This document shows positions 1-64,000 of a stretch of DNA of 64,000 nucleotides, in pieces. Source of the DNA: Salinibacter pepae (lineage in GTDB: Bacteria; Bacteroidota; Rhodothermia; Rhodothermales; Salinibacteraceae); assembly GCF_947077775.1 (NCBI RefSeq), contig NZ_CAMTTE010000001.1:2012501-2076500 (forward strand), in the 5' to 3' direction. Numbering within the stretch: the first letter of the stretch is position 1; each line of letters begins with the position of its first letter. The notes under the pieces are model-generated. The model was not told where the DNA came from. It was given only the letters and a program-made list of their open reading frames with translations, and did not search any database. Made by a program: the position numbers and the translations under genes.

Positions 1-2904
1 CAGTACCCCGGAGCGACCGCCCACGAGGTGGAGGCGGAGGTGTCCGACCCCATCGAGGAGGCCGTGCAGGCAATGGGAAAGGTGAAGGAGATCAAGTCCC
101 GCTCCAGCCGGGGGCGCTCGACTTTGGAGGTCGAGATGAAGAGTGACGTCATCGGGGATGCGGTGACGCAGGCCTTCGACGACCTGCGCGACAAGGTCAA
201 CGACGCTCAGGGACGCCTGCCGCCCGGGGCGGGCCCGTCCGTCGTGGAGGACGACTTTGGGGACGTGTACGGCATCTTCATGGCCATTACCGGGGAGGGC
301 TACAGCAAGCAGGAGCTGAAGGACCACGCGGAGGCCCTGAAGCGGGAGCTGGTGCAGGTGCAGGGCGTCGCGAAAGTTCGCCTTTTTGCGGACCGACAGG
401 AGACCATCTACGTCGAGCCGAACCGCGACCGGCTGTCGAACCTGGGGATCAGTGTCGACCGGATCGCGGGAAGGCTGCGCACCCAGAACATTGTCGTCGA
501 TGCCGGGCGCGTGCGGGTGGGGGACAGCCACATTTCGGTCCGGCCGTCGGGGGCGACGGCGTCGCTGGACGACCTGCGGTCGATTCTGATCGCGAGCCAG
601 GGGGGACGCCAAATCTTCCTGGAGGACATCGCCACGGTGCGGCGGGGCTACGCCGCCCCGCCCCGGGCCCTCATGCGGCACGACGGCGAGCCCGCAATCG
701 GCCTTGGCGTATCGACCGTCGACGGGGGCAACGTCGTTACGATGGGACGGGCCGTGAAGGCCCGCCTCGACGCGTTAAAGGCCGATCGCCCCGTGGGCAT
801 CGAGTACAACTACATCAACTTCCAGGCCGACGACGTGAGCGAGGCGGTGAGTGGGTTTGTCTGGAACCTGGTCACCGCCATCGCGATCGTGATCGTCGTG
901 CTGCTGCTGGCGATGGGGTGGCGCAGCGGGCTCCTCATGGGGTTTGTGCTGGCGGTGACCGTGCTCGGCACGTTTATCCTGATGTACGCGACGGACGTGG
1001 TGCTGCAGCGGATCTCGCTGGGCGCGCTCATCATCGCGCTCGGGATGCTCGTCGACAACGCCGTGGTGATCGTGGACGGCATCCTGACGCGCCTCAAGGA
1101 GGGGCGGGAGCGGGTGGCGGCCGCCTCGGAGATTGTGGAGCAGACGAAGTGGCCGCTCTTCGGGGCCACGGCCGTGGCCATCCTGGGCTTCGCCGCCATC
1201 GGGACCTCCTCCGACAGCAGCGGGGAGTTTTTGGGGTCGTTGTTCCTCGTCATCCTCTACTCGCTGTCGCTGAGCTGGGTGCTTTCCGTTACGCTCGCGC
1301 CGCTTTTGGGGGTCGACTTTCTGAAGAAGCCCGACCCGGACGAGGCGGTGGAGAGCGCCCACGACGGGCCGGTGTACACGGTCTACCGCCGTCTGCTTCA
1401 GGGGGCGATCAACTACCGGTGGGTGACGGTGGCGGTCATCACGGGGCTCATGGGGCTGTCGATATGGGGGGGCGGGTTCGTCAAGCAGAGCTTCTTCCCC
1501 GACTCCACGCGGCCGCAGTTTCTTGTGGACGTGTGGATGCCCCAGGGCACGCACATTCGGGACACCGAAGATGCCGTCAAGGAGGCGGAGCAGTACGTGC
1601 AGGGCCTCGACGCCGTCACCCACGTCAGTTCGGTGGTGGGGCAGGGGGCGCTCCGGTTCGTGCTGCCGTACAGCCCGGAGCGACCCAACGCGTCTTACGC
1701 CCAGCTGATCGTGGACGTCGACGACTGGCGGACGATTTCCAGTCTCAAGGACTCGGTGGACGCCCGCCTCTCCGCGATGCTGCCGCGGGCCAACGTGTAC
1801 GCGTTTCCGTTTGTCTTTGGGCCCGGGGGCGGCACCGGGCGCATTCAGGCACGCATCAGCGGCCCCAACCCCGACTCGCTGCGGGCCATCGCCCAGCGCG
1901 TGGAGGGCATCTTTCGGGCGCACGACAACACCAAGGCCGTCCGCAACGACTGGCGCAACCGGGTGGAGGTCACCCGCCCGCAGGTCGCCGAGGACGCGGC
2001 GAGTGCCCTCGGGGTGACGCGCCCCGACGTGGCGCGGGCCGTTCAGCGGACCTTCGAGGGCACCCGCATGGGGGTGTACCGAAGAGGGGAGGACCTGCTG
2101 CCCATCATGATGCGGGCCCCGTCCGAGGAGCGGGCCCGTGCCAGCAACATGAAGAACGCGCAGGTGTGGAGTCCGGTGGCGGGCGCGTACGTCCCGATCC
2201 GGCAGGTCGTCTCCGGGTTCGAGACCGGCTTCGAGGACGGCATTGTGTGGCGGCACAAGCGCGCCCCGACGGTGAGCGTGTACGCCGACCCCATCTCGGG
2301 GACGGCAACCTCGGTCTTTCAGCAGGTGCGGCCGACGGTGGAGAAGCTTTCGCTTCCGCGAGGGTACGACATCGAATGGGGCGGCCAGTACGAGAACTCG
2401 AACGAGGCCAATGCCTCGCTCTTCTCGGCGGTCCCGATTTTCTTCGTGCTGATGGTGCTGATCACGGTGGCCCTCTTCAACGCGCTCCGCCAGCCGCTCA
2501 TCATCTGGCTGACCGTGCCCCTGGCTCTGATCGGCGTGGTGGCGGGCCTGCTCGCCACGGGGGCGGCCTTCGGGTTTACGGCCCTGCTGGGCTTCCTGAG
2601 CCTGTCGGGCCTGCTCATCAAGAATGCCGTCGTCGTGATCGACGAGATCGAGATCTGGAAGCAGGACGAACCGCTCTACCAGGCCATCGTGGGCGCGAGC
2701 GTCGTCCGGCTGCGCCCGGTCATGATGGCGTCGATTACGACGGCCCTGGGCATGATTCCGCTCTTTACCGACGCGTTCTTCGTGGCCATGGCAGTGACCA
2801 TCACGTCCGGGCTGCTCTTCGCCACGGTGCTCACAATGATTGTGGTGCCGGTCCTCTACGCCATCCTCTTCGGCGTCAAGCGCCTCCCGTATTCGGAACG
2901 CTAG
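1..2904 (+). CDS. RND-family efflux transporter (AcrB/HAE-like), 5' partial
   Basis: The reading frame is open from base 1 and ends at TAG 2902-2904, leaving 967 residues. The first visible residues (QYPGATAHEVEAEV) match the start of the AcrB porter domain, so roughly 45-50 N-terminal residues, including the first membrane helix, lie outside the window. Porter subdomains are followed by a helix bundle (about residues 280-450), a second periplasmic half, and a final helix bundle ending in the usual RND tail (SGLLIKNAVVVIDE, VRPVMMASITTALGMIPL). The proton-relay segment in the first bundle reads LGMLVDNAVVIVD, with Asp-Asn where AcrB has Asp-Asp; many RND subfamilies share this. Such inner-membrane trimers export drugs or other hydrophobic compounds by proton exchange, with a membrane-fusion protein that probably lies upstream. 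No outer-membrane factor follows. Family assignment is firm; the substrate is unknown. Confidence 0.93.
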   Translation, partial: QYPGATAHEVEAEVSDPIEEAVQAMGKVKEIKSRSSRGRSTLEVEMKSDVIGDAVTQAFDDLRDKVNDAQGRLPPGAGPSVVEDDFGDVYGIFMAITGEGYSKQELKDHAEALKRELVQVQGVAKVRLFADRQETIYVEPNRDRLSNLGISVDRIAGRLRTQNIVVDAGRVRVGDSHISVRPSGATASLDDLRSILIASQGGRQIFLEDIATVRRGYAAPPRALMRHDGEPAIGLGVSTVDGGNVVTMGRAVKARLDALKADRPVGIEYNYINFQADDVSEAVSGFVWNLVTAIAIVIVVLLLAMGWRSGLLMGFVLAVTVLGTFILMYATDVVLQRISLGALIIALGMLVDNAVVIVDGILTRLKEGRERVAAASEIVEQTKWPLFGATAVAILGFAAIGTSSDSSGEFLGSLFLVILYSLSLSWVLSVTLAPLLGVDFLKKPDPDEAVESAHDGPVYTVYRRLLQGAINYRWVTVAVITGLMGLSIWGGGFVKQSFFPDSTRPQFLVDVWMPQGTHIRDTEDAVKEAEQYVQGLDAVTHVSSVVGQGALRFVLPYSPERPNASYAQLIVDVDDWRTISSLKDSVDARLSAMLPRANVYAFPFVFGPGGGTGRIQARISGPNPDSLRAIAQRVEGIFRAHDNTKAVRNDWRNRVEVTRPQVAEDAASALGVTRPDVARAVQRTFEGTRMGVYRRGEDLLPIMMRAPSEERARASNMKNAQVWSPVAGAYVPIRQVVSGFETGFEDGIVWRHKRAPTVSVYADPISGTATSVFQQVRPTVEKLSLPRGYDIEWGGQYENSNEANASLFSAVPIFFVLMVLITVALFNALRQPLIIWLTVPLALIGVVAGLLATGAAFGFTALLGFLSLSGLLIKNAVVVIDEIEIWKQDEPLYQAIVGASVVRLRPVMMASITTALGMIPLFTDAFFVAMAVTITSGLLFATVLTMIVVPVLYAILFGVKRLPYSER

Positions 2905-3248
2905 CCGGTCGTTTGCGGGGTGACCCGCCCCGCCCGACGCGAGTCTCTGGGCCGTTCGGGGCCTTCTCGGGCCGTGAGAATTGCACGGCGCCCCAGCCTG
3001 CATCGGTTCTTTTGACGGCCCACACTGCCGAGGCGGGGGCGGCACAGAGACGGCAGTTCCGATGAGGGCCCGTGGTGCGCGGGGACGAGGTCGCATCGTG
3101 GCCAAAAAGAGACGGTGTGGATGTGTCTCTGGGGTAAACTTTTATGGACTGTCGAGTCCTCGTGGACCTGCCCCGGGAATGGAGTGTTTTTTGCTCAACC
3201 TGTGTGCGGTAGGCACCCATCTCCATTTCCGTCCGTCGCGTCGATCCC
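2905..3248. other. intergenic region between efflux pump and sensor kinase
   Basis: There is no credible gene. A short perfect hairpin (GCGGGG/CCCCGC, 2915-2933) sits 10 bases after the pump stop and could help terminate transcription, but no T-run follows. The rest should hold the promoter of the kinase at 3249. The A/T-richer patch near 3135-3150 is the most promoter-like part, but no box can be assigned with confidence. Confidence 0.4.
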
Positions 3249-5387
3249 ATGATCCCCCGCCTGGTCCTTTGGGGCCTGCTCGCCGTCGGCCTGCTGCCGC
3301 ACTGGAGCGGTCTTTGTTCCGCGGACGCCGCCCCGACGGACAGCCTTCAATACAGGGCGCCCGCCCCCATCGCTCAGGTCCGGCGGAACGTCGATGGGGA
3401 CCGCATGCCAGACCGCGTGGGCGATACGGTGGTGGTCGCGGGGCGCGTGACCGCTGCGCCCGGTGCGGTGCCCCTCCCAGAGGAAGGCGTTGGGGCCCTG
3501 CAGGACGCGACCGCGGGGATTCACGTGCGCCTCCCGGAGGCCCGGGCCCTCAGCCGTGGCGACAGTGCGCGGGTGTGGGGCGTGCTGAGGCACGAGGCGG
3601 GACTGGCCCAGATTGCGGGAATCGGCCACGAGCGCGTGGAGGCCGCCCGGCGGACGCCCGATCCGGTGCCGCTCTCGGTGCCGTCGGCCGCGTCGGACCG
3701 CCACGAGGGACAGCTCGCACGCGTGGACGGCACGATTACGGCACGCAGCGCGAACCGGGGCGGCGACTACTTCGTCCTCCGCGAGGACGAGTCGTCCGAC
3801 GCTCAGCTCACCGTGTTCGTGTCGAACCAACACACGGAGCGCATCCGTCTGGGGCGGTTCGACGAGGGCGACCGGGTGGAAGTGACGGGCATCATCAGTC
3901 AGTACGATCTTTCCTACCAGATCCTCCCCCGCGGCGAAGACGACCTGGCCCACGTCGGGCAGGCGTGGACCTACCTGCGCTGGGCCCTGCTGGGCGTCGG
4001 AGGGCTTGGCGTGGTCTCGGTTGCGGTGATCCTGTTCCTACGGTCCGCCGTGCGGCGCCGAACCCGAGAGTTGACCCGGCGGGAGGCGGAGCTGAAGGAC
4101 CGGCAGATGAAAGTGGAGGCCCTCTACTCGGCGACCGATCACCTGCTCCGGGCTGCCAGTCGCACGGAGGTCGCGGAGGCCCTCATTGACCTCGTCCGGG
4201 AGGTGCTGGGCTATCGGGGCGTGTCGGTGCGCTTCGCCGAGGACGGGGCCCTGAAGGCGTTCGACGTGTCGGCGGCTACCTTCACGTTCATGCCCGAGCG
4301 GCCGGATTTTAACATTGAGGGGGACAGTGCCGTCGCGGAGGTATACCGGAGCGGCAACACGCTCGCGGTTGACGACGTGGAGGAGGCGGAGGCGGGCGAC
4401 CCGGCTGCGCACGGCGACCTGCGATCGGTCGTGGTGGTCCCGATCGGCGCGCACGGCACCTTCGCGGTGGCGTCGCCGGAGCCCGGCGCGATCAGTGGGT
4501 TCGACACGCACCTGATTGAGGTGCTCGGAAGCTACGCCACGGCGACGCTCGACCGACTCGACCGGGAGGAGGCCCTGCGTGCGGCGAAGGATGAGGCGGA
4601 GCGGGCCCGAACGGAGGCGGAGGTGGCGCGGGATCAGGCCGAGGAGGCGGCCCGGCTGAAGTCGGCCTTCCTGGCGAACATGAGCCACGAAATCCGCACG
4701 CCCCTCACCTCGATCATCGGGTTTGCCGAGGCCCTCGGCGACGAGGTCGGCGCCGGGGACGGCAATACCGGTCGGTTTGCCGGGCTCATCGAGCGGAGCG
4801 GGCGCCGCCTGCTCGACACGCTCGACGGGGTGTTGAACCTCTCAAAACTGGAGGCGGGGCAGATGGGGCTCGAAACGGAGCCGGTCGACCTGGTCAGGAA
4901 GGCGCGCCGCGCCGCCGAGGAGCTGCGGCCGCAGGCGACAGAGAAGGGGCTGGGGCTGACGGTCGAGACGGGCCGCCCGGAGGTGTGGGCCCGCGCCGAT
5001 GCGGGCAGCGTGCAGATCGTGCTACAGAACCTGGTCTCCAACGCCATCAAGTACACCGAGGAGGGAGGCGTCTACGTCCGGGTGTTTTGGGCGGACGGCT
5101 GGGCGGTCTTGGAGGTTGAGGACACCGGGATTGGGATGGACCCGGCGCTGGCCGACGATCTGTTCAAGCCGTTCCGGCAGGCGTCGGAGGGCCTCGGCCG
5201 GGCCTACGAGGGCAGCGGCGTGGGGCTGGCGGTGACCCAGAAGGCGACGGAGGAGATGGGGGGGCAGGTCGACGTCGAGACGGCGAAAGGGGCCGGCAGC
5301 TGCTTCACCGTGCGGCTTCCCAAGGCCACGTCGCCGGAGGCCGAAGTGGCCGAGGGCGGGACGACCGAATCGATGGGGGAGGCGTAG
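3249..5387 (+). CDS. membrane sensor histidine kinase with periplasmic OB-fold-like repeats and GAF domain
   Basis: A 712-residue protein. An N-terminal signal/anchor segment (1-28) is followed by an extracytoplasmic region (about 40-230) with two OB-fold-like repeats (VGDTVVVAGRVTA and GQLARVDGTITA). One membrane helix (about 243-263) leads to a coiled coil, a GAF domain (about 290-440), another coiled coil, then HisKA with phospho-acceptor His480 in NMSHEIRTPL. The ATPase domain has the N box (NLVSNAIKY), G1 (DTGIGM), F box (LFKPFRQAS) and G2 (GSGVGLAV), so it looks catalytically complete. It should autophosphorylate on His480 in response to a periplasmic and/or GAF-bound signal. No response regulator or receiver domain is encoded nearby, so the partner is unknown. 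The next gene is another kinase, convergent. ATG 3249 gives a normal signal sequence. Confidence 0.9.
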   Translation: MIPRLVLWGLLAVGLLPHWSGLCSADAAPTDSLQYRAPAPIAQVRRNVDGDRMPDRVGDTVVVAGRVTAAPGAVPLPEEGVGALQDATAGIHVRLPEARALSRGDSARVWGVLRHEAGLAQIAGIGHERVEAARRTPDPVPLSVPSAASDRHEGQLARVDGTITARSANRGGDYFVLREDESSDAQLTVFVSNQHTERIRLGRFDEGDRVEVTGIISQYDLSYQILPRGEDDLAHVGQAWTYLRWALLGVGGLGVVSVAVILFLRSAVRRRTRELTRREAELKDRQMKVEALYSATDHLLRAASRTEVAEALIDLVREVLGYRGVSVRFAEDGALKAFDVSAATFTFMPERPDFNIEGDSAVAEVYRSGNTLAVDDVEEAEAGDPAAHGDLRSVVVVPIGAHGTFAVASPEPGAISGFDTHLIEVLGSYATATLDRLDREEALRAAKDEAERARTEAEVARDQAEEAARLKSAFLANMSHEIRTPLTSIIGFAEALGDEVGAGDGNTGRFAGLIERSGRRLLDTLDGVLNLSKLEAGQMGLETEPVDLVRKARRAAEELRPQATEKGLGLTVETGRPEVWARADAGSVQIVLQNLVSNAIKYTEEGGVYVRVFWADGWAVLEVEDTGIGMDPALADDLFKPFRQASEGLGRAYEGSGVGLAVTQKATEEMGGQVDVETAKGAGSCFTVRLPKATSPEAEVAEGGTTESMGEA

Positions 5388-5445
5388 GACCTCCCATGCC
5401 GAGCATGGTCCCGCCCATCGGTTCTGCGCCGCGCGCGGCCCAAGC

Positions 5446-7401
5446 CTACTCGCGGTCCACCTCGGCGCCGGTAACCTCGAAGCGCGCCCCGCCGTCGCGC
5501 CCCTCCGTCAGGGCGAGGGCCCATCCGTGGGCGTCCACGATGGTCTTCACGATGCTCAGGCCGAGCCCCGTGCCCTCCTCGTCCGACGAGTACCCGGCCT
5601 TGAGCACCTCCTCCTGCTGATCGGACGGGATGCCCGGGCCGTCGTCCTCCACGAAGAACCCGTCGTCGAGCGCGCCGATCCGGAGGGTTACGTCCTCGCC
5701 TCCGTGCTCGATGGCGTTGCGGAACAGGTTTTCCAGAAGCCGCTGGAGGCGGTTTGCGTCGGCGCGCACACGGGGGGGGTCGTCGGCCACGAGGCCGGCC
5801 TCCGGCACGTCGACGCGCTCCCAGCACGACGCAATCAGGGAGGCAAGGTCACAGTATTCTAGGTCCTCGTCGCTGAGTTTTTGCCCGCCCCAGGTAATTG
5901 CCAGCAGGTCCTCGATGATCTCGTCCATCCGCTCCAGGGCCCGGTCGATGGCCGAAAGGTGGCTCAGGTCCTCCGTGTCCTTCACGAGCTCGAGGCGGCC
6001 CTTCGCCACGTTGAGTGGGTTTCGGAGGTCGTGGGCCACGAGGCCGGCGAAGTTATCGAGCCGTTCGTTCTGGCGCTCAAGCTGCTCGGTGGCGCGGCGG
6101 TGCTCGAGCTCGTAGCTCGCCCACCGGGACATCAGCTCCACGAAGGTCCGCTCCCGCTCCGTGAACGCGGTGGGGCGGGCGCCGGAGGCCGCGAAGCACA
6201 GCGTGCCGTAGAGCGTCCCGTCGACCAGGATTTGCGAGCCGATGTAGGTGCCCAACCCGAATTTCTCGTGGGCCGGGTCGCTCGTCCAGCCCGCAGCCGC
6301 GGCGTCCTGCACGGCCAGCAGGGTCCCCTCCTCCACCGTCTTTCGGCAGTACGATTCGGAGAGGGGGCACGACTTGCCGGGTTGGAGCAACGGGTGGTCC
6401 CCCGTCGCCTGGAGGATGTGCTGCGTGCCGTCCGAGATGCGGGTCAAAAACCCGTACGGGAGGTCCAGGTACGCGCACCCGAGCTCAATGAGGCGGCGCA
6501 CCTTGTCGTCGAAGGAGGCGTTTCGGTCGGCGGTGATGCGGTACATCGACCGCAGGGCGTCCTGCTCGTCGCGCAGCGTCTGCTCCCGTTCCTTCTGCTC
6601 GGTGATGTCGGTGTAGATCGCATACCCTTCCGGCGTCTCGCTATCGGAAAACAGCACCGAGTTGAGCCGGAAGTGCCGGCGCCCTTTGTTCGTTTCGCGG
6701 ATCACTTCGGCCTGCACACTGCCCTCCTCCACGGCCCGTCGGGTGAGCGTCTCGGCCTGGGAGAGCCGTTCGTCGGGGGCGAGAAGCGCATCGAGGTCGT
6801 GGCCGACCACCTCGCTCCGGGATACGCCGAAGGCCTCCTCGAACGCCACGTTGGCGCCACGGGCGATGGCGGCCCCGCCCTGTACCTCGTAGTGCACCAC
6901 CGGGCTCGGCAGGCCCGTGTACAGCGCCGCCAGCCGGTCGCGTTCGAGCCGGAGCGTTTCGTCCTGGGCCGTAGACAGGGGCGCCATCCGCGCAATGCCC
7001 ACGACGCAGTTTGGCGGCCCCACGTCGCCGGACAGCGGCCGCGCAGTGAACGTACACGGGCGGGGGGGGCCTTCGCGAGGAAGAAGCGCAACCTCCGCCG
7101 GTGCGGTGTCGCGCCCCGCCCGCACGGCACCGAGGGCCTGTTCGACGGCCGCGGCGTCGCCCTTCCCGAACAGTTCCGGCAGGCTTTTTCCGCGGAGGGC
7201 AGCGGCCGAGTGCCCGGTGGCCTGTTGGAGGGGAGCGTTGCCCCACGCGAGTGTGTTCTGCGGGCCGAACACAAACACCGGATCGGGCATGGCCGCCAGC
7301 ACGGCGTCCGCGAAGTCGGACTGTTCGGGCAGAGGTGGGGGGGGCTCCGCGCCTGTATGGTCGTCGGGCGGGGGGCCGCCCTGCGTCTCGCTTGCGGGCA
7401 T
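5446..7401 (-). CDS. cytoplasmic PAS-PAS-GAF sensor histidine kinase
   Basis: A 651-residue protein without membrane segments. Two PAS domains (about 25-130 and 155-265) precede a GAF domain (about 295-435) with a conserved CPLSESYC stretch, then HisKA with His457 in LVAHDLRNPLN. The ATPase domain has the N box LLENLFRNAIEH, G1 DDGPGIP and a G2-like TGLGLSIV. The H-D-L-R-N-P-L-N phospho-acceptor box is typical of the bacterial and haloarchaeal kinase group that often lacks a fused receiver. The GAF-HisKA-ATPase part is closely paralogous to the kinase at 52781-54139. No response regulator is adjacent. It ends 58 bases from the convergent kinase and starts (ATG 7401) beside a palindromic repeat. 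Confidence 0.88.
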   Translation of the reverse strand: MPASETQGGPPPDDHTGAEPPPPLPEQSDFADAVLAAMPDPVFVFGPQNTLAWGNAPLQQATGHSAAALRGKSLPELFGKGDAAAVEQALGAVRAGRDTAPAEVALLPREGPPRPCTFTARPLSGDVGPPNCVVGIARMAPLSTAQDETLRLERDRLAALYTGLPSPVVHYEVQGGAAIARGANVAFEEAFGVSRSEVVGHDLDALLAPDERLSQAETLTRRAVEEGSVQAEVIRETNKGRRHFRLNSVLFSDSETPEGYAIYTDITEQKEREQTLRDEQDALRSMYRITADRNASFDDKVRRLIELGCAYLDLPYGFLTRISDGTQHILQATGDHPLLQPGKSCPLSESYCRKTVEEGTLLAVQDAAAAGWTSDPAHEKFGLGTYIGSQILVDGTLYGTLCFAASGARPTAFTERERTFVELMSRWASYELEHRRATEQLERQNERLDNFAGLVAHDLRNPLNVAKGRLELVKDTEDLSHLSAIDRALERMDEIIEDLLAITWGGQKLSDEDLEYCDLASLIASCWERVDVPEAGLVADDPPRVRADANRLQRLLENLFRNAIEHGGEDVTLRIGALDDGFFVEDDGPGIPSDQQEEVLKAGYSSDEEGTGLGLSIVKTIVDAHGWALALTEGRDGGARFEVTGAEVDRE

Positions 7402-7428
7402 TGCGGTGCGGGCTGGAGCAAAAGGGAG

Positions 7429-7486
7429 ACGTGAAGCGCGCCGCCCGGCAGGCGGTCAGCGAGCGCTTCACTTTGGGGCTTCACGT
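7429..7486. repeat. intergenic palindromic repeat, copy 1
   Basis: Two overlapping inverted repeats: ACGTGAAGC (7429-7437) with GCTTCACGT (7478-7486), and GTGAAGCGC (7431-7439) with GCGCTTCAC (7463-7471). Both are perfect 9-bp pairs sharing the left arm, so two alternative stems are possible. It lies just upstream of the kinase starting at 7401. GTGAAGCGTGA-type words recur in palindromes at 23.45, 24.4, 25.97 and 26.8 kb. Confidence 0.7.
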
Positions 7487-7639
7487 TCGTTTTGTATTGG
7501 TGTCCTACTACGACTCTCCCAGGCCAACGATTCGGCCAGCGCGAAGGCCCTGGGCAAAGTATAGAGAACAGCAAGATTAGTGCCAGGTTCGGGACGCAAC
7601 GGGGGCGTGGCGGGCGGCCCGCAACAGGCCGGGGCGACA

Positions 7640-9943
7640 CTACGCCGCGGTGCCGTTTTCGTGCTCCTGGATGCGGGTGAGCGAGGCCTCCAGTGCGTCG
7701 CGGTGGATCACCTCGCCGGTGTTGGGCTGCACCTGTCCAAATTCGAGCACACCGGTCGGGCACGTCTCCACGCACGCCGAGCACCGGACGCACTCCGGGT
7801 CGTCCATCGGCGTGCCCGTCTGGGCGTACGCCATCACGTCGATGCCCTGGTGGCAGACGCTCGTGCACTGGTTGCACGAGATGCACTTCTTCTTGTCCGC
7901 CAGGATGCGGAAGCGGCTGAACCGGTGGTAGATGTGCATAATCGCCGCCAGGGGACAGAAAAAGCGGCACCAGAAGCGCCCGCTGAGCCAGAAGTACACC
8001 CCGAAGCCCACCATGCCGGCCAGCAGAATGTCCACCACCCAGCTGTAGCCCAGGCCGAGGCCCCCGCCGTAGAGGACGGCCCGGTAGGCCTCCGCCGCCC
8101 CGCTGCCCGGCCAGATCCACCCGCCGATGCGCAGGACCAGCAGCGCAAACGCCACCCCCATGATGACCTGCCCCGCCAGGTTGAGCTTATTCCAGCCGGG
8201 GCCGTGCGGCATCTTCTCGCGGTGCTGGTCGCCGAGGGTCTCGGCCAGGGCGCCGCAGGTGCAGATCCAGCCGCAGTAGGCCCCCTTCCCCCAGAAGTAG
8301 ATCATCCCGGGGATCAGCACGAAGGTCTGCACGAAGCAGATGGCGAGCCACCACCAGAGCGGGTCGGTGGTGAACACGTTCCAGATGAAGAGGGGCCAGG
8401 CCAAGATAAAGCCGTAGGCCCGCCAGTACTGGCGCCCGTGGACCGCGTACTCGCTGGTGGGGAAGAGGGCGTCGAGGACGCCGGTGGGCAGGAGGCCGTT
8501 CGCCCCGAGGTAGGGAAGGACGAATTCCGGAAGGATGAAGAGCGGCAGCACCTGAATGCCCATCAGGGTAAGGGTCTGCACCTTGATGTAGGGCGTTTTG
8601 CGCCGCCGGATGCGTTTGACCCCGAAGACGACCACGAGCGCCGAGTAGGCGAACGTGTAGTAGAAGCCCGGCTTCTGCATCGACGTCAGCAGAATGTCGA
8701 GCGCGCCCGTTCCGCTCGTGTCGGGGGACCAGCCGAACGGGAAGAACCCGGTGGCCTGCGCCCACTGGCCCACCCAGCCGCCGTCCTTCCAGCTGTAGAC
8801 GGCCACCATGAAGAAAAAGAAGGCCGCAAACGCCGTGATGCGGTCCCAGCGCAGGTCTTTGAGCCAGGCGAGCCCCGAGAGCGCCTCGTTCAGCGAGTCG
8901 GGCACCTCGCCCCAGTCGTTGCGCAGCTCGATGCCGGAGCGGCGGAAGAAGTCGAGCGGCGCCTCCCGCCCGACCGTCGCGAAGACGTGGTCCGCGTCGA
9001 CCGTCTCCGTATCGCCGTTTTCGTCGGAGAGGACGACCTCGGCCTCACGGATCTCCTCCACGTCGGTCGGCATCTTGAGGGTGAGGCTGCCCTCGCCCTC
9101 GTGGTACGTGGCCCGCTCGTAGAGGCGCTCCACGTTCGTCTCCTTCGGCCGCACGAACTCGTCGCGCCGGTACGAGAGGGTGACGTCCGCCCCCGCCTCC
9201 GTGAGCGCAGTGGCCGCTTCCGCCGCCGAGTCGCCCCCGCCGATGACCAGGGCCCGGTCGCCGCGGCACCGCGTGGGGTCGTGCAGGCGGTGCTGCACGT
9301 GGTCCTTGTCCTCGCCGGGCACGTCCAGGCTTCGGAAGTTGCCGCTCCGCCCGATGGCCACGATCACGCGCTGGCCCCGGATGCGATCCCCATCGGTCGT
9401 GACCACCGCGTGGCCCTCGGGGGCCGGGTCGATCCGGTGGGCCGTCGCGTGCCGCACCGGAAGGTCCTTTGTCTGGGCCTCCAACTCGTCAACGAGCGCC
9501 TCTTTCACCTGCGCGGTCACCTCGAGGTCGCTCGCCGGCGTCATTGCCTCCGGGTAGGTGTAGATCGGCTTGCCGGCCTGAAAGTCCTTGATCGTCGCAA
9601 ACCGGCGCTGCGACTCCAGGACGCAGAAAGAGAGCCCGCTCGTTCGGGCCTCCCGGGCGGCGGCCATGCCGCTGGCCCCCGCGCCGATGATGACCACGTC
9701 GTACGGCCCGTCCGCGCCCGTCGGCTCCACGGGGTCGATGCCCCGCGTGAGCAGGTCCCGCACGGCCCGCGCGCCGCCGTCGACCGAGAATTTGAGGAGG
9801 GGGACCCCAGCCAGGTCGCCCACGACGTACACCCCGTCGACGTTGGTGCGAAAGTGGTCGTCGACCTTGGGAAGTTTTTCGGGCGTGCCGGCGGGCCACT
9901 GCAGGTGGAGCCAGTTGGCGTAGCGGGCGAGCGCGTCGAGCAT
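7640..9943 (-). CDS. fused flavoprotein oxidoreductase / NapH-type polyferredoxin membrane protein
   Basis: A 767-residue protein from ATG 9943; further upstream the frame is low-complexity and not conserved-looking. The order is unusual. Residues 28-65 (TNVDGVYVVGDLAG, then FSVDGGARAV) look like the C-terminal FAD-binding signature of thioredoxin-reductase-type flavoproteins, yet they precede the normal N-terminal Rossmann motif VVIIGAGASGMAA. A second dinucleotide-binding motif (VIGGGDSAAEA) follows. The C-terminal half has about six membrane helices, a NapH-like YCGWICTCGAL and FWCRFFCPLAA, and two 4Fe-4S ferredoxin clusters (CISCNQCTSVCHQ and CVRCSACVETCP). It probably moves electrons between NAD(P)H/FAD, iron-sulfur clusters and the quinone pool or a periplasmic partner. 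The acceptor cannot be read from context, as neighbours are sensor kinases. Confidence 0.85.
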   Translation of the reverse strand: MLDALARYANWLHLQWPAGTPEKLPKVDDHFRTNVDGVYVVGDLAGVPLLKFSVDGGARAVRDLLTRGIDPVEPTGADGPYDVVIIGAGASGMAAAREARTSGLSFCVLESQRRFATIKDFQAGKPIYTYPEAMTPASDLEVTAQVKEALVDELEAQTKDLPVRHATAHRIDPAPEGHAVVTTDGDRIRGQRVIVAIGRSGNFRSLDVPGEDKDHVQHRLHDPTRCRGDRALVIGGGDSAAEAATALTEAGADVTLSYRRDEFVRPKETNVERLYERATYHEGEGSLTLKMPTDVEEIREAEVVLSDENGDTETVDADHVFATVGREAPLDFFRRSGIELRNDWGEVPDSLNEALSGLAWLKDLRWDRITAFAAFFFFMVAVYSWKDGGWVGQWAQATGFFPFGWSPDTSGTGALDILLTSMQKPGFYYTFAYSALVVVFGVKRIRRRKTPYIKVQTLTLMGIQVLPLFILPEFVLPYLGANGLLPTGVLDALFPTSEYAVHGRQYWRAYGFILAWPLFIWNVFTTDPLWWWLAICFVQTFVLIPGMIYFWGKGAYCGWICTCGALAETLGDQHREKMPHGPGWNKLNLAGQVIMGVAFALLVLRIGGWIWPGSGAAEAYRAVLYGGGLGLGYSWVVDILLAGMVGFGVYFWLSGRFWCRFFCPLAAIMHIYHRFSRFRILADKKKCISCNQCTSVCHQGIDVMAYAQTGTPMDDPECVRCSACVETCPTGVLEFGQVQPNTGEVIHRDALEASLTRIQEHENGTAA

Positions 9944-10243
9944 GGGAGCTACAGAACGGTAGGGCGAAGGCCAAGGCGGGAGAAGCGTCCGTGGACCCCA
10001 AGCACGTGGACCCCAAACATGTGGTCGGGGCCTACCGGCCGGCGTTACGGGGCCGACCCAGTGTGCAAACACACGGACAAGTCTGTGCGAAGTGCCCGTG
10101 AGGCCCATGCGCGCCCGACGCCGTGTTTCGGGGGCCGCCACAGGGGGCTCATCCATGGGGGCCGAAGGTCAAAATAGGGGAGACCGAGGACGTCGGCTCG
10201 CGTCCCTGTGCCCAGCCGGACGAACCGCGGGGCGCGGGCGGCG
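9944..10243. other. intergenic region upstream of flavoprotein gene
   Basis: No gene is recognised. The region should contain the promoter of the minus-strand flavoprotein gene and the end of the kinase gene transcribed from further right. A purine-rich A/T patch near 10166-10180 is the only compositional feature. Confidence 0.35.
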
Positions 10244-11775
10244 CTACGAGACAAACCACCGCCGGCTCACCTGGATGCCGACCGCGAGCACAGTGCCCCA
10301 CAGAAGGTGCGCCAGCAGGCTGTTCGGATTGAGGTTCGGGACCGGGGTCGCGATGCCGACGAGGTTAAGCCAGATCGGCATCACGAGTCCCGCCGCCACG
10401 AGCCATAGCACGGCCCCCCACACGGCCCCCACACCGGCCGTCCCGATCCAGGTTGTCCGCCACCACCGCGGCAGAAGGGTGAGGAGGCCGGCGTAGATGA
10501 GGGCAAAGACGAGACTGTGAAACTCGTGGGTCAGGACGCCGACGACGAGGCTCTTTGTGCCGTAGAGCGCGCCGATGACCGGCACGACGCCGGTGGTGAC
10601 GTGCATGTACACCCCCATGACCACGCCCGCGATCAGCCCTGACAGGGCGGTGGCCCCGAGCCGGGCCGGCGCGACGCCCAGGAGGGGTGAATCTGCCGGG
10701 GCGGCGGACGCGCCTTCGGCGGACTCGGGGACGCGTTCGAGGGCGATCGACACGGTGGTTCCCGCGTCGGTCGCCTCTGTGTGGACGGATCCCCGAACCG
10801 TGTGGACGAACAGCCGCACGAGATACAACCCGAGCCCCGCCGTAGGGGCCCCCTGTTCCGAGATGGTCGTGCCGGTCTCCAGTGCTTCCCGGTTCTTGTC
10901 CGGCAGCCCGGGCCCCTCGTCGGACACAGAGATCGTCGCGGTGTCGGGGGTCGTGTCGAGGGCGACGGCCACGCGGGGGCCTCCACGCCGGCGTGCTCGG
11001 CCCCGTTTTTGAGCAACTGCCCCACCACGTCCGCCAGCCGGTGATTCGCGTACGCCGATAGGTCGGAGGGAAGCGATTGGGCCACGAATGTCGCGTCGGG
11101 GTGTCTCTCTCGTGCCTGCTGGAGGGCCGTCTCGACGGCTTCCGGGACGTCCACCGGCTGCCGCTCGGCCCCGGCGCCCGGCTCGGCGAGGTCGTGCACG
11201 CTTCCCATGACGGCCTCGATGGACTCGGCCTTTTCCAGAATGGCGTCCACCGACTCCAGTCCCGTGTCCGCACCGTCCCGCAGGAGCGGGGCGCTGCCTT
11301 TGATTACCGTGACGGCGTTCATCACCCGGTCGTGTAGCAGGCGATTCAGGATGACGAGCCGATTCTGACGGTTCAGGAGTTTGCGCTGGGCGGCTTTGGT
11401 TTGGGCGGCGTACACGCCGGTGAGGGCCCCGCCCACGCTGCCCCCGATCAGCACATTCGAGAAGATGCCGATCGTCCGGACGTCTTCGGCGAAGGAGGAC
11501 GGGCCTCCGTAGACGGTCGCCACGATGAGCAGGCCGATCACGCCGGCCCCGAGCACCGTCCACTGCGCAATGGTGCGCACGTACCACGTCTCGAACGAGC
11601 CGATGGCGAGGGCCACACCGCACACCGACAACGACAGCCCGAGGACGAGGGGGACGATGCCCCCCACCACAAACGCCGTCGACGCCTCCGCGTGGGCGAA
11701 CGTGATGGTGTAGCGGGTCATCACAAACCCCAAAAGTGCGATGACCAGCCCGCTAGGGGTGAATGTCCGATGCAT
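10244..11775 (-). pseudogene. sensor histidine kinase with N- and C-terminal membrane domains, interrupted by a frameshift
   Basis: The N-terminal part (ATG 11775) has four predicted membrane helices and a haloarchaeal-type dimerisation segment with candidate phospho-acceptor His148 (NRLLHDRVMNAVTVIKG). The frame runs to VGQLLKNGAEHAGVEAP, then continues in another frame with RVAVALDTTPDTATISVSD, the G1 box EGPGLP and G2 AGLGLYLVRL, followed by about four more helices to the stop at 10244. The shift falls in a run of five C (coding strand; 10975-10979). One extra C restores GVEAPRVAVAL exactly. It may be a genuine recent inactivation or a one-base sequence error. A kinase core sandwiched between two membrane domains is unusual. 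Function and partner are unknown. Confidence 0.8.
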
Positions 11776-12270
11776 GCTCTTGTGCGTGTGGCAGAAGACA
11801 ACAGAAGCAACGACGCGGAACGTGTCTAGGCGACGCGGGGCCGGGGCGCAACCGATTCGTGCCACGTCCGGCTGCGCCCCGCTGCGTGCTGGTCGGAAAG
11901 AGAGGCCGCACACCGAACGAGGGGGGCGGTGTTGGCGGCCGGGCGACCGCGGCCTCGTTCCGGTGCTCTGGAGGCCCTCCGACCGGTGCCGACGAGGCAT
12001 CTCTCCGTTCCGCTCGCCTCTGGTTATCGGCGGTCGGGGTGCGTGCCTTCAATGCGGCCCTGGGTCCGACGGGGGCCGTTCGAGGGGGCACACGCGGGCG
12101 ACCGGGGGACGAATTCCGTTGACGGAGGCACCGAAGGGGCGAGAACACTCGGCGTGCGACCCTCCCCGATTCGGGGGCTTCCGGTGTGAACTCCGCCCGG
12201 TGCGTAACGCTGCCCTAAAAAAGCGCCCTAAGCACAGCCGTAGAGGGCTGCTCACCTCGCGTCTTCTCCG
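11776..12270. other. divergent intergenic region
   Basis: It separates the minus-strand kinase from the plus-strand DUF3179 gene and should hold both promoters. No coding frame has sensible composition. A short A-run (12217-12222, CCTAAAAAAGCGCCCTAAG) lies about 50 bases before the DUF3179 start and may be part of its promoter. No other structure was seen. Confidence 0.4.
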
Positions 12271-13440
12271 ATGACCGATTCTCCGTCCGTGCAGCATCGA
12301 TTGGTTTTCGCACTGGGTCTGGTGGGACTCTGGGTCGTTTCCGTTGCGCCGGGGGCGCGAGCGCAGTCGTCCCTCCCCCCGAACGCGCCGCCGGCCCTCC
12401 AGCAGTTCGACACGGCGTACTCGAAGCACAATATCGACCTCTCGACGCTGGTGTCGGGCGGGCCGCCGAAGGACGGCATCCCGTCGGTGGACGCCCCCGT
12501 CTTCGTATCGGTGCGGGAGGCGAGCAGGTGGGTGGCGCCGGAAGAGCCGGTGATCCTACTCGAACACAAGGGCACGGCCCGGGCCTATCCGCTTCAGATC
12601 CTCACGCACCACGAGATCGTGAACGACCGGATTGCGGGCACGCCGGTGGCCGTCACCTTCTGTCCGCTCTGCTACAGCGCCCTCGTGTTCGAGCGCACGC
12701 TCGACGGCGCGCCGGTCGAGCTTGGCGTTTCCGGCCTGCTCCGCAACTCGGACCTCGTGATGTACGACCGCAAGACCGAAACGCTATGGCAGCAGCTCAC
12801 GGGGAAAGCGATCGTCGGCGACCTTGCGGGCCGGACGCTGACGCAGATTCCGTCGCAGATCGTCTCCTTCCGCCAGTTCAGCACCACCCATCCGGACGGA
12901 GCGGTGCTCTCGCGCGACACGGGGCACGACCGACCGTACGGCCGCAATCCGTACGCCGGCTACGACGACATCGACAATAAGCCCTTCGCCTACCGGGGCC
13001 CCACGGACGACCGCCTGCCCCCGATGGCGAAGGTCGTGGCCGTCACCATCGGCGACCGCTACAAGGCCTACCCGCACTCGAAAACCGAAAAGAAGCGTGT
13101 CCTTCACGACACGGTCGCCGGCCGGCCGCTGGCCGTGTTTCACGCCCCTGGCGCCGTCTCTGCGCTCGACGCGGCCGAGATCGCGGAGTCGAAAGAGACC
13201 GGCTCCACCGGCGTCTTCGACCGCCGCGTGGACGGGCGCACGCTCGCCTTCTCCTACGTGGACGATGGGCGCTTCGAGGACGAGGACACCGGAAGCACGT
13301 GGACGGTGACCGGCAGGGCGGTGGAGGGCCCGCTGGAGGGGACCCAGCTCGACCGCGTCCAGCACGGCGACTACTTCGCCTTCGCCTGGTTTGCCTTCCG
13401 TCCCGACGCTGCACTCTATGGGGCCGGAGGAAGCTCGTAG
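12271..13440 (+). CDS. secreted DUF3179 domain protein
   Basis: A 389-residue protein with a signal peptide (cleavage after about GARAQ). Almost all of the mature part matches DUF3179: the N-terminal GGPPKDGIPSVDAPVF, the core GTPVAVTFCPLCYSALVFERTLDG, LRNSDLVMYDRKTETLWQQ, a central DTGHDRPYGRNPYAGYDD stretch and a C-terminal FAFAWFAFRPD. The Cys-Pro-Leu-Cys pair (CPLC) is a hallmark of the family. The family is common in halophiles and marine bacteria and its biochemical function is not established. A small lipoprotein resembling the N-terminus of this family follows 55 bases downstream. ATG 12271 is chosen because it directly precedes the signal sequence. Confidence 0.88.
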   Translation: MTDSPSVQHRLVFALGLVGLWVVSVAPGARAQSSLPPNAPPALQQFDTAYSKHNIDLSTLVSGGPPKDGIPSVDAPVFVSVREASRWVAPEEPVILLEHKGTARAYPLQILTHHEIVNDRIAGTPVAVTFCPLCYSALVFERTLDGAPVELGVSGLLRNSDLVMYDRKTETLWQQLTGKAIVGDLAGRTLTQIPSQIVSFRQFSTTHPDGAVLSRDTGHDRPYGRNPYAGYDDIDNKPFAYRGPTDDRLPPMAKVVAVTIGDRYKAYPHSKTEKKRVLHDTVAGRPLAVFHAPGAVSALDAAEIAESKETGSTGVFDRRVDGRTLAFSYVDDGRFEDEDTGSTWTVTGRAVEGPLEGTQLDRVQHGDYFAFAWFAFRPDAALYGAGGSS

Positions 13441-13494
13441 GCGTGTGTCTCCCCATCCCCGCGCACGGACTTTTGCAATCACCGACGCGTTTCC

Positions 13495-13959
13495 ATGATG
13501 CCTCCTCGATCCACAGCTTGGCTGTCCATTGGAGTGCTCGCCGGCGTCCTCGTGCTCACGGGCTGCGACGTGGGAAGCGTCAGTGACAGTGGGGATGGGA
13601 ACTCGGGCTTCAACCTCGACAGCTGTACCATTCCGACCGACCGGCTCGTGGACGGGGGCGTTCCTCGAGACGGAATTCCCTCCCTCGACGAATTTACGTC
13701 CGGAGACGATCGACTCGTCGAAAAAGACGCGAGTAGTGCCGGCTACCTCGAAGACGACACCCGCACGGGGTTCGAGTTTGCCGCCCGCGAGCTGGTGCAG
13801 GTGATCCCGACGGTGGGGTGGAGCGTGGGGCCGGGGGCCGTGCAGCTTGGGGCCCGCCTCCCGGTCCACGGCCAGTCGACCCGCTCGGGCCGTCTCCCCG
13901 CAAGCCCGACGGCTACCCTCGGGTATTTTCTGTCGTGGGACGACCCGCTCTGGAAATAA
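13495..13959 (+). CDS. small lipoprotein, probable truncated DUF3179 relative
   Basis: A 154-residue protein with a lipoprotein signal (VLTGCDVGS; lipidated Cys near residue 23). Residues 46-60 (DRLVDGGVPRDGIPSLDEF) closely follow the N-terminal DUF3179 motif of the upstream gene (VSGGPPKDGIPSVDAPVF). The family's CPLC core is missing, and the remaining sequence (ELVQVIPTVGWSVGPGAVQ...) does not align convincingly. It is most simply a decayed or internally deleted DUF3179 paralogue that stays open by chance. It could also be a real short lipoprotein that kept only the N-terminal motif. Confidence is moderate that it is transcribed with the upstream gene and low for any function. Confidence 0.5.
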   Translation: MMPPRSTAWLSIGVLAGVLVLTGCDVGSVSDSGDGNSGFNLDSCTIPTDRLVDGGVPRDGIPSLDEFTSGDDRLVEKDASSAGYLEDDTRTGFEFAARELVQVIPTVGWSVGPGAVQLGARLPVHGQSTRSGRLPASPTATLGYFLSWDDPLWK

Positions 13960-14112
13960 CGACTGCGGGAGCGCTTCCATCTTAGACGGGCGTCCGGCGG
14001 GTGTTACGATTGACTGAAGAGGCCCCCGCACGCGGCCGAAAACTTGGAGCCGTCGCGGTCGCCCTGTACCTTGGGCACGTCCTCACCGTCTGTTCACATT
14101 CCCCGATTCATC

Positions 14113-16987
14113 ATGCCCCGCTGGGACGACCTTGACCTTGAGACGGAGGGCACCGGCATCTCTACGCCCCTGAGCCGCCAGGTGAACCTGGTGGGCAGCA
14201 TGCTTGGGCACATCGCGGAGGAGCAGGGCGGGACGGCCCTTTTCGGGCACGTCGAGGGGCTGCGCGCGCTCTGCAAGGCGGCGGAGCGGGAGGACGCCCC
14301 GGAGAAGCGGGAGGAGGCCGCGGAGCGGATCGCAACGCTCGACCAGGACACCCTGGAGCGGCTGCTGCACGTCTACACGACCTTCTTCCACCTCGTCAAC
14401 CAGGCAGAGCAGCAGGAGATCATCCGCATCAACCGCGAGCGCGCCCGCCAGTCTGGCCCGTCGGCGTGGCCGCTGGGGCCGGGCGACGAGAACGGCTCGT
14501 CCGACGAGGCGGAGCCGCGCCCGCAGTCGATCGACGCGGCGGTGGCGGACCTGAAGGCGGAGGGCCACACGGCCGATGAGGTGGTGGCCTTCTTCCGGCA
14601 GCTCGACATTCAGCCCACCCTCACGGCCCACCCCACGGAGGCGCGCCGCCGTTCGGTGCTGCGCAAGGAGCAGCACATCGCCGACCTGCTCTCGACCCTG
14701 CGCCGCCCGGACGCCACGCCGGACGAGCGGGCCGAGACGCTGGACCGCCTCTACAGCCAGGTCGCGTTCCTCCTGGGCACCGATGAAGTGCGGGCCGAGC
14801 GGCCCACGGTGCGGGAGGAGGTGAAGCAGGGCCACCACTTCCTGCACGGATCCATCTGGGACACCATTCCTGCGATCCACCGCGACGTGCAGCAGGCCCT
14901 GCGCCGCCACTACGACACCACGGCCGAGCTGCCGGCCTTCCTGCAGTACCGCTCCTGGATCGGCAGCGACCGGGACGGCAACCCCAACGTGACGGCCGAC
15001 GTGACGCGCTGGACCGTGGCCCGCCAGCGCCGCACCACGCTGGAGCACTACCTCGACGAGATCGACGAGCTGCGCGACGACCTGAGCATCTCCACGCGCC
15101 AGCTCACCGTGTCGGACGCGCTGCGGGCGTCGTTGGACGCGGACGCCGAGGCGATCGACCTGCCCGACGACGTGGAGCGTCGGTACCAGCGCGAGCCGTA
15201 CCGCCTCAAGCTCTGCTACATTGAGAAACGCCTCCGCGGCCTGCTCGACCGGATCGACGCGACCGACGTGGCGGCGATGGCGGGCGCCTACACCGCCGAC
15301 GACCTGCTCGCCGACCTCGACCTCATCGCCGAGAGCCTCCAGGGGCACGGCTTCGAGGACGCGGCGCAGAGCGGGCCGCTCCACCGCCTCCGCGCGCTGG
15401 TGAAAACGTTCGGGTTTCACCTTGCCGCCCTCGACGTGCGCCAGCACAGCGGGGTCCACGAGGACACGGTGGCCGCGTTGCTGGACGCGGGCGGCGTGGT
15501 GGACGATTACGGCGCCCTCTCTGAAGAGGACAAGCTGGCGGTGCTGTCCGAGGAGCTCCAGAACCCGCGTCCGCTGGTGAGCCGCCACGCGGGCCTGCCC
15601 CCCGACGCGGCGGAGCTGATGGAGGTGTTCGGCGTGATCCGGGCGATGCACGCGGTCGATCCCGACATCGTGGGCAGCTACGTGGTGAGCATGACCCACA
15701 CCGTGAGCGACCTGTTGGAGCCAATGCTGCTGGCGAAGGAGGCGGGGCTCGGGGCGGTGGTCGACGGCAGCTACCGGTGCCCGCTCGACGTGGTGCCGCT
15801 CTTCGAGACGATCGAGGACCTCGACGCCGCCGACGACCGGATGGAGACGCTCTTTACGCACCCGGTGTACGCCGCGCAGCTGGAGGGGCGCGACGGCTTC
15901 CAGGAGATCATGCTGGGCTACTCCGACAGCAACAAGGACGGCGGCTACTGGATGGCCAACTGGGCGCTCCACAAGGCCATCCACGCGCTCGGGGTGGTGT
16001 GTGACGAACACGACGTGGACCTGCGTCTCTTCCACGGGCGCGGCGGCACCGTGGGGCGGGGCGGCGGCCACACCTCGCAGGCCATTCGGGCGCTCCCCCC
16101 CGTCGTGCACAACGGGCGCATCCGGATGACCGAGCAGGGCGAGATTATCTCGTTCCGCTACGCCCTGCCCGACATCGCGCGGCGCCACGTGGAGCAGATC
16201 GTGAACGCGACCCTCACGGCCACGGCCCGCGCCCAGAACACGTCGTCCGCGGAGTCCCCCTTGCTGGCCGACAAGGTGTCGATGGAGTCCGACGTGGTGG
16301 CCCTCATGGACCGCCTCGCCGAGGAGGGCATGGCCGCCTACCGCGAATTCATCGACGACCCCGAGGGGTGGCAGTGGTACACCGCGGCCACGCCCATCGA
16401 ACACATCAGCCGCCTGCCCATCGCCTCGCGGCCCGTCTCCCGCGCCTCCGAGGGGGAGCAGGTCGAGTTCGAGAACCTGCGCGCCATTCCGTGGGTGTTC
16501 GCGTGGACGCAGACGCGCTACATCGCGCCGGGCTGGTACGGCACCGGCCAGGGCCTCGGCACCCTCCTGGAGGACGAGCCCGACGCCCGCGACACGCTGA
16601 AAGACCTGTACGAGCACTGGCCCTTCTTCCGGACCGTCCTCGACAGCGCCCAGCGCGAGATGGCCCGCGCGCCTCCCGATTGCCGAGCGGTACGACGCCC
16701 TCGCCGACGTGGACACGTCGTTTCACGCCCCCATCGTGGACGACTACGAGCGGGCCGAGGAGGCCATCCTCCAAATCACCGGTCAGGACGCCCTCTTTGA
16801 CGGCAACCCGGTCCTCAAGAAGTCGATCGAGCTCCGCAACCCGTACACCGATGTGCTCAATCTCCTCCAGATTGAGCTCCTGAAACGCTACCGGGCCCGC
16901 ACGGACGAAACGGAGCAGGAGACGCTCCGCGAGGCCATCTTCCTCAGCATCAACGGCGTCGCCGCCGCCATGCAGAGCACGGGTTGA
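14113..16987 (+). pseudogene. ppc: phosphoenolpyruvate carboxylase, frameshifted near the 3' end
   Basis: PEP carboxylase makes oxaloacetate from PEP and bicarbonate to refill the TCA cycle. From ATG 14113 the protein shows family hallmarks: catalytic His173 in TAHPTEARR, the plant/bacterial motif YSDSNKDGGYW, and His641 in FHGRGGTVGRGGG. After AQREMARA (about 16670) this frame turns to nonsense and stops at 16800. The correct C-terminus (LPIAERYDALADVD ... ALFDGNPVLKKSIELRNPYTDVLNLLQIELLKRYR ... MQSTG) continues in another frame to TGA 16985-16987. The shift lies within CGCGCGCCTCCC (about 16664-16676), a GC dinucleotide repeat where loss of two bases or gain of one would explain it. Corrected length is about 958 residues, normal for the family. 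The lost C-terminus holds essential residues, so the gene as written should be inactive. A sequencing slip is an equally good explanation. Confidence 0.92.
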
Positions 16988-17059
16988 TTCCGGCTGCCGT
17001 CGTCAAGGGAGCAGTCGCGGGATGGAGGTTGCCGCCTTGGGTTGAAGGCCTCGCCTGCA

Positions 17060-17178
17060 CGGGTGGGAGAAAGGGCGAGTGGGAGAGCGAAGGCGTGGGA
17101 GCACGGGAGTGGAGGGCACTGAGCTCCCAAGTAGGACCCCCTCTTCTCCCTTCCCTTTCCCTCTTCTCCCTTCCCCCT
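17060..17178. repeat. polypurine tract followed by polypyrimidine tract with 16-bp direct repeat
   Basis: Between ppc and the AAA-like gene, about 60 bases of G/A-rich sequence (GTGGGAGAAAGGGCGAGTGG style) are followed by a C/T-only stretch (17148-17177). The latter contains CCCTCTTCTCCCTTCC twice, separated by CTTT. The two tracts are roughly complementary, so they could fold into a long imperfect hairpin after ppc or adopt a triplex-like structure. No terminal T-run. Confidence 0.6.
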
Positions 17179-17263
17179 ACCGGCGTACGCTTTGAGCACG
17201 GAACAAGTGCGCGGCCCCCGATCTACAAGCGGCCCATTTTCTTCGCCCATCGTCCGGCGTGCC

Positions 17264-17770
17264 ATGGCCGATCCCGAATCGACGCCCGACACTGGTGCTG
17301 CTTCGCCCGTCCGGTACGGGACGGACGCGTTTGAGCGGGCCCTCCAGGCCCTCCACAGTGGCGAAGACGAGCCGTCTACGGCCCGCATTCTCTTCCACGG
17401 CGGCACGCGGGAGACGCGCCAGCAGGCCCTTGCGGCCCTCACCCGCCACACCACTGCCAATCTGCACCAGTTTCGGGTGCCGTCCCTGCTGAACGAGCAG
17501 CGCATGCAGACCCAGAACGCCCTGCGCAAGGCCTTCGACCACGCGGCCGAAGAGTCGGCGCTGCTCTACTTCGACGCCGCGGACGCCCTCTTCACGCACT
17601 CGCACGTCGACACGCCCGACGACGACGCGGAGCGGGCCGTCCCCTCCACCGTCGAGTACTTCTTTGATCGCGTGCTGGCCTACGGGCACGCGGTCGTGAT
17701 CGCCCTCCAGACGCAGCGTCATGCGGACTGGGCGGAGGAGCACGTCCATCTCGTCGTCCGCTTCGAGTAG
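17264..17770 (+). CDS. AAA-ATPase-like protein lacking Walker motifs
   Basis: A 168-residue protein (ATG 17264 preferred; ATG 17192 also in frame). The region 40-165 follows the fold order of Cdc48/FtsH-like AAA modules. ILFHGGTRETRQQALAAL (42-59) replaces the P-loop G-x4-GK[ST]. ALRKAFDHAAEESALLYFDAADALF (86-110) replaces the Walker B ILFFDEADALF. STVEYFFDRVLAYGHAVVIALQTQ matches the NYLLQRMEAYDGLVILATN segment. The P-loop Lys/Thr are gone and the Walker B Glu is Ala, so it should not hydrolyse ATP. It may be a structural or regulatory relative of an active AAA protein, or a decaying fragment. The intact frame and ordinary codon use favour a maintained protein. It is convergent with the large kinase downstream. 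Confidence 0.65.
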   Translation: MADPESTPDTGAASPVRYGTDAFERALQALHSGEDEPSTARILFHGGTRETRQQALAALTRHTTANLHQFRVPSLLNEQRMQTQNALRKAFDHAAEESALLYFDAADALFTHSHVDTPDDDAERAVPSTVEYFFDRVLAYGHAVVIALQTQRHADWAEEHVHLVVRFE

Positions 17771-17808
17771 GAATGAGCGCAGTCCGGGGCGGCGGCGTGC
17801 ACCCTCCC

Positions 17809-21129
<3,321 letters not shown>

Positions 21130-21683
21130 GATGGAGCGTGCGCGAGAGCGTGCGTGGGCGAAACGAGGGCCGTTAGGCCCTTCGGGGCCAGGCCCGCCAA
21201 AGTGTCGAAGCCGACCGAATGCAGTGTACGTTCTAGACGAAAGAAACGACAAATTCCTCTTCTTTCAAAGCAGCAAGATCTGTTCCGAGGCGGGGTGCTG
21301 TGCCCGATTGCGGCACATCCCCGGGCCGCCCGTCTGCGTGCGCGACGTCGACCCGCTCTCCGAAGCGGGCGGGGCCCGAGTGCGGGCGGGAGGGCGGCGG
21401 CCCGCTCCATGTTGCTGCGCGCGGTACGCGGTTGGCCTTTCTCCACTCCATCTCCGAGCGGCCCCGTCGCGTGCGACGTCCTGAACTTCCGCAGTAAGCC
21501 GCGCACCACCGGTGAGTCATCTTGCCGAGGTCAGTTGGAGGAAAAGAGAAATCGGTTGCCCGTTTGGGTGTACGCTGTCGTCCCCGGCCTCTCCAAGAGG
21601 GGCACGACCGTAGAGTATTTCGAGTAGAAAGATGGAGGAGACACGGCGTCCAGTCATTTCGCACAAACAGCCCTCGCCCGCCA
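21130..21683. other. divergent intergenic region, kinase / TolB-like lipoprotein
   Basis: No gene is recognised. An A/T-rich patch at about 21236-21280 (AAAGAAACGACAAATTCC, then TTCTTTCAAAGCAGC) is a plausible minus-strand promoter for the kinase. A second, at about 21540-21555 and 21612-21635, may serve the lipoprotein gene at 21684. Confidence 0.4.
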
Positions 21684-22601
21684 ATGTCGCTCGTCCAGTC
21701 GTGGAGGTTGGGGGGCATGCTCATTCTGATGTCCTTGGGGGGCTGCACGGAGCCTCCGGACGGGGACGCCCCCGCGGCGGCCGACTCCATTGCTGCCGCG
21801 GCGCCCGGAACGGACGTGATCGTAGCGCCGCTCGACGCATCCGGGGACACGCTCCGCATGGGCAGGCCGACGCCCGCCACCACGCGGCCCGGCTACGACA
21901 ACCAGCCGGCCTTTCTGCCGGACGGAAGTGGGCTCGTGTGGACGGCCATCCACGACGGACAGGCGGACGTGTACCGCAAGATTGAGGACGAAGGAGGTCC
22001 CGCGCCGGTGACCGACACCCCCGAGAGCGAGTTTTCCCCCACGCCCCGGCCCGGCGGCGCCCTGACGCTCGTCCGCGTCGAGGCCGACGGGCGGCAGCGC
22101 CTCTGGCGGTACCGGGCCGACGGCACCCCGGACGCTCCCGTTCTGCCCGACGCCGATTCGGTGGGCTACCACGCCTGGCTCGACAGCAGCCGCGTGGCGC
22201 TGTTCGTCCTCGGCGCCCCGCCGACGCTCCACGTAGCCAACGTGACGAGCGGCACCGACACGGTCGTGGCCCGCCGCATCGGCCGGTCGCTCCAGTCGGT
22301 GCCCGGACGGGCGGACGTGAGCTTCGTCCAGGTGGGGCCCGACTCGTCGGTTGCGATCCACCGGCTCGACGGCGCCTCCCTCACCACGCGTCGGCTGACG
22401 GAGGCGCCCACGAATGCCCCGACCGGCGACCACGCCTGGACGCCGGGTGGACACCTCCTGATGACGACCGAAGACTCACTCGTGGCGTGGCGCCGCGGCA
22501 GGGCAGACTGGCGCCCGGTGGCTGCGCTGGACACGGTGGACGCCTCGCGTCTCGCCGTGTCCCCGTCCGGCGACCGGCTGGCGATAGTGGTTGCAGAGTA
22601 G
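21684..22601 (+). CDS. TolB-like beta-propeller lipoprotein
   Basis: A 305-residue protein. ATG 21684 gives a lipoprotein signal ending LILMSLGGC (Cys near residue 18). The mature part is made of beta-propeller/PD40-type repeats, for example NQPAFLPDGSGLVWTAIHDGQADVYR, ESEFSPTPRPGGALTLVRVEADGRQRLWRY and SRLAVSPSGDRLAIVV. Such proteins sit on the inner face of the outer membrane or in the periplasm and usually mediate protein contacts. No catalytic residues are seen. It stands alone, 240 bases before lemA. The exact role is unknown. Confidence 0.75.
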   Translation: MSLVQSWRLGGMLILMSLGGCTEPPDGDAPAAADSIAAAAPGTDVIVAPLDASGDTLRMGRPTPATTRPGYDNQPAFLPDGSGLVWTAIHDGQADVYRKIEDEGGPAPVTDTPESEFSPTPRPGGALTLVRVEADGRQRLWRYRADGTPDAPVLPDADSVGYHAWLDSSRVALFVLGAPPTLHVANVTSGTDTVVARRIGRSLQSVPGRADVSFVQVGPDSSVAIHRLDGASLTTRRLTEAPTNAPTGDHAWTPGGHLLMTTEDSLVAWRRGRADWRPVAALDTVDASRLAVSPSGDRLAIVVAE

Positions 22602-22843
22602 GGAGGCGGGGCGCGGGGCCGAAGAGAGGTTCTATCCGGGCCGCGTGTGCCCGACGCGATTGCCGGCGTTTCCGGAGACCGACGGTGCTAGGGCCCGGAC
22701 GGAATCCCCTCATCGCCTACGTGTGCCCCTGTCGGCGGGCCAGGTCCGGCGGCCCGATAAGTCAGGGCGCAACTCCACACGAAGTCAGCCGTAGGGGCGA
22801 CCTGACACGCACGCCGCTTCCGTCACCAGAAGATCCCGCGTCC

Positions 22844-23452
22844 ATGCGAAGCAAAGGCGCCATTACCCTCGTCGTCCTCGTGGTTGTCCTCGGCTTCGTC
22901 GGCTGCGGGGCCACGAGCTCGTACAACAGCCTCGTCCAGAGCGACGAGCAGGTGCGGGAGGCGTGGTCCAACCTGCAGGCGACCTACCAGCGGCGGGCCG
23001 ACCTCATCCCCAACCTCGTAGAGACGGTGCAGGGCGCCGCCGACTTTGAGCAGGAGACGCTGCAGTCGGTGACGGAGGCGCGGGCGAAGGCCACCTCCGT
23101 CCAGGTGAGCGCCGAGGACCTCGACAACCCCCAGCGGCTCCGCCAATTCCAGGAGGCCCAGTCGGCCCTCGGCAAGTCGCTCGGGCGGCTGCTGGCCGTC
23201 TCCGAGAACTACCCGAAGCTGCAGGCCACGCAGAGCTTTAGCGACCTGCAGGCCCAGCTGGAGGGCACGGAGAACCGCATCACGGTGGCGCGGCGCGACT
23301 ACAACAGCACCGTGCGCCGGTACAACACGCAGGTGCGCTCCTTCCCGACCGTGGTGTTCGCGGGCCTCATGGGCTTTGCGCCGAAAACGCCATTCGAGGC
23401 GGAGGCGGGGGCCGAGCAGGCGCCGGACGTGGATTTTAACAGTGACTCGTGA
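22844..23452 (+). CDS. lemA: LemA family protein
   Basis: A 202-residue protein. ATG 22844 starts a hydrophobic segment ending in GFVGCGATSS, so it is probably lipidated. It continues into the LemA core: SYNSLVQSDEQVREAWSNLQATYQRRADLIPNLVETVQGAADFEQETL, then FSDLQAQLEGTENRITVARRDYNSTVRRYN. LemA is a helical membrane-anchored protein of uncertain function. It is very often encoded next to a TPM-domain (YgcG-type) protein, as here, 126 bases downstream, so the two probably work together in the envelope. Confidence 0.9.
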   Translation: MRSKGAITLVVLVVVLGFVGCGATSSYNSLVQSDEQVREAWSNLQATYQRRADLIPNLVETVQGAADFEQETLQSVTEARAKATSVQVSAEDLDNPQRLRQFQEAQSALGKSLGRLLAVSENYPKLQATQSFSDLQAQLEGTENRITVARRDYNSTVRRYNTQVRSFPTVVFAGLMGFAPKTPFEAEAGAEQAPDVDFNSDS

Positions 23453-23518
23453 AGCATGAAACGTGAGGCCGAAGGGGATCCGCACCCGTGGGTCGAGTTC
23501 GGCATCACGCCGTCACGT
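23451..23518. repeat. intergenic palindromic repeat, copy 2
   Basis: It begins at the lemA stop. GTGAAGCATGAAACGTGA (23450-23466) precedes a G/C-rich middle and CATCACGCCGTCACGT (23503-23518). ACGTGA pairs with TCACGT at the ends. Same wording as the palindromes at 7.4 and 26.0 kb; it may act as the lemA terminator. Confidence 0.5.
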
Positions 23519-23578
23519 CTCGCGGGGCCCTGAGCACAACGTTTCGCCCGAGACTTCTCACCCGGTTCGATTTGGCCT

Positions 23579-24394
23579 GTGCCGTCTCGTTCCCGCAACA
23601 TTCTGCTTCTCCTCGCCGCGCTCGGGCTGCTTGCCGCGGCGTGGGCGTCGCCGGCCGTGGCGCAGCGCTACGACTTTCCGCCGAAGCCGAGCGGGCCGGT
23701 GCTGGACCAGGGCAACATGCTCTCCGGCGGGGAGGAGCGGGCGCTCGCCCGCAAGCTGGCGGCGTACGCGGACACCTCGTCGACCGCCGTGGTGGTGGCG
23801 ACCCTCTCCTCCCTCAACGGCGCGCCCGTGGACGACTACGCCATCTCACTGGGGCGCGACTGGGGCGTGGGGCAGGAAGGCAAGGACAACGGCGTGGTGG
23901 TGCTCGTCTCGAAGAACGACCGCAAGATGTTCATCGCCACGGGCTACGGCGTGGAGGGGGCCCTCCCGGACGCCATCGCCAACCGGATTGTGGAGCGCGT
24001 CATCACCCCCGCGTTCCGGAACGGGGACTTCTACGCCGGGCTCGATCGGGGCACCGACGCCATCATCCGGGCCACCGCGGGGGAGTACACCGCCACGGAG
24101 GAGGCCGTTGCGTCCTCCTCCGACGACGGCGGGGTCTCGACGACGCTCATCTACATCTTCCTGATCTTTGCCTACTTCATCGGCAGCTCGCTCTGGCGCG
24201 GGGGCGGGGGCAACAAGAAAGGAGCGAAGACGTCCACCCGCCGCCGCGGCGACCTGCCGATCTTCATCTGGGGCGGCGGGGGCTCGCACGGCGGCGGGGG
24301 CTTCGGAGGGGGCGGCAGCGTTGGCGGCGGGGGCGGCTTCGGCGGCTTTGGGGGCGGGAGCTTCGGCGGGGGCGGCGCCGGGGGATCATGGTGA
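23579..24394 (+). CDS. TPM-domain (YgcG-like) membrane protein with glycine-rich tail
   Basis: A 271-residue protein with a GTG start at 23579. Signal peptide (to about AVAQR), then a TPM (TLP18.3/Psb32/MOLO-1) domain (about 38-165: VLDQGNMLSGGEERALARKLAAY ... DNGVVVLVSKNDRKMFIATGYGVEG). One membrane helix (TTLIYIFLIFAYFIGSSLW) and a basic linker follow. The last 45 residues are nearly all Gly/Ser/Phe (GGGGFGGGGSVGGGGG...), the usual end of YgcG proteins. It sits downstream of lemA, the common pairing. TPM proteins are linked to envelope maintenance and, in chloroplasts, photosystem repair; no enzymatic role can be assigned here. Confidence 0.88.
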   Translation: MPSRSRNILLLLAALGLLAAAWASPAVAQRYDFPPKPSGPVLDQGNMLSGGEERALARKLAAYADTSSTAVVVATLSSLNGAPVDDYAISLGRDWGVGQEGKDNGVVVLVSKNDRKMFIATGYGVEGALPDAIANRIVERVITPAFRNGDFYAGLDRGTDAIIRATAGEYTATEEAVASSSDDGGVSTTLIYIFLIFAYFIGSSLWRGGGGNKKGAKTSTRRRGDLPIFIWGGGGSHGGGGFGGGGSVGGGGGFGGFGGGSFGGGGAGGSW

Positions 24395-24402
24395 GGTGGG
24401 AA

Positions 24403-24446
24403 CCGTGATCCGTGACCTCTTTCCCTCACGCGTCACTCTTCACGCG
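24403..24446. repeat. intergenic palindromic repeat, copy 3
   Basis: CGTGATCCGTGACC (24404-24417) is followed by CCTCACGCGTCACTCTTCACGCG (24424-24446). Several CGTGA words thus face TCACG words across a short T-rich loop. It lies 10 bases after the TPM-protein stop. Confidence 0.5.
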
Positions 24447-24519
24447 TCCCGCCGCCCTCCACCCGGCCGTCCGGTTGGGAAGCGCTACATTCGACACACG
24501 TCACCGCACAGCTTTGACC

Positions 24520-24849
24520 ATGAGTGCCGACCGCCTGGAGCAACTGAAAACCTTCCACGAGGAAGACCCCGAGGACCCGTTCACGCGATACGCCCTCGCG
24601 CAGGAGCACCTGAAGCACGACAACGCCTCGCGGGCCCTTGCCCTGTTTGAGGAGCTCGTGGAGACGGACCCCGACTACGTGGGCACGTACTACCACCTCG
24701 GCAAGCTCTACGAGCGCCTCGACCGCACCGACGATGCGATCGACACGTACGCGCAGGGCATCGAGGTGGCCCGCGAGGAGGGCACCCAGAAAGACCTGTC
24801 GGAGCTCCAGGACGCGAAGCTGAAGGCCGAAGGCGTTGGATTCGACTGA
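24520..24849 (+). CDS. small TPR protein
   Basis: A 109-residue protein from ATG 24520. It is essentially two to three tetratricopeptide repeats (ADRLEQLKTFHEEDPEDPFTRYALAQEHLKHDNASRALALFEELVETDPDYVGTYYHLGKLYERLDRTDDAIDTYAQGIEVA). No signal peptide, so it is probably a cytoplasmic protein-interaction module. It ends 15 bases before the LysM/DPBB gene and may be co-transcribed with it. Partner unknown. Confidence 0.85.
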   Translation: MSADRLEQLKTFHEEDPEDPFTRYALAQEHLKHDNASRALALFEELVETDPDYVGTYYHLGKLYERLDRTDDAIDTYAQGIEVAREEGTQKDLSELQDAKLKAEGVGFD

Positions 24850-24864
24850 CCGTCCCGCCCGCCG

Positions 24865-25970
24865 ATGCGCACCGCCGTTCTCACGTTGGGCGTTCTACTG
24901 ACCCTGGCCGGCACGGCGCCGGCCGGCCACGCCCAGGCCCCGTCCGACTCGACCTACACAGTGCAGTCCGGCGACACGCTGTACAGCATCGCCCAGCGAG
25001 CGGGCGTGTCGGTGGCGGCCCTGCAGCGGTGGAATGACCTGGAGGGCACGGCGCTGCAGATTGGGCAGACGCTCCGCCTCCGGCCGCCCCGACCCGAGGA
25101 CAGAACAGAAGCATCCGCCGACACGACCGAGGCCCGGCCGGATTCTACCGCCGCGGACTCGCCTCTCCCAGACACTGCCGTTTCCGACACTGCCGTTTCC
25201 GACACTGCCGTTTCCGACACTGCCGTTTCCGACACCGTCGTCGCGGACACCACTGTCTCGGACACGGTGGCCATGGGCACTTCCGATCCAGACAGCCCCG
25301 CGGTGGACTCCGTGACGGCCCCGCCGGTGTACGGGCGGCACGTGGCGGCGGACGGCGACACGTTTGTGACCCTCGCGCTTCGCCTCGGCACCACGGCGGA
25401 CACGCTTTCCGCCCTGAACGACCGCACGGCGGCCCCCCTCGCGGCGGGAGAGACGCTCCGGCTTCCCAAGCGGTTTGCCCCGCCGGCCCACGTGGTGGCG
25501 TCGGGGGAGACCCTCTACAGCATTGCGGGAGAGTACGGGGTGAGCGCCCGGGCCCTCCGGACGGCCAACGGCCTCGACACGACCGCGCTGGAGCCGGGGC
25601 GACGCCTTCGCCTGCCGGGCCGGACGGCCCCTGAGGTGCCGCCCCCGGCGACTGGGCCGCGCCCGACTCGACGGGGGCCGTCGCCGTCTACCCGGACGCG
25701 TTCGCCGGGCGCCTCACGGCCAGCGGCACGCCGTACGATCCCGACGCCCTCGTGGTGAGTCATCCGTCGCTCCCGTACGACTCCGTCGTGCTCCTCTCCC
25801 GCCCGGATGTAGGCCGCCACACCTTTGCCCGCGTCCTCGACCGCGGGCCGATCGAGGCGGGGACGCTGCTCGACGTGTCGGCGGCCGTGGCGGACCGGCT
25901 CGGCATCGACGCCGACGCGACGCCGACCGTGGCGCTGCGAGTCGTGTGGGTGGAGGGGCGTCCGGAATGA
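24865..25970 (+). pseudogene. LysM / double-psi-barrel (RlpA-like) cell-wall protein, frameshifted
   Basis: Signal peptide (ending GHAQA), LysM 1 (YTVQSGDTLYSIAQRAGVSVAALQRWNDL), a Thr/Asp/Val-rich linker with four exact DTAVS repeats, LysM 2 (degenerate, HVAADGDTFVTLALRLGTT) and LysM 3 (HVVASGETLYSIAGEYGVS). After APEVPPPATG the frame becomes basic nonsense and stops at 25758. In the next frame an RlpA-like double-psi beta-barrel continues (AVYPDAFAGRLTASGTPYDPDALVVSHPSLPYDSVVLLSR ... ARVLDRGPIEAGTLLDVSAAVADRLGI) to the stop at 25970. The shift coincides with a five-C run (25642-25646); one extra C joins the two parts (VPPPGDWAAPDS). RlpA-type proteins bind or cleave peptidoglycan. As written the gene would lose its catalytic-type domain. 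Confidence 0.85.
25171..25230 (+). repeat. four perfect 15-bp tandem repeats (coding DTAVS)
   Basis: GACACTGCCGTTTCC is repeated four times without change, encoding DTAVS x4 in the linker between LysM domains. Diverged copies follow (DTVVA, DTTVS, DTVAM). Perfect identity suggests recent expansion and a length-variable spacer. Confidence 0.95.
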
Positions 25971-25972
25971 GT

Positions 25973-26039
25973 CGTGAAACGTGAAGCGTGATCTGCGACG
26001 TAAGGGAGTAATTTACGTATCACTCCTCACGTGTCACGC
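25973..26039. repeat. intergenic palindromic repeat, copy 4 (longest)
   Basis: A long imperfect palindrome. CGTGAAACGTGAAGCGTGAT (25973-25992) and ACGTAA (25998-26003) pair across a 9-base loop with TTACGT (26013-26018), then ATCAC, TCACGT and GTCACG (26019-26038). It fills the gap between the LysM/DPBB gene and the CPBP protease gene. It could act as a terminator or protein-binding site. Confidence 0.75.
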
Positions 26040-26084
26040 GTTTAGCCCTATACCCTCGGCTCCTCGTTCGCCTTCCTGTCGTCT

Positions 26085-26813
26085 ATGCCTTGTCGCACCG
26101 CCGCCTGGCACACGTACCACCGGGCCACCCGCTCGGCCACGTACGGCTTCCTCAGCGCCCTGCCGCTCTTTGTGCTCTACGAGACGACGATTGTGCTCGT
26201 GAACCTCGACGCCACCCGCCCGGTGCGGGTCGAGGCGGGCGTGTGGATCAAGGAGCTGCTCATGATGACCGGGGCGTCCGGCGGGCTGGGCCTCGCGCTC
26301 CTGGTGGCGGGCGGGGGCCTTGCCGCGTACCTGCTGGACCGAGACCGCGACATTCCGCTGCGGTCGCGCTACTTTGTCGGGCTTATGGGCGAGAGCGCGG
26401 CGTACGCGGTCGGCGTGGCCCTCGTCGTCTCGTCGGCCGTCGGGGCCCTCTTCGCCGCGATCCCGCCCGCCGACGGGGCGCTCTGGACGCAGCTGGCCCT
26501 CTCCATCGGCGCGGGCCTCTACGAAGAGCTGGTCTTCCGGGTGCTGCTCGTGGGGGGGCTGGCCGCCCTCCTCGGGACGCTCATGGAATCGTCCCCCGCG
26601 GCCTACGTCCTCGCGGCCGGGGTCGGGGCCGCGCTGTTTAGCCTCGCCCACTACGTCGGGCCCCTGGGCGACCCATTTGCGCTGCCGTCGTTTGCCTTTC
26701 GGTTCCTCTTCGGCCTGGCCCTCAACGCCCTCTTCCTCGCCCGCGGCTTCGGCATTGCCGCCTGGACCCACGCGCTCTACGACGTGATGGTGGTGACGGG
26801 AATGCTTGGGTAG
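26085..26813 (+). CDS. CPBP-family intramembrane metalloprotease
   Basis: A 242-residue polytopic membrane protein, about six to seven helices. The abortive-infection/CPBP (type II CAAX protease-like) motifs are in order: Glu147-Glu148 in GAGLYEELVFRVLL (EExxxR), FSLAHYVG with the first conserved His, and AAWTHALYDVMVV with the second. These form the metal site of Rce1-type proteases. Substrates in bacteria are mostly unknown; roles in membrane-protein processing or bacteriocin self-immunity are known for relatives. It is flanked by palindromic repeats on both sides and precedes htpX in the same direction. Confidence 0.88.
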   Translation: MPCRTAAWHTYHRATRSATYGFLSALPLFVLYETTIVLVNLDATRPVRVEAGVWIKELLMMTGASGGLGLALLVAGGGLAAYLLDRDRDIPLRSRYFVGLMGESAAYAVGVALVVSSAVGALFAAIPPADGALWTQLALSIGAGLYEELVFRVLLVGGLAALLGTLMESSPAAYVLAAGVGAALFSLAHYVGPLGDPFALPSFAFRFLFGLALNALFLARGFGIAAWTHALYDVMVVTGMLG

Positions 26814-26814
26814 C

Positions 26815-26883
26815 GCGTATTGCGTGGTGCGTATTGCGTGATCAATGACGAAACCGCTCCGCGATACGAAACACGCAATACGC
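26815..26883. repeat. intergenic repeat, copy 5: tandem plus inverted GCGTATTGCGTG
   Basis: GCGTATTGCGTG occurs twice in tandem (26815-26826, 26829-26840), and its exact reverse complement CACGCAATACGC follows at 26872-26883. A 12-bp stem with a 31- or 45-base loop can form with either left copy. It begins two bases after the CPBP stop. Confidence 0.85.
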
Positions 26884-26997
26884 TTTACAAGAACGTCTGA
26901 CATCCCGGCAGGGGTGAGGACCGCGGCACGGCCCTTGTGCATATAAAAAATGGAGTTCAACCAGCCACCAACGCTCCCATAGCGATCCAGATCTAGT

Positions 26998-27828
26998 ATG
27001 AACACCTTTCGCACCACCGCGCTCATGGCGGTCATGATCGTGCTCTTTGCCCTCATCGGGCAGGCACTCGGGGGCACGGGCGGCATGCTGCTCGCCTTCC
27101 TGATTGCCGTGGGCATGAACGGCGTCAGCTACTGGTACAGCAGCTCCATCGTGCTCCGCATGTACGGGGCCGAAGAGGTGAGCCGCGCCGAGGCGCCGGA
27201 GCTGCACGACCTCGTGGATCGCCTGCGCCGGCGGGCCGACCTGCCGATGCCGAAGGTCTGCATCATCCCGCAGGACCAGCCCAACGCCTTCGCCACCGGC
27301 CGCAACCCCGACAACGCCGTGGTGGCGGTCACAAAGGGCATTATGGACGTGCTCGACCGTGACGAGTTGGCGGGCGTGATTGCTCACGAGCTGGCCCACA
27401 TCAAGAACCGCGACATGCTGACGTCCACCGTCGCCGCGACGCTGGCCGGGGCGATCACGATGCTGTCCCGGTTCGCCCTCTTCTTCGGCGGCCGCGACAA
27501 CAATTTCCTCGTGTCGCTCCTCATGATGATCCTCGCCCCGATGGCGGCGATGCTCATCCAGTCGGCGATCTCTCGCAGCCGCGAGTACGCCGCCGACCGG
27601 GAGGGGGCCGAGATCGCGAAAAACCCCCTCGGCCTCGCCAGCGCCCTGCGCAGCATGGAGCGGGCCGCGGAGCACCGGTCCATGCCGGCCAATCAGACGA
27701 CCTCGCACATGTTCATCGTAAACCCCTTCAGCGGCGGCCTGAGTGGCATCAAGCGGCTCTTCTCCACCCACCCGCCCACGGAGGAGCGCATCGCCCGCCT
27801 CGAAGAAATGGCCGGTCGCGCCCAGTGA
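26998..27828 (+). CDS. htpX: HtpX membrane zinc metalloprotease
   Basis: A 276-residue protein with two N-terminal membrane helices, the zinc site His130-Glu131-x2-His134 (IAHELAHIKNRD), two further hydrophobic segments, and the downstream ligand Glu in SREYAADREGAEIAK. Length and layout match HtpX, the M48B protease that degrades misfolded membrane proteins alongside FtsH. It starts at ATG 26998 after an A/T-rich leader (26935-26997) that probably carries the promoter. The next gene starts four bases after its stop, so the two are likely co-transcribed. Confidence 0.93.
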   Translation: MNTFRTTALMAVMIVLFALIGQALGGTGGMLLAFLIAVGMNGVSYWYSSSIVLRMYGAEEVSRAEAPELHDLVDRLRRRADLPMPKVCIIPQDQPNAFATGRNPDNAVVAVTKGIMDVLDRDELAGVIAHELAHIKNRDMLTSTVAATLAGAITMLSRFALFFGGRDNNFLVSLLMMILAPMAAMLIQSAISRSREYAADREGAEIAKNPLGLASALRSMERAAEHRSMPANQTTSHMFIVNPFSGGLSGIKRLFSTHPPTEERIARLEEMAGRAQ

Positions 27829-27832
27829 ACCC

Positions 27833-28723
27833 ATGATTCAGAACCGACTCGCCGTATTTGGGGGCGGGCTCTTCGCGTTCTTCCTGGCCGCGGGCGCCCT
27901 GCTCCTGTACCTCTTTGGCACGGACACGTACACCGTCGACGGCCGCGTGGCCGGCATCCAGAACGAGGGGCGCACCCTCGTGGTGGAGCACGAAGAGATT
28001 CCCGGGTACATGCCACCGATGATTATGCCCCTGCCGGTGGCGGACTCCAGCATGACCGCCCCGCTGGAAAAGGGGGATGCAATCCAGTTCCGCCTCGCCG
28101 TGGGCGACAGCGCGAGCATCATCGCCGTCCGCACCTTGCCGGACACGGCAGTGGCCCGAAATCCGGCCCGCACGACCACGCCGATCAAGTCGGCCGCCGA
28201 CGGGGGGACGCAGATGCTCCAGCAAGGGGACCGCGTCCCCGCGGGCCTCACGCTCACGGACCAGACCGGCGAGTCCCTTCAGATCGGTGACTACCGCGGG
28301 CAGACGCTCGTCCTGACCTTCATCTACACCCGGTGCCCACTGCCGACCTACTGCCCCCTCATGTCGAAGCAGTTTGCCGCCCTGCAGCCGCAGCTCCGTG
28401 AGCAGCATGGAGAGGAGGCCCAACTGCTGTCGATCAGCTTCGACCCGGCCTACGACACGCCGCAGGTGCTCCGCGAGTACGCGTCGAAGTACACGGATCG
28501 GCTCGACACCTGGACCTTCGCCACCGGCGATTCGAGCCAGGTCGAACGGGCCACCGGCCTCTTCGGCGTGCACGCCCAGAAGACGGGCAGCGAGGAGATC
28601 ACCCACAACCTCACGACGGCCCTGATTGGGCCGGAGGGGCACGTGCGGCGCCTCTGGCGCGGCAACGACTGGACGCCAGAGGACGTGCGGCAGGCCGTCG
28701 CCCAGGTGGCCGAGGCGTCCTGA
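27833..28723 (+). CDS. CusF-like domain fused to SCO1/SenC thioredoxin-fold protein
   Basis: A 296-residue protein. One N-terminal membrane anchor (about 9-29), then a CusF-like copper-binding domain (VDGRVAGIQNEGRTLVVEHEEIPGYMPPMIMPLPV, about 36-100, with Met-rich MPPMIM). Then an SCO1/SenC domain (about 125-290). The metal/redox site is Cys168 and Cys174 in RCPLPTYCPL, a Cys-x5-Cys arrangement where classical SCO1 has Cys-x3-Cys, with the conserved distal His258 (ITHNLTTALIG). SCO proteins deliver or reduce copper for the CuA centre of cytochrome oxidase. The fused CusF domain suggests a self-contained periplasmic copper chaperone. It overlaps no other gene and sits directly behind htpX. 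Confidence 0.88.
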   Translation: MIQNRLAVFGGGLFAFFLAAGALLLYLFGTDTYTVDGRVAGIQNEGRTLVVEHEEIPGYMPPMIMPLPVADSSMTAPLEKGDAIQFRLAVGDSASIIAVRTLPDTAVARNPARTTTPIKSAADGGTQMLQQGDRVPAGLTLTDQTGESLQIGDYRGQTLVLTFIYTRCPLPTYCPLMSKQFAALQPQLREQHGEEAQLLSISFDPAYDTPQVLREYASKYTDRLDTWTFATGDSSQVERATGLFGVHAQKTGSEEITHNLTTALIGPEGHVRRLWRGNDWTPEDVRQAVAQVAEAS

Positions 28724-28818
28724 TCAGCCCCCGGACGCGCCGATCCAGCCCTCATTGAGCGAGACGCACCGAGACGCACTGAGGCAACCCCCCTGAAACT
28801 CCCTCTTTTGTTCTACTT

Positions 28819-28834
28819 ATGAACAAGTGCTCAT
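28819..28834. promoter_or_regulatory. candidate SmtB/ArsR-type operator upstream of the metal ATPase
   Basis: ATGAACA-AG-TGCTCAT is a near-perfect inverted repeat (6 of 7 pairs) in an A/T-rich pocket 34 bases before the ATPase start. Size and wording resemble SmtB/ZiaR-type operators (TGAACA half-sites). A strong ribosome-binding site (AGGAGG, 28847-28852) follows. The encoded SmtB-like regulator lies directly behind the ATPase gene, so metal-responsive repression is likely. Confidence 0.6.
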
Positions 28835-28867
28835 GTCTTCATAAACAGGAGGTGGGGCCGGAAGGCG

Positions 28868-31354
28868 ATGGCCCTGTCGCTCATTGTCATGCCCGATCAC
28901 GCCCGGCTCGATCTCCCCGTCGTTCTTCCACACGTCCCCGACGCGACGGACGCGTGCGTTGATCGCCTCATGGACCGCCTCCGTGGGCAACCGGGCGTAA
29001 GCAGGGCCCACGTGGTCCCCGCCACGAACGGCGCCCCGGACCGACTCTGCGTGCACTACGACCCCGACACGATTGCGCGCCCTCGCATCCGGCAGCGCGC
29101 GGAGAGTGTCGGCGCGGAGCTGACCGACCAGTACGGGCACCTCGTCTGGAGCGTCGAGGGGATTTCGCGTCCCCGGCGCGCCCGGACCATCGCCAATCGG
29201 CTGCGCCAACTCAATGGCGTGGTGGAGGCGGAGGCGCGTGCCGCCGAGCAGGTCCGCGTGGAGTACGACCGATCGGTCACTGACGATGATGAAATTTGTG
29301 ACATGCTGCGGTCGCTGGATGTGCACGTGTGCGATGGTGTGCTCGACGCACGACGGTTTTCTGGAGGGCCAGGGGCGGAACCGGATGCCGATGCCCGTGA
29401 GGACGAAGGACATGCCCACGACCATGGCGGCATCTTTGGGGAAAGAACGGAGCTGCTTTTCGCACTCCTTGCCGGGGCGTGTGTGGCCGTCGGGTTCGGG
29501 CTCTCGTTCGCAGGTGCTGTGCCTGGCGGCATCTCAGTCGGACTGTACATCGGGGGGTACGTCTTCGGCGGCTACCACACCGTGCGGGAGGCGATCGACA
29601 CGCTCCGGGACGGTGAGTTCGAGGTGGATTTTCTTATGCTCGTGGCCGCGGGAGGGGCGGCGGTGCTTGGGAAGTGGCTGGAGGGGGCGTTTCTTCTGTT
29701 TCTCTTTTCGCTGGGCCACGCGCTGGAGCACTACGCGATGCGCCGGGCGCGCCGGGCCATCGAGTCGCTGGCGGACCTGGCCCCAGACACCGCGCTCGTC
29801 CGCCGCGACGGAGAAAAGCGAGAGGTTTCCGTCGATCAGCTGCGGGGGGGAGACACAGTCATCGTGAAGCCGAACGAGCGCATTCCGGCGGACGGATTCG
29901 TTACCCAGGGCGAGAGCGCCGTCAACCAGGCCCCGGTGACTGGCGAGAGCGTGCCGGTGGACAAGACGCCCGTCGAAACCACGGCGGCCGTGCGGGACCC
30001 GACGACCCTAGACGCGGCCCACCGCGTTTACGCCGGCACGATCAACGGCAGCGGCGTGCTGGAGGTGCGCGTCACGACGCGGGCCGACGAGACGACAATT
30101 GCGCAGGTCGTGCAGATGGTCACGGAGGCGGAAGCGGAGAAGTCCCCCACTGAACGCTTCACCGATCGCTTTGAGCGAATCTTCGTCCCGTCGGTCCTCG
30201 GGCTCGTGGGGCTGCTCCTCTTCGCCTGGGTGCCCCTCGGCGAGCCCTTCGCCGACAGCTTCTACCGCGCCATGGCCGTGCTCGTGGCCGCCAGCCCGTG
30301 CGCCCTCGCCATCGCCACGCCGAGCGCCGTGCTGAGTGCCCTGGCCCGGGCGGGCCAAGGGGGCGTGCTCGTGAAGGGCGGCGGCCCGCTCGAACACCTC
30401 GGCCGGCTCGGCGCCGTCGCGTTCGACAAGACGGGCACCCTCACGGAGGGGGCGCCGCGCGTCACGGACGTGCGTCCCCACAACGAAACGTCCGAAGAAG
30501 ACCTTCTCCGGGCGGCCGTCGCCGCCGAACGGCTCAGCGACCACCCGCTGGCGGAGGCGGTGGTCCAGTACGGGGACGAACACCTCGAGGGCCGCCCGCC
30601 CGAAGACGCGGCGGAAATGAAGAGCATCACGGGCCGGGGCGTCCGGGCCTCTGTTGACGGGCGTCCCGTGCACGTCGGGAGCGCGGCGCTCTTCGACGAG
30701 ATCGACGCGCCGCCGCTCCCGGACCCGCTCCGCGACGAGGTGGAGGCGCTGGAAGCCGATGGGCGAACGACGATGATTGTCCGTCGCGGGGACACCTACC
30801 TCGGCGTAGTGGGCCTCGCCGATGCGCCCCGCCCGGAGGCCGCGGGCGTGGTGGAGCGGCTCCGCCGCGCGGGCATCCGTCGGATGATCATGCTCTCGGG
30901 CGACAACCAGCGCGTCGTGGGCGCGGTGGCCGAACGGCTGGGGCTCGACGAGGCCCGGGGCGACCTGCTGCCCGGCGACAAGGTGGACACCGTGCGGGCG
31001 CTCCGGCAGGACGAAGACGTGGCCATGGTGGGCGATGGGGTGAACGACGCGCCCGCCATGGCGAACGCCACCGTGGGCGTTGCGATGGGGGCGGCGGGAT
31101 CGGACGCGGCCCTGGAGACCGCCGATGTGGCCCTGATGGCCGATGATCTGTCCCAGCTGCCGTTCGCGGTGGGGCTCAGCCGACAGACCCGCCGCGTTAT
31201 CGCGCAGAACCTGTGGATTGCGCTCGGCATGGTGGCGGTGCTGGTGCCCGCTACGATCGCGGGGCTCTCCATCGGCCCGGCCGTGGTGCTGCACGAAGGG
31301 TCGACGCTGCTCGTCGTGGGCAATGCGCTGCGGCTGCTTCGGTACGACGCGTAA
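28868..31354 (+). CDS. P1B-4-type heavy-metal-transporting ATPase
   Basis: An 828-residue P-type ATPase. The N-terminal 150 residues hold two HMA-like repeats without a CxxC motif, then a His/Asp-rich loop (DEGHAHDHGG). Motifs: actuator TGES (VTGESVPVD), membrane metal site Ser476-Pro477-Cys478 (AASPCALAIATP), phosphorylated Asp520 (DKTGTLTEG), HP (SDHPLAEAV), GDGVNDAPA, and His809 in HEGSTLL on the last helix pair. SPC plus HEGST is the signature of group P1B-4, which exports Co2+, Fe2+ or Zn2+, rather than the CPC of Cu+ or Zn/Cd pumps. A palindromic operator lies upstream and a SmtB-like gene downstream, so this is a metal-efflux operon. The specific metal cannot be fixed from sequence. 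Confidence 0.93.
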   Translation: MALSLIVMPDHARLDLPVVLPHVPDATDACVDRLMDRLRGQPGVSRAHVVPATNGAPDRLCVHYDPDTIARPRIRQRAESVGAELTDQYGHLVWSVEGISRPRRARTIANRLRQLNGVVEAEARAAEQVRVEYDRSVTDDDEICDMLRSLDVHVCDGVLDARRFSGGPGAEPDADAREDEGHAHDHGGIFGERTELLFALLAGACVAVGFGLSFAGAVPGGISVGLYIGGYVFGGYHTVREAIDTLRDGEFEVDFLMLVAAGGAAVLGKWLEGAFLLFLFSLGHALEHYAMRRARRAIESLADLAPDTALVRRDGEKREVSVDQLRGGDTVIVKPNERIPADGFVTQGESAVNQAPVTGESVPVDKTPVETTAAVRDPTTLDAAHRVYAGTINGSGVLEVRVTTRADETTIAQVVQMVTEAEAEKSPTERFTDRFERIFVPSVLGLVGLLLFAWVPLGEPFADSFYRAMAVLVAASPCALAIATPSAVLSALARAGQGGVLVKGGGPLEHLGRLGAVAFDKTGTLTEGAPRVTDVRPHNETSEEDLLRAAVAAERLSDHPLAEAVVQYGDEHLEGRPPEDAAEMKSITGRGVRASVDGRPVHVGSAALFDEIDAPPLPDPLRDEVEALEADGRTTMIVRRGDTYLGVVGLADAPRPEAAGVVERLRRAGIRRMIMLSGDNQRVVGAVAERLGLDEARGDLLPGDKVDTVRALRQDEDVAMVGDGVNDAPAMANATVGVAMGAAGSDAALETADVALMADDLSQLPFAVGLSRQTRRVIAQNLWIALGMVAVLVPATIAGLSIGPAVVLHEGSTLLVVGNALRLLRYDA

Positions 31355-31458
31355 TGGCCGCAACGGAACTGGACTGGACCCCTCGTCCTATGAGGCACCG
31401 TCTGCGAAGGGACATCCAGTTTTTGCTCGGCCGTTTTCCCCGCCATAGACCCACGCCC

Positions 31459-31836
31459 ATGTCCGGCAATCCCACCTCCGACGCCCCCGCCGACGCGCAC
31501 GACGGGACCTGTGGAACGGAGGCAGCGCTTTCGGCGTCGCTGCCCACGGCCGCGGTCACCGACGCGACCGTCCGCCTCCTCAAAGGCTTTGCCGACCAGA
31601 CGCGGCTGCGCATCCTGTGCCTGCTCCGCGACCGCGAGGTCTGCGTGCACGACATCGTGGAGGCGCTCGACATGAGCCAGTCGGCCATCAGCCACCAGCT
31701 GCGCGTGCTGCGCGACGCCCGGCTCGTGTCGCATCGACGCGAGGGGCGGCACGTCTACTACCGCCTCGCCGACGACCACGTCCGCGAGATGCTGGAGAAC
31801 GCCCTGTCGCACGGGGCCGAGCCGGAATCTCCGTGA
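31459..31836 (+). CDS. ArsR/SmtB-family metal-sensing repressor
   Basis: A 125-residue winged-helix protein (ATG 31459). Core ADQTRLRILCLLRDREVCVHDIVEALDMSQSAISHQLRVLRDARLVSHRREGRHVYYRL. The last helix carries Asp105, His107, His118 and Glu121 in DDHVREMLENALSHGAE. Their spacing is identical to the alpha-5 zinc site of SmtB (Asp104, His106, His117, Glu120). The alpha-3 segment reads EVCVHD, retaining one Cys of the CadC-type site. It should dissociate from DNA on binding Zn2+ or Co2+ and derepress the ATPase just upstream, with which it is probably co-transcribed (104-base gap). Confidence 0.92.
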   Translation: MSGNPTSDAPADAHDGTCGTEAALSASLPTAAVTDATVRLLKGFADQTRLRILCLLRDREVCVHDIVEALDMSQSAISHQLRVLRDARLVSHRREGRHVYYRLADDHVREMLENALSHGAEPESP

Positions 31837-31878
31837 CGTCCAATCGGGATGGGGCTGCGGTCGGGCGCGAACGAGAAA

Positions 31879-33486
31879 TTATTCTTCCGGGAGACCGAAT
31901 CCGCCGCCCCCCGGCGTCTCGACGCGGAGCCGGCTTCCGGCCGGGAGCGTCCGCGAAAAGTGGGCCGGCAGTTCCTCCTCGCGCCCATTGGGATGGATGA
32001 GCACCGTGCGCCCCGGCGCCCCGGGCGTGCCCCCGTTGCGGCCCCACGGCCCCCGGTTCCGCCGCGTGCTGAGCATCGTCGCGGTCGTCGGCACGAGCAG
32101 CTCGTAGACGCGCACGAGCCCGTCGCCGCCCCGAAACCGCCCCGCCCCGCCGCTGCCGGGGCGCAGCCGGTAGGCGACGATCCGAAACGGATACGTCTGC
32201 TCCAGCGCCTCGACGGGCGTGTTGAGCGTGTTCGTCATGTGCACGTGCACCCCGCTGAGGCCGTCCCCGTCGGCATGGGCGCCCATCCCGCCGCCGATGG
32301 TCTCGTAGTAGGCGAAGGCGGATCCGCCGGGCCGCAGCCCGGCGGCGACGCCCTCGTGTCGCTCAGGGCGCGTGCCGCCGAGGGTGAGGTTGTTCATCGT
32401 GCCCTGCCCGGCGGCCGGCACGCGGTCGGGCAGCGCCTGCGCGAGCGCCCCGAGCACCGTGTCGACGATGCGCTGGGAGGTCTCCACGTTGCCGCCCGCC
32501 ACCGCGTGCGGCGCCTCGGCATTCACGAGACACCCCTGCGGGGCGGTCACGGAGACGGGCGCGAGGCTCCCTGCATTTCCCGGAATGTCACCCTGGGTGA
32601 GGCCCTGCACCACGTAGTAGCAGGCCGATTTCGTGATGGGGAGCACGGCGTTCAGGTTGCCGTCCACTGCGTCGCCGGTGCCGTCGAAGTCGAACGTGAT
32701 CGCGTCGCCCTGCACCGTCGCGGCCACGCGGATTGTGGCGGGGGCCGCGTCGCCCACCTCCAAGTCGTCGGCAAAGGCGTAGGTGCCCGCGGGCCAGTCG
32801 GACAGCGCCGCCCGCGTCCGGCGCTCGCTGTAGGCCTGTAGGTGGCGGGCGTAGGTCGTGACCTCGTTTGCCCCGTGCGTCTCGGCCAGGGCCTGCAGGC
32901 GCTTGGCGCCGACCGTGTGGGCCGCCCGCTGCGCCGAAAGGTCGCCCCGCCGCTCCTCGGGGGTGCGCACGTTGCGGAGGAGCATGTGGAGCAGCGCGTC
33001 GTTGCGCGTGCCGCCGTCGACCAGCTTGACGGGCGGAATGATGGTGCCCTCCTGGACCAGCTCGGTGGCGAGGGGGAGCGAGCCGGGCGTCATGCCGCCG
33101 ACGTCGGCGTGGTGGGCCCGGCTCGCCACGAAGAACGAGGGCGCGTCTGCGGTTCCGACGAACACGGGCGAGACCATGGTTACGTCCGGCAGGTGCGTGC
33201 CGCCCGCGTACGGGTCGTTCAGGATCACCACGTCGCCTTCGGCCCAGGTGTCCACGGCGGCCCGCGCCGCGTCGACGCTCGCGGGCATGGCGCCGAGGTG
33301 GACGGGGATGTGGGCGGCCTGCGCCACGAGGGCGCCGCCCCCGTCGAACACCGCGCAGGAGAAGTCGAGCCGCTCCTTGATGTTGGGCGAGTGGCTCGTG
33401 CGCCGGAGTGTCACGCCCATCTCGTCGGCCACCCCCGCAAAGCGGTGGCGGTAGAGCTCCAGCAGGATCGGGTCGGCGTCGGGCAT
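31879..33486 (-). CDS. hydantoinase B / 5-oxoprolinase B-subunit family protein
   Basis: A 535-residue protein from ATG 33486. It matches the HyuB family throughout: DPILLELYRHRFAGVADEMGVTLRRTSHSPNIKERLDFSCAVFD, VILNDPYAGGTHLPDVTMVSPVF, HHADVGGMTPGS, and the glycine-rich end RVETPGGGGFGLPEE. HyuB is normally one of two subunits of an ATP-dependent hydantoinase, acetone carboxylase or oxoprolinase. No HyuA partner is adjacent on either side (convergent arsR on the left, a 1-kb gene-free stretch on the right), so a partner must be encoded elsewhere. Family firm, substrate unknown. Confidence 0.9.
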   Translation of the reverse strand: MPDADPILLELYRHRFAGVADEMGVTLRRTSHSPNIKERLDFSCAVFDGGGALVAQAAHIPVHLGAMPASVDAARAAVDTWAEGDVVILNDPYAGGTHLPDVTMVSPVFVGTADAPSFFVASRAHHADVGGMTPGSLPLATELVQEGTIIPPVKLVDGGTRNDALLHMLLRNVRTPEERRGDLSAQRAAHTVGAKRLQALAETHGANEVTTYARHLQAYSERRTRAALSDWPAGTYAFADDLEVGDAAPATIRVAATVQGDAITFDFDGTGDAVDGNLNAVLPITKSACYYVVQGLTQGDIPGNAGSLAPVSVTAPQGCLVNAEAPHAVAGGNVETSQRIVDTVLGALAQALPDRVPAAGQGTMNNLTLGGTRPERHEGVAAGLRPGGSAFAYYETIGGGMGAHADGDGLSGVHVHMTNTLNTPVEALEQTYPFRIVAYRLRPGSGGAGRFRGGDGLVRVYELLVPTTATMLSTRRNRGPWGRNGGTPGAPGRTVLIHPNGREEELPAHFSRTLPAGSRLRVETPGGGGFGLPEE

Positions 33487-34500
33487 GCGAATGGACCTGT
33501 ACGCGTGAAAAGCGCCGCGGCGGGGCTGGAGCGCAGGGACGTAGTCTGCTTCTGCTCGTTCCATTGCGTTCCGGAGGGGACTTCTTGGCGCCCAGACACG
33601 GATTTTTGAAGAGCCCCCTACGTCACGTGCATGACGCGCCCCTGCCAAAGGGCTGGAGAAATATTCCTGAGGATCGTTCCAGCACCGTCAGCCCCGGGCG
33701 TCAGGCGAATGGGGCAGCTCGGTGCTGAAAACTCATCGGATCTGCATCTCGGTCCCTACGACTCCCCCACTCCTCATGGGCTAGAGTCTCCGACTCAAGT
33801 TCCGCCGCACGGCTGGCGTTCAGGAGGTGTTGGCGAGGCGGTGTCGGATGCGTGAGGGCGCCCATTGTGCACACGATCCGGCCATGCTCCGACTCTTCTT
33901 GGCTTCGGCGTCGGGAGGAGGGCTCGTCGATCATCGAGCCGCGGGGCAGGGAGGAGCGCCAGTCGCAAATTGCTGTAAGCCGATGAGCGTCAACGCGACG
34001 CGGGACAGGATAACGCCTGTTGAGAGTGCTTGGCCTCGGTGGGCCGCCGTGTCTCTGCTCGGCGAACCCGCCCCCTTACCCTTTCGGGGCTGTCGGGAGG
34101 TGCAGGGGGGATCCGCTTCCGGCAACCCCGCTGGACTCCCTGAACAGGGGCCGCTTGGGCCCCAGGGCGAGGAGACGTGGGGCTTAACTATTGATAAGAG
34201 CGGAGTGTTGGGCATCAGAGCATGCCCTGAGCGGCTCAGCGTGCGGAAGGGAGCGTGCATTTCGGGGGCAGATACGAACCCTGGCACAGTTGTTGGGAAC
34301 CTGGCATGTACGCTCGGCGGCGTGAGGCAAAAGGCAGCTGGGACATGCAGTAGGGCTCTCGTCCTCCTTTGCCTCCGGCCGAGCCCCGTGCAAATTGTGC
34401 ACGCCCGTCTGCAGGGCCCTAAGGCAACGCCCATGGAGGCCACGTGCGAGGCAGACGGTGCTCTCGCTTCAGTACCCCACCGACAGCCGATTCGACTCTG
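33487..34500. other. gene-free region between hyuB-like and secreted protein genes
   Basis: About 1 kb in which open frames exist on both strands but read as Cys/Pro/Arg-rich noise without family motifs, signal peptide or consistent codon use. The left end should contain the promoter for the minus-strand hyuB gene. An A/T pocket at 34181-34201 (TTAACTATTGATAAGAG) is the most promoter-like spot and could drive the secreted protein at 34501 with a long leader. Confidence 0.45.
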
Positions 34501-37140
34501 ATGCGTTGCTCCCCAGTGCTGCGCCGCCTCCGAACCGCCGCCGTGCTTCTGGTGGGCATGTTCCTGTGTGCGTCGTGGTCAGGATACGGTCAGGAGACCC
34601 CAGAAATCGAAGGCACGATCACCGTGAGCACCGACGCCGGGGGATCCGAGACGCTCCCCCTTGGGATTGACCCAGGCGCGACTGAAGGAGTGGACCCGGC
34701 GTTTGGAGAATCGGAACTGCCGCCAGTGCCCCCGTCAGGAGCGTTCAACGCCCGCTGGGTCGACGACGTCGTGGAGGCCTCGTTTGGGCAAGGTCTTCCC
34801 GTCGACATCCGGCAGGGGAGCTCGAGCTCCAATGGCACCCGGCAGCATAAACTCCAGTTTCAGGCCGAAGACGCGGCCACCGCGGTCACGATCGAATGGG
34901 ACCTTCCAGAGGATGTCACCGGCACGATCGAGGTTGGGGATGGACCCGTTGACATGGAGGGGACTGGCTCCGTGACAGTTGGCACGGGAGCTTCGGATGC
35001 CCTCCTCACGATCAACTACAACAGCGCGCCGACGCTCGACACGAATGCAGGCACGACGCTGGACGAGGGCGGACAGGTGCCCATTTCAACCGATTTGCTC
35101 AGTGCCTCGGACCCGGACCACGACCCCTCGAACATCACCTTCGCCGTCACGAGCGGGCCGACGGAGGGAACCCTTCGGGTCGGCGGGACGGCGGCCACGG
35201 AGTTTACGCAGCAGGACCTGATCGACGGGGCCGTCACCTACGACCACACGGCCGACATTCCGCCCGGGGACACGCCGCCGGACGACGCCTTTACGTTCGA
35301 CCTGAGTGACAGCCAGGGCGAGGGCCCGACGGGCAACGTCTTCTCGGTGTCCGTACTCGCAGCGAACGACCCTCCAACGGCCGCCGCCGACGCCGACACA
35401 ACGCAGCAGGGCACGCCAATTTCCATTGCTGCGCCAGGGGTGCTCGAAAACGACAGCGACCCCAACGGGGACCCGCTTTCGGTGTCGGCGATCAACGGAA
35501 GCCCGTCGGACGTCGGCCAACAGATCTCCTTGGCGTCCGGCGCGCTCCTGACGATCGAGACGAACGGGGCCTACAGCTACGCCCCAAACGGCGCATTCGA
35601 CAACCTGAGCGACGGGGAGACCGCCTCGGACAGCTTCACCTACACGGCCAGTGACGGGAACGGGGGGACCCACCAGGCCGGTGTGTCCCTCACCATCGAG
35701 GGCCTCAACGGTGCGCCCGTCGCGGCGGATGAAAGTTTTGCTACGTACGAGGACAGCACGCTGACCGTCGGTGCGCCCGGGGTTCTCGGCAATGATGATG
35801 ACCCGGACGGCGACCCGCTGACTCCCACAGTGGGGGCGGCCCCGAGCAACGGAACGCTCACCTTAAGCAATGACGGGTCCTTCGAGTACGTCCCGGCGCC
35901 TGGATTCACCGGCACTGACAGCTTCACCTACACCGCCGGTGACGGAAATGGAGGGACCGACCAGGCCACCGTTACGCTCGCGGTAAACGGAACGCAGGCC
36001 TTGAACTTAGACAGCGGGTGGAATTTGGTGTCGCTGCCCTACCAGCTGGAGGACCCGACCCTCGGCGCGGTCCTGCCGTCGTGCACGAGCGGATTCGGGT
36101 ACGACCCGGATTCCGGCAATCAGTCCCTCTCGGGTGGGGACACGCTCACTGTCGGACAGGGGTATTGGGCAAACTGCCCGTCCGGAACGGCGCAGGTGAC
36201 CGGCGTGACGGCGGACGCGCAGGCCGTCAGCGTCGCCGCGGGGTGGAACCTCGTCGGGCCGTTCGGCGACTCCACCGACACCGGAGCGATCGCGTCCGAT
36301 CCGCAGGGCATCGTTGCCTCGTCCGTCTACGGCTTCGATTCGTCGGACGGCTACACGCCGGTCTCCACGCTCGCGCCGGGCGAGGGGTACTGGGTCAACG
36401 CCAGCGCGTCGGGAACGCTGACGCTAGGGGGGAGCGGGGAGGGCAGCAGCCTCACGGCCGGGACGCGTCTCCAGAACGCGGGCGAGGACGAGAAGACGGC
36501 CTCCCTCCACGTGACCGACGACGAGGGGCGCGAGGCGACGCTTTGGCTCCGGCGCGACCGGCCCCCGTCGAGGCAACAGAGGCACATGCTGCCCCCAACT
36601 CCTCCCGGGGGCACATTCGACGTCCGGTTTGCCAACGGCGGGGCCCTGGCCCCCGTGGCGTCCGGCGCCGGGCCCCCCTCCGTCCACGACGTGAAGCTGC
36701 AGGGCGTGGCGTACCCCCTGACACTCCGCCTGCAGGGCGGCTCGCGGGCCGGCGCCGTCCGCGTCCGGAAAGACCGTGGCCCCGACGCAGGCGTCACGAC
36801 CTTGACCGCGGAGGCCCCGTCGGTGACCCTGCAGGACGGAGACGGGCAGCTGCAGGTGGGCCTCCAACCCGCCCCCGACCAGTTTTCTCTGCGGAACAGC
36901 GCGCCGAATCCCGCCAGCGGGCCGGCCACGATCGCGTTCAGCGTTCCCGAGCAGACACACGTAACGATCGACGTGTTCGATGTGCTGGGCAGGAGGGTCG
37001 CAACGCTCGCGGACGGGCAGAGGGCGCCGGGCCGACACGACGTTCGCCTGGATGTTGGGTCGCTTGCCAGTGGCACGTACTTCTACCGCATGTCCGCCGA
37101 AGGCTTTTCGAAGACGCGGCGCCTGGAGGTCGTCCGGTAG
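34501..37140 (+). CDS. secreted multi-domain cadherin-like protein with type IX (Por) sorting domain
   Basis: An 879-residue protein from ATG 34501, with a signal peptide (LRTAAVLLVGMFLCASWSGYGQ). Domains: an N-terminal beta-rich region (to about 165), then three tandem cadherin/VCBS-like Ig domains (about 170-500). These are recognisable by repeated Asp-rich loops (SASDPDHDP, ENDSDPNGDPL, GNDDDPDGDPL) that bind calcium, and by SDSFTYTASDGNGGT / TDSFTYTAGDGNGGT. Next is a Trp/Gly-rich double repeat (SGWNLVSLPY / AGWNLVGPFG, each with a GxGYW partner, about 515-640). The C-terminal T9SS type-A domain (NSAPNPASGPATIAFSVPEQTHVTIDVFDVLGRRVATL ... SGTYFYRMSAEGFSKTRRLEVVR) should direct export and surface attachment. 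Probable adhesin or surface-layer-associated protein; no enzymatic motif seen. Confidence 0.88.
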   Translation: MRCSPVLRRLRTAAVLLVGMFLCASWSGYGQETPEIEGTITVSTDAGGSETLPLGIDPGATEGVDPAFGESELPPVPPSGAFNARWVDDVVEASFGQGLPVDIRQGSSSSNGTRQHKLQFQAEDAATAVTIEWDLPEDVTGTIEVGDGPVDMEGTGSVTVGTGASDALLTINYNSAPTLDTNAGTTLDEGGQVPISTDLLSASDPDHDPSNITFAVTSGPTEGTLRVGGTAATEFTQQDLIDGAVTYDHTADIPPGDTPPDDAFTFDLSDSQGEGPTGNVFSVSVLAANDPPTAAADADTTQQGTPISIAAPGVLENDSDPNGDPLSVSAINGSPSDVGQQISLASGALLTIETNGAYSYAPNGAFDNLSDGETASDSFTYTASDGNGGTHQAGVSLTIEGLNGAPVAADESFATYEDSTLTVGAPGVLGNDDDPDGDPLTPTVGAAPSNGTLTLSNDGSFEYVPAPGFTGTDSFTYTAGDGNGGTDQATVTLAVNGTQALNLDSGWNLVSLPYQLEDPTLGAVLPSCTSGFGYDPDSGNQSLSGGDTLTVGQGYWANCPSGTAQVTGVTADAQAVSVAAGWNLVGPFGDSTDTGAIASDPQGIVASSVYGFDSSDGYTPVSTLAPGEGYWVNASASGTLTLGGSGEGSSLTAGTRLQNAGEDEKTASLHVTDDEGREATLWLRRDRPPSRQQRHMLPPTPPGGTFDVRFANGGALAPVASGAGPPSVHDVKLQGVAYPLTLRLQGGSRAGAVRVRKDRGPDAGVTTLTAEAPSVTLQDGDGQLQVGLQPAPDQFSLRNSAPNPASGPATIAFSVPEQTHVTIDVFDVLGRRVATLADGQRAPGRHDVRLDVGSLASGTYFYRMSAEGFSKTRRLEVVR

Positions 37141-38039
37141 AAGAAGGGGGGGCTGCCGGGCGGGAAAGCGTACCGGAAAAATCCCACGCCATCCGAAGCT
37201 GAGGGCCGGCAAAGAAAAGCCCCGCCGGCCTGGTCTGGTGGAAGGGACGGCCGACGGGGGGCTCACAGCTACCACTGCAAGCGTGACAAGTAACTTTCAA
37301 AGAGGACCGTTTCGTTCCGGTATGGAAGACAATCCTTGTTACCAAAAGACTAATATATAGTGAACAGGTCTTCTTTAGGTCGGGTAGGACGTTGGCCATT
37401 CCCCGGGCGCGTGTGCTCCGGTCTGGTTCACGCGCCGGGCCTACCGATGATTTGGACCGTCGGGCCCCGTCCCCGACAAGGTGCCCCCGGTGCCGGGGCG
37501 CCGTCACTGCCGACAGGTGCAATCTGTGTCCCGGTCCGACTACCAAGGCGTAGACGAACAGACTGGGTGGGGATACGCACCGCCAACTTGCCCCCCGAAT
37601 CTCATAGGTTGCCCATCGGCTTAGGGGCGCCCTCCCCGCCGCCGATAACAGGGGCGAAGCGGAAGGCACAACCAATCAAGAAACGGTGGTCATTATGTCT
37701 GGCAGTGGCTCTTCTTCGCCTGCTCAGTTTGAGTCTAGCCGTCGCCCTCTATCCTGGACAGGGTGCGAGCGGAAGGTCCGAACGCTCCACAGCGACGCGT
37801 CGGAAGACCTCGATAGGGAACAGTCCCGTCGGCTCTACTCGCTCGAACTCTCTGCGTCGCGTCATGCTGGCACGTCGCCGCGCCATCTGCTAGAGCAGGC
37901 GAAGCAGGTTCTTTAGTAGGGGATTGGTACTGGGGGCGCTTTGGGCCCGACTGGGGCTCAAAACCGGGGATCTCCTCGGCCCGTCCGCCCTTTACGGACG
38001 GGCGTGCCCCTGCCCCGGGCCCCGTGTCCGAGGGCGCCC
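37141..38039. other. gene-free region with one terminator-like hairpin
   Basis: 900 bases separating the secreted protein from the convergent acyl-CoA dehydrogenase. Apart from the hairpin at 37218-37263 and an A/T-rich pocket at about 37310-37365 (ACTAATATATAGTGAAC), there is nothing recognisable. Short open frames between 37360 and 37916 show no family motifs. Confidence 0.45.
37218..37263. terminator. GC-rich hairpin with T-tract on the minus strand
   Basis: AGCCCCGCCGGCC (37218-37230) pairs with GGCCGACGGGGGGCT (37249-37263), with a two-base bulge. Read on the minus strand the stem is followed by TTTTCTTT, as in an intrinsic terminator. On the plus strand it lies 78 bases after the secreted protein's stop and may also help end that transcript. 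Confidence 0.6.
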
Positions 38040-39383
38040 TCACACAAACGCGCTCTGGCCCGTGATGGCGCGGCCCACAATCAGTGCGTTCATCTCGCGG
38101 GAGCCCTCGTAGGAGTACACCCCCTCCGCGTCGGCGAAGAGGCGGGCCACGTCGTGGTCCAGCAGGATGCCGTTGCCCCCCATGATGCCCCGGGCGATAG
38201 AGACGACCTCGCGCATCGTGTCGCAGGCCCAGACCTTGGCCAGGCTGGACCGCTCGTTGCCGATTGCGCCCGCGCCGGCCTCCAGTCGGCCGAGCTGCAT
38301 GACGAACGTCTGCAGCGCCGTCACCTTGCCGAGCATCGTCACGAGCTTGTCCTGCACCATTTGGAATGAGGAGGTCGGCTTGCCGAACTGCGTGCGCTCG
38401 TTGCAGTAGGCCAGGGCCTTCTCGTAGGCGCCGGTGGCGAGCCCCGCAGCCTCCCAGGCTACGCTGGCGCGGCAGGTCGCGAGCTGCGCGCTCACGTCCC
38501 CGAAGTGTGACACCCCGGGCAGCCGGTTGGCCTCCGGAAGCTCGACGCCGTCCAGCTCGATGAGTCCATTCTCCACGCCCCGCTTGGCAATCTTGCCGCC
38601 GATCTGCTCGACGTGGTAGCCGGGCCGCTCCTGCTCGACGAGGAACCCCTTGATGCATCCGTCCGCCTCGTCGCGTGCCCACACGACCGTTACGTCGGCA
38701 AACGTGGCGTTGCCGGCCCACTTCTTCGCGCCGTCGAGCACCCACGTGTCCCCCTCGCGGCGGGCCGTGGTGGCCAGGCCCTGGGACACGTCGGAGCCGT
38801 GGTCCGGCTCAGTGAGCGCCCAGGAGCCGATCATGTCGAACGCCGCCATCGGCTCGAGGAATCGCTCCTTCTGCGCCTCGGAGCCGAAGAGCGCCACCGA
38901 GCCCATCGACAGGAGCGTGTGCACGCCCCAGAACGTGCAGAACGACGGCTCGACCCGCGACATCTCAAAGCTGATGAGGTTGGTCCGGATCGGATCGTCG
39001 GACGGAAACGTGTAGGCGTCCCGGCCAACGACCTCGTCGAAGAGCGTGCGGGCCTTGGGAATCAGGTCCTTCGGGAAGGTCCCGGCCTCCCACATGTCGT
39101 TGGCGACCGGCTCGACCTCCGCCTGCATGAACGACCGGACCGTCTCCCGCGTCGCCTCTTGTGCGTCGGTCAGGCCCTCGAAGACCTCGTACACGTCCGC
39201 GTTCACCGGGGGCGTGGGGGATGGACGCTGGGGCTTCTGGGGGCGAGCCCCGTCGGCCAGGCGATCCAACTCGTCTTCGTCGAGGTCGCTCAGCGCGCCG
39301 AGGAGCTGGTCGACGTTCGCCTTTTCGGACAGGCGTGCGAGCGCGTCACGGTCAATGTCGGCGGTGGCAAGGTCGTTGGGCAT
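38040..39383 (-). CDS. acyl-CoA dehydrogenase, glutaryl-CoA dehydrogenase-like
   Basis: A 447-residue protein from ATG 39383. The first 70 residues are an extra acidic extension; the FAD-dependent acyl-CoA dehydrogenase fold follows. Motifs: WALTEPDHGSDVSQGLATTARREGDTWVLDGAKKWAGNA (flavin/substrate region), RTQFGKPTSSFQMVQDKL, RGIMGGNGILLDHDVARLF, and the catalytic-base region with Glu426 in VYSYEGSREMNALIVGRAITGQSAF. The last stretch parallels the TYEGTHDIHALILGRGITG of glutaryl-CoA dehydrogenase, which removes electrons from and decarboxylates glutaryl-CoA in lysine/tryptophan breakdown. Another short-chain substrate is possible. No pathway genes are adjacent. Confidence 0.9.
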   Translation of the reverse strand: MPNDLATADIDRDALARLSEKANVDQLLGALSDLDEDELDRLADGARPQKPQRPSPTPPVNADVYEVFEGLTDAQEATRETVRSFMQAEVEPVANDMWEAGTFPKDLIPKARTLFDEVVGRDAYTFPSDDPIRTNLISFEMSRVEPSFCTFWGVHTLLSMGSVALFGSEAQKERFLEPMAAFDMIGSWALTEPDHGSDVSQGLATTARREGDTWVLDGAKKWAGNATFADVTVVWARDEADGCIKGFLVEQERPGYHVEQIGGKIAKRGVENGLIELDGVELPEANRLPGVSHFGDVSAQLATCRASVAWEAAGLATGAYEKALAYCNERTQFGKPTSSFQMVQDKLVTMLGKVTALQTFVMQLGRLEAGAGAIGNERSSLAKVWACDTMREVVSIARGIMGGNGILLDHDVARLFADAEGVYSYEGSREMNALIVGRAITGQSAFV

Positions 39384-39611
39384 AGGGAGAGAGAGCGGGT
39401 GAGAGGCAGCAGTGGTGCGAAGCGCCCCGTGTGCAACGGTGGGCGCAACTCCTTGATTAAAAGAAAACAATCCAGCCTGCACACTCGCCACCGATGTCCC
39501 CCATACGATACAGAAACGTTTAGCTATGCCGGGGGGCGTGTCCATTTCCCGGCCTCGGCGCGGGGCTTTGCGGGAATGCCGGCGTGCAGGGGCCGTGCTC
39601 GGGGGGAGGGC

Positions 39612-40175
39612 ATGTCGGTCCTCGGTGTGAGCGCGACCCTGGGGGACATAGACCGCGGCTACGTTGCCAACGAACGGGGGTGGAAGGGACGCCGCTTCGC
39701 GGCCAACGAAATGCAGGCCTCCACCGTCCGGGCATTTGCACGGCAGCGGGTCCAGTTCGGCACGCGGCGGGCAGCGACGGCGAGCATCAGCGGCATCCTG
39801 GCCCGCCACGCGATCGACGAGGCCCTCGCCTCCACGCGCAGCTCACGTACGATCACCCGGTCGGGCCTTCGGTCATGCCGGACCTGGATGCCTCAGCGGA
39901 CGCCCACCGACCACGCCAACACGATCTACCAGAGCCCCTACGCCCTGCTCGGGACGCGGGCGCACTACGCAGTCGGGCCGGGTGGGTTGGACACGGGGCA
40001 GCTTGCGGTCTTCGTTGAGGCGGAGACCCTCACCGGCACAACCTACGCGAGCAGCCAGCTCGTCCGAGATCAGGTGCCCAATCCGTCCCCGGCCCCGCTC
40101 ACGTCCGCAGACGTCCCCTCGTTCATGCCGGGGCAGGGACGGACGCTCCAGGTTGGGGGGACGGCCGGGGGGTAG
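39612..40175 (+). CDS. hypothetical protein, possibly degraded
   Basis: A 187-residue open frame from ATG 39612. I do not recognise the family. Composition is reasonable at the N-terminus (LGDIDRGYVANERGWKGRRFAANE) and in the C-terminal third (TDHANTIYQSPYALLGTRAHYAVGPGGLDTGQLAVFVEAETL). A middle stretch (STRSSRTITRSGLRSCRTWMPQR) reads like an out-of-frame segment, so one or two frameshifts may be present. The DHANTIY...LLGTRAHYAV part faintly recalls the C-terminal half of CAP/SCP-like domains, but the N-terminal motif of that family is absent. It is divergent from the dehydrogenase gene. Confidence 0.35.
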   Translation: MSVLGVSATLGDIDRGYVANERGWKGRRFAANEMQASTVRAFARQRVQFGTRRAATASISGILARHAIDEALASTRSSRTITRSGLRSCRTWMPQRTPTDHANTIYQSPYALLGTRAHYAVGPGGLDTGQLAVFVEAETLTGTTYASSQLVRDQVPNPSPAPLTSADVPSFMPGQGRTLQVGGTAGG

Positions 40176-41046
40176 ACGGTGCGTCCCGTCCCCGTTGGCA
40201 AAACGGTTTGTCGCGGGAGCGCAACCCTGACGGTTGTGCGGCGGGAATGGACGGCCCGGAGGGAACAGGACTGACGCCGCTGTGGGAGTCGCGCCGGGCG
40301 GGCGACTGAGCAGCGTGGCGGGCCAGAACTTCCCGAAAGCGCCCGGGGCGAGGAGCAGGTGGAAGGCGATGCCTCGTCTCTGCCCATCGGTTGGGCGGCA
40401 TGCCGTTGGCCCCGGCGTCACCACGAGACGGGCGATGTCCGTCCAGTCCCAGAAGCCCTCGGCCATCCAGGCCCGCTGACGACCGTGCGCCCTGCCCCCG
40501 TCGTGGAAGAATACTCCGGGCCAAGGTGGGAAAAATGTAACATTCCATTGATGCCCTGTGCCCCGGCTCTGGGGGGCGGTGGCGTATCGTGCGTACCGTT
40601 CATAGGTTAACGATCTATCAATCCCCACGGCCACGTGCAGGGCCCTTCCAGGGGCGGCAGGGCGTGCAGTCGAAAGGACGCAAGCCGGAGGGGCTGTTTG
40701 ACGCGCCTGGCCGTGGGGCGCCGGTCCGCCGGGGGCCCGCAGGCACCGCCGGTGTTCGTACTGCCGCTCCGATTTGGGGCGACGGCGGGGGGGGACAGGC
40801 GCACCATCCACGTGTACCACGAACCCCCGTCGGCAACGGGAACGCAGAAAAGACGGAAGGCTCCAAGTGCCGCGTGTAAGCGCAAGCCGTCGGGCAACCA
40901 TGCACCGGGACGAGGCGTCGTGTTTGGGGAGGACAGTGACCGGCCCGCTGGGCGTCCGGAACCGGGACCGGCAGCGGGGGAGGACCGTTCTGAATCTGTG
41001 TGCGACGGGTTGCGCCGGGCAACGCCACAACTGACAGAACAGACCG
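40176..41046. other. gene-free region upstream of RMF-like fusion gene
   Basis: No frame on either strand shows recognisable motifs. A minus-strand segment near 40480-40300 reads MAEGFWDWTDIARLVVTPG, then RGIAFHLLLAPGAFGKFW, which has protein-like hydrophobic patterning. It is embedded in Pro/Arg-rich noise without a start signal, so it is at most a remnant. The promoter of the gene at 41047 should lie at the right end. Confidence 0.35.
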
Positions 41047-41697
41047 ATGCTAAGGCAGGAAGTGGATATTGAGTTGGCCGACATGGCCGACCAACTCGGC
41101 GTCACGCTCCGCCGGCTAATGGCAGGGCTCCGGGCGGGGCGGTTCGCCGAGCACGTCACCGAGGACGATCTCGTGTACAGCGACAAGGGGGATCCCCTCT
41201 TTTTCCGCATCGAACGATCCCGTGGCTACGCAATCTGTGGAGGGGACCTGCCCGATGTGGAACAGGACATGAGCACGGTGGAGCGGATGAGCACGTCCGC
41301 GGAGACCGAGGAAGGCACGACAGAAGAGCGCGGCGTGTCAGCGACGGCGGGGTGGCCGGGCATTGGAACGGTCGCAGGGGCTGTGGCGCTCATCAAGACC
41401 GCATTCCGCGGCGGGGTTGCCCTTCTCGGCAGGCTCTTCAGCGGGTTTGGCAGGCTGCTTGAGAAATGGCCGTCCAGTGAGCGGCCGTCCAGACGTGAAC
41501 TACCGGGACGGCGGTTGGGCGCGATCTATCAGGAGGGCTGGAATGCCCGGCTGGAGGGGAATCGGTCCAATCCGTACCTCGACGACCCACCGGCGCGCAA
41601 CGCCTATCGACAGGGATGGTGGGATGCAGACGAGGAGATGAAACGTCTCTTGGCGTCTCACTTCGAAGTGGAGTGCCGGACGTCCGCTCGCGGATAG
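41047..41697 (+). CDS. unknown protein with C-terminal ribosome-modulation-factor-like domain
   Basis: A 216-residue protein. Residues 1-70 form a small domain with a helix-turn-helix-like segment (IELADMADQLGVTLRRLMAGLRAGRFAEHV). An acidic linker and a hydrophobic or amphipathic stretch follow (about 103-140, GTVAGAVALIKTAFRGGVALLGRLFSGFG). The C-terminal 45 residues (about 158-202) read AIYQEGWNARLEGNRSNPYLDD, then RNAYRQGWWDADEEM. This matches the RMF/CrpP pattern A-x3-G-[YW]-x-A-x3-G-x(n)-PY-x(n)-[WY]-x2-GW-x2-A. RMF dimerises and silences ribosomes in resting cells, and related small domains occur in mobile-element proteins. The fusion to an N-terminal region with a possible membrane segment is unusual. 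Function is inferred from the motif only. Confidence 0.6.
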   Translation: MLRQEVDIELADMADQLGVTLRRLMAGLRAGRFAEHVTEDDLVYSDKGDPLFFRIERSRGYAICGGDLPDVEQDMSTVERMSTSAETEEGTTEERGVSATAGWPGIGTVAGAVALIKTAFRGGVALLGRLFSGFGRLLEKWPSSERPSRRELPGRRLGAIYQEGWNARLEGNRSNPYLDDPPARNAYRQGWWDADEEMKRLLASHFEVECRTSARG

Positions 41698-42052
41698 GAA
41701 AATGGCCGTCCATCGGCCAGACCCTCAACGCGTTGGGGCGGGCCCCGAGGGCCGTTTCATCCAAGGCACGAGTCGGACCCGGCGACCGACCCCATCAGAC
41801 CTCCAGATTTCATGCTCCCTTTGTTGATCCCCCCAGGGGGAATTTTGTTATACTAGAAGTGGACATATTCCAGAAAACATCAGGGTGCATCCAAAAACCG
41901 CTCCGGTTTTTGCTTCGCAACCCAACAGGTTTTGGCCCGTCTCGGAGTTTCCTCCCCCGCCCACACTCTGAGTCGGGCCATTTCTGTGTCTCCGGCCGAC
42001 ATCGAAACGCCTCGGCCGGTAGGGGGGCGACACGGCCGCTGGCACAGCGCCC
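41698..42052. other. convergent intergenic region
   Basis: Between the stops of two convergent genes. An A/T-rich pocket at 41830-41885 (ATTTTGTTATACTAGAAG) stands out; it may be a cryptic promoter or part of a terminator. No gene is supported. Confidence 0.35.
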
Positions 42053-42925
42053 CTACCCGAGCTTCTCTCTGGCTCTCGCTCGGAGAATGTCCCGCTGACG
42101 CGACGGCGAGATTGGCTCCTCGATCGCCACGTCTACGAAAAACACCCTCGGAAGTGCGTGTAGCGCACCGGGAGCGTCGTCCGGCACCCGTCTCAGCTCG
42201 GAGTCCAGGATCTGCCGGCCCGCAATGCGGCCGGTGTCCCGTCTCCGGAAGCGGCGTGCCAGATCAGCCCGGCTCTGCACCACCTCGGGATGGATGCGGC
42301 CCTCCTTCAGACGACAATGGACCCGAAGCCCGCGCGGCATCTTGTCGCGAGGAACGTAATCGGTGCTCCTGCCCAGCGAACCGGCGCCCCCCGACGGACC
42401 CGCATTCTCCGAAGAACGTCCCCGTGTCGGGCGGCGGCGGGCGTAGTGAACGAAGACATCTTCCGGCTTCTCCTGACACAAGAGCCGCCAGCCGCAGCAG
42501 GCCGTCTCGGGAACGGAAAACTCCCCGACCGGATCGCGGCCGGTTTCGGCAACCCATTCCCAGTACCGTGCCCATCGCTTCCGTCTTTTCTCGGGGGAAA
42601 ACCGCTCGCGGACGCTTCTGTGGCGGTCGCTTCCCCACTTTGGGGCGCGCCTCAAGGCCTGTGCCCCGTGCTCATCCACCGTGTAGAAGCGCTCGACGAG
42701 CGCCCCGTTCGTCACCGTGACCCGACTTTCGATGGACCGGCGCTCCCAGGTGCCCGACGCCTCGTGGCGCAGCGGCACTGAGATGTTTGCGATCCGGGAG
42801 CCCTCCTCGGGCCGCTCCTTCTCCCACGTGTCTCCGTCTTCCAGGGCCCTGACCGCCTTCTGCGGAAGCCTCGAAAGCACAGCCTCTCGGCGTTCAATGT
42901 CCACAGGCATGCCGGTCGCGTTCAT
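42053..42925 (-). CDS. hypothetical protein
   Basis: A 290-residue protein from ATG 42925; further-upstream starts would add low-complexity sequence. No family is recognised. It is rich in Arg and Glu (RERFSPEKRRKRWARYWEWVAETGRDPVGEF), has several Cys (PETACCGWRLLCQEKPEDVFVHYARR), and ends in FFVDVAIEEPISPSRQRDILRARAREKLG. No signal peptide or membrane helix. Codon use is consistent with neighbours, which favours a real gene. It lies among other lineage-specific small genes. Confidence 0.55.
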   Translation of the reverse strand: MNATGMPVDIERREAVLSRLPQKAVRALEDGDTWEKERPEEGSRIANISVPLRHEASGTWERRSIESRVTVTNGALVERFYTVDEHGAQALRRAPKWGSDRHRSVRERFSPEKRRKRWARYWEWVAETGRDPVGEFSVPETACCGWRLLCQEKPEDVFVHYARRRPTRGRSSENAGPSGGAGSLGRSTDYVPRDKMPRGLRVHCRLKEGRIHPEVVQSRADLARRFRRRDTGRIAGRQILDSELRRVPDDAPGALHALPRVFFVDVAIEEPISPSRQRDILRARAREKLG

Positions 42926-43621
42926 GGCTCTAGACGGGGCCCCAAGGATTTGCGGGCCCAAGAAGCATTCCAGGGACACAATCCGGCCCCCAGATGATCC
43001 GCGAAAAGGGGCTCGTTCAGACTGGGCCGGCCCCAGGAGAGGCCATCTGTTCGCGGACGCACGGAGTAGACCGGAGAGGCGGCCTTCTCGGTGGGACACA
43101 GCAGGCCAGGACCTGGTGGGGACTTAGAGCGTGACAGAGATCGCTGATTGATTGCCATTCGAACCCAGGAGTGCCGTTGAAAAAGATCCGTCTTGACCGC
43201 ACTGGTGGAAGCCGCAGCGGCAGCGTCCGCCATGGTTTGCCTGCATGGTTTGCCTGTCGGAACCCGATTTGACTCCTCTCTGCGCGCAGGGAAAAAAGAG
43301 ATAACGCCTCCGTCACGCTGAGGGGGTGATCTCCTGGAGGCGTAATTCCGTATAGCATAAAAATACAGTTGCACACAGCTCTTGGCATCTACTCCCTCGT
43401 CTCCGTCGCCCCAAGCTCCACTCTCCTGCTGGAAATAGGTCCTGACACGTCTCAGGGGCTTCCCGCCTCTTTTCTGGGGCCCGTCTTTCCTGCAGGAGGG
43501 CCCGCCTGCAGTGCAAGGCAAAATGACTCCCAGTGGTTGCATGGTGCTGAACACCGGCACGACCGAGCCGAGAGCCCCCGCACAGCTGCTTCTTGACCTC
43601 TTCTCGACGCAAACGGGAACC
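42926..43621. other. divergent intergenic region
   Basis: It separates the minus-strand hypothetical gene from the plus-strand membrane-anchored protein and should hold both promoters. An A/T pocket at 43346-43372 (AATTCCGTATAGCATAAAAATAC) is the best promoter candidate. No gene is supported. Confidence 0.35.
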
Positions 43622-44191
43622 ATGCAACGGCAAACAGGGCCGGTCCAGATCATCCTCGTTTCGCTGCTCCTCCTTGCGGCCCTGCTGGGGGCGTCGGTCC
43701 TAGTCGTTTCCCCTGTGACCGAGCCGGTTCAGGCACCGGATCGGGGCGGCAGCGGTGTCGTCCCGGACACAGGATCCACCAGTCAAGAGCCGGTTGAGTC
43801 CCCGACGGTGGCACTCGATATCGAGACGCGAGGGGGGACGTCCCTGACAAAAGCGAAGGCAAGCCTCGTCGTCCTCCCGGGGACTACGGAAAGCGGGGGC
43901 CCCAAGCTCTCTCTGTTGACGGTGTCGACGTCTCCGGACAGTGCGTTTGACGCCGGGCGGCTCTCTCTCGTCTTCGCCAACGGGGAGCGCGAGACGCAGG
44001 ATCTGAAGCAGATTGTCGCCAAAAACGAAGGGGGCGCGGCCGTGCGGCTGCACTGGATGGGCCTTTCGGACGAGCGGCTCCGCCGAATTGCGGGTTCCAG
44101 GGCGCTTCGCCTGGAGGGTGGGGGAGCCGTGCTCGACCTCTCGGAGAGTTCGATTCCGGCGCAGGCACGGGCCCTGCTGAAAACGCGCTGA
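43622..44191 (+). CDS. membrane-anchored hypothetical protein
   Basis: A 189-residue protein. ATG 43622 starts directly before a single strong membrane helix (VQIILVSLLLLAALLGASVLVVS). A Pro/Ser/Thr/Asp-rich linker leads to a soluble domain (about 70-185: VALDIETRGGTSLTKAKASLVVLPG ... LSLVFANGERETQDLKQIVAKNEGGAAVRLHWMGLSDERLRRIAGSRALRL) that would face the periplasm. The pattern is beta-strand rich; no known family is recognised. The next small gene lies 320 bases downstream. Confidence 0.6.
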   Translation: MQRQTGPVQIILVSLLLLAALLGASVLVVSPVTEPVQAPDRGGSGVVPDTGSTSQEPVESPTVALDIETRGGTSLTKAKASLVVLPGTTESGGPKLSLLTVSTSPDSAFDAGRLSLVFANGERETQDLKQIVAKNEGGAAVRLHWMGLSDERLRRIAGSRALRLEGGGAVLDLSESSIPAQARALLKTR

Positions 44192-44513
44192 CCGGCCCCG
44201 CTTGTATTCGAGGCGGTCGTTGCCTCCCGGACCCCGAGGCCACAACGGTCGCGGTGCGCCGTCCCGGCGTGGACGCCGACGGCGAGGGGGCGAGCCCTCC
44301 CCCTCAACGGTCCCGCGGCTGCACGGAAGACGTCGAGCCGGCCCCCGCACGACCCGGTGCCGAGCCCCCAGTGAAGGGGCGTCGTGGACTGCAAGCGAAG
44401 AGCCCCCCTCCGGGCCGGTCCGCGCAGTGCAGGCGGGTGGACATCTGGGGCCGGGACCGAGTATCCAATCCCGTGGCAATGCGTTTCTGTGTCTTCACAG
44501 CCTCACACAGCCG
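44192..44513. other. intergenic region
   Basis: 322 bases without a supported gene, promoter-like box or repeat; only G/C-rich sequence. Confidence 0.4.
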
Positions 44514-44729
44514 ATGTTTGACGAAGAGCACTTTCCCCGAGAGTACGAGTGCGAAGGCTGCTCCACAACCGCCACGGTTACGCACGAGGACGTGCAGGAC
44601 GTGCCGTCCTTCCTTGCGGCCACGACCGTGGCGGAGGCGGTCGAGTACGTGATGACTGAACGCCGTCGGTGGTCGCTCCAGTCGTTCGAAGGGGCGTTCT
44701 GCCCCGCCTGTACGGAGGAGACAGACTGA
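44514..44729 (+). CDS. small putative zinc-ribbon protein
   Basis: A 71-residue protein starting MFDEEHFPREYECEGCSTT and ending FEGAFCPACTEETD. Two Cys-x2-Cys pairs (CEGC near residue 13, CPAC near residue 64) flank an acidic helical middle (DVPSFLAATTVAEAVEYVMTERRRWSLQ). This is the layout of a small zinc-binding ribbon. No named family is recognised and the role is unknown. Acidic composition and codon use fit a real gene of this organism. Confidence 0.6.
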   Translation: MFDEEHFPREYECEGCSTTATVTHEDVQDVPSFLAATTVAEAVEYVMTERRRWSLQSFEGAFCPACTEETD

Positions 44730-44997
44730 GGCAAACGGACCGGCCTGTCCGGTTCGATCTACTGGGAGAGGCGGAGGCGTTGACCGGGAACGGGGGTTCT
44801 GTGCTGGCAGGGGGACTGGGGACCCGAACGGCCAGGGGCTGCTTGCGCCCCCATTTCCCGCTTGTCGCTCCTCCATTCATCGCACAACCCGGCCGGTTCG
44901 TCGACGCTTCCTGAACGCTCCGGCGGGCCCTGCGTGCGTCTTCACGTGACGACATGACGTTGGGAACGACATTGAATCGACACTCGCTTTCTGCTCC

Positions 44998-45831
44998 ATG
45001 CACCGACGTAGGTCTTCTCGATCCCGTGGCTCACAAATCCGCCTCCTGCTTGCCTCTCTTCTCTTGCTCGGTGCAGGGGCGCTGTTCACTGCCCCGCCCG
45101 CAGCTGGGCAGGAGGGGCTGGCCCGCCCGCCCGCGGCCGACTCGGTACCGGCCGTCTCCGGCCAGGTGAATCTACGGGGCACGGTCGGCATTCCGCGGGG
45201 AGGCCTCCGCAACAACATTAGCGGTGTGGGCGGGGGACTCCACGGCTACATCGGCGGCTGGATCGGCCGGCGTCCTCTTCTGGTCGGGCTGGACCTCGGC
45301 ATCCTCAACTATGGGCGCACCACCGATCAGGTGCCGTTCAGCCGCACGGTCGGCCCGCGCGTGCCGGTGGAGGTTTCCACGAACAACAACGTGGTGGAAA
45401 CGCACCTTTCGCTGCGGCTTCAGCCCCGGACGGGACGCTTTCGGCCCTACGTGGAAGGGCTGGCGGGCTTCAAGTACCTGTTTACCCGCACCACCGTCGG
45501 GGACGATGACTTCGGCGATGATGAGCTCGGGGATGACATTGCCGGGTCCACCAACTACGACGACTTCGCCCTCAGCGGCGGGGCCGGGGCCGGAATCGAC
45601 GTCCGCGTTTACCAGCAGCGGGAGCCGGGGAAAACCCTGAGGGCCGTAGACGTGCACCTCGGCGTGCAGTACCTGCTGGGCCAGGAGGCGGAGTACCTCG
45701 CAGAGGGAGAGCTCACCGACGAGAACGAGAATGGCCAGCTCGACCGGAGCGAGCTGGACGTCCGCCGCTCACGGACAACCTTCCTACAGCCCCAGTTCGG
45801 CGTGACCTTCCGGCTGGCGGACACCGATTAG
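44998..45831 (+). CDS. putative outer-membrane beta-barrel protein with EF-hand-like loop
   Basis: A 277-residue protein. The basic N-terminus and hydrophobic core (IRLLLASLLLLGAGALFTAPPAAGQ) are a signal peptide. The mature part alternates polar and hydrophobic residues, with strands such as GGGLHGYIGGWIGRRPLLVGLDLGILNYG and VDVHLGVQYLLGQEAEYL. It ends in a probable terminal strand (TTFLQPQFGVTFRLADTD), typical of outer-membrane barrels. Near residue 240, DENENGQLDRSEL fits a canonical EF-hand calcium loop (D1, N3, N5, G6, L8, E12), and an Asp-rich loop (DDDFGDDELGDD) lies near residue 165. Function unknown; calcium-stabilised surface barrel is the best guess. Confidence 0.65.
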   Translation: MHRRRSSRSRGSQIRLLLASLLLLGAGALFTAPPAAGQEGLARPPAADSVPAVSGQVNLRGTVGIPRGGLRNNISGVGGGLHGYIGGWIGRRPLLVGLDLGILNYGRTTDQVPFSRTVGPRVPVEVSTNNNVVETHLSLRLQPRTGRFRPYVEGLAGFKYLFTRTTVGDDDFGDDELGDDIAGSTNYDDFALSGGAGAGIDVRVYQQREPGKTLRAVDVHLGVQYLLGQEAEYLAEGELTDENENGQLDRSELDVRRSRTTFLQPQFGVTFRLADTD

Positions 45832-46077
45832 GAGTCGCGTCCGGATTGAAGGGAACGACCGGAGTAGGGGGGCCGGGGAGCAAGCCGTCCCCACGTCGAA
45901 CGTTGCGTCTGCCGCTCCCGCCGGCTTTTACCCCTGTGGGCTCGGCACCCATCGAAGCGACGCCGGGGCCGTGGTGCAACGTCTTCCGTAGACGTGCGGG
46001 AGCGGGGGCGGCGACGTTGGGGCATGGCGGGACGACCAAATAAGTCGACAGGCCCAACGAAGACAGCCAGCAGAGCC

Positions 46078-46584
46078 ATGCGTGCAGACGACATGCCGGC
46101 AACGTACCGCACCTCAAGGCTTCAGCGAGGTCTTTCCGTCCTGTCCGTTGGGGCCCTCCTCCTTCTCGCGGTGCTGGAGGCAACCGACGGGGGCCCGCTT
46201 CTGGAACTCTCCCTGGTCAACGTGATGCTCACGGGCGCTACGCTTCTCGCGGCGGCCGGCTATGGGCTTCGGGCCACCGTCCAGGTATCGGAAACGGCGG
46301 TTCGAAAAACACGGCCCCTCTGGACGGACAATGTCCTTCGCTTCGAGGACATCCAACGGCTCCACCTGCCCGTAACCACCGAGGCGCTCTGGCTCTACAC
46401 CGAGCCGAACGGAAGCCCGGATCTGAGCATCGAGGCGCAGTCGTTTGGGCGGTTCGGGTCCCTGGCCCGCCGGGTGCTCCGGCGGTTGCCCCAGCACACA
46501 GAGAGCCAAGATCCGGCCGGTCGAGTCGAGGGGTACCGGCGGGGCGGAGACGCCACAGGGGAAAACCAGACGGACGACGGATAG
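46078..46584 (+). CDS. two-helix membrane protein with PH-like domain
   Basis: A 168-residue protein. ATG 46078 is chosen because it precedes the first membrane helix closely; ATG 46024 is in frame upstream. Two helices (LSVLSVGALLLLAVLEAT; LSLVNVMLTGATLLAAAGYGL) are followed by a compact domain (RATVQVSETAVRKTRPLWTDNVLRFEDIQRLHLPVTTEALWLYTEPNGSPDLSIEAQSFGRFGSLARRVLRRLP). This resembles bacterial PH-like domains (the W-x-D-I-x-x-[IL] strand pattern). Role unknown. Confidence 0.6.
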   Translation: MRADDMPATYRTSRLQRGLSVLSVGALLLLAVLEATDGGPLLELSLVNVMLTGATLLAAAGYGLRATVQVSETAVRKTRPLWTDNVLRFEDIQRLHLPVTTEALWLYTEPNGSPDLSIEAQSFGRFGSLARRVLRRLPQHTESQDPAGRVEGYRRGGDATGENQTDDG

Positions 46585-46913
46585 GCGGGGCGACCGCTAG
46601 ACGTAGGTGGGGAAGAAGACGCCGACAGGGAAGAGGACGCGGACGGTCTGGTCGGATGGCCTGTCACGCCGGCGTCCTGCGTTCTCGCCCGTTGGTTGTC
46701 CCCTTGGAATGCAGACACGTCCGACACGCGCAGTCTCCTTCCCTCGCGGACGGGGCCTCTGTCTCGTCGGGGCCGTCCTGCTCGTGTCCGTCGGCGGACC
46801 TGTCCCCGTGGCGGAACGGCCTCCCACAGGCCCGGCGCCCCTTCGGAGAGACGATCCCCGAAGGTGTCGAATCGGCTGAGTCCGAATTCGCCACGCACAG
46901 TCAGGGGAAGCCG
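46585..46913. other. convergent intergenic region
   Basis: Between the stop of the two-helix membrane protein and the stop of the RMF-like gene. No gene, repeat or clear terminator seen. Confidence 0.4.
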
Positions 46914-47171
46914 TTACCGTCCCTCGTGGTCCTCTGCCATCAGGTATCCTTCGAGCCAGGCTTCGATCTCCGCCGGGCCGTCGAATTGGCACTCGTCCGG
47001 TGGGGGCTGATCTTCTCGAAACGCGTGCCATCCGCTGTCGAAGGCCTCGCGCAAGTTCGGGCGGTCGTAAGGATTTGACTCTTCGTGGAGGCTTGATTCT
47101 TCGATGCGACTGCCTTCAGGCTTGGCGTAGAACGACGCGGATTGCGGTCTCTCCCTGAGCAACCCGGCCAC
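46914..47171 (-). CDS. small ribosome-modulation-factor (RMF/CrpP)-like protein
   Basis: An 85-residue protein; no ATG is available, and GTG 47171 is the likely start. The C-terminal half reads REAFDSGWHAFREDQPPPDE, then CQFDGPAEIEAWLEGYLMAED. Aligned with E. coli RMF (ERAHQRGYQAGIAGRSKEMC, then PYQTLNQRSQWLGGWREAMA), the G-[WY]-x-A, C-x-[YF] and W-L-x-G-[WY] positions correspond. An extra NPY box (EESNPYDRPN) precedes it. RMF inactivates ribosomes as 100S dimers on starvation. Similarity rests on short motifs, so function is tentative. It is the second RMF-like protein within 6 kb (see 41047-41697). Confidence 0.55.
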   Translation of the reverse strand: MAGLLRERPQSASFYAKPEGSRIEESSLHEESNPYDRPNLREAFDSGWHAFREDQPPPDECQFDGPAEIEAWLEGYLMAEDHEGR

Positions 47172-47531
47172 CGGAAAGCAGGGGTGGGAAGGGGAGCAGA
47201 GCCGATCTCCCTTCCTGCCGCATGGGCCTCGCCGAGCGTCGCTGCCGGATCAGGAAGCCACTGCATAGACGCGTGTGGGCCAACAGTCTAACGTCTTTTG
47301 GGCACGTTCATATTTTCTTTACTTGTAGCGAGTCCCCTCCGGAGTGGTGGGGCATGGGTCGTGTCTAGGGGGGCGATCGGTAGGCCTCTTGAAGCGGGCT
47401 GGAGGTCCCCAAGCGCACCGCTCCCGCAGGTCCCCGCAGTGGACGCCGCCCTGCTCCCCCATCGAAATTCGCGCTCAGCGCACGAAGCGCTGCCCCTGCG
47501 GGCACGGGGGCGCCTGCACGCGGGGGCCTGC
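47172..47531. other. intergenic region with an A/T-rich pocket
   Basis: 360 bases. It holds the upstream region of the RMF-like gene on the left. An A/T pocket (47290-47328; TTCATATTTTCTTTACTTG) may be its promoter or a terminator for the lipoprotein gene read from the right. No gene supported. Confidence 0.4.
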
Positions 47532-48725
47532 TCACAGCGTGCACTCGCTCTCGCCAGGCCGGGCCGGACCCTGATCCGGCCGAAGGTAGCGCTGGGCTGC
47601 CTCCAGCATGAGGGGCACGTCAAAGTAAAAGGGGCTGGAGGACCCGTCCCGTCGACGCTTCAGTTCAGGCACAATTTCCCGGCCCACGAAGTCCTGCAGG
47701 AACGCCGCCCCGAGTGAGTCGCGGACCCTCGTCGCCAGCAGCAGAACGAGTGCCTTTTCGCTCAACCCGTACGTCTGCTCCGACGTCTCGGCCAGTGGCG
47801 CGATGGCCTCGGAGCGGGGGTTGTAGTAGTAGATGGAGGACACGTCCGGGTGCGACGCACGAACAAACCTGATGACCTCTCGTGCGGGCGCCGGGGTGAA
47901 TGGCAGCAGCGCCTTGGCAATCTCCAGGGAAGACTGCAGCTTGAGGAGGCCGTTTGGGGAGTAGTACCCGTCGGCCCCGCCGAAGACCGTCTCGATGCCC
48001 TTGTCGTACATCTCGCGCGAGAAGCCCTTCTTCAGGTACGCCCCTTCTGCGAACCGGGCCATGGCGTTGGCCCGACGGAACAGCGAGGCGTCCTGGGTGC
48101 CGCAGGCAATCTTGCGGACGGTATGCGGCATCTGGTTCAAGACCCACGTGTTTTCGGAGAGCGTCTGGGTGCCGTAGTTGTAGTAGTTCTTGACGACAAA
48201 TCGGCGGTCGGTTGCCCAGTACCCGTGCCTGAGGTACGCGTCGAGCACTTTGGTGGCCATCCTGCGGTGCTCGGGGTTGCCCCACCGCTCGTACGCCTCC
48301 CAGAGCGCGTCGGCGAGGAGGCCCGTCTCTTTCGACCCGGACGCGTCGGGGGCAGTGCCGGGCTTGTAGCGCCACAGGACCGTGTGGCGCGCCCGCGGGT
48401 CCCCCGTGTCGACGCGAAGGAAGTGCGCCCGGATCATGCCGTAGGCGCGGTCGAACAACGAGCGATTGCCGAGGGCCACGGCCGCGCCCATCGTGTTGCC
48501 CAGGTCCACGGCGTACGCAAAGCCGTCGTCGCGGACCGGCAATCCCGTCTTGAGGCCGTCGGCGAGGCGGGCTTCGTAGCTGCTGACAAGCTGCTCCAGC
48601 TCTTCCGAGGCCGTTTCTCCATCCGAAGCGGTAGACGTGCAGCCGCCCAGGAGCCCCGCCGCACACAGCAGGACCGTTGCGGCGAGCGTCGAGGGGGGGC
48701 ACGGCACGGAGGGGGCAGGCCACAT
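47532..48725 (-). CDS. secreted lipoprotein of unknown family, probably helical-barrel
   Basis: A 397-residue protein with a lipoprotein signal (TVLLCAAGLLGGCTST; Cys near residue 29). The mature protein has many evenly spaced helices with aromatic/acidic motifs (ARHTVLWRYKPGTAPDASGSKETGLLADALWEAYERWG, RFVVKNYYNYGTQTLSENTWVLNQMPHTVRKIA, ADGYYSPNGLLKLQSSLEIAKALLPF). The pattern suggests an alpha/alpha-toroid, as in glycoside hydrolases and lyases, but I recognise no specific family or catalytic pair. It ends in SGECTL-like polar residues. Probably acts on the periplasmic side of the membrane. Confidence 0.65.
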   Translation of the reverse strand: MWPAPSVPCPPSTLAATVLLCAAGLLGGCTSTASDGETASEELEQLVSSYEARLADGLKTGLPVRDDGFAYAVDLGNTMGAAVALGNRSLFDRAYGMIRAHFLRVDTGDPRARHTVLWRYKPGTAPDASGSKETGLLADALWEAYERWGNPEHRRMATKVLDAYLRHGYWATDRRFVVKNYYNYGTQTLSENTWVLNQMPHTVRKIACGTQDASLFRRANAMARFAEGAYLKKGFSREMYDKGIETVFGGADGYYSPNGLLKLQSSLEIAKALLPFTPAPAREVIRFVRASHPDVSSIYYYNPRSEAIAPLAETSEQTYGLSEKALVLLLATRVRDSLGAAFLQDFVGREIVPELKRRRDGSSSPFYFDVPLMLEAAQRYLRPDQGPARPGESECTL

Positions 48726-50012
48726 GGGAAGCGAATGGCGTCAGGAAATGAAGTTGGGGGCCGATCGGTGGGGACGGTCCCCGCTGTCAGTGGACTAGAC
48801 GCCACTCGCACCTGACGACCGGTTTCGTCAAGGGCGTTCGTCAAGGGCGAAGGGGACGGAGGCGGTACTGGCCGCTTGGACGTGTGCCAGCACACGCGGG
48901 GCCCCGCCTGGGAAGCGAGGCGATCGGGGTGGTGTGGAAAGAGCGACACCACGCCGCGGCCACTGCCTGCGAGAGCCCCCACTTCACAAACGGGCCCCAT
49001 CGTCCCCCGGAGGCCATCCAGGCCCGACCGGGAGGGGGATGGGCACTAAAGAGGCGACCGGGCTATTTCTCCGCCGCCGCGTTCGCGTCCTCCTTACGCC
49101 CGTCGGCAGGGGCCTCGTGTGCAGTACGGACCGATTGCCTCCGTGCTGGCTTCCACATGTGCCACTGGCTCTTGATGCTGCGCATCTTTCGTAGCTTTGG
49201 GGTAAATCGGCTTAGGAATCCGTCCATGGAAGAGTGTAGTTTATGAACAGCTATGTGCCTGAGGGCTCCATCCCGGGAGGGGCCGTTCCGCAGCGCATCG
49301 CCGGTTGCGACGGCACTGGGCCCGGGACAAATCGACCCCGCCGAACGCGGGGGCACGACGGGAAGGGCGGAGGGACGGCGTCAGACCACGGCCGCCACGG
49401 CCCCCTCCTGCCGCTACGTGGAACTGCCCCGAGCACGCCTCCGCCGCGATGTCGTGTCTCCTCTGCTCTTTTGCGGGGGGGTGATCCCGCCGGACTCTCG
49501 TCCGCCCGGCGTTCCTGACCGCCAGCGGCGCTCGATGCTGTGGACCGTTTCTGGGGCAGGGGCGCTTGGCGAGAGGGCCTGTCGTGGCGAAAGGGCCCGC
49601 AGCGACCGGGAGAGTCCGCCCAGAAACTCGTTCATGTAGGCGGGCCGAGGGCGAGAAGCCTCGGGCCGCGAAGGCCGGGACGCAGAACGGGGAGACTGTC
49701 GGGGCTCGGAAATAGGCACGCGGGAGGGAAGGGAAAAGTGTGAGGAAAGGGTCCCCTGTTGAGGACCGTCGCTTGGTTCCGTCTATGTGACGACAGGCGC
49801 CCCTTCACCGTTGTCACCACCTTGTGAGAAAAGGGCTTTCGGGACCGGAGTTACCGCGGGATCCATGCTCTCTTGTTGCGTTCTCCGTCTGCTGCGCGTC
49901 CTCGATGGGCGCGTGCGATTCCGGCGGGGGCCGGACGCCCGCGAACCCCTCACGGGGGCTGCCGCTTCAAAGCACCCCGTGCCTGTGTCCGCGCCCACGC
50001 TGCCGCCCTCCG
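48726..50012. other. mostly gene-free region upstream of carotenoid oxygenase
   Basis: About 1.3 kb. Apart from a possible 54-codon minus-strand frame (49063-49227), nothing is supported. Open frames elsewhere read as Arg/Pro/Ser-rich noise. The promoter of the carotenoid oxygenase gene should lie toward 49700-49850. An A/T pocket near 49225-49252 (GAAGAGTGTAGTTTATGAAC) precedes the small minus-strand frame. Confidence 0.4.
49063..49227 (-). CDS. possible small basic protein
   Basis: A 54-residue frame from ATG 49227: MDGFLSRFTPKLRKMRSIKS, then QWHMWKPARRQSVRTAHEAPADGRKEDANAAAEK. Unlike the surrounding noise it has a compact basic/aromatic N-terminal half and an acidic tail. An A/T-rich, promoter-like patch lies just upstream. 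No family is recognised and no ribosome-binding site is evident, so it could be chance. Confidence 0.3.
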   Translation of the reverse strand: MDGFLSRFTPKLRKMRSIKSQWHMWKPARRQSVRTAHEAPADGRKEDANAAAEK

Positions 50013-51413
50013 ATGTCTGACTACCGCCGTGGCTTCGAGAGCCTCCGCCAAGAACTCCACGAGCCGTCCCTGCCGGTGGAGGGGGCGTGGCCGGACTGGC
50101 TGGAGGGCACCCTCATCCGCAACGGGCCGGCGCAATTCGAGGTGGGGGACGAGGACTACAACCACTGGTTCGACGGCCACGCAATGCTGCACGCATTTCG
50201 GATGCGGGACGGGATCGTGGCGTACCGCAACCGCTTCGTGCGGTCACAGAGCCGCACGGAGGCGCTGGAGCAAGGGCGAATCGCGCGGTCCGAGTTCGCG
50301 ACGGACCCCTGCATGTCGCTCTTCGGGCGGGTGATGAGCGTATTCAACCCCACCCCCACGGACAACGCCAGCATCAACGTCGCCCGCCTGGACGACCAGT
50401 ACGTCGCGCTGACGGCCACGCCCCTCCCCGTCGCCTTCGACCCGGAGACGCTAGAGACCGCAGGGGTGGTGGAGTACGACGACGACGTGGACGTGGACAT
50501 GTCGACGCCGCACCCGCAGGTCGAACCGGACACGGGGCGCATGCTCTTCCACACGTTGTCCTTCGGGCGCCAGTGCCAGTACGGGATCTACGGCACGGCG
50601 GCAAAAAGCAAGACACGCCGCCCGGTCGCGACGCTGGACGTGGACCGGCCGAGCTACATGCACAGCTTCGGCATGTCGGAGCGTTACGTCATCCTGTCGG
50701 AGTGGCCGCTCGTGGTGAACCCGACGGACCTGCTGCTCCGGGGGCGGCCGTTCATCGAGAACTTTGCGTGGCAGCCGGAGCGGGGGACCCGGTTCCGCGT
50801 GCTCCGGAAGGCGGATGGCGCCGAGGTGGCGACCTGTGAGGCGGAGGCGGCGTTTGGCTTCCACCACGTCAATGCCTTCGAGCGGGACGGGGCGGTGGTC
50901 TGCGACATCGTCACGTACCCGGACGCGTCGGTCGTTGAGGAGCTCGCCCTCGACCGGCTGCGCAGCGACGCCCCGTCGCGCGGCAGTGGGCACCTGCGCC
51001 GTTATCGCCTGCCCCTCGACGGCGGGGCGGCCGCCTCTACGCTCCGAGGGGAGGAGCGCATCGAGCTGCCGCGCATCCACGACGGCCCGGCGACGGGCCG
51101 CCCCTACCAGTACGTCTACGGCGTGGGGACGCGGGCGGCGGGGCAGTTTACGGATCAGCTCGTGAAGACCGACGTGCCGGCGGGCACGGCGCAGACCTGG
51201 CACGAAGAGGGCACGTACCCCGGCGAGCCGGTCTTTGTAGCCGCGCCGGACGGGGCACGCGAAGACGACGGGGTGGTGCTGTCCGTGGTGCTGGACCCGG
51301 ACGCCCAGCAGTCGTTCCTGCTCGTCCTCGACGCGTCCTCGTTCACGGAGCGGGCGCGGGCCGCCGTGCCCCACCCCATCCCGTTCGGGTTCCACGGGCA
51401 GTTCTTCGACTGA
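50013..51413 (+). CDS. carotenoid oxygenase (RPE65/BCO family)
   Basis: A 466-residue iron-dependent dioxygenase from ATG 50013. Family landmarks: EGTLIRNGPAQFEVG and NHWFDGHAMLHAFRM near the N-terminus. The four iron-binding histidines are His167 (STPHPQVEPDTG), His217 (SYMHSFGMSERY), His284 or His285 (FGFHHVNAFE) and His461 (FGFHGQFFD, four residues from the end). The family cleaves carotenoid double bonds. In a halophile of this type the natural product would be retinal from beta-carotene, the chromophore of rhodopsins, but apocarotenal production cannot be excluded. No rhodopsin or carotenoid-synthesis gene is in the window. The unknown gene at 51576 follows in the same direction. Confidence 0.92.
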   Translation: MSDYRRGFESLRQELHEPSLPVEGAWPDWLEGTLIRNGPAQFEVGDEDYNHWFDGHAMLHAFRMRDGIVAYRNRFVRSQSRTEALEQGRIARSEFATDPCMSLFGRVMSVFNPTPTDNASINVARLDDQYVALTATPLPVAFDPETLETAGVVEYDDDVDVDMSTPHPQVEPDTGRMLFHTLSFGRQCQYGIYGTAAKSKTRRPVATLDVDRPSYMHSFGMSERYVILSEWPLVVNPTDLLLRGRPFIENFAWQPERGTRFRVLRKADGAEVATCEAEAAFGFHHVNAFERDGAVVCDIVTYPDASVVEELALDRLRSDAPSRGSGHLRRYRLPLDGGAAASTLRGEERIELPRIHDGPATGRPYQYVYGVGTRAAGQFTDQLVKTDVPAGTAQTWHEEGTYPGEPVFVAAPDGAREDDGVVLSVVLDPDAQQSFLLVLDASSFTERARAAVPHPIPFGFHGQFFD

Positions 51414-51575
51414 ATGGTTTGGGGCCGAGGCCTCCAGGGCATGCGTCGGCGCACCCCTCGGTGGAACAGGCCGCGGGGGCGACGGGGACGGCCGGTCCTC
51501 GGAGAACCCCTTCCGGCCCCGTGCAGGTTTCCACCAGTCCACGTGTCCGTTGCGACCAATCTGTCCCCGGCGCCC

Positions 51576-52292
51576 ATGGCCGACCCGCCCGACACCCTGA
51601 AGTACTTCCACAAAGAACCGGCGGTCCTGGAGCCCGTCGTGCCGGGCCGCGACCCCGACGCCCGGCGCCGGCAGGAGCGGTCCGACGTCCCGCCCGACGA
51701 GGCCATTCTGCACGGCGATCCCTTCGAGACAGAGCGAACCGAAAGCGCGACCGTCTATCGCGGGTACCTGGCGGGCACAAACCACGCGCAGGGCCGGGTC
51801 GGCCTCACTGCGCTCCGCCGCCCCGTCGAGGCGTTTGTTGGGCCGATTCTGGAGGCCCTCGGGGGCCCCTGGTGGGGGCGGAGCGGCCCGGACGAGCAGG
51901 TGGAGGCCCTCCCCCCCGACAAGGCCCGGCGCGTGCTCCAGGAGCCGGGGGCCACGCGGGTGCTCGTGACGGCGGAGTCGCCAGTGCCGGACGACGTCAT
52001 CGCCGAGGCGGCCGTGCAGGAGCCGGATCGGGCCCGTCCCGCCCTGTCCGCCCTGCTGGGAGCGGCTCAGGTGGCCCTTTTCCCGGCGCCGGCCCACGAC
52101 GGGCACGACTGGCGCCTCTGGTCGGCGGCCCCGATGCGCCGGCGGCTCGCGGGCGCATTTCGGAACCGCCCCGTTTCGGGAGCGCGGCGGTTTGTGATCC
52201 CCGCCGCGAAGGCGCGGTCCGAGTCCAAGTTTTACTTCGACATGTGGCGCCCCGCCGACGCCAACCTCCCGGGGTACGTCGAGGAGGTCTGA
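51576..52292 (+). CDS. hypothetical protein downstream of carotenoid oxygenase
   Basis: A 238-residue acidic protein from ATG 51576; no family recognised. No signal peptide or membrane helix. Notable segments: TLKYFHKEPAVLEPVVPGRDPDARRRQERSDVPPDEAILHGDPFETERTESATVYRGYLAGTN near the N-terminus, a central ALGGPWWGRSG, and a C-terminal RFVIPAAKARSESKFYFDMWRPADANLPGYVEEV. It starts 162 bases after the carotenoid oxygenase and may share its transcript, so a link to carotenoid or retinal metabolism is possible but unproven. Confidence 0.55.
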   Translation: MADPPDTLKYFHKEPAVLEPVVPGRDPDARRRQERSDVPPDEAILHGDPFETERTESATVYRGYLAGTNHAQGRVGLTALRRPVEAFVGPILEALGGPWWGRSGPDEQVEALPPDKARRVLQEPGATRVLVTAESPVPDDVIAEAAVQEPDRARPALSALLGAAQVALFPAPAHDGHDWRLWSAAPMRRRLAGAFRNRPVSGARRFVIPAAKARSESKFYFDMWRPADANLPGYVEEV

Positions 52293-52438
52293 AAACGTGG
52301 GGCGAGCGCCTCCGCCCCTCAGCAGGCAGGCGCAAGAAGCGGCAGGACCGAGAGGGAGACGCGAAGGGGCAGGGCGTGAGGACGAACCCCCGTTTTCTTA
52401 GGGCACCACCATGCTGTCCCAAACGTCCCGCTCCACTT

Positions 52439-52657
52439 ATGGAAGACGAAACGCCGGCCCCGAGTTCGATCGAGTTTGCACTGACGCTCTTCTTCGCGAT
52501 CGTGACGGCCGTGGCGATTGGGGTCCAGACCCGTCCCCTTCTTGGTGGGACCGTGACGCAGGACCTCACGCGGATGTGTCTGTCCGGAGTGGCGGGAGGA
52601 CTGATTGCATGGTTTCTGTGGCGGTACCGGAAGGGGGACTACACGCCGGGCCGTTGA
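52439..52657 (+). CDS. small two-helix membrane protein
   Basis: A 72-residue protein from ATG 52439. An acidic N-terminus (MEDETPAPSS) is followed by two membrane helices (IEFALTLFFAIVTAVAIGV; LTRMCLSGVAGGLIAWFLW) and a basic tail (RYRKGDYTPGR), predicting both ends in the cytoplasm. No family recognised. It lies between the hypothetical gene and the convergent kinase. Confidence 0.6.
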   Translation: MEDETPAPSSIEFALTLFFAIVTAVAIGVQTRPLLGGTVTQDLTRMCLSGVAGGLIAWFLWRYRKGDYTPGR

Positions 52658-52780
52658 CATCTGTCGCCGGGCGCCCGTGGCACGAGAAAGCGTTTCGGGG
52701 GGCGAAGTGCGGGCCCTGGTGATCCGTGACTGGAGGGCGAACACCGCATCGGTGTCAGAAGGCCCGCCTACGGAGGCGGC

Positions 52781-54139
52781 TCAAGACCCGGCCGTGTCAA
52801 CACCGGTGACCTCGAAGCGGGCGCCCCCGCTCTCGCTCGCAGATACCGACAGGGACCAGCCGTGGGCCTTCGCAACCTCCTGGACGATGACGAGCCCCAG
52901 TCCCGTTCCGCCGTCACGGGTGCTGTGCCCCGCTTCGAAAATCGTCTCGCGCCGGTCCGGGGGAATGCCAGGCCCGTCATCCGCGACGAAGAATCCGTCC
53001 TCGGTTCTGCCGGCCGTCACGGTCGCCGCCGCCCCGGCGTGATCGATCGCATTGCGGAGGAGGTTCTCCAGAAGCTGCTGCAGGCGGCCCTCGTGGGCCA
53101 GGAAGGCTGAAGCGCACCGGGGCGAGGAGCCGGCCTCCGTCTCGGCTGTGTTCGCAATCCTGAGGGTCGCCTCCGCCGTCCCGGCCTGCTCCCACGATGC
53201 CCGGACGGCATCCCTAAATCGAATCGCCGTCAGGTCGTCCGGCCCGAGGGTCTGTGCGCCGTGGGCCAAGGCCAGGGTGTCGGTGATGATGCCCTCCATC
53301 CGGTCCAGGGCGCGTCTGGAGATCCGCAGGTGCCTTTGCAACTTTTCCGACGTGGGCTTCTCCGGCCCGGCCCCGTCATCACCGGCCTCCTCGTCGCCAG
53401 CCTCGGGCGACGCCCCCGCCGCGTGCGCCCCTTCGTCGCCGAGAAGGCGCTGGGCCATGTGCAGGTTCATTTGGGCCGCGTTGAGTGGGTTGCGCAGGTC
53501 GTGGGTCACCAGCTCGGCAAACTGCTCGGTCCGCTCCCGAGACCGCTGCCGCTCAAGCTCGTAGCGGGCCCAGCGGGTCAGAAGCTCCACCAGCGCCTCC
53601 TCCTCGTCGCTGAACGGCTGGGCCCGAGGGGTTCGGGACGCAAAGCAAAACGTGCCGTACAGCTCGCCCTCCACCTCAATCCGAGACCCGATGTACGCCC
53701 CAAGCCCGAAGCGGTCGTAGGCCGGCTCCGCCGCCCGCCCGTCGGTGGGGGCGTTCTGGATCGACAGCAGCTCCTCCCGACGGATGGTCCGCTGGCAGTA
53801 GGCTTCCGAGAGCGGACAGGTCTTTCCGGACTGAAGAAGCGGGTGGTCTCCGGAGGCGTACAGAATTTTTTGAGTGGCTTCTTCCGGGCCTGATCCCTCC
53901 TCCGACGACGCCGGGGACACGTCTCGTCCCTCATGGGCGGCGGTGTTCGCCCCCTCGATTCGGCTTAAAAATCCGAAGGGCAGGTCCAGGTGCCGCCGGC
54001 CGAGGTCGATCAGGCGGCGGGTTTTTTCCTCAAAGGTGGCCTCTCCGTCGGCAGTAATCCGGTACATGCGTCGGAACACCGATGGCCCCTCCGGGGAGGC
54101 GTCCTCGCGTGAAGGCCGTTGCGTCTCGCCGTCTGGCAT
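52781..54139 (-). CDS. cytoplasmic GAF sensor histidine kinase
   Basis: A 452-residue soluble kinase from ATG 54139. A GAF domain (about 20-190) contains CPLSEAYCQRTI and AYDRFGLGAYIGSRIEVEGELYGTFCFAS. HisKA follows with His213 (LVTHDLRNPLNAAQMNL), then a Gly/Ala/Glu-rich insertion, a second helix (HLRISRRALDRMEGIITDTLALAHG), and an ATPase domain (LLENLLRNAIDH, DDGPGIP, TGLGLVIV). It is a shortened paralogue of the kinase at 5446-7401, which carries two extra PAS domains; the CPLSE-YC and FGLG-YIGS segments are shared almost verbatim. No response regulator nearby. Confidence 0.88.
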   Translation of the reverse strand: MPDGETQRPSREDASPEGPSVFRRMYRITADGEATFEEKTRRLIDLGRRHLDLPFGFLSRIEGANTAAHEGRDVSPASSEEGSGPEEATQKILYASGDHPLLQSGKTCPLSEAYCQRTIRREELLSIQNAPTDGRAAEPAYDRFGLGAYIGSRIEVEGELYGTFCFASRTPRAQPFSDEEEALVELLTRWARYELERQRSRERTEQFAELVTHDLRNPLNAAQMNLHMAQRLLGDEGAHAAGASPEAGDEEAGDDGAGPEKPTSEKLQRHLRISRRALDRMEGIITDTLALAHGAQTLGPDDLTAIRFRDAVRASWEQAGTAEATLRIANTAETEAGSSPRCASAFLAHEGRLQQLLENLLRNAIDHAGAAATVTAGRTEDGFFVADDGPGIPPDRRETIFEAGHSTRDGGTGLGLVIVQEVAKAHGWSLSVSASESGGARFEVTGVDTAGS

Positions 54140-54340
54140 TGCGGACGTATCAGTGCGGGCAGGAAGCAGAGAGGGACGGCCGGGCCCTGGCCGTTCCACA
54201 GTATGTTAAGGAGGCGCCCGCCTGAATTCAATTGCTTCGCGTGCGTGCGGTCGCAGGGGGCGTCTTCCTGGTGTCTGTCCTTGCATTTCTCCATCATAGA
54301 AACTACCGTGGGCATACATGTTGTGAACACCCCGTCCTCC

Positions 54341-54466
54341 TGAAGGCCGCGCTGTCGTGGCGTGGCGGCAGGTGCGGTGCCCGTGCGCACCGCCCTGCGT
54401 CTCGGGGGAAGCCCGGTGAAATTCCGGCACTGTCGCGCAACGGTCAAAGTCCGAATGCCCGCTTGA
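54341..54466 (+). ncRNA. cobalamin (AdoCbl) riboswitch
   Basis: Three conserved pieces occur in the right order and spacing: GGGAAGCCCGGTGAAATTCC (54405-54424, the GGGAA...GGTGAAA core), CACTGTCGCGCAACGGT (54428-54444, the CGCAACuGU core), and AAAGTCCGAATGCCCGC (54446-54462), a good match to the B12 box (AGYCMGGAxACCxGCC). 5' boundary approximate. It precedes nrdB-nrdA on the same strand. Cobalamin riboswitches controlling class I ribonucleotide reductase are known where a B12-dependent reductase can substitute. Confidence 0.88.
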
Positions 54467-54481
54467 GGAGCGACCCGACAC

Positions 54482-54508
54482 TCAGCCCAGCCGAGATGGC
54501 CGGGCTGA
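54482..54508 (+). promoter_or_regulatory. stem-loop after the riboswitch, candidate expression platform
   Basis: TCAGCCCAGCC (54482-54492) pairs with GGCCGGGCTGA (54498-54508) around the loop GAGAT, with one A-C mismatch. It begins 20 bases after the B12 box. No T-run follows, so it would act as a Rho-assisted terminator, pause site or antiterminator alternative rather than a classic intrinsic terminator. Confidence 0.55.
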
Positions 54509-54974
54509 CCTCAGTGTCCGCCCTACGCGTCATAGGGCCGCGGTCCGCGACGTGGAGTGTATGTGACTGGCTCTGGTGGCCCGCCCCTACCGTAGCGCGG
54601 ATGCGCTCGCGGTGCCGGCCTGCCGATCCACTGCACTTCTCTTGCGCTCTGCCGCCTTCGTGACGCGTCCCGGCGTCCGAAGGCTTTTTCTATGTCTCAG
54701 AGCGCGCTGTGTCGTCCCCCGTTCCGCCCTCCGGTTGTCCCGTGCGAGGCCCCCGCCGGGAGCCCCACCGTGCCCCTGCAGCCCAGCTCCGGACGTGCGG
54801 TCGTCCTCCGGCCTGCCTGTCCGGCGCCTCCCGCCCAAGCAGGGAGGCCCCACAGACGAAAGGGGGAGCGATGCCCTCTCGTAGCGCCCCGACTGTGCCG
54901 CACGGCGACGCCTTCGGCCCCCAACGCGGAGCTCCTAACTCCCCGCTGTTTTCTCTATCCAGACTGTTCTTCCC

Positions 54975-55949
54975 ATGAGCATCTTCGACGAGCGTGTCAA
55001 CCTGAAGCCCTACGAGTACCCGCACCTGCTGGAGTTTAAGACGGCCATACGGCAGTCCTACTGGGTCCACGACGAGTTTAGCTTCGAAGGGGACGTGCAG
55101 GACTTCCGCGTCAACTGCACCGACGCCGAGCGCAGTGTCATCAAGAAAACGATGCTCGCGATTGCCCAGGTCGAGGTGGCGGTTAAGACCTTCTGGGCCG
55201 ACATCTACGACCGCCTGCCGGTGCCGGAGGTCGGGGCCGTGGGGATGACCTTTGCCGAAAGCGAGGTGCGCCACCTGGATGCCTACTCGCACCTCTTGGA
55301 GCTGCTGGGCCTGAATGACGCGTTCGAGCGAATCGAGGAGATTCCGGCCCTCATCGACCGCGTCGAGTACCTGAACAGCGCCCTGGAGGGGACGGGCAGC
55401 CGCGACGAACGGGCCTTTGCCCACTCCATCCTGCTCTTCTCGATCTTCATCGAGCATGTCAGCCTCTTCAGCCAGTTTCTCATCATGCTCTCGTTCGACA
55501 AGCATGAGAAGCGGTTCAAGGGCGTGGCCAATGCCGTGGAGGCCACCTCGAAGGAGGAGCAGATCCACGGGCTCTTCGGCGTGGAGCTAATGAACATCAT
55601 CCGCGAGGAGCACCCGGAGTGGTTCGGCCCGGCGTTCGAACAGGAGGTGCGGGCGGCCTGCGAGGAGGCATACGACGCCGAGCAGAAGGTGCTCGATTGG
55701 ATCTTCGCGGACGGGGAGCTCGACTTCCTCCCGCGGCCGGTCGTGGATGCGTTCCTGCGCGACAAGTTCAACGAGTCGCTGAAGAACGTGGACGTCGACC
55801 CGATCTTCGAGGTCGACCCCGAGCACCTCGGCGAGACCCGCTGGTTCTACGAGGAGATCCTGCTCACGAAGGGCAACGACTTCTTCTCGAAGCGCTCGAC
55901 CAGCTACTCGAAGATGACGCAGAGCGTGAGCGGAGACGATCTCTTCTAG
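54975..55949 (+). CDS. nrdB: class I ribonucleotide reductase, beta subunit
   Basis: A 324-residue diiron protein that generates the radical used by NrdA to make deoxyribonucleotides. Metal-site motifs: Glu97-x2-His100 with Tyr104 (AESEVRHLDAYSHLLE), matching the spacing of E. coli Glu115/His118/Tyr122, so a tyrosyl radical is expected; and Glu195-x2-His198 (TSKEEQIHGLFGVEL) for the second half-site. The C-terminus (SVSGDDLF) resembles the acidic tail that docks on NrdA. It is first in the operon, before nrdA, reversing the E. coli order. The upstream cobalamin riboswitch implies repression when B12 is plentiful. Confidence 0.95.
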   Translation: MSIFDERVNLKPYEYPHLLEFKTAIRQSYWVHDEFSFEGDVQDFRVNCTDAERSVIKKTMLAIAQVEVAVKTFWADIYDRLPVPEVGAVGMTFAESEVRHLDAYSHLLELLGLNDAFERIEEIPALIDRVEYLNSALEGTGSRDERAFAHSILLFSIFIEHVSLFSQFLIMLSFDKHEKRFKGVANAVEATSKEEQIHGLFGVELMNIIREEHPEWFGPAFEQEVRAACEEAYDAEQKVLDWIFADGELDFLPRPVVDAFLRDKFNESLKNVDVDPIFEVDPEHLGETRWFYEEILLTKGNDFFSKRSTSYSKMTQSVSGDDLF

Positions 55950-56051
55950 GGCCCCGGTCCATCCCGTCTGTCCCGCACGCGAACTGCCCCATGGGCTCGT
56001 CCTGTGGGGGCTCCTCGAAGGCGCTTCCCTTTTTCCAACCCGAACGACTCC

Positions 56052-57734
56052 ATGTCCACCACGACCCGTTCCCGCTCCTCAACCTCCGCGGACTTCGGCT
56101 GGCTCAACGACGAGGCCCGCACCTTCCTCCGACGGGGGTATCTCCTGGAGGGCACCGGCCCGGAGGACCGCGTGCGAGAGATTGCCGAGCACGCCGAAGG
56201 CCTCCTCGAGATGGACGGCTTCGCCGACCGGTTCTACGAATACATGGCGCGCGGCTACTACTCGCTCGCATCGCCGGTCTGGGCGAACTTTGGGCTCGAC
56301 CGCGGCCTGCCGATCTCCTGCTTCGGCTCCTACATCGACGACTCGATGGAGGCGATCCTCGACACCCACGCCGAGGTCGGCATGATGACCAAGGTGGGCG
56401 GGGGGACGAGCGGGTACTTCGGCGACGTCCGCCCGCGCGGCGCCTCCATCACGAACAACGGCACGTCGAACGGCACCTACCCGTTTGCCCAGCTCTTCGA
56501 CAAAATCATCAACGTGGTGAGCCAGGGCGAGACGCGGCGCGGCCACTTCGCCGGGTACATCGACATCGAGCACCCCGACGTGGAGGAGTGGCTCAACATT
56601 CAGACCGAGGGCGACGCCATCCAGACGATGATGTACGGCGTTGTCGTGGGGGACGACTGGATGGAAGCGATGATTGATGGCGACTCGGACAAGCGGGCCC
56701 TCTGGGCAAAAGTGGTGGAGAGCCGAATGAACCTCGGCATCCCCTACATCCTCTTCCGCGGCAACGTGCAGGACGGGCGCCCGCAGGTCTACAAGGACAA
56801 GGGCTACGACGTCCACGCGAGTAACTTGTGTAGTGAGGTTCTACTTCCGAGCGGGCCGGACGAGAGCTTCGTGTGCTGCCTCTCCTCGATGAACGCCCTG
56901 CACTACGACGACTGGAAGGACACCGACGCGGTCGAGACGCTGACGCAGTTCCTCGACGCGGTGATGCAGGAGTTTATCGACGGGGCCAAGGGGATGGCGC
57001 ACATGGACCGGGCCGTGCGCTTTGCGGAGCGCCACCGGGCGATCGGGATCGGCATCCTGGGCTGGCACTCCTACCTGCAGTCGAACAGGATTCCGTTCGA
57101 GTCGGCGGAGGCCAGCCTGACCGGGGCCGAGATCGCGAAAACGATCAAGGAACGCTCCTACGCGGCGTCCGCCGAGCTCGCCGACCGCTTCGGCGAGCCG
57201 CCGGTCCTGGAGGGCTACGGGCGACGCAACGCCACCACGATGGCCGTGGCGCCGACCAAGTCCAGCAGCTTCATCCTCGGGCAGGTGAGCCCGTCCATCG
57301 AGCCGATCAAGAGCAACTACTTCGTGCAGGACCGGGCGAAGATGAAGGTCACGTACAAGAACCCCCACCTGAAAGCGCTCCTGCAGGAAAAGGGCCGCGA
57401 CACCGACGCGGTGTGGGACGAGATCGCGCTGCGCGACGGGTCGGTGCAGCACCTCGACTTCCTGTCCGACGAGGAGAAGGACGTCTTCAAAACCTTCAGC
57501 GAGATCAGTCAGATGGCAATTATCGACCAGGCCGCCGGGCGGCAGAAGCACATCGACCAGTCGCAGTCCCTCAACCTGGCGATTGACCCGGGCTCCACGC
57601 CGGTCAAGGACATCAACCGGCTCTACGTCGAGGCCTGGAAGAAGGGCGTCAAGTCCCTCTACTACCAGCACGGCGTGAACGCGGCGCAGAGCTTCTCGCG
57701 CGACCTGCTGGCCTGCAAGGCGTGCGAGGCGTAG
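56052..57734 (+). CDS. nrdA: class I ribonucleotide reductase, alpha (catalytic) subunit, no ATP-cone
   Basis: A 560-residue catalytic subunit from ATG 56052. Active-site motifs: Cys90 in LPISCFGS, GGGTSGYFGDVRPRG, NLCSEVLLP with the radical Cys region, NALHYDDW, and the C-terminal redox pair near the end (LLACKACEA). It is shorter than E. coli NrdA (about 760) because it starts directly at the catalytic fold (DFGWLNDEARTFLRRGYLLEG) and has no N-terminal ATP-cone. Classical dATP overall inhibition is therefore not expected. It lies 102 bases after nrdB in the same operon, under the cobalamin riboswitch. Confidence 0.95.
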   Translation: MSTTTRSRSSTSADFGWLNDEARTFLRRGYLLEGTGPEDRVREIAEHAEGLLEMDGFADRFYEYMARGYYSLASPVWANFGLDRGLPISCFGSYIDDSMEAILDTHAEVGMMTKVGGGTSGYFGDVRPRGASITNNGTSNGTYPFAQLFDKIINVVSQGETRRGHFAGYIDIEHPDVEEWLNIQTEGDAIQTMMYGVVVGDDWMEAMIDGDSDKRALWAKVVESRMNLGIPYILFRGNVQDGRPQVYKDKGYDVHASNLCSEVLLPSGPDESFVCCLSSMNALHYDDWKDTDAVETLTQFLDAVMQEFIDGAKGMAHMDRAVRFAERHRAIGIGILGWHSYLQSNRIPFESAEASLTGAEIAKTIKERSYAASAELADRFGEPPVLEGYGRRNATTMAVAPTKSSSFILGQVSPSIEPIKSNYFVQDRAKMKVTYKNPHLKALLQEKGRDTDAVWDEIALRDGSVQHLDFLSDEEKDVFKTFSEISQMAIIDQAAGRQKHIDQSQSLNLAIDPGSTPVKDINRLYVEAWKKGVKSLYYQHGVNAAQSFSRDLLACKACEA

Positions 57735-57784
57735 GACCAGCAGATCTGAACTCCCTCTTTTGAGAAGCACACTCCTCCTCGATC

Positions 57785-58231
57785 ATGGCCCCTTCCCCTT
57801 CGCCGGATTCGCGTCCCGCCGCCGTCCTCGACGAGGCAGCGGAGACGCGCATCGTCCACGCCGTGTTTCCCGGTGACACGAACCACTACCACACGCTCTT
57901 CGGCGGCACGGCCCTGGAATGGATGGACCAGGCCGCGTTCATCTGCGCGACGCGCTGGTGCCGGACGAAGGTCGTGACGGTCCGCACGAGCGAGATCGAC
58001 TACAAGCATCCCGTCCCCGAGGGCACGATCGTCGAGCTCATCGCCCGGATCGCGGACACGGGCACGACGTCCCTCACCGTCCGCGTCGACATGTTCATCG
58101 AGCCGATGGACGAGCACGACCGGACGCTCGCCTGCACCGGCCAATTTACCCTCGTGGCCCTGGACGACCAGGACAACCCGACGCCGGTGCCCGGCCCCGC
58201 GTCCGCAACGCAGGACGAGCCGCAGGCGTGA
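57785..58231 (+). CDS. acyl-CoA thioesterase, hotdog fold (YciA-like)
   Basis: A 148-residue protein with the acyl-CoA hydrolase hotdog core: RIVHAVFPGDTNHYHTLFGGTALEWMDQAAFICATRW (HTLFGG and the catalytic Asp in MDQAA), then VVTVRTSEIDYKHPVPEGTIVELIARI. It cleaves acyl-CoA thioesters to free acid and CoA; chain-length preference cannot be told. It starts 50 bases after nrdA and may be read through from that operon, though no functional link is obvious. Confidence 0.88.
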   Translation: MAPSPSPDSRPAAVLDEAAETRIVHAVFPGDTNHYHTLFGGTALEWMDQAAFICATRWCRTKVVTVRTSEIDYKHPVPEGTIVELIARIADTGTTSLTVRVDMFIEPMDEHDRTLACTGQFTLVALDDQDNPTPVPGPASATQDEPQA

Positions 58232-58309
58232 CCACGGGACGGCGTCGGCCCCGGGAGGCGGCCGTGACGGCCCGGGCCCCGGCCCGCGCAGGGCGGCATG
58301 TGTTCTCCC

Positions 58310-59473
58310 TTACCTGCCCGGACGGATCTGGCCGGGCCGCCCCGCACGCAGGCCCACGGCCGTCTTTGCCACGAGGGCAAACGCCAGGAGGGCGAGGGGG
58401 GCCGCCCACCCACCCGTGAGGTCGTGCAGCAAGCCAAAGACCGCCGGCCCGGCCGCCGCCACGAGGTAGCCGACCGACTGCGCCATGCCCGACAGCTCGG
58501 TTGCCGTCTCGGCATCGGCGGCCCGCAGGACGAGCAGGAGCAGCGCCAGCCCGAACGTACCGCCCAGGACGAAGCCGAGGACCGAGACCCACAGGGAGGC
58601 CAGCGGCGCCCCGGGCCACGCCAGCCCGGCCAGCGCGGTCCCCTCCACGAGCGCGAGCAGGCAGATGGTGCGCCGCTGGTCCGCCCGTCGCGCGGCCCAC
58701 GTCGGCACGACCGCCGAGCCGGCCACCCCCATCACCTGCGAGAGCGCAAGCAGCCCGCCCGCGGCGGCCGGATCGAAGCCACGCGCCTGCAGGAAGCCCG
58801 GCAGCCAGGCGAGGGCGATGTAAAACGTGAGCGACTGCAGGCCCATGAAGAGGGCGACCTGCCACGCCAGCGACGAGCGTGCAAGGGCCCGAAGCGAGTC
58901 ACCGATGTCGTAGGACGCACGGGCGGGCGCACCGGCTCGGAGCTGGGGCAGCCACACCAGGAGGGCGGCGACCGCGGGCACGGCCCACGCCCCCAAAGCG
59001 CCCCGCCAGCCGAGCGCCCCGGCCAGCGGGACGGTCGTCCCCGCCCCAATCGCCGCGCCCGCCCCGATCCCGCTCGAATAAAGGCTGGTCATCACGCCGG
59101 AGTGCTCCGGAAAGTCCCGCTTGACGAGCGAGGGCAGGAGCACGTTGCCCAGCGCGATGCCCACCCCAAAGAGCACCGTGCCCCCGAAGAGGGGCGCCGT
59201 TGAGGGGGCCGCTCGCGCAAGCGTCCCGACCGCGACGAGCGAGAGCGCCGCGGCCAGTGCCCCCTCGGTGCCCAGCCGCCGCGTCGCCAACGGCGTGAGC
59301 GCCGAGACAAGCCCAAAGGCCAAAAGCGGCAGCGTCGTGAGCAGACCGAGGGCCGCGTTGGAGAGGCCCGTGGCCCCGCGAATGTTCTCCACGAGCGGGC
59401 CCACGCTCGCAAGCGCCGGGCGCAGGTTGAGCGAAATCAGCAGGATGCCCAGAATCAGAAGGCCGCGCTGCAA
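58310..59473 (-). CDS. MFS transporter, CynX/NimT (cyanate permease-like) family
   Basis: A 387-residue membrane protein with about 12 helices, probably from TTG 59473 (no ATG available). The N-terminal ILLISLNLRPALASVGPLVENI matches the CynX/NimT subfamily signature (LR.ai.svgPll). It continues with loops such as TRRLGTEGAL and WAARRADQRRTICL, the usual MFS inter-helix segments. Relatives export 2-nitroimidazole or take up cyanate; the substrate here is unknown. No cyanase gene adjacent. Convergent with the thioesterase gene. Confidence 0.85.
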   Translation of the reverse strand: MQRGLLILGILLISLNLRPALASVGPLVENIRGATGLSNAALGLLTTLPLLAFGLVSALTPLATRRLGTEGALAAALSLVAVGTLARAAPSTAPLFGGTVLFGVGIALGNVLLPSLVKRDFPEHSGVMTSLYSSGIGAGAAIGAGTTVPLAGALGWRGALGAWAVPAVAALLVWLPQLRAGAPARASYDIGDSLRALARSSLAWQVALFMGLQSLTFYIALAWLPGFLQARGFDPAAAGGLLALSQVMGVAGSAVVPTWAARRADQRRTICLLALVEGTALAGLAWPGAPLASLWVSVLGFVLGGTFGLALLLLVLRAADAETATELSGMAQSVGYLVAAAGPAVFGLLHDLTGGWAAPLALLAFALVAKTAVGLRAGRPGQIRPGR

Positions 59474-60923
59474 CCGAGACTCCGATTCGCGGCGGGGACG
59501 GGTAATTTGGCGAATGATGCGAAGTGCCTAGTGGTACAAGTAGTGGAAGCGCCAAAAACTCGGAGGGCCCGCCAGGTCCCCCAGTCCGGGATGGAGCCGA
59601 CGGACGAGAGCAGAAGCGGCGTCAGCCGCGTCCGGGCCGCTCCCCTCATGCTCCGAGTTGCCCCCAATGGACCGGTCCGCTCGGGCGCCCGGCGTTCTCG
59701 GCTCAACTTTTGCCCAGCGGCTTTAAGGATTTAGACGACCAACCGGACAGAAGCCGAAAAGTGCCCTTCAGCACGATGAACGTAGGGCTAAGGCGGAGCA
59801 TCTGGAGCGTCGTGTCCCGGACTGATCCGAATATGAGAGCACGAGAGTGCAACAACGCCGATGTATCACATTGCCATTGCCTGGATGTCTTCTGCAAACC
59901 ATTGGGACAGGATTCCTAGCAACAGTAGGGCAAGCAGAATCGATGTCATGGGCTCACCGATGATGGCCGGTCTGCCCTGCTACATATCTCGAATGTACCT
60001 GTTGCGGGGAGCGTCTGCAGGCACCTCTTCTGGATGCCGTATGCATCGCTCCTGGCTATTTTGCCCCACGAGACCTGTCCCGATCAGAAGGGTTCTCCAA
60101 CAGAAGGATGGCGTGACGGCCCGTTCCTGGAACGCAACCTCCCAGGCCAGTCTGTCGCCTGCGCCCGATCCACTCCACCTGTAAACCGACTAGAGCTGTC
60201 CTCGTCGGAAAAACGAGTGGAGACGGGCACCCGCTGATACTCCGGTCCCTGACACGAGTGAGGCAAACTTCATTCAGGCCCTCGGCGGTGACGTGCTGAC
60301 AGGAAATGCCTCCGTTTCCGAGCCTTCCGGCCGCGTCGGGCGGTCAGAAACGGCCGTCAGGCGTGACCGCCGGTGGTACAGTTCCCGGTGACCCGTTTCC
60401 TCTTGCCTGGAGTGAGTTCTTCGCCAGGGGGTAAAAGCCTCATGTGAAAGCCTCATGTGAATGGTATGGCCTGATTCCAGAGGGGGCTAACTGCTTCTCA
60501 AGGCTTGTCGGCACGGCTCAAAAGCCGTCTCTCAGATCGTCCGGACGATCTCCCCAAACGGGCTTTGACAAACGATGACTGCGTGTCTCGCCTCGACATC
60601 AGTCGATGGGGCTTTCCGATGAGCTCAGACGAGGGGTATTATCTCCGTGTAGGTGCCTCCTCCGTGCGCTCCTCCACGTGAGAATGTCGCCCACATGAAA
60701 CCACCCACCACGTACGACCAGCCGCACACCCAGCAGCGTGCAAATAGAGTACAGCAGCGGGCTGCAGCAGCTTTCAGGACAGCTTCGAGAAGAAAACAGG
60801 CGCACGCGTCGGCCGGGGGGGCGTGCGTGCTGCCCCACCGTCTTCACTTCTGGTCAGCTCTCTGTCGTCAACGCTGATGGGAGCACACTTTCTCTAGCGT
60901 AAAACTGCGCATCTCCTGTGCGC

Positions 60924-60952
60924 TAAAAAGTAAAACAAAGTTTTGTATAAGT
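60924..60952. repeat. A/T-rich palindromic element, copy 1
   Basis: CTAAAAAG...GTATAAG block containing the palindrome AAAAC-AAA-GTTTT (60932-60944). It matches the element at 61094-61122 at 20 of 29 positions. Confidence 0.5.
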
Positions 60953-61093
60953 GTATGGGCACCCCAAGGCCTCACCTCTTTTGTAGACATGTGGGATCCT
61001 CAGAACAGCTTTAGAGAGGAAGAAACGGCTCTGTAACTCTTTCTTCACTATGAAGCGCGACCAACTCCAGGGCGTAGTGGTGTCATGTAAGCA

Positions 61094-61122
61094 CTAAAAA
61101 ACAAAAGTTATTTTGTTTTAAG
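61094..61122. repeat. A/T-rich palindromic element, copy 2
   Basis: CTAAAAAAC...TTTTAAG block containing a perfect 9-bp inverted repeat, AAAACAAAA (61098-61106) and TTTTGTTTT (61111-61119), around GTTA. It lies about 175 bases before the lipoprotein start; possible regulator site or terminator. Confidence 0.55.
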
Positions 61123-61296
61123 GTGGGAAAAAGCCCGAACCTGATCAACAAACTGCTTTCGGGTCCCCTGGTGCTGGTCTCTGAATCCTGGAGGGCAGAT
61201 CGATCGGGATTCTGAAGCGAGATTCAGCGGGTTTCGGAGCCCAAAAAGAGCACTTTTGCTACTCGATATCTCTCAGAATGACGCCACACACCAACG

Positions 61297-63000
61297 ATGC
61301 ACACCGATATGTTTACATTTTCGCGCGCCTTTGCTGCGCTGCTTCTGGCGGGCCTCCTGGTTCTGGCCGGCTGTGACAGCAGCGACTCCGGGATGGACGA
61401 TCAGCAGACACAGAAGCCGTCCGTCGAACGAAGTGTGACGTTTAACACGCAAGCCCTTGACCTGATGGCGGGGGACACTGAGCTCCGGCTCGCCAACGTG
61501 ACGGCCAGCGAAGGAGACACGCTCGTCGTGACGACCGACAATGGCGACGGTGCCTTTGGCGATGAGACTGTCGTTGCTACCCGACCGGTCACCTCGGACC
61601 TTGATGGAGACGAGGTTCTGGTCGATGTCGGGCAGGACGCCGGTCCAGTGGACCACGCCGCTCACGTCTCGACCGACGGGACGATCTCCGGCGTAGAGGC
61701 AAGCAGCCAGACGGCGGCCGTCTACGCAATCAATCAGTTCCAATGGGCCGACGAGGCCTACGATGGGCCCGTGGGGGCAGTCACGGTCGACGCGATTGAG
61801 GTTCTCTATCAGGGGAACGTCGGCGCGAAGACGCTCTCAATCGACCTCCACACCGGAAACAGCTCGTCCGGTCAGGTAGGGGCGTTCATCGGCATCAGCG
61901 AGAGGGACCTAGCCGTCAATGAGGTCCATGAGAACGTGGCGCTCGATGTCCTCGAGCCGGTCGACCCGAACGACGACTCTCCCCAGCAGGTCTTCGACAC
62001 GATTGAGGAGACCGGCGACTTCTTCGCGATGATCCACCGCGGCCCGGCGGGCCTTGCGCCGAATCCGAACCTCGCAGGTCCAGGCGCGGCGACGGGCACG
62101 CCTCCCTTCCTCGGTGATGCGGATGGCTACCGCGTTCCGGCCCAGCAGCCCGCCCTCGCGACGACTACTGGTCCGGGGACCGGCGGCGACTTCGCGAATG
62201 TTGAAGTCAACGTGCCGGACGTAAGACTATCGGACCTCCCAACGACCACCTACGAGGCGACAATCGAGGGCTCGCAAATCACCGACGATGCACGAGGTTC
62301 TGCACCGGGTGCAATTCCGACGAGTGAAACGTCAACTGGAAGTGGGTCCGCGGAGCTCGAATTTGTCGTGCGTGACGGGGAGATCCAGCTCGACTACACG
62401 ATTACCCTTCAGGGCTTGAACTTCGATAAGGTCCTTCGAGGCACGAAGAACGCCAACGCCTCCAGCCAAGACCTAAACAAGCTGATTGGGCTTCACCTCC
62501 ACACCAACGTCCGTGGGCGGCTCGGCCCGGTGTCCTTTGCGGTCGTGGGACAGGGCGACCCGCAAACTACCGTGACTCGTGGCGTGGAGCTTTCCAACGG
62601 CGACCTGGTGAATACGTCTCATCTAATCGCATCCAACGTGCCGGCCAGCCGCCCGAATCGGGCCATTGGCTTCAATCCCGGCATCGCGGCGGAGGGGCTC
62701 ACCGGCGATTCGGACCGGACGTTGACCTACGATTCTGCGAACAACGAGCTCACGATTGAAGGCACCTGGACCCGAGAGGAAGGAGACGCTGAGGGCCTTT
62801 CCTCAGCCCGCGCGCCAGCCGGGGATGCCTCGATCGAGCCGGCCGGTGGGATCGAGTTCGTGACGACGCCGGCGCAGATGGCCCAACGGATCGTGGACCA
62901 GAACATCCAGCCCGGTGGGGACACGCCGTTCTCCCTCAACCACCACACCGCCGAGAACCTTAACGGCGAGATGCGCGGCCAGATTGTCGCGACGCAGTAG
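61297..63000 (+). CDS. lipoprotein with DUF7282-like and CHRD domains
   Basis: A 567-residue protein. A lipoprotein signal (ALLLAGLLVLAGCDSSD) is followed by an Asp-rich N-terminal domain (about 45-140, VTFNTQALDLMAGDTELRLANVTASEGDTLVVTTDNGDG ... HAAHVSTDGTISG) resembling DUF7282, which is common in haloarchaea. A middle linker domain follows. The C-terminal CHRD domain (about 325-565) is marked by AELEFVVRDGEIQLDYTITLQGLN, LIGLHLHTNVRGRLGPVSFAVVGQ and FSLNHHTAENLNGEMRGQIV. CHRD domains occur in secreted proteins including chordin; their bacterial role is unknown. Base composition is less G/C-rich than most of the window, in line with the adjacent A/T-rich region and possible transfer from haloarchaea. 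Confidence 0.82.
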   Translation: MHTDMFTFSRAFAALLLAGLLVLAGCDSSDSGMDDQQTQKPSVERSVTFNTQALDLMAGDTELRLANVTASEGDTLVVTTDNGDGAFGDETVVATRPVTSDLDGDEVLVDVGQDAGPVDHAAHVSTDGTISGVEASSQTAAVYAINQFQWADEAYDGPVGAVTVDAIEVLYQGNVGAKTLSIDLHTGNSSSGQVGAFIGISERDLAVNEVHENVALDVLEPVDPNDDSPQQVFDTIEETGDFFAMIHRGPAGLAPNPNLAGPGAATGTPPFLGDADGYRVPAQQPALATTTGPGTGGDFANVEVNVPDVRLSDLPTTTYEATIEGSQITDDARGSAPGAIPTSETSTGSGSAELEFVVRDGEIQLDYTITLQGLNFDKVLRGTKNANASSQDLNKLIGLHLHTNVRGRLGPVSFAVVGQGDPQTTVTRGVELSNGDLVNTSHLIASNVPASRPNRAIGFNPGIAAEGLTGDSDRTLTYDSANNELTIEGTWTREEGDAEGLSSARAPAGDASIEPAGGIEFVTTPAQMAQRIVDQNIQPGGDTPFSLNHHTAENLNGEMRGQIVATQ

Positions 63001-63065
63001 GACCTCTGCTGTACGGCCGAGCAGTGCGCAGAGAAGTTCCCCTTGCCAAGCGCCCACGCCAAGAA

Positions 63066-63100
63066 AGCCCCCATCGGCACGAGGCCGGTGGGGGGCTTTT
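63066..63100 (+). terminator. intrinsic terminator after the CHRD lipoprotein
   Basis: AGCCCCCATCGGC (63066-63078) pairs with GCCGGTGGGGGGCT (63084-63097) around a 5-base loop. AAGAA precedes the stem and TTTT follows, as in a bidirectional-looking Rho-independent terminator. It is the strongest terminator in the window. Confidence 0.9.
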
Positions 63101-63228
63101 CGGAGCGCAGCTTTTTGGAGAGCAGCTTTCAAAAAGGTGGCACGCCGCAACCAATCGCCTTAGATACTTCCTCTTGGGCGCGTCCCCAAGGGTCTCCCAC
63201 TCTACTCTTTACACAAACCACCAAGCTC

Positions 63229-63750
63229 ATGAGTATCACCCGTTCTACCGTCGTGAAGACATGGGGCCTGGCCGTTCTTATCGGCTGGGTTGGGTCCCAA
63301 GTCATCACCTCACTTTCCTCTACCTTCTCGAACGTGCCGTTTGCGATCACTGCCCTGTGGCTGGTCGGGGCCTTGCTTCCGATCACGGTGTCCTTTTTCT
63401 GGGACCGACCAGAGCCTAGCGACCAGACCCTCTCCCTCCTGTGGCCGGCGCTGGGCGTGACTGGGATTCTGATCAATTTTGGGGTCTCACTTGGGGCCAT
63501 TCCCGCCGGCGAGACGATTGAGGTGCTGGCCTATGGAGTGCTCTGGTTCGCGGGCCCCGGGATCGGATTTGCGGCAACCGCCGCCCTCACGGCCGGGCCG
63601 AATGCCTCGGTGTACGGATGGGCCGCCGTTGCAAACTTCGCCGGAGCGGTCGCAGCCCTTGTCGCGCCGATGGCACTCCTTCCGGCCTACTTCCTCGGGG
63701 CTGCCGTGCTTCAGGCCACACCGATGCTCTACGATGGGTTCAGCGGATAA
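63229..63750 (+). CDS. polytopic membrane protein of unknown function
   Basis: A 173-residue protein from ATG 63229 (MSITRSTVVKTWG). About five membrane helices: LAVLIGWVGSQVITSL, FAITALWLVGALLPITVSFF, LLWPALGVTGILINFGVSL, IEVLAYGVLWFAGPGIGFAATAAL, and WAAVANFAGAVAALVAPMALLPAYFLGAAVLQ. No charged catalytic motif and no named family recognised. It ends 56 bases before the flavoprotein gene, suggesting co-transcription. Confidence 0.7.
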   Translation: MSITRSTVVKTWGLAVLIGWVGSQVITSLSSTFSNVPFAITALWLVGALLPITVSFFWDRPEPSDQTLSLLWPALGVTGILINFGVSLGAIPAGETIEVLAYGVLWFAGPGIGFAATAALTAGPNASVYGWAAVANFAGAVAALVAPMALLPAYFLGAAVLQATPMLYDGFSG

Positions 63751-63806
63751 CCCCGGGTCCCCGTTCTCCCTGCTCATCCTCCCACGTCACACGTTCCAAT
63801 CCTGCC

Positions 63807-64000
63807 ATGGCTTCCGACACGCTAGAGACCACACTTACCTCCATCCACGAAATGACCCCTCGGGTCAAGCAATTCGTGCTGGAGGCAAACGGACACACCT
63901 TCTCGTACGAACCAGGCCAGCACATCGTCATCGAATTTGAGCAGGATGGGGACACGGTGCAGCGCCCCTACACGCCGGTCAACCTGCCGGGCACCGGGGC
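63807..64000 (+). CDS. ferredoxin/flavodoxin-reductase-like FAD oxidoreductase, 3' partial
   Basis: Starts at ATG 63807 and runs off the window (64 complete codons). The visible part (MASDTLETTLTSIHEMTPRV, KQFVLEANGHTFSYEPGQHI, VIEFEQDGDTVQRPYTPVNLPGTG) is the N-terminal FAD-binding barrel of the ferredoxin-NADP reductase superfamily. PGQH and the RPYTP (R-x-Y-[ST]) box bind the flavin. Proteins with this start include cytochrome b5 reductase-like and ferredoxin reductases; the NAD(P)-binding half lies outside the window. Confidence 0.85.
   Translation, partial: MASDTLETTLTSIHEMTPRVKQFVLEANGHTFSYEPGQHIVIEFEQDGDTVQRPYTPVNLPGTG

Follow-up and report, generated by a model that had tools for sequence, protein, structure and literature searches.

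A protein of Salinibacter pepae with an RMF-superfamily domain fused to a lineage-specific N-terminal part

The ribosome modulation factor RMF, which silences ribosomes, is familiar above all as a small, free-standing protein of Escherichia coli-like bacteria. In gamma-proteobacteria, the binding site of RMF on the back of the small subunit lies close to the 3' end of the 16S rRNA, and RMF acts together with the short HPF (PMC6746590). BatR (PA3049) of Pseudomonas aeruginosa is an RMF homolog with an added element of its own, a 15-residue C-terminal extension; RMF/BatR homologs have been described as confined to gamma-proteobacteria, in an analysis that kept homologs at a 50% identity criterion (PMC13411936). 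In HibA, an archaeal protein, an HPF-like domain is joined to a CBS module, so that here, too, a hibernation-factor domain is combined with another module (PMC13324472).

Analysis of a 64,000-nucleotide stretch of the Salinibacter pepae genome (here called the window) revealed a gene encoding a protein with an RMF-homologous domain at its C terminus (Table 1). Unlike RMF, the protein belongs to a host outside the gamma-proteobacteria. RMF (PF04957; E. coli structures 6h4n, 4v8g, and 9iot and Vibrio structure 2jrm) and the window domain share a two-helix fold, which is predicted here, with 22 to 29% identity in structural alignments, and the pattern G..A...G....[NC]PY........[WY]..GW..A. The window domain has NPY in place of the CPY of RMF, is near neutral whereas RMF is strongly basic, and lies below Pfam detection. 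It is also fused to about 150 extra residues, whereas RMF is a free-standing protein of about 55 residues. This N-terminal addition includes a hydrophobic helix region; the addition in BatR is C-terminal (PMC13411936). HibA differs in that its domain is of the HPF and not the RMF type, in its archaeal origin, and in its reported identification by cryo-EM (PMC13324472).

A literature search that covered few subscription journals found no description of an RMF-domain fusion or of RMF or ribosome hibernation in Salinibacter. The RMF domain as such is already known; the fusion and the occurrence in this genus are new relative to the literature searched. RMF homologs are present in this genus and in other members of the order, one of them fused, in a genus in which the HPF core was detected and the long-HPF C-terminal domain was not. 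This offers a testable entry to the question of how such bacteria store ribosomes. It also bears on the question of whether the RMF fold has a more general use as a module, beyond hibernation.

Table 1. Features of the fusion gene and of the second RMF-like ORF in the window
Feature	Residues	Position	Strand	Remarks
Fusion protein gene	1-216	41047..41697	+	216 aa, ATG to TAG; orthologs and dN/dS of ~0.16
N-terminal part, orphan	1-70	41047..41256	+	84% identity to G004; no family; low-confidence model
Acidic linker of low conservation	71-105	41257..41361	+	66% identity; net charge -6
Hydrophobic, probably amphipathic helix region	106-143	41362..41475	+	Moment ≤0.67; net charge +4; helix 107-138 in low-confidence model
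TTG codon (Leu157), candidate internal start	157	41515..41517	+	Conserved in the three orthologs, immediately before RMF domain
RMF-homologous domain	148-205	41488..41661	+	Profiles and predicted fold; helices 153-169 and 181-205; NPY loop 175-177
Free-standing acidic RMF-like ORF		46914..47171	-	≤85 aa, with uncertain start; ranks next among the window ORFs with both RMF profiles

The fusion gene and its N-terminal part

An earlier note on this DNA had pointed to positions 41047 to 41697. An ORF for 216 amino acids lies at these coordinates on the forward strand, and it is a genuine gene. Full-length orthologs were found in three of 13 same-genus genomes, namely, the host's own, G003 (99% identity), and G004 (80% identity). 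They comprise 216 to 218 amino acids, and the reading frame is open in all three genomes. Among the 60 genomes searched, including the host's own, there was one further match (G044, E value of 3.9e-4), which is weak and was dropped as an ortholog because it crosses three stop codons. Comparison with the G004 ortholog gave a dN of 0.115, a dS of 0.73, and a dN/dS ratio of ~0.16; judged from these rates, the gene is under purifying selection. Identity to this ortholog is 84% over residues 1 to 70, 66 to 68% over residues 71 to 145, and 89% over residues 146 to 200, which indicates constraint on the two ends and a more freely varying middle. The G+C content of the window is about 58 to 71% in 2-kb steps, and the host genome comprises 3.6 Mb. 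Rfam gave no match in the 36- to 50-kb part of the window. Four terminator-like sites were located at 40.5 to 42.3 kb, and a search for a sigma-70-like promoter found none. As a control, the universal ribosomal protein S20 was detected in five of five genomes.

Searches with the full protein against Pfam, NCBIfam, PHROG, and PDB sequences revealed nothing useful; the PDB gave only neurexin matches, at E values of ~1, and one PHROG match had an E value of 1.8. The N terminus had no convincing relative besides the orthologs in 113 genomes. Its matches outside the orthologs (best E value, 0.003) were rejected after six loci had been read by eye and their likeness was found to be no better than chance. 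In a model built from the three orthologs, the pLDDT was below 50 at residues 1 to 21 and 24 to 150. A helix-turn-helix motif had earlier been suggested for the N-terminal part; it is unproven, because residues 1 to 70 gave no family, no convincing relative, and no confident model.

The hydrophobic or amphipathic segment mentioned in the earlier note is real. Residues 106 to 143 reach a hydrophobic moment of 0.67, and the best 19-residue Kyte-Doolittle mean is 1.58 in the window protein and 1.68 in the G004 ortholog. The customary hydropathy limit for a transmembrane helix is 1.6. The two values straddle this limit. Given the strong moment and these values, the region is probably amphipathic; a transmembrane helix, which would span residues 109 to 127, is less likely. 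Residues 106 to 157 carry a net charge of +7 over 52 residues (+5 in G004), a basic value for the window. Segments of 52 residues that reach +7 numbered 290 of 12,998 in 28 sampled coding sequences and occurred in nine of the 28 proteins; therefore, the basic stretch is not an outlier. The TTG codon at Leu157 is a candidate start for a free RMF of 60 amino acids.

The C-terminal RMF-like domain

The Pfam model of RMF (PF04957) did not match the 216-aa protein even at an E value of 10, and in the host genome it did not recover the copy of the fusion gene at an E value of 1. Across 114 genomes, the model revealed seven small-ORF matches in six genomes at E values of ≤0.001, all within the order. 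Some of the other matches at E values of ≤1 were translated and judged to be noise. Six small relatives were scanned singly, and all of them matched PF04957 (E values of 5e-7 to 5e-5), three of the six above the cut-off. Because the window protein itself lies below detection by PF04957, its connection to RMF passes through these small relatives. The seven small ORFs and L011 (E value of 0.003) were combined into an eight-domain profile from which the window protein was excluded. With this profile, the window protein ranked first among 1,023 six-frame targets (E value of 1.3e-4), and the second rank was the same ORF taken from stop to stop. The next targets were the window ORF 46914-47171 (E value of 0.004) and an unrelated ORF (E value of 0.36). 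None of 20,000 shuffles of residues 147 to 216 reached the real score (best, 15.2 versus 20.6 bits). When the profile was extended by E. coli RMF and a further two relatives, the window protein again ranked first (E value of 2.8e-5), ahead of 20,000 shuffles. An hhalign comparison of the two-sequence C terminus with the eight relatives gave a probability of 94.

Searching the PDB with the eight-domain profile revealed one RMF, 2jrm, at an E value of 7e-4 (next match, 0.29). A twelve-sequence profile, which included the window protein and the G004 ortholog, revealed three RMF sequences at E values of 2.3e-7, 0.0018, and 0.0025 (next match, 0.22); these are the sequences that E. coli RMF itself finds in the same copy of the PDB. 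The conserved residues of the domain are G, A, NPY, and GW.

A model of residues 144 to 207, based on an alignment with eleven relatives, had a mean pLDDT of 87 and contained the two helices that flank the NPY loop. The best two of 33 Foldseek matches of this model were RMF chains (probabilities of 0.97 and 0.85, with weak E values of 0.6 and 2.2), and the remainder had probabilities of ≤0.25. VIA-align, applied to Foldseek's own matches, placed RMF as the top four of 74 chains with Z scores of 6.8 to 7.4, followed by rat C5a with 5.2. The full-length model, for which only the three orthologs were used, had a pLDDT of 43 overall and block means of 68 to 85 over residues 151 to 200; with this model, RMF formed the top three of 99 chains (Z scores of 6.3 to 6.9; next, 5.0). 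A VIA-align Z score below 8 may by itself reflect a common arrangement, and the case for RMF therefore rests on the accord of the fold models with the sequence profiles. Taken together, the profiles and models identify residues ~148 to 205 as a homolog of RMF with a predicted two-helix RMF fold.

The earlier note had claimed the RMF-like C terminus from a short aromatic pattern, which it called the RMF/CrpP pattern, and had named the absence of profile or structural similarity to RMF as what would overturn this claim; both similarities were found, and the resemblance is above chance. It is highly improbable that the likeness is a chance pattern of aromatic and glycine residues. The failure of PF04957 to detect the window protein would agree with such a coincidence. 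The shuffles, the first rank among the 1,023 targets, and the recovery of three PDB RMF sequences argue against it, and so do two models from different alignments that both match RMF best.

Possible roles of the fusion protein

Of the 13 same-genus genomes, 11 matched the HPF core (PF02482); the two that did not are assemblies that are 83% complete. The long-HPF C-terminal domain (PF16321) was found in none of the 13, and the 216-aa protein, for which the Pfam scan was empty, has no such S30AE_C dimerization domain either. The detection of the HPF core and not of the long-HPF C-terminal domain, as where RMF acts in gamma-proteobacteria, makes an RMF-like factor plausible in this genus. A Bacteroides control also had PF02482, with no PF16321 and no RMF match, which indicates that RMF need not accompany a short HPF. 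Three of the 13 genomes gave a second S30AE (HPF-core) match (G005 [L149], G006, and G010 [L148]), and all three also carry a free-standing RMF-like ORF.

We tentatively regard the protein as most likely a ribosome-binding factor of the RMF type that carries an additional domain for anchoring or for a partner, and we put ribosome binding at slightly less than even odds. The RMF-superfamily domain is joined to the lineage-specific N-terminal part via the hydrophobic, probably amphipathic helix and a basic lead-in and may bind the ribosome as E. coli RMF does. The fusion protein would then act beside the short HPF of the genus and silence ribosomes, presumably under stress. Either the helix or the N-terminal part may fix the complex to the membrane or a partner protein or may control it. 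A more specific form of this proposal, in which the helix tethers the RMF domain and hence stored ribosomes to the membrane or a partner in this salt-in halophile and TTG157 could also yield the free 60-aa RMF, is unlikely. Ribosome binding is made slightly less probable, and a role like that of BatR slightly more so, because the +7 stretch is not rare, the helix of the G004 ortholog is slightly more hydrophobic, and the Bacteroides control has a short HPF without RMF. The patchy distribution, the low charge, and the precedent of BatR also count against a role at the ribosome. The fusion occurs in only three of the 13 same-genus genomes, and any RMF-like ORF found by the A2 profile occurs in seven of the 13, which argues against a core function. 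Residues 144 to 202 have a net charge of +1.7 per 100 residues, compared with +12.7 for the much more basic E. coli RMF. In favor of ribosome binding, this charge resembles that of the host genome's HPF (+0.9) and is less acidic than the median (-3.3) of 28 coding sequences chosen by hand from 40 ORFs.

The precedent of BatR suggests that the RMF fold might be a protein-protein interaction module here. The protein would then regulate stress responses by binding a partner, such as a kinase or a membrane protein, and not the ribosome. We consider this the main alternative, somewhat less probable than ribosome binding. BatR binds the kinase SrkA and is reported not to serve ribosome hibernation, although its co-precipitation list in that study also includes 50S ribosomal proteins (PMC13411936). 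Four of nine free-standing RMF-like proteins (L007, L010, L085, and window ORF 46914-47171) are very acidic, at -11 to -33 per 100 residues, and are unlikely to be canonical rRNA binders. The other five show mild acidity, at -1.3 to -8.3. The near-neutral charge of the fused domain speaks against this reading. The conserved G, A, NPY, and GW residues look like determinants of the fold rather than rRNA contacts. Against partner binding, no partner candidate is visible among the Pfam-scanned neighbors at 42056 to 48725. Five of these neighbors (42056-43099, 44202-44726, 44998-45828, 45994-46581, and 47535-48725) had no Pfam match up to an E value of 0.1, and 43511-44188 had a sub-threshold match only. 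The ribosome-binding reading is retained as the preferred one.

Relatives and genomic surroundings

The second RMF-like ORF of the window lies 5.2 kb from the fusion gene and matches PF04957 weakly (E value of 0.037). Like the fusion gene, it occurs in the host and has orthologs in G003 (93% identity) and G004 (76%). The dN/dS ratio was ~0.24 versus G004 and 0.62 versus G003, the latter from only seven differences. G004 and G006 contain weak relatives of 76 to 82 amino acids, counted from chosen starts, in which CP[FI] replaces NPY; one of three CP[FI] proteins matched PF04957 weakly (E value of 0.041), and two did not match. The small same-order relatives L005, L006, L007, L008, L009, L010, L074, and L085 share the domain with the window protein, in which it is fused, whereas they are free-standing proteins of about 63 to 93 amino acids from chosen starts.

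Inspection of the relatives gave further observations. Elsewhere in the family, three genomes from two genera have a very acidic small RMF-like ORF directly upstream of a glycosyltransferase gene and a gene resembling that of a glycogen-debranching enzyme (L037 ~6900 to 12300 in G005, L038 ~3640 to 9110 in G006, and L127 ~8860 to 12390 in G016; the genes were called by Pfam in G005 and G016 and judged from the first residues in G006). In G005, phosphoribosyltransferase and PRPP-synthetase-like genes come after the debranching-like gene. In another family of the phylum, L133 and L134 (G369 and G221) contain short ORFs with CQQxPYPASQPHxxWQWLQGW, which resembles the second half of RMF, and G406, of the same genus, gave a weak match. 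These phylum-wide weak matches (G221, G369, G399, and G406; E values of 2e-4 to 0.006) cover the model only partially and were not counted as RMF.

Both RMF-like genes of the window lie inside a stretch of ~39.4 to 52.8 kb for which blastn found nothing in the equivalent part of G007; the left flank matched G007 at 88% identity, and the right flank, one gene, at 70%. This variable stretch would be consistent with a gene derived from a phage or another mobile element; its RMF-like domain would then act on the translation of the host in the course of an infection or a conflict. We consider such an origin quite unlikely: at E values of up to 1, the full protein matched none of 50,697 phage records and none of 72,556 plasmid records, it had no relative in the viral-contig set, and the purifying selection and the gene order common to three genomes also speak against it. 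Genome contigs gave nothing with the full protein or with the domain alignment, and the plasmids gave nothing with one of the small relatives as query. On the side of a mobile origin, the family also reaches viruses: a pattern search of viral contigs gave 93 matches, and the one that was confirmed is an RMF-like ORF of 64 amino acids at L150:3959-4153. The contig has a GC content of 38% over the fetched part, and the ORF adjoins genes that look T4-like and nucleotide-reductase-like.
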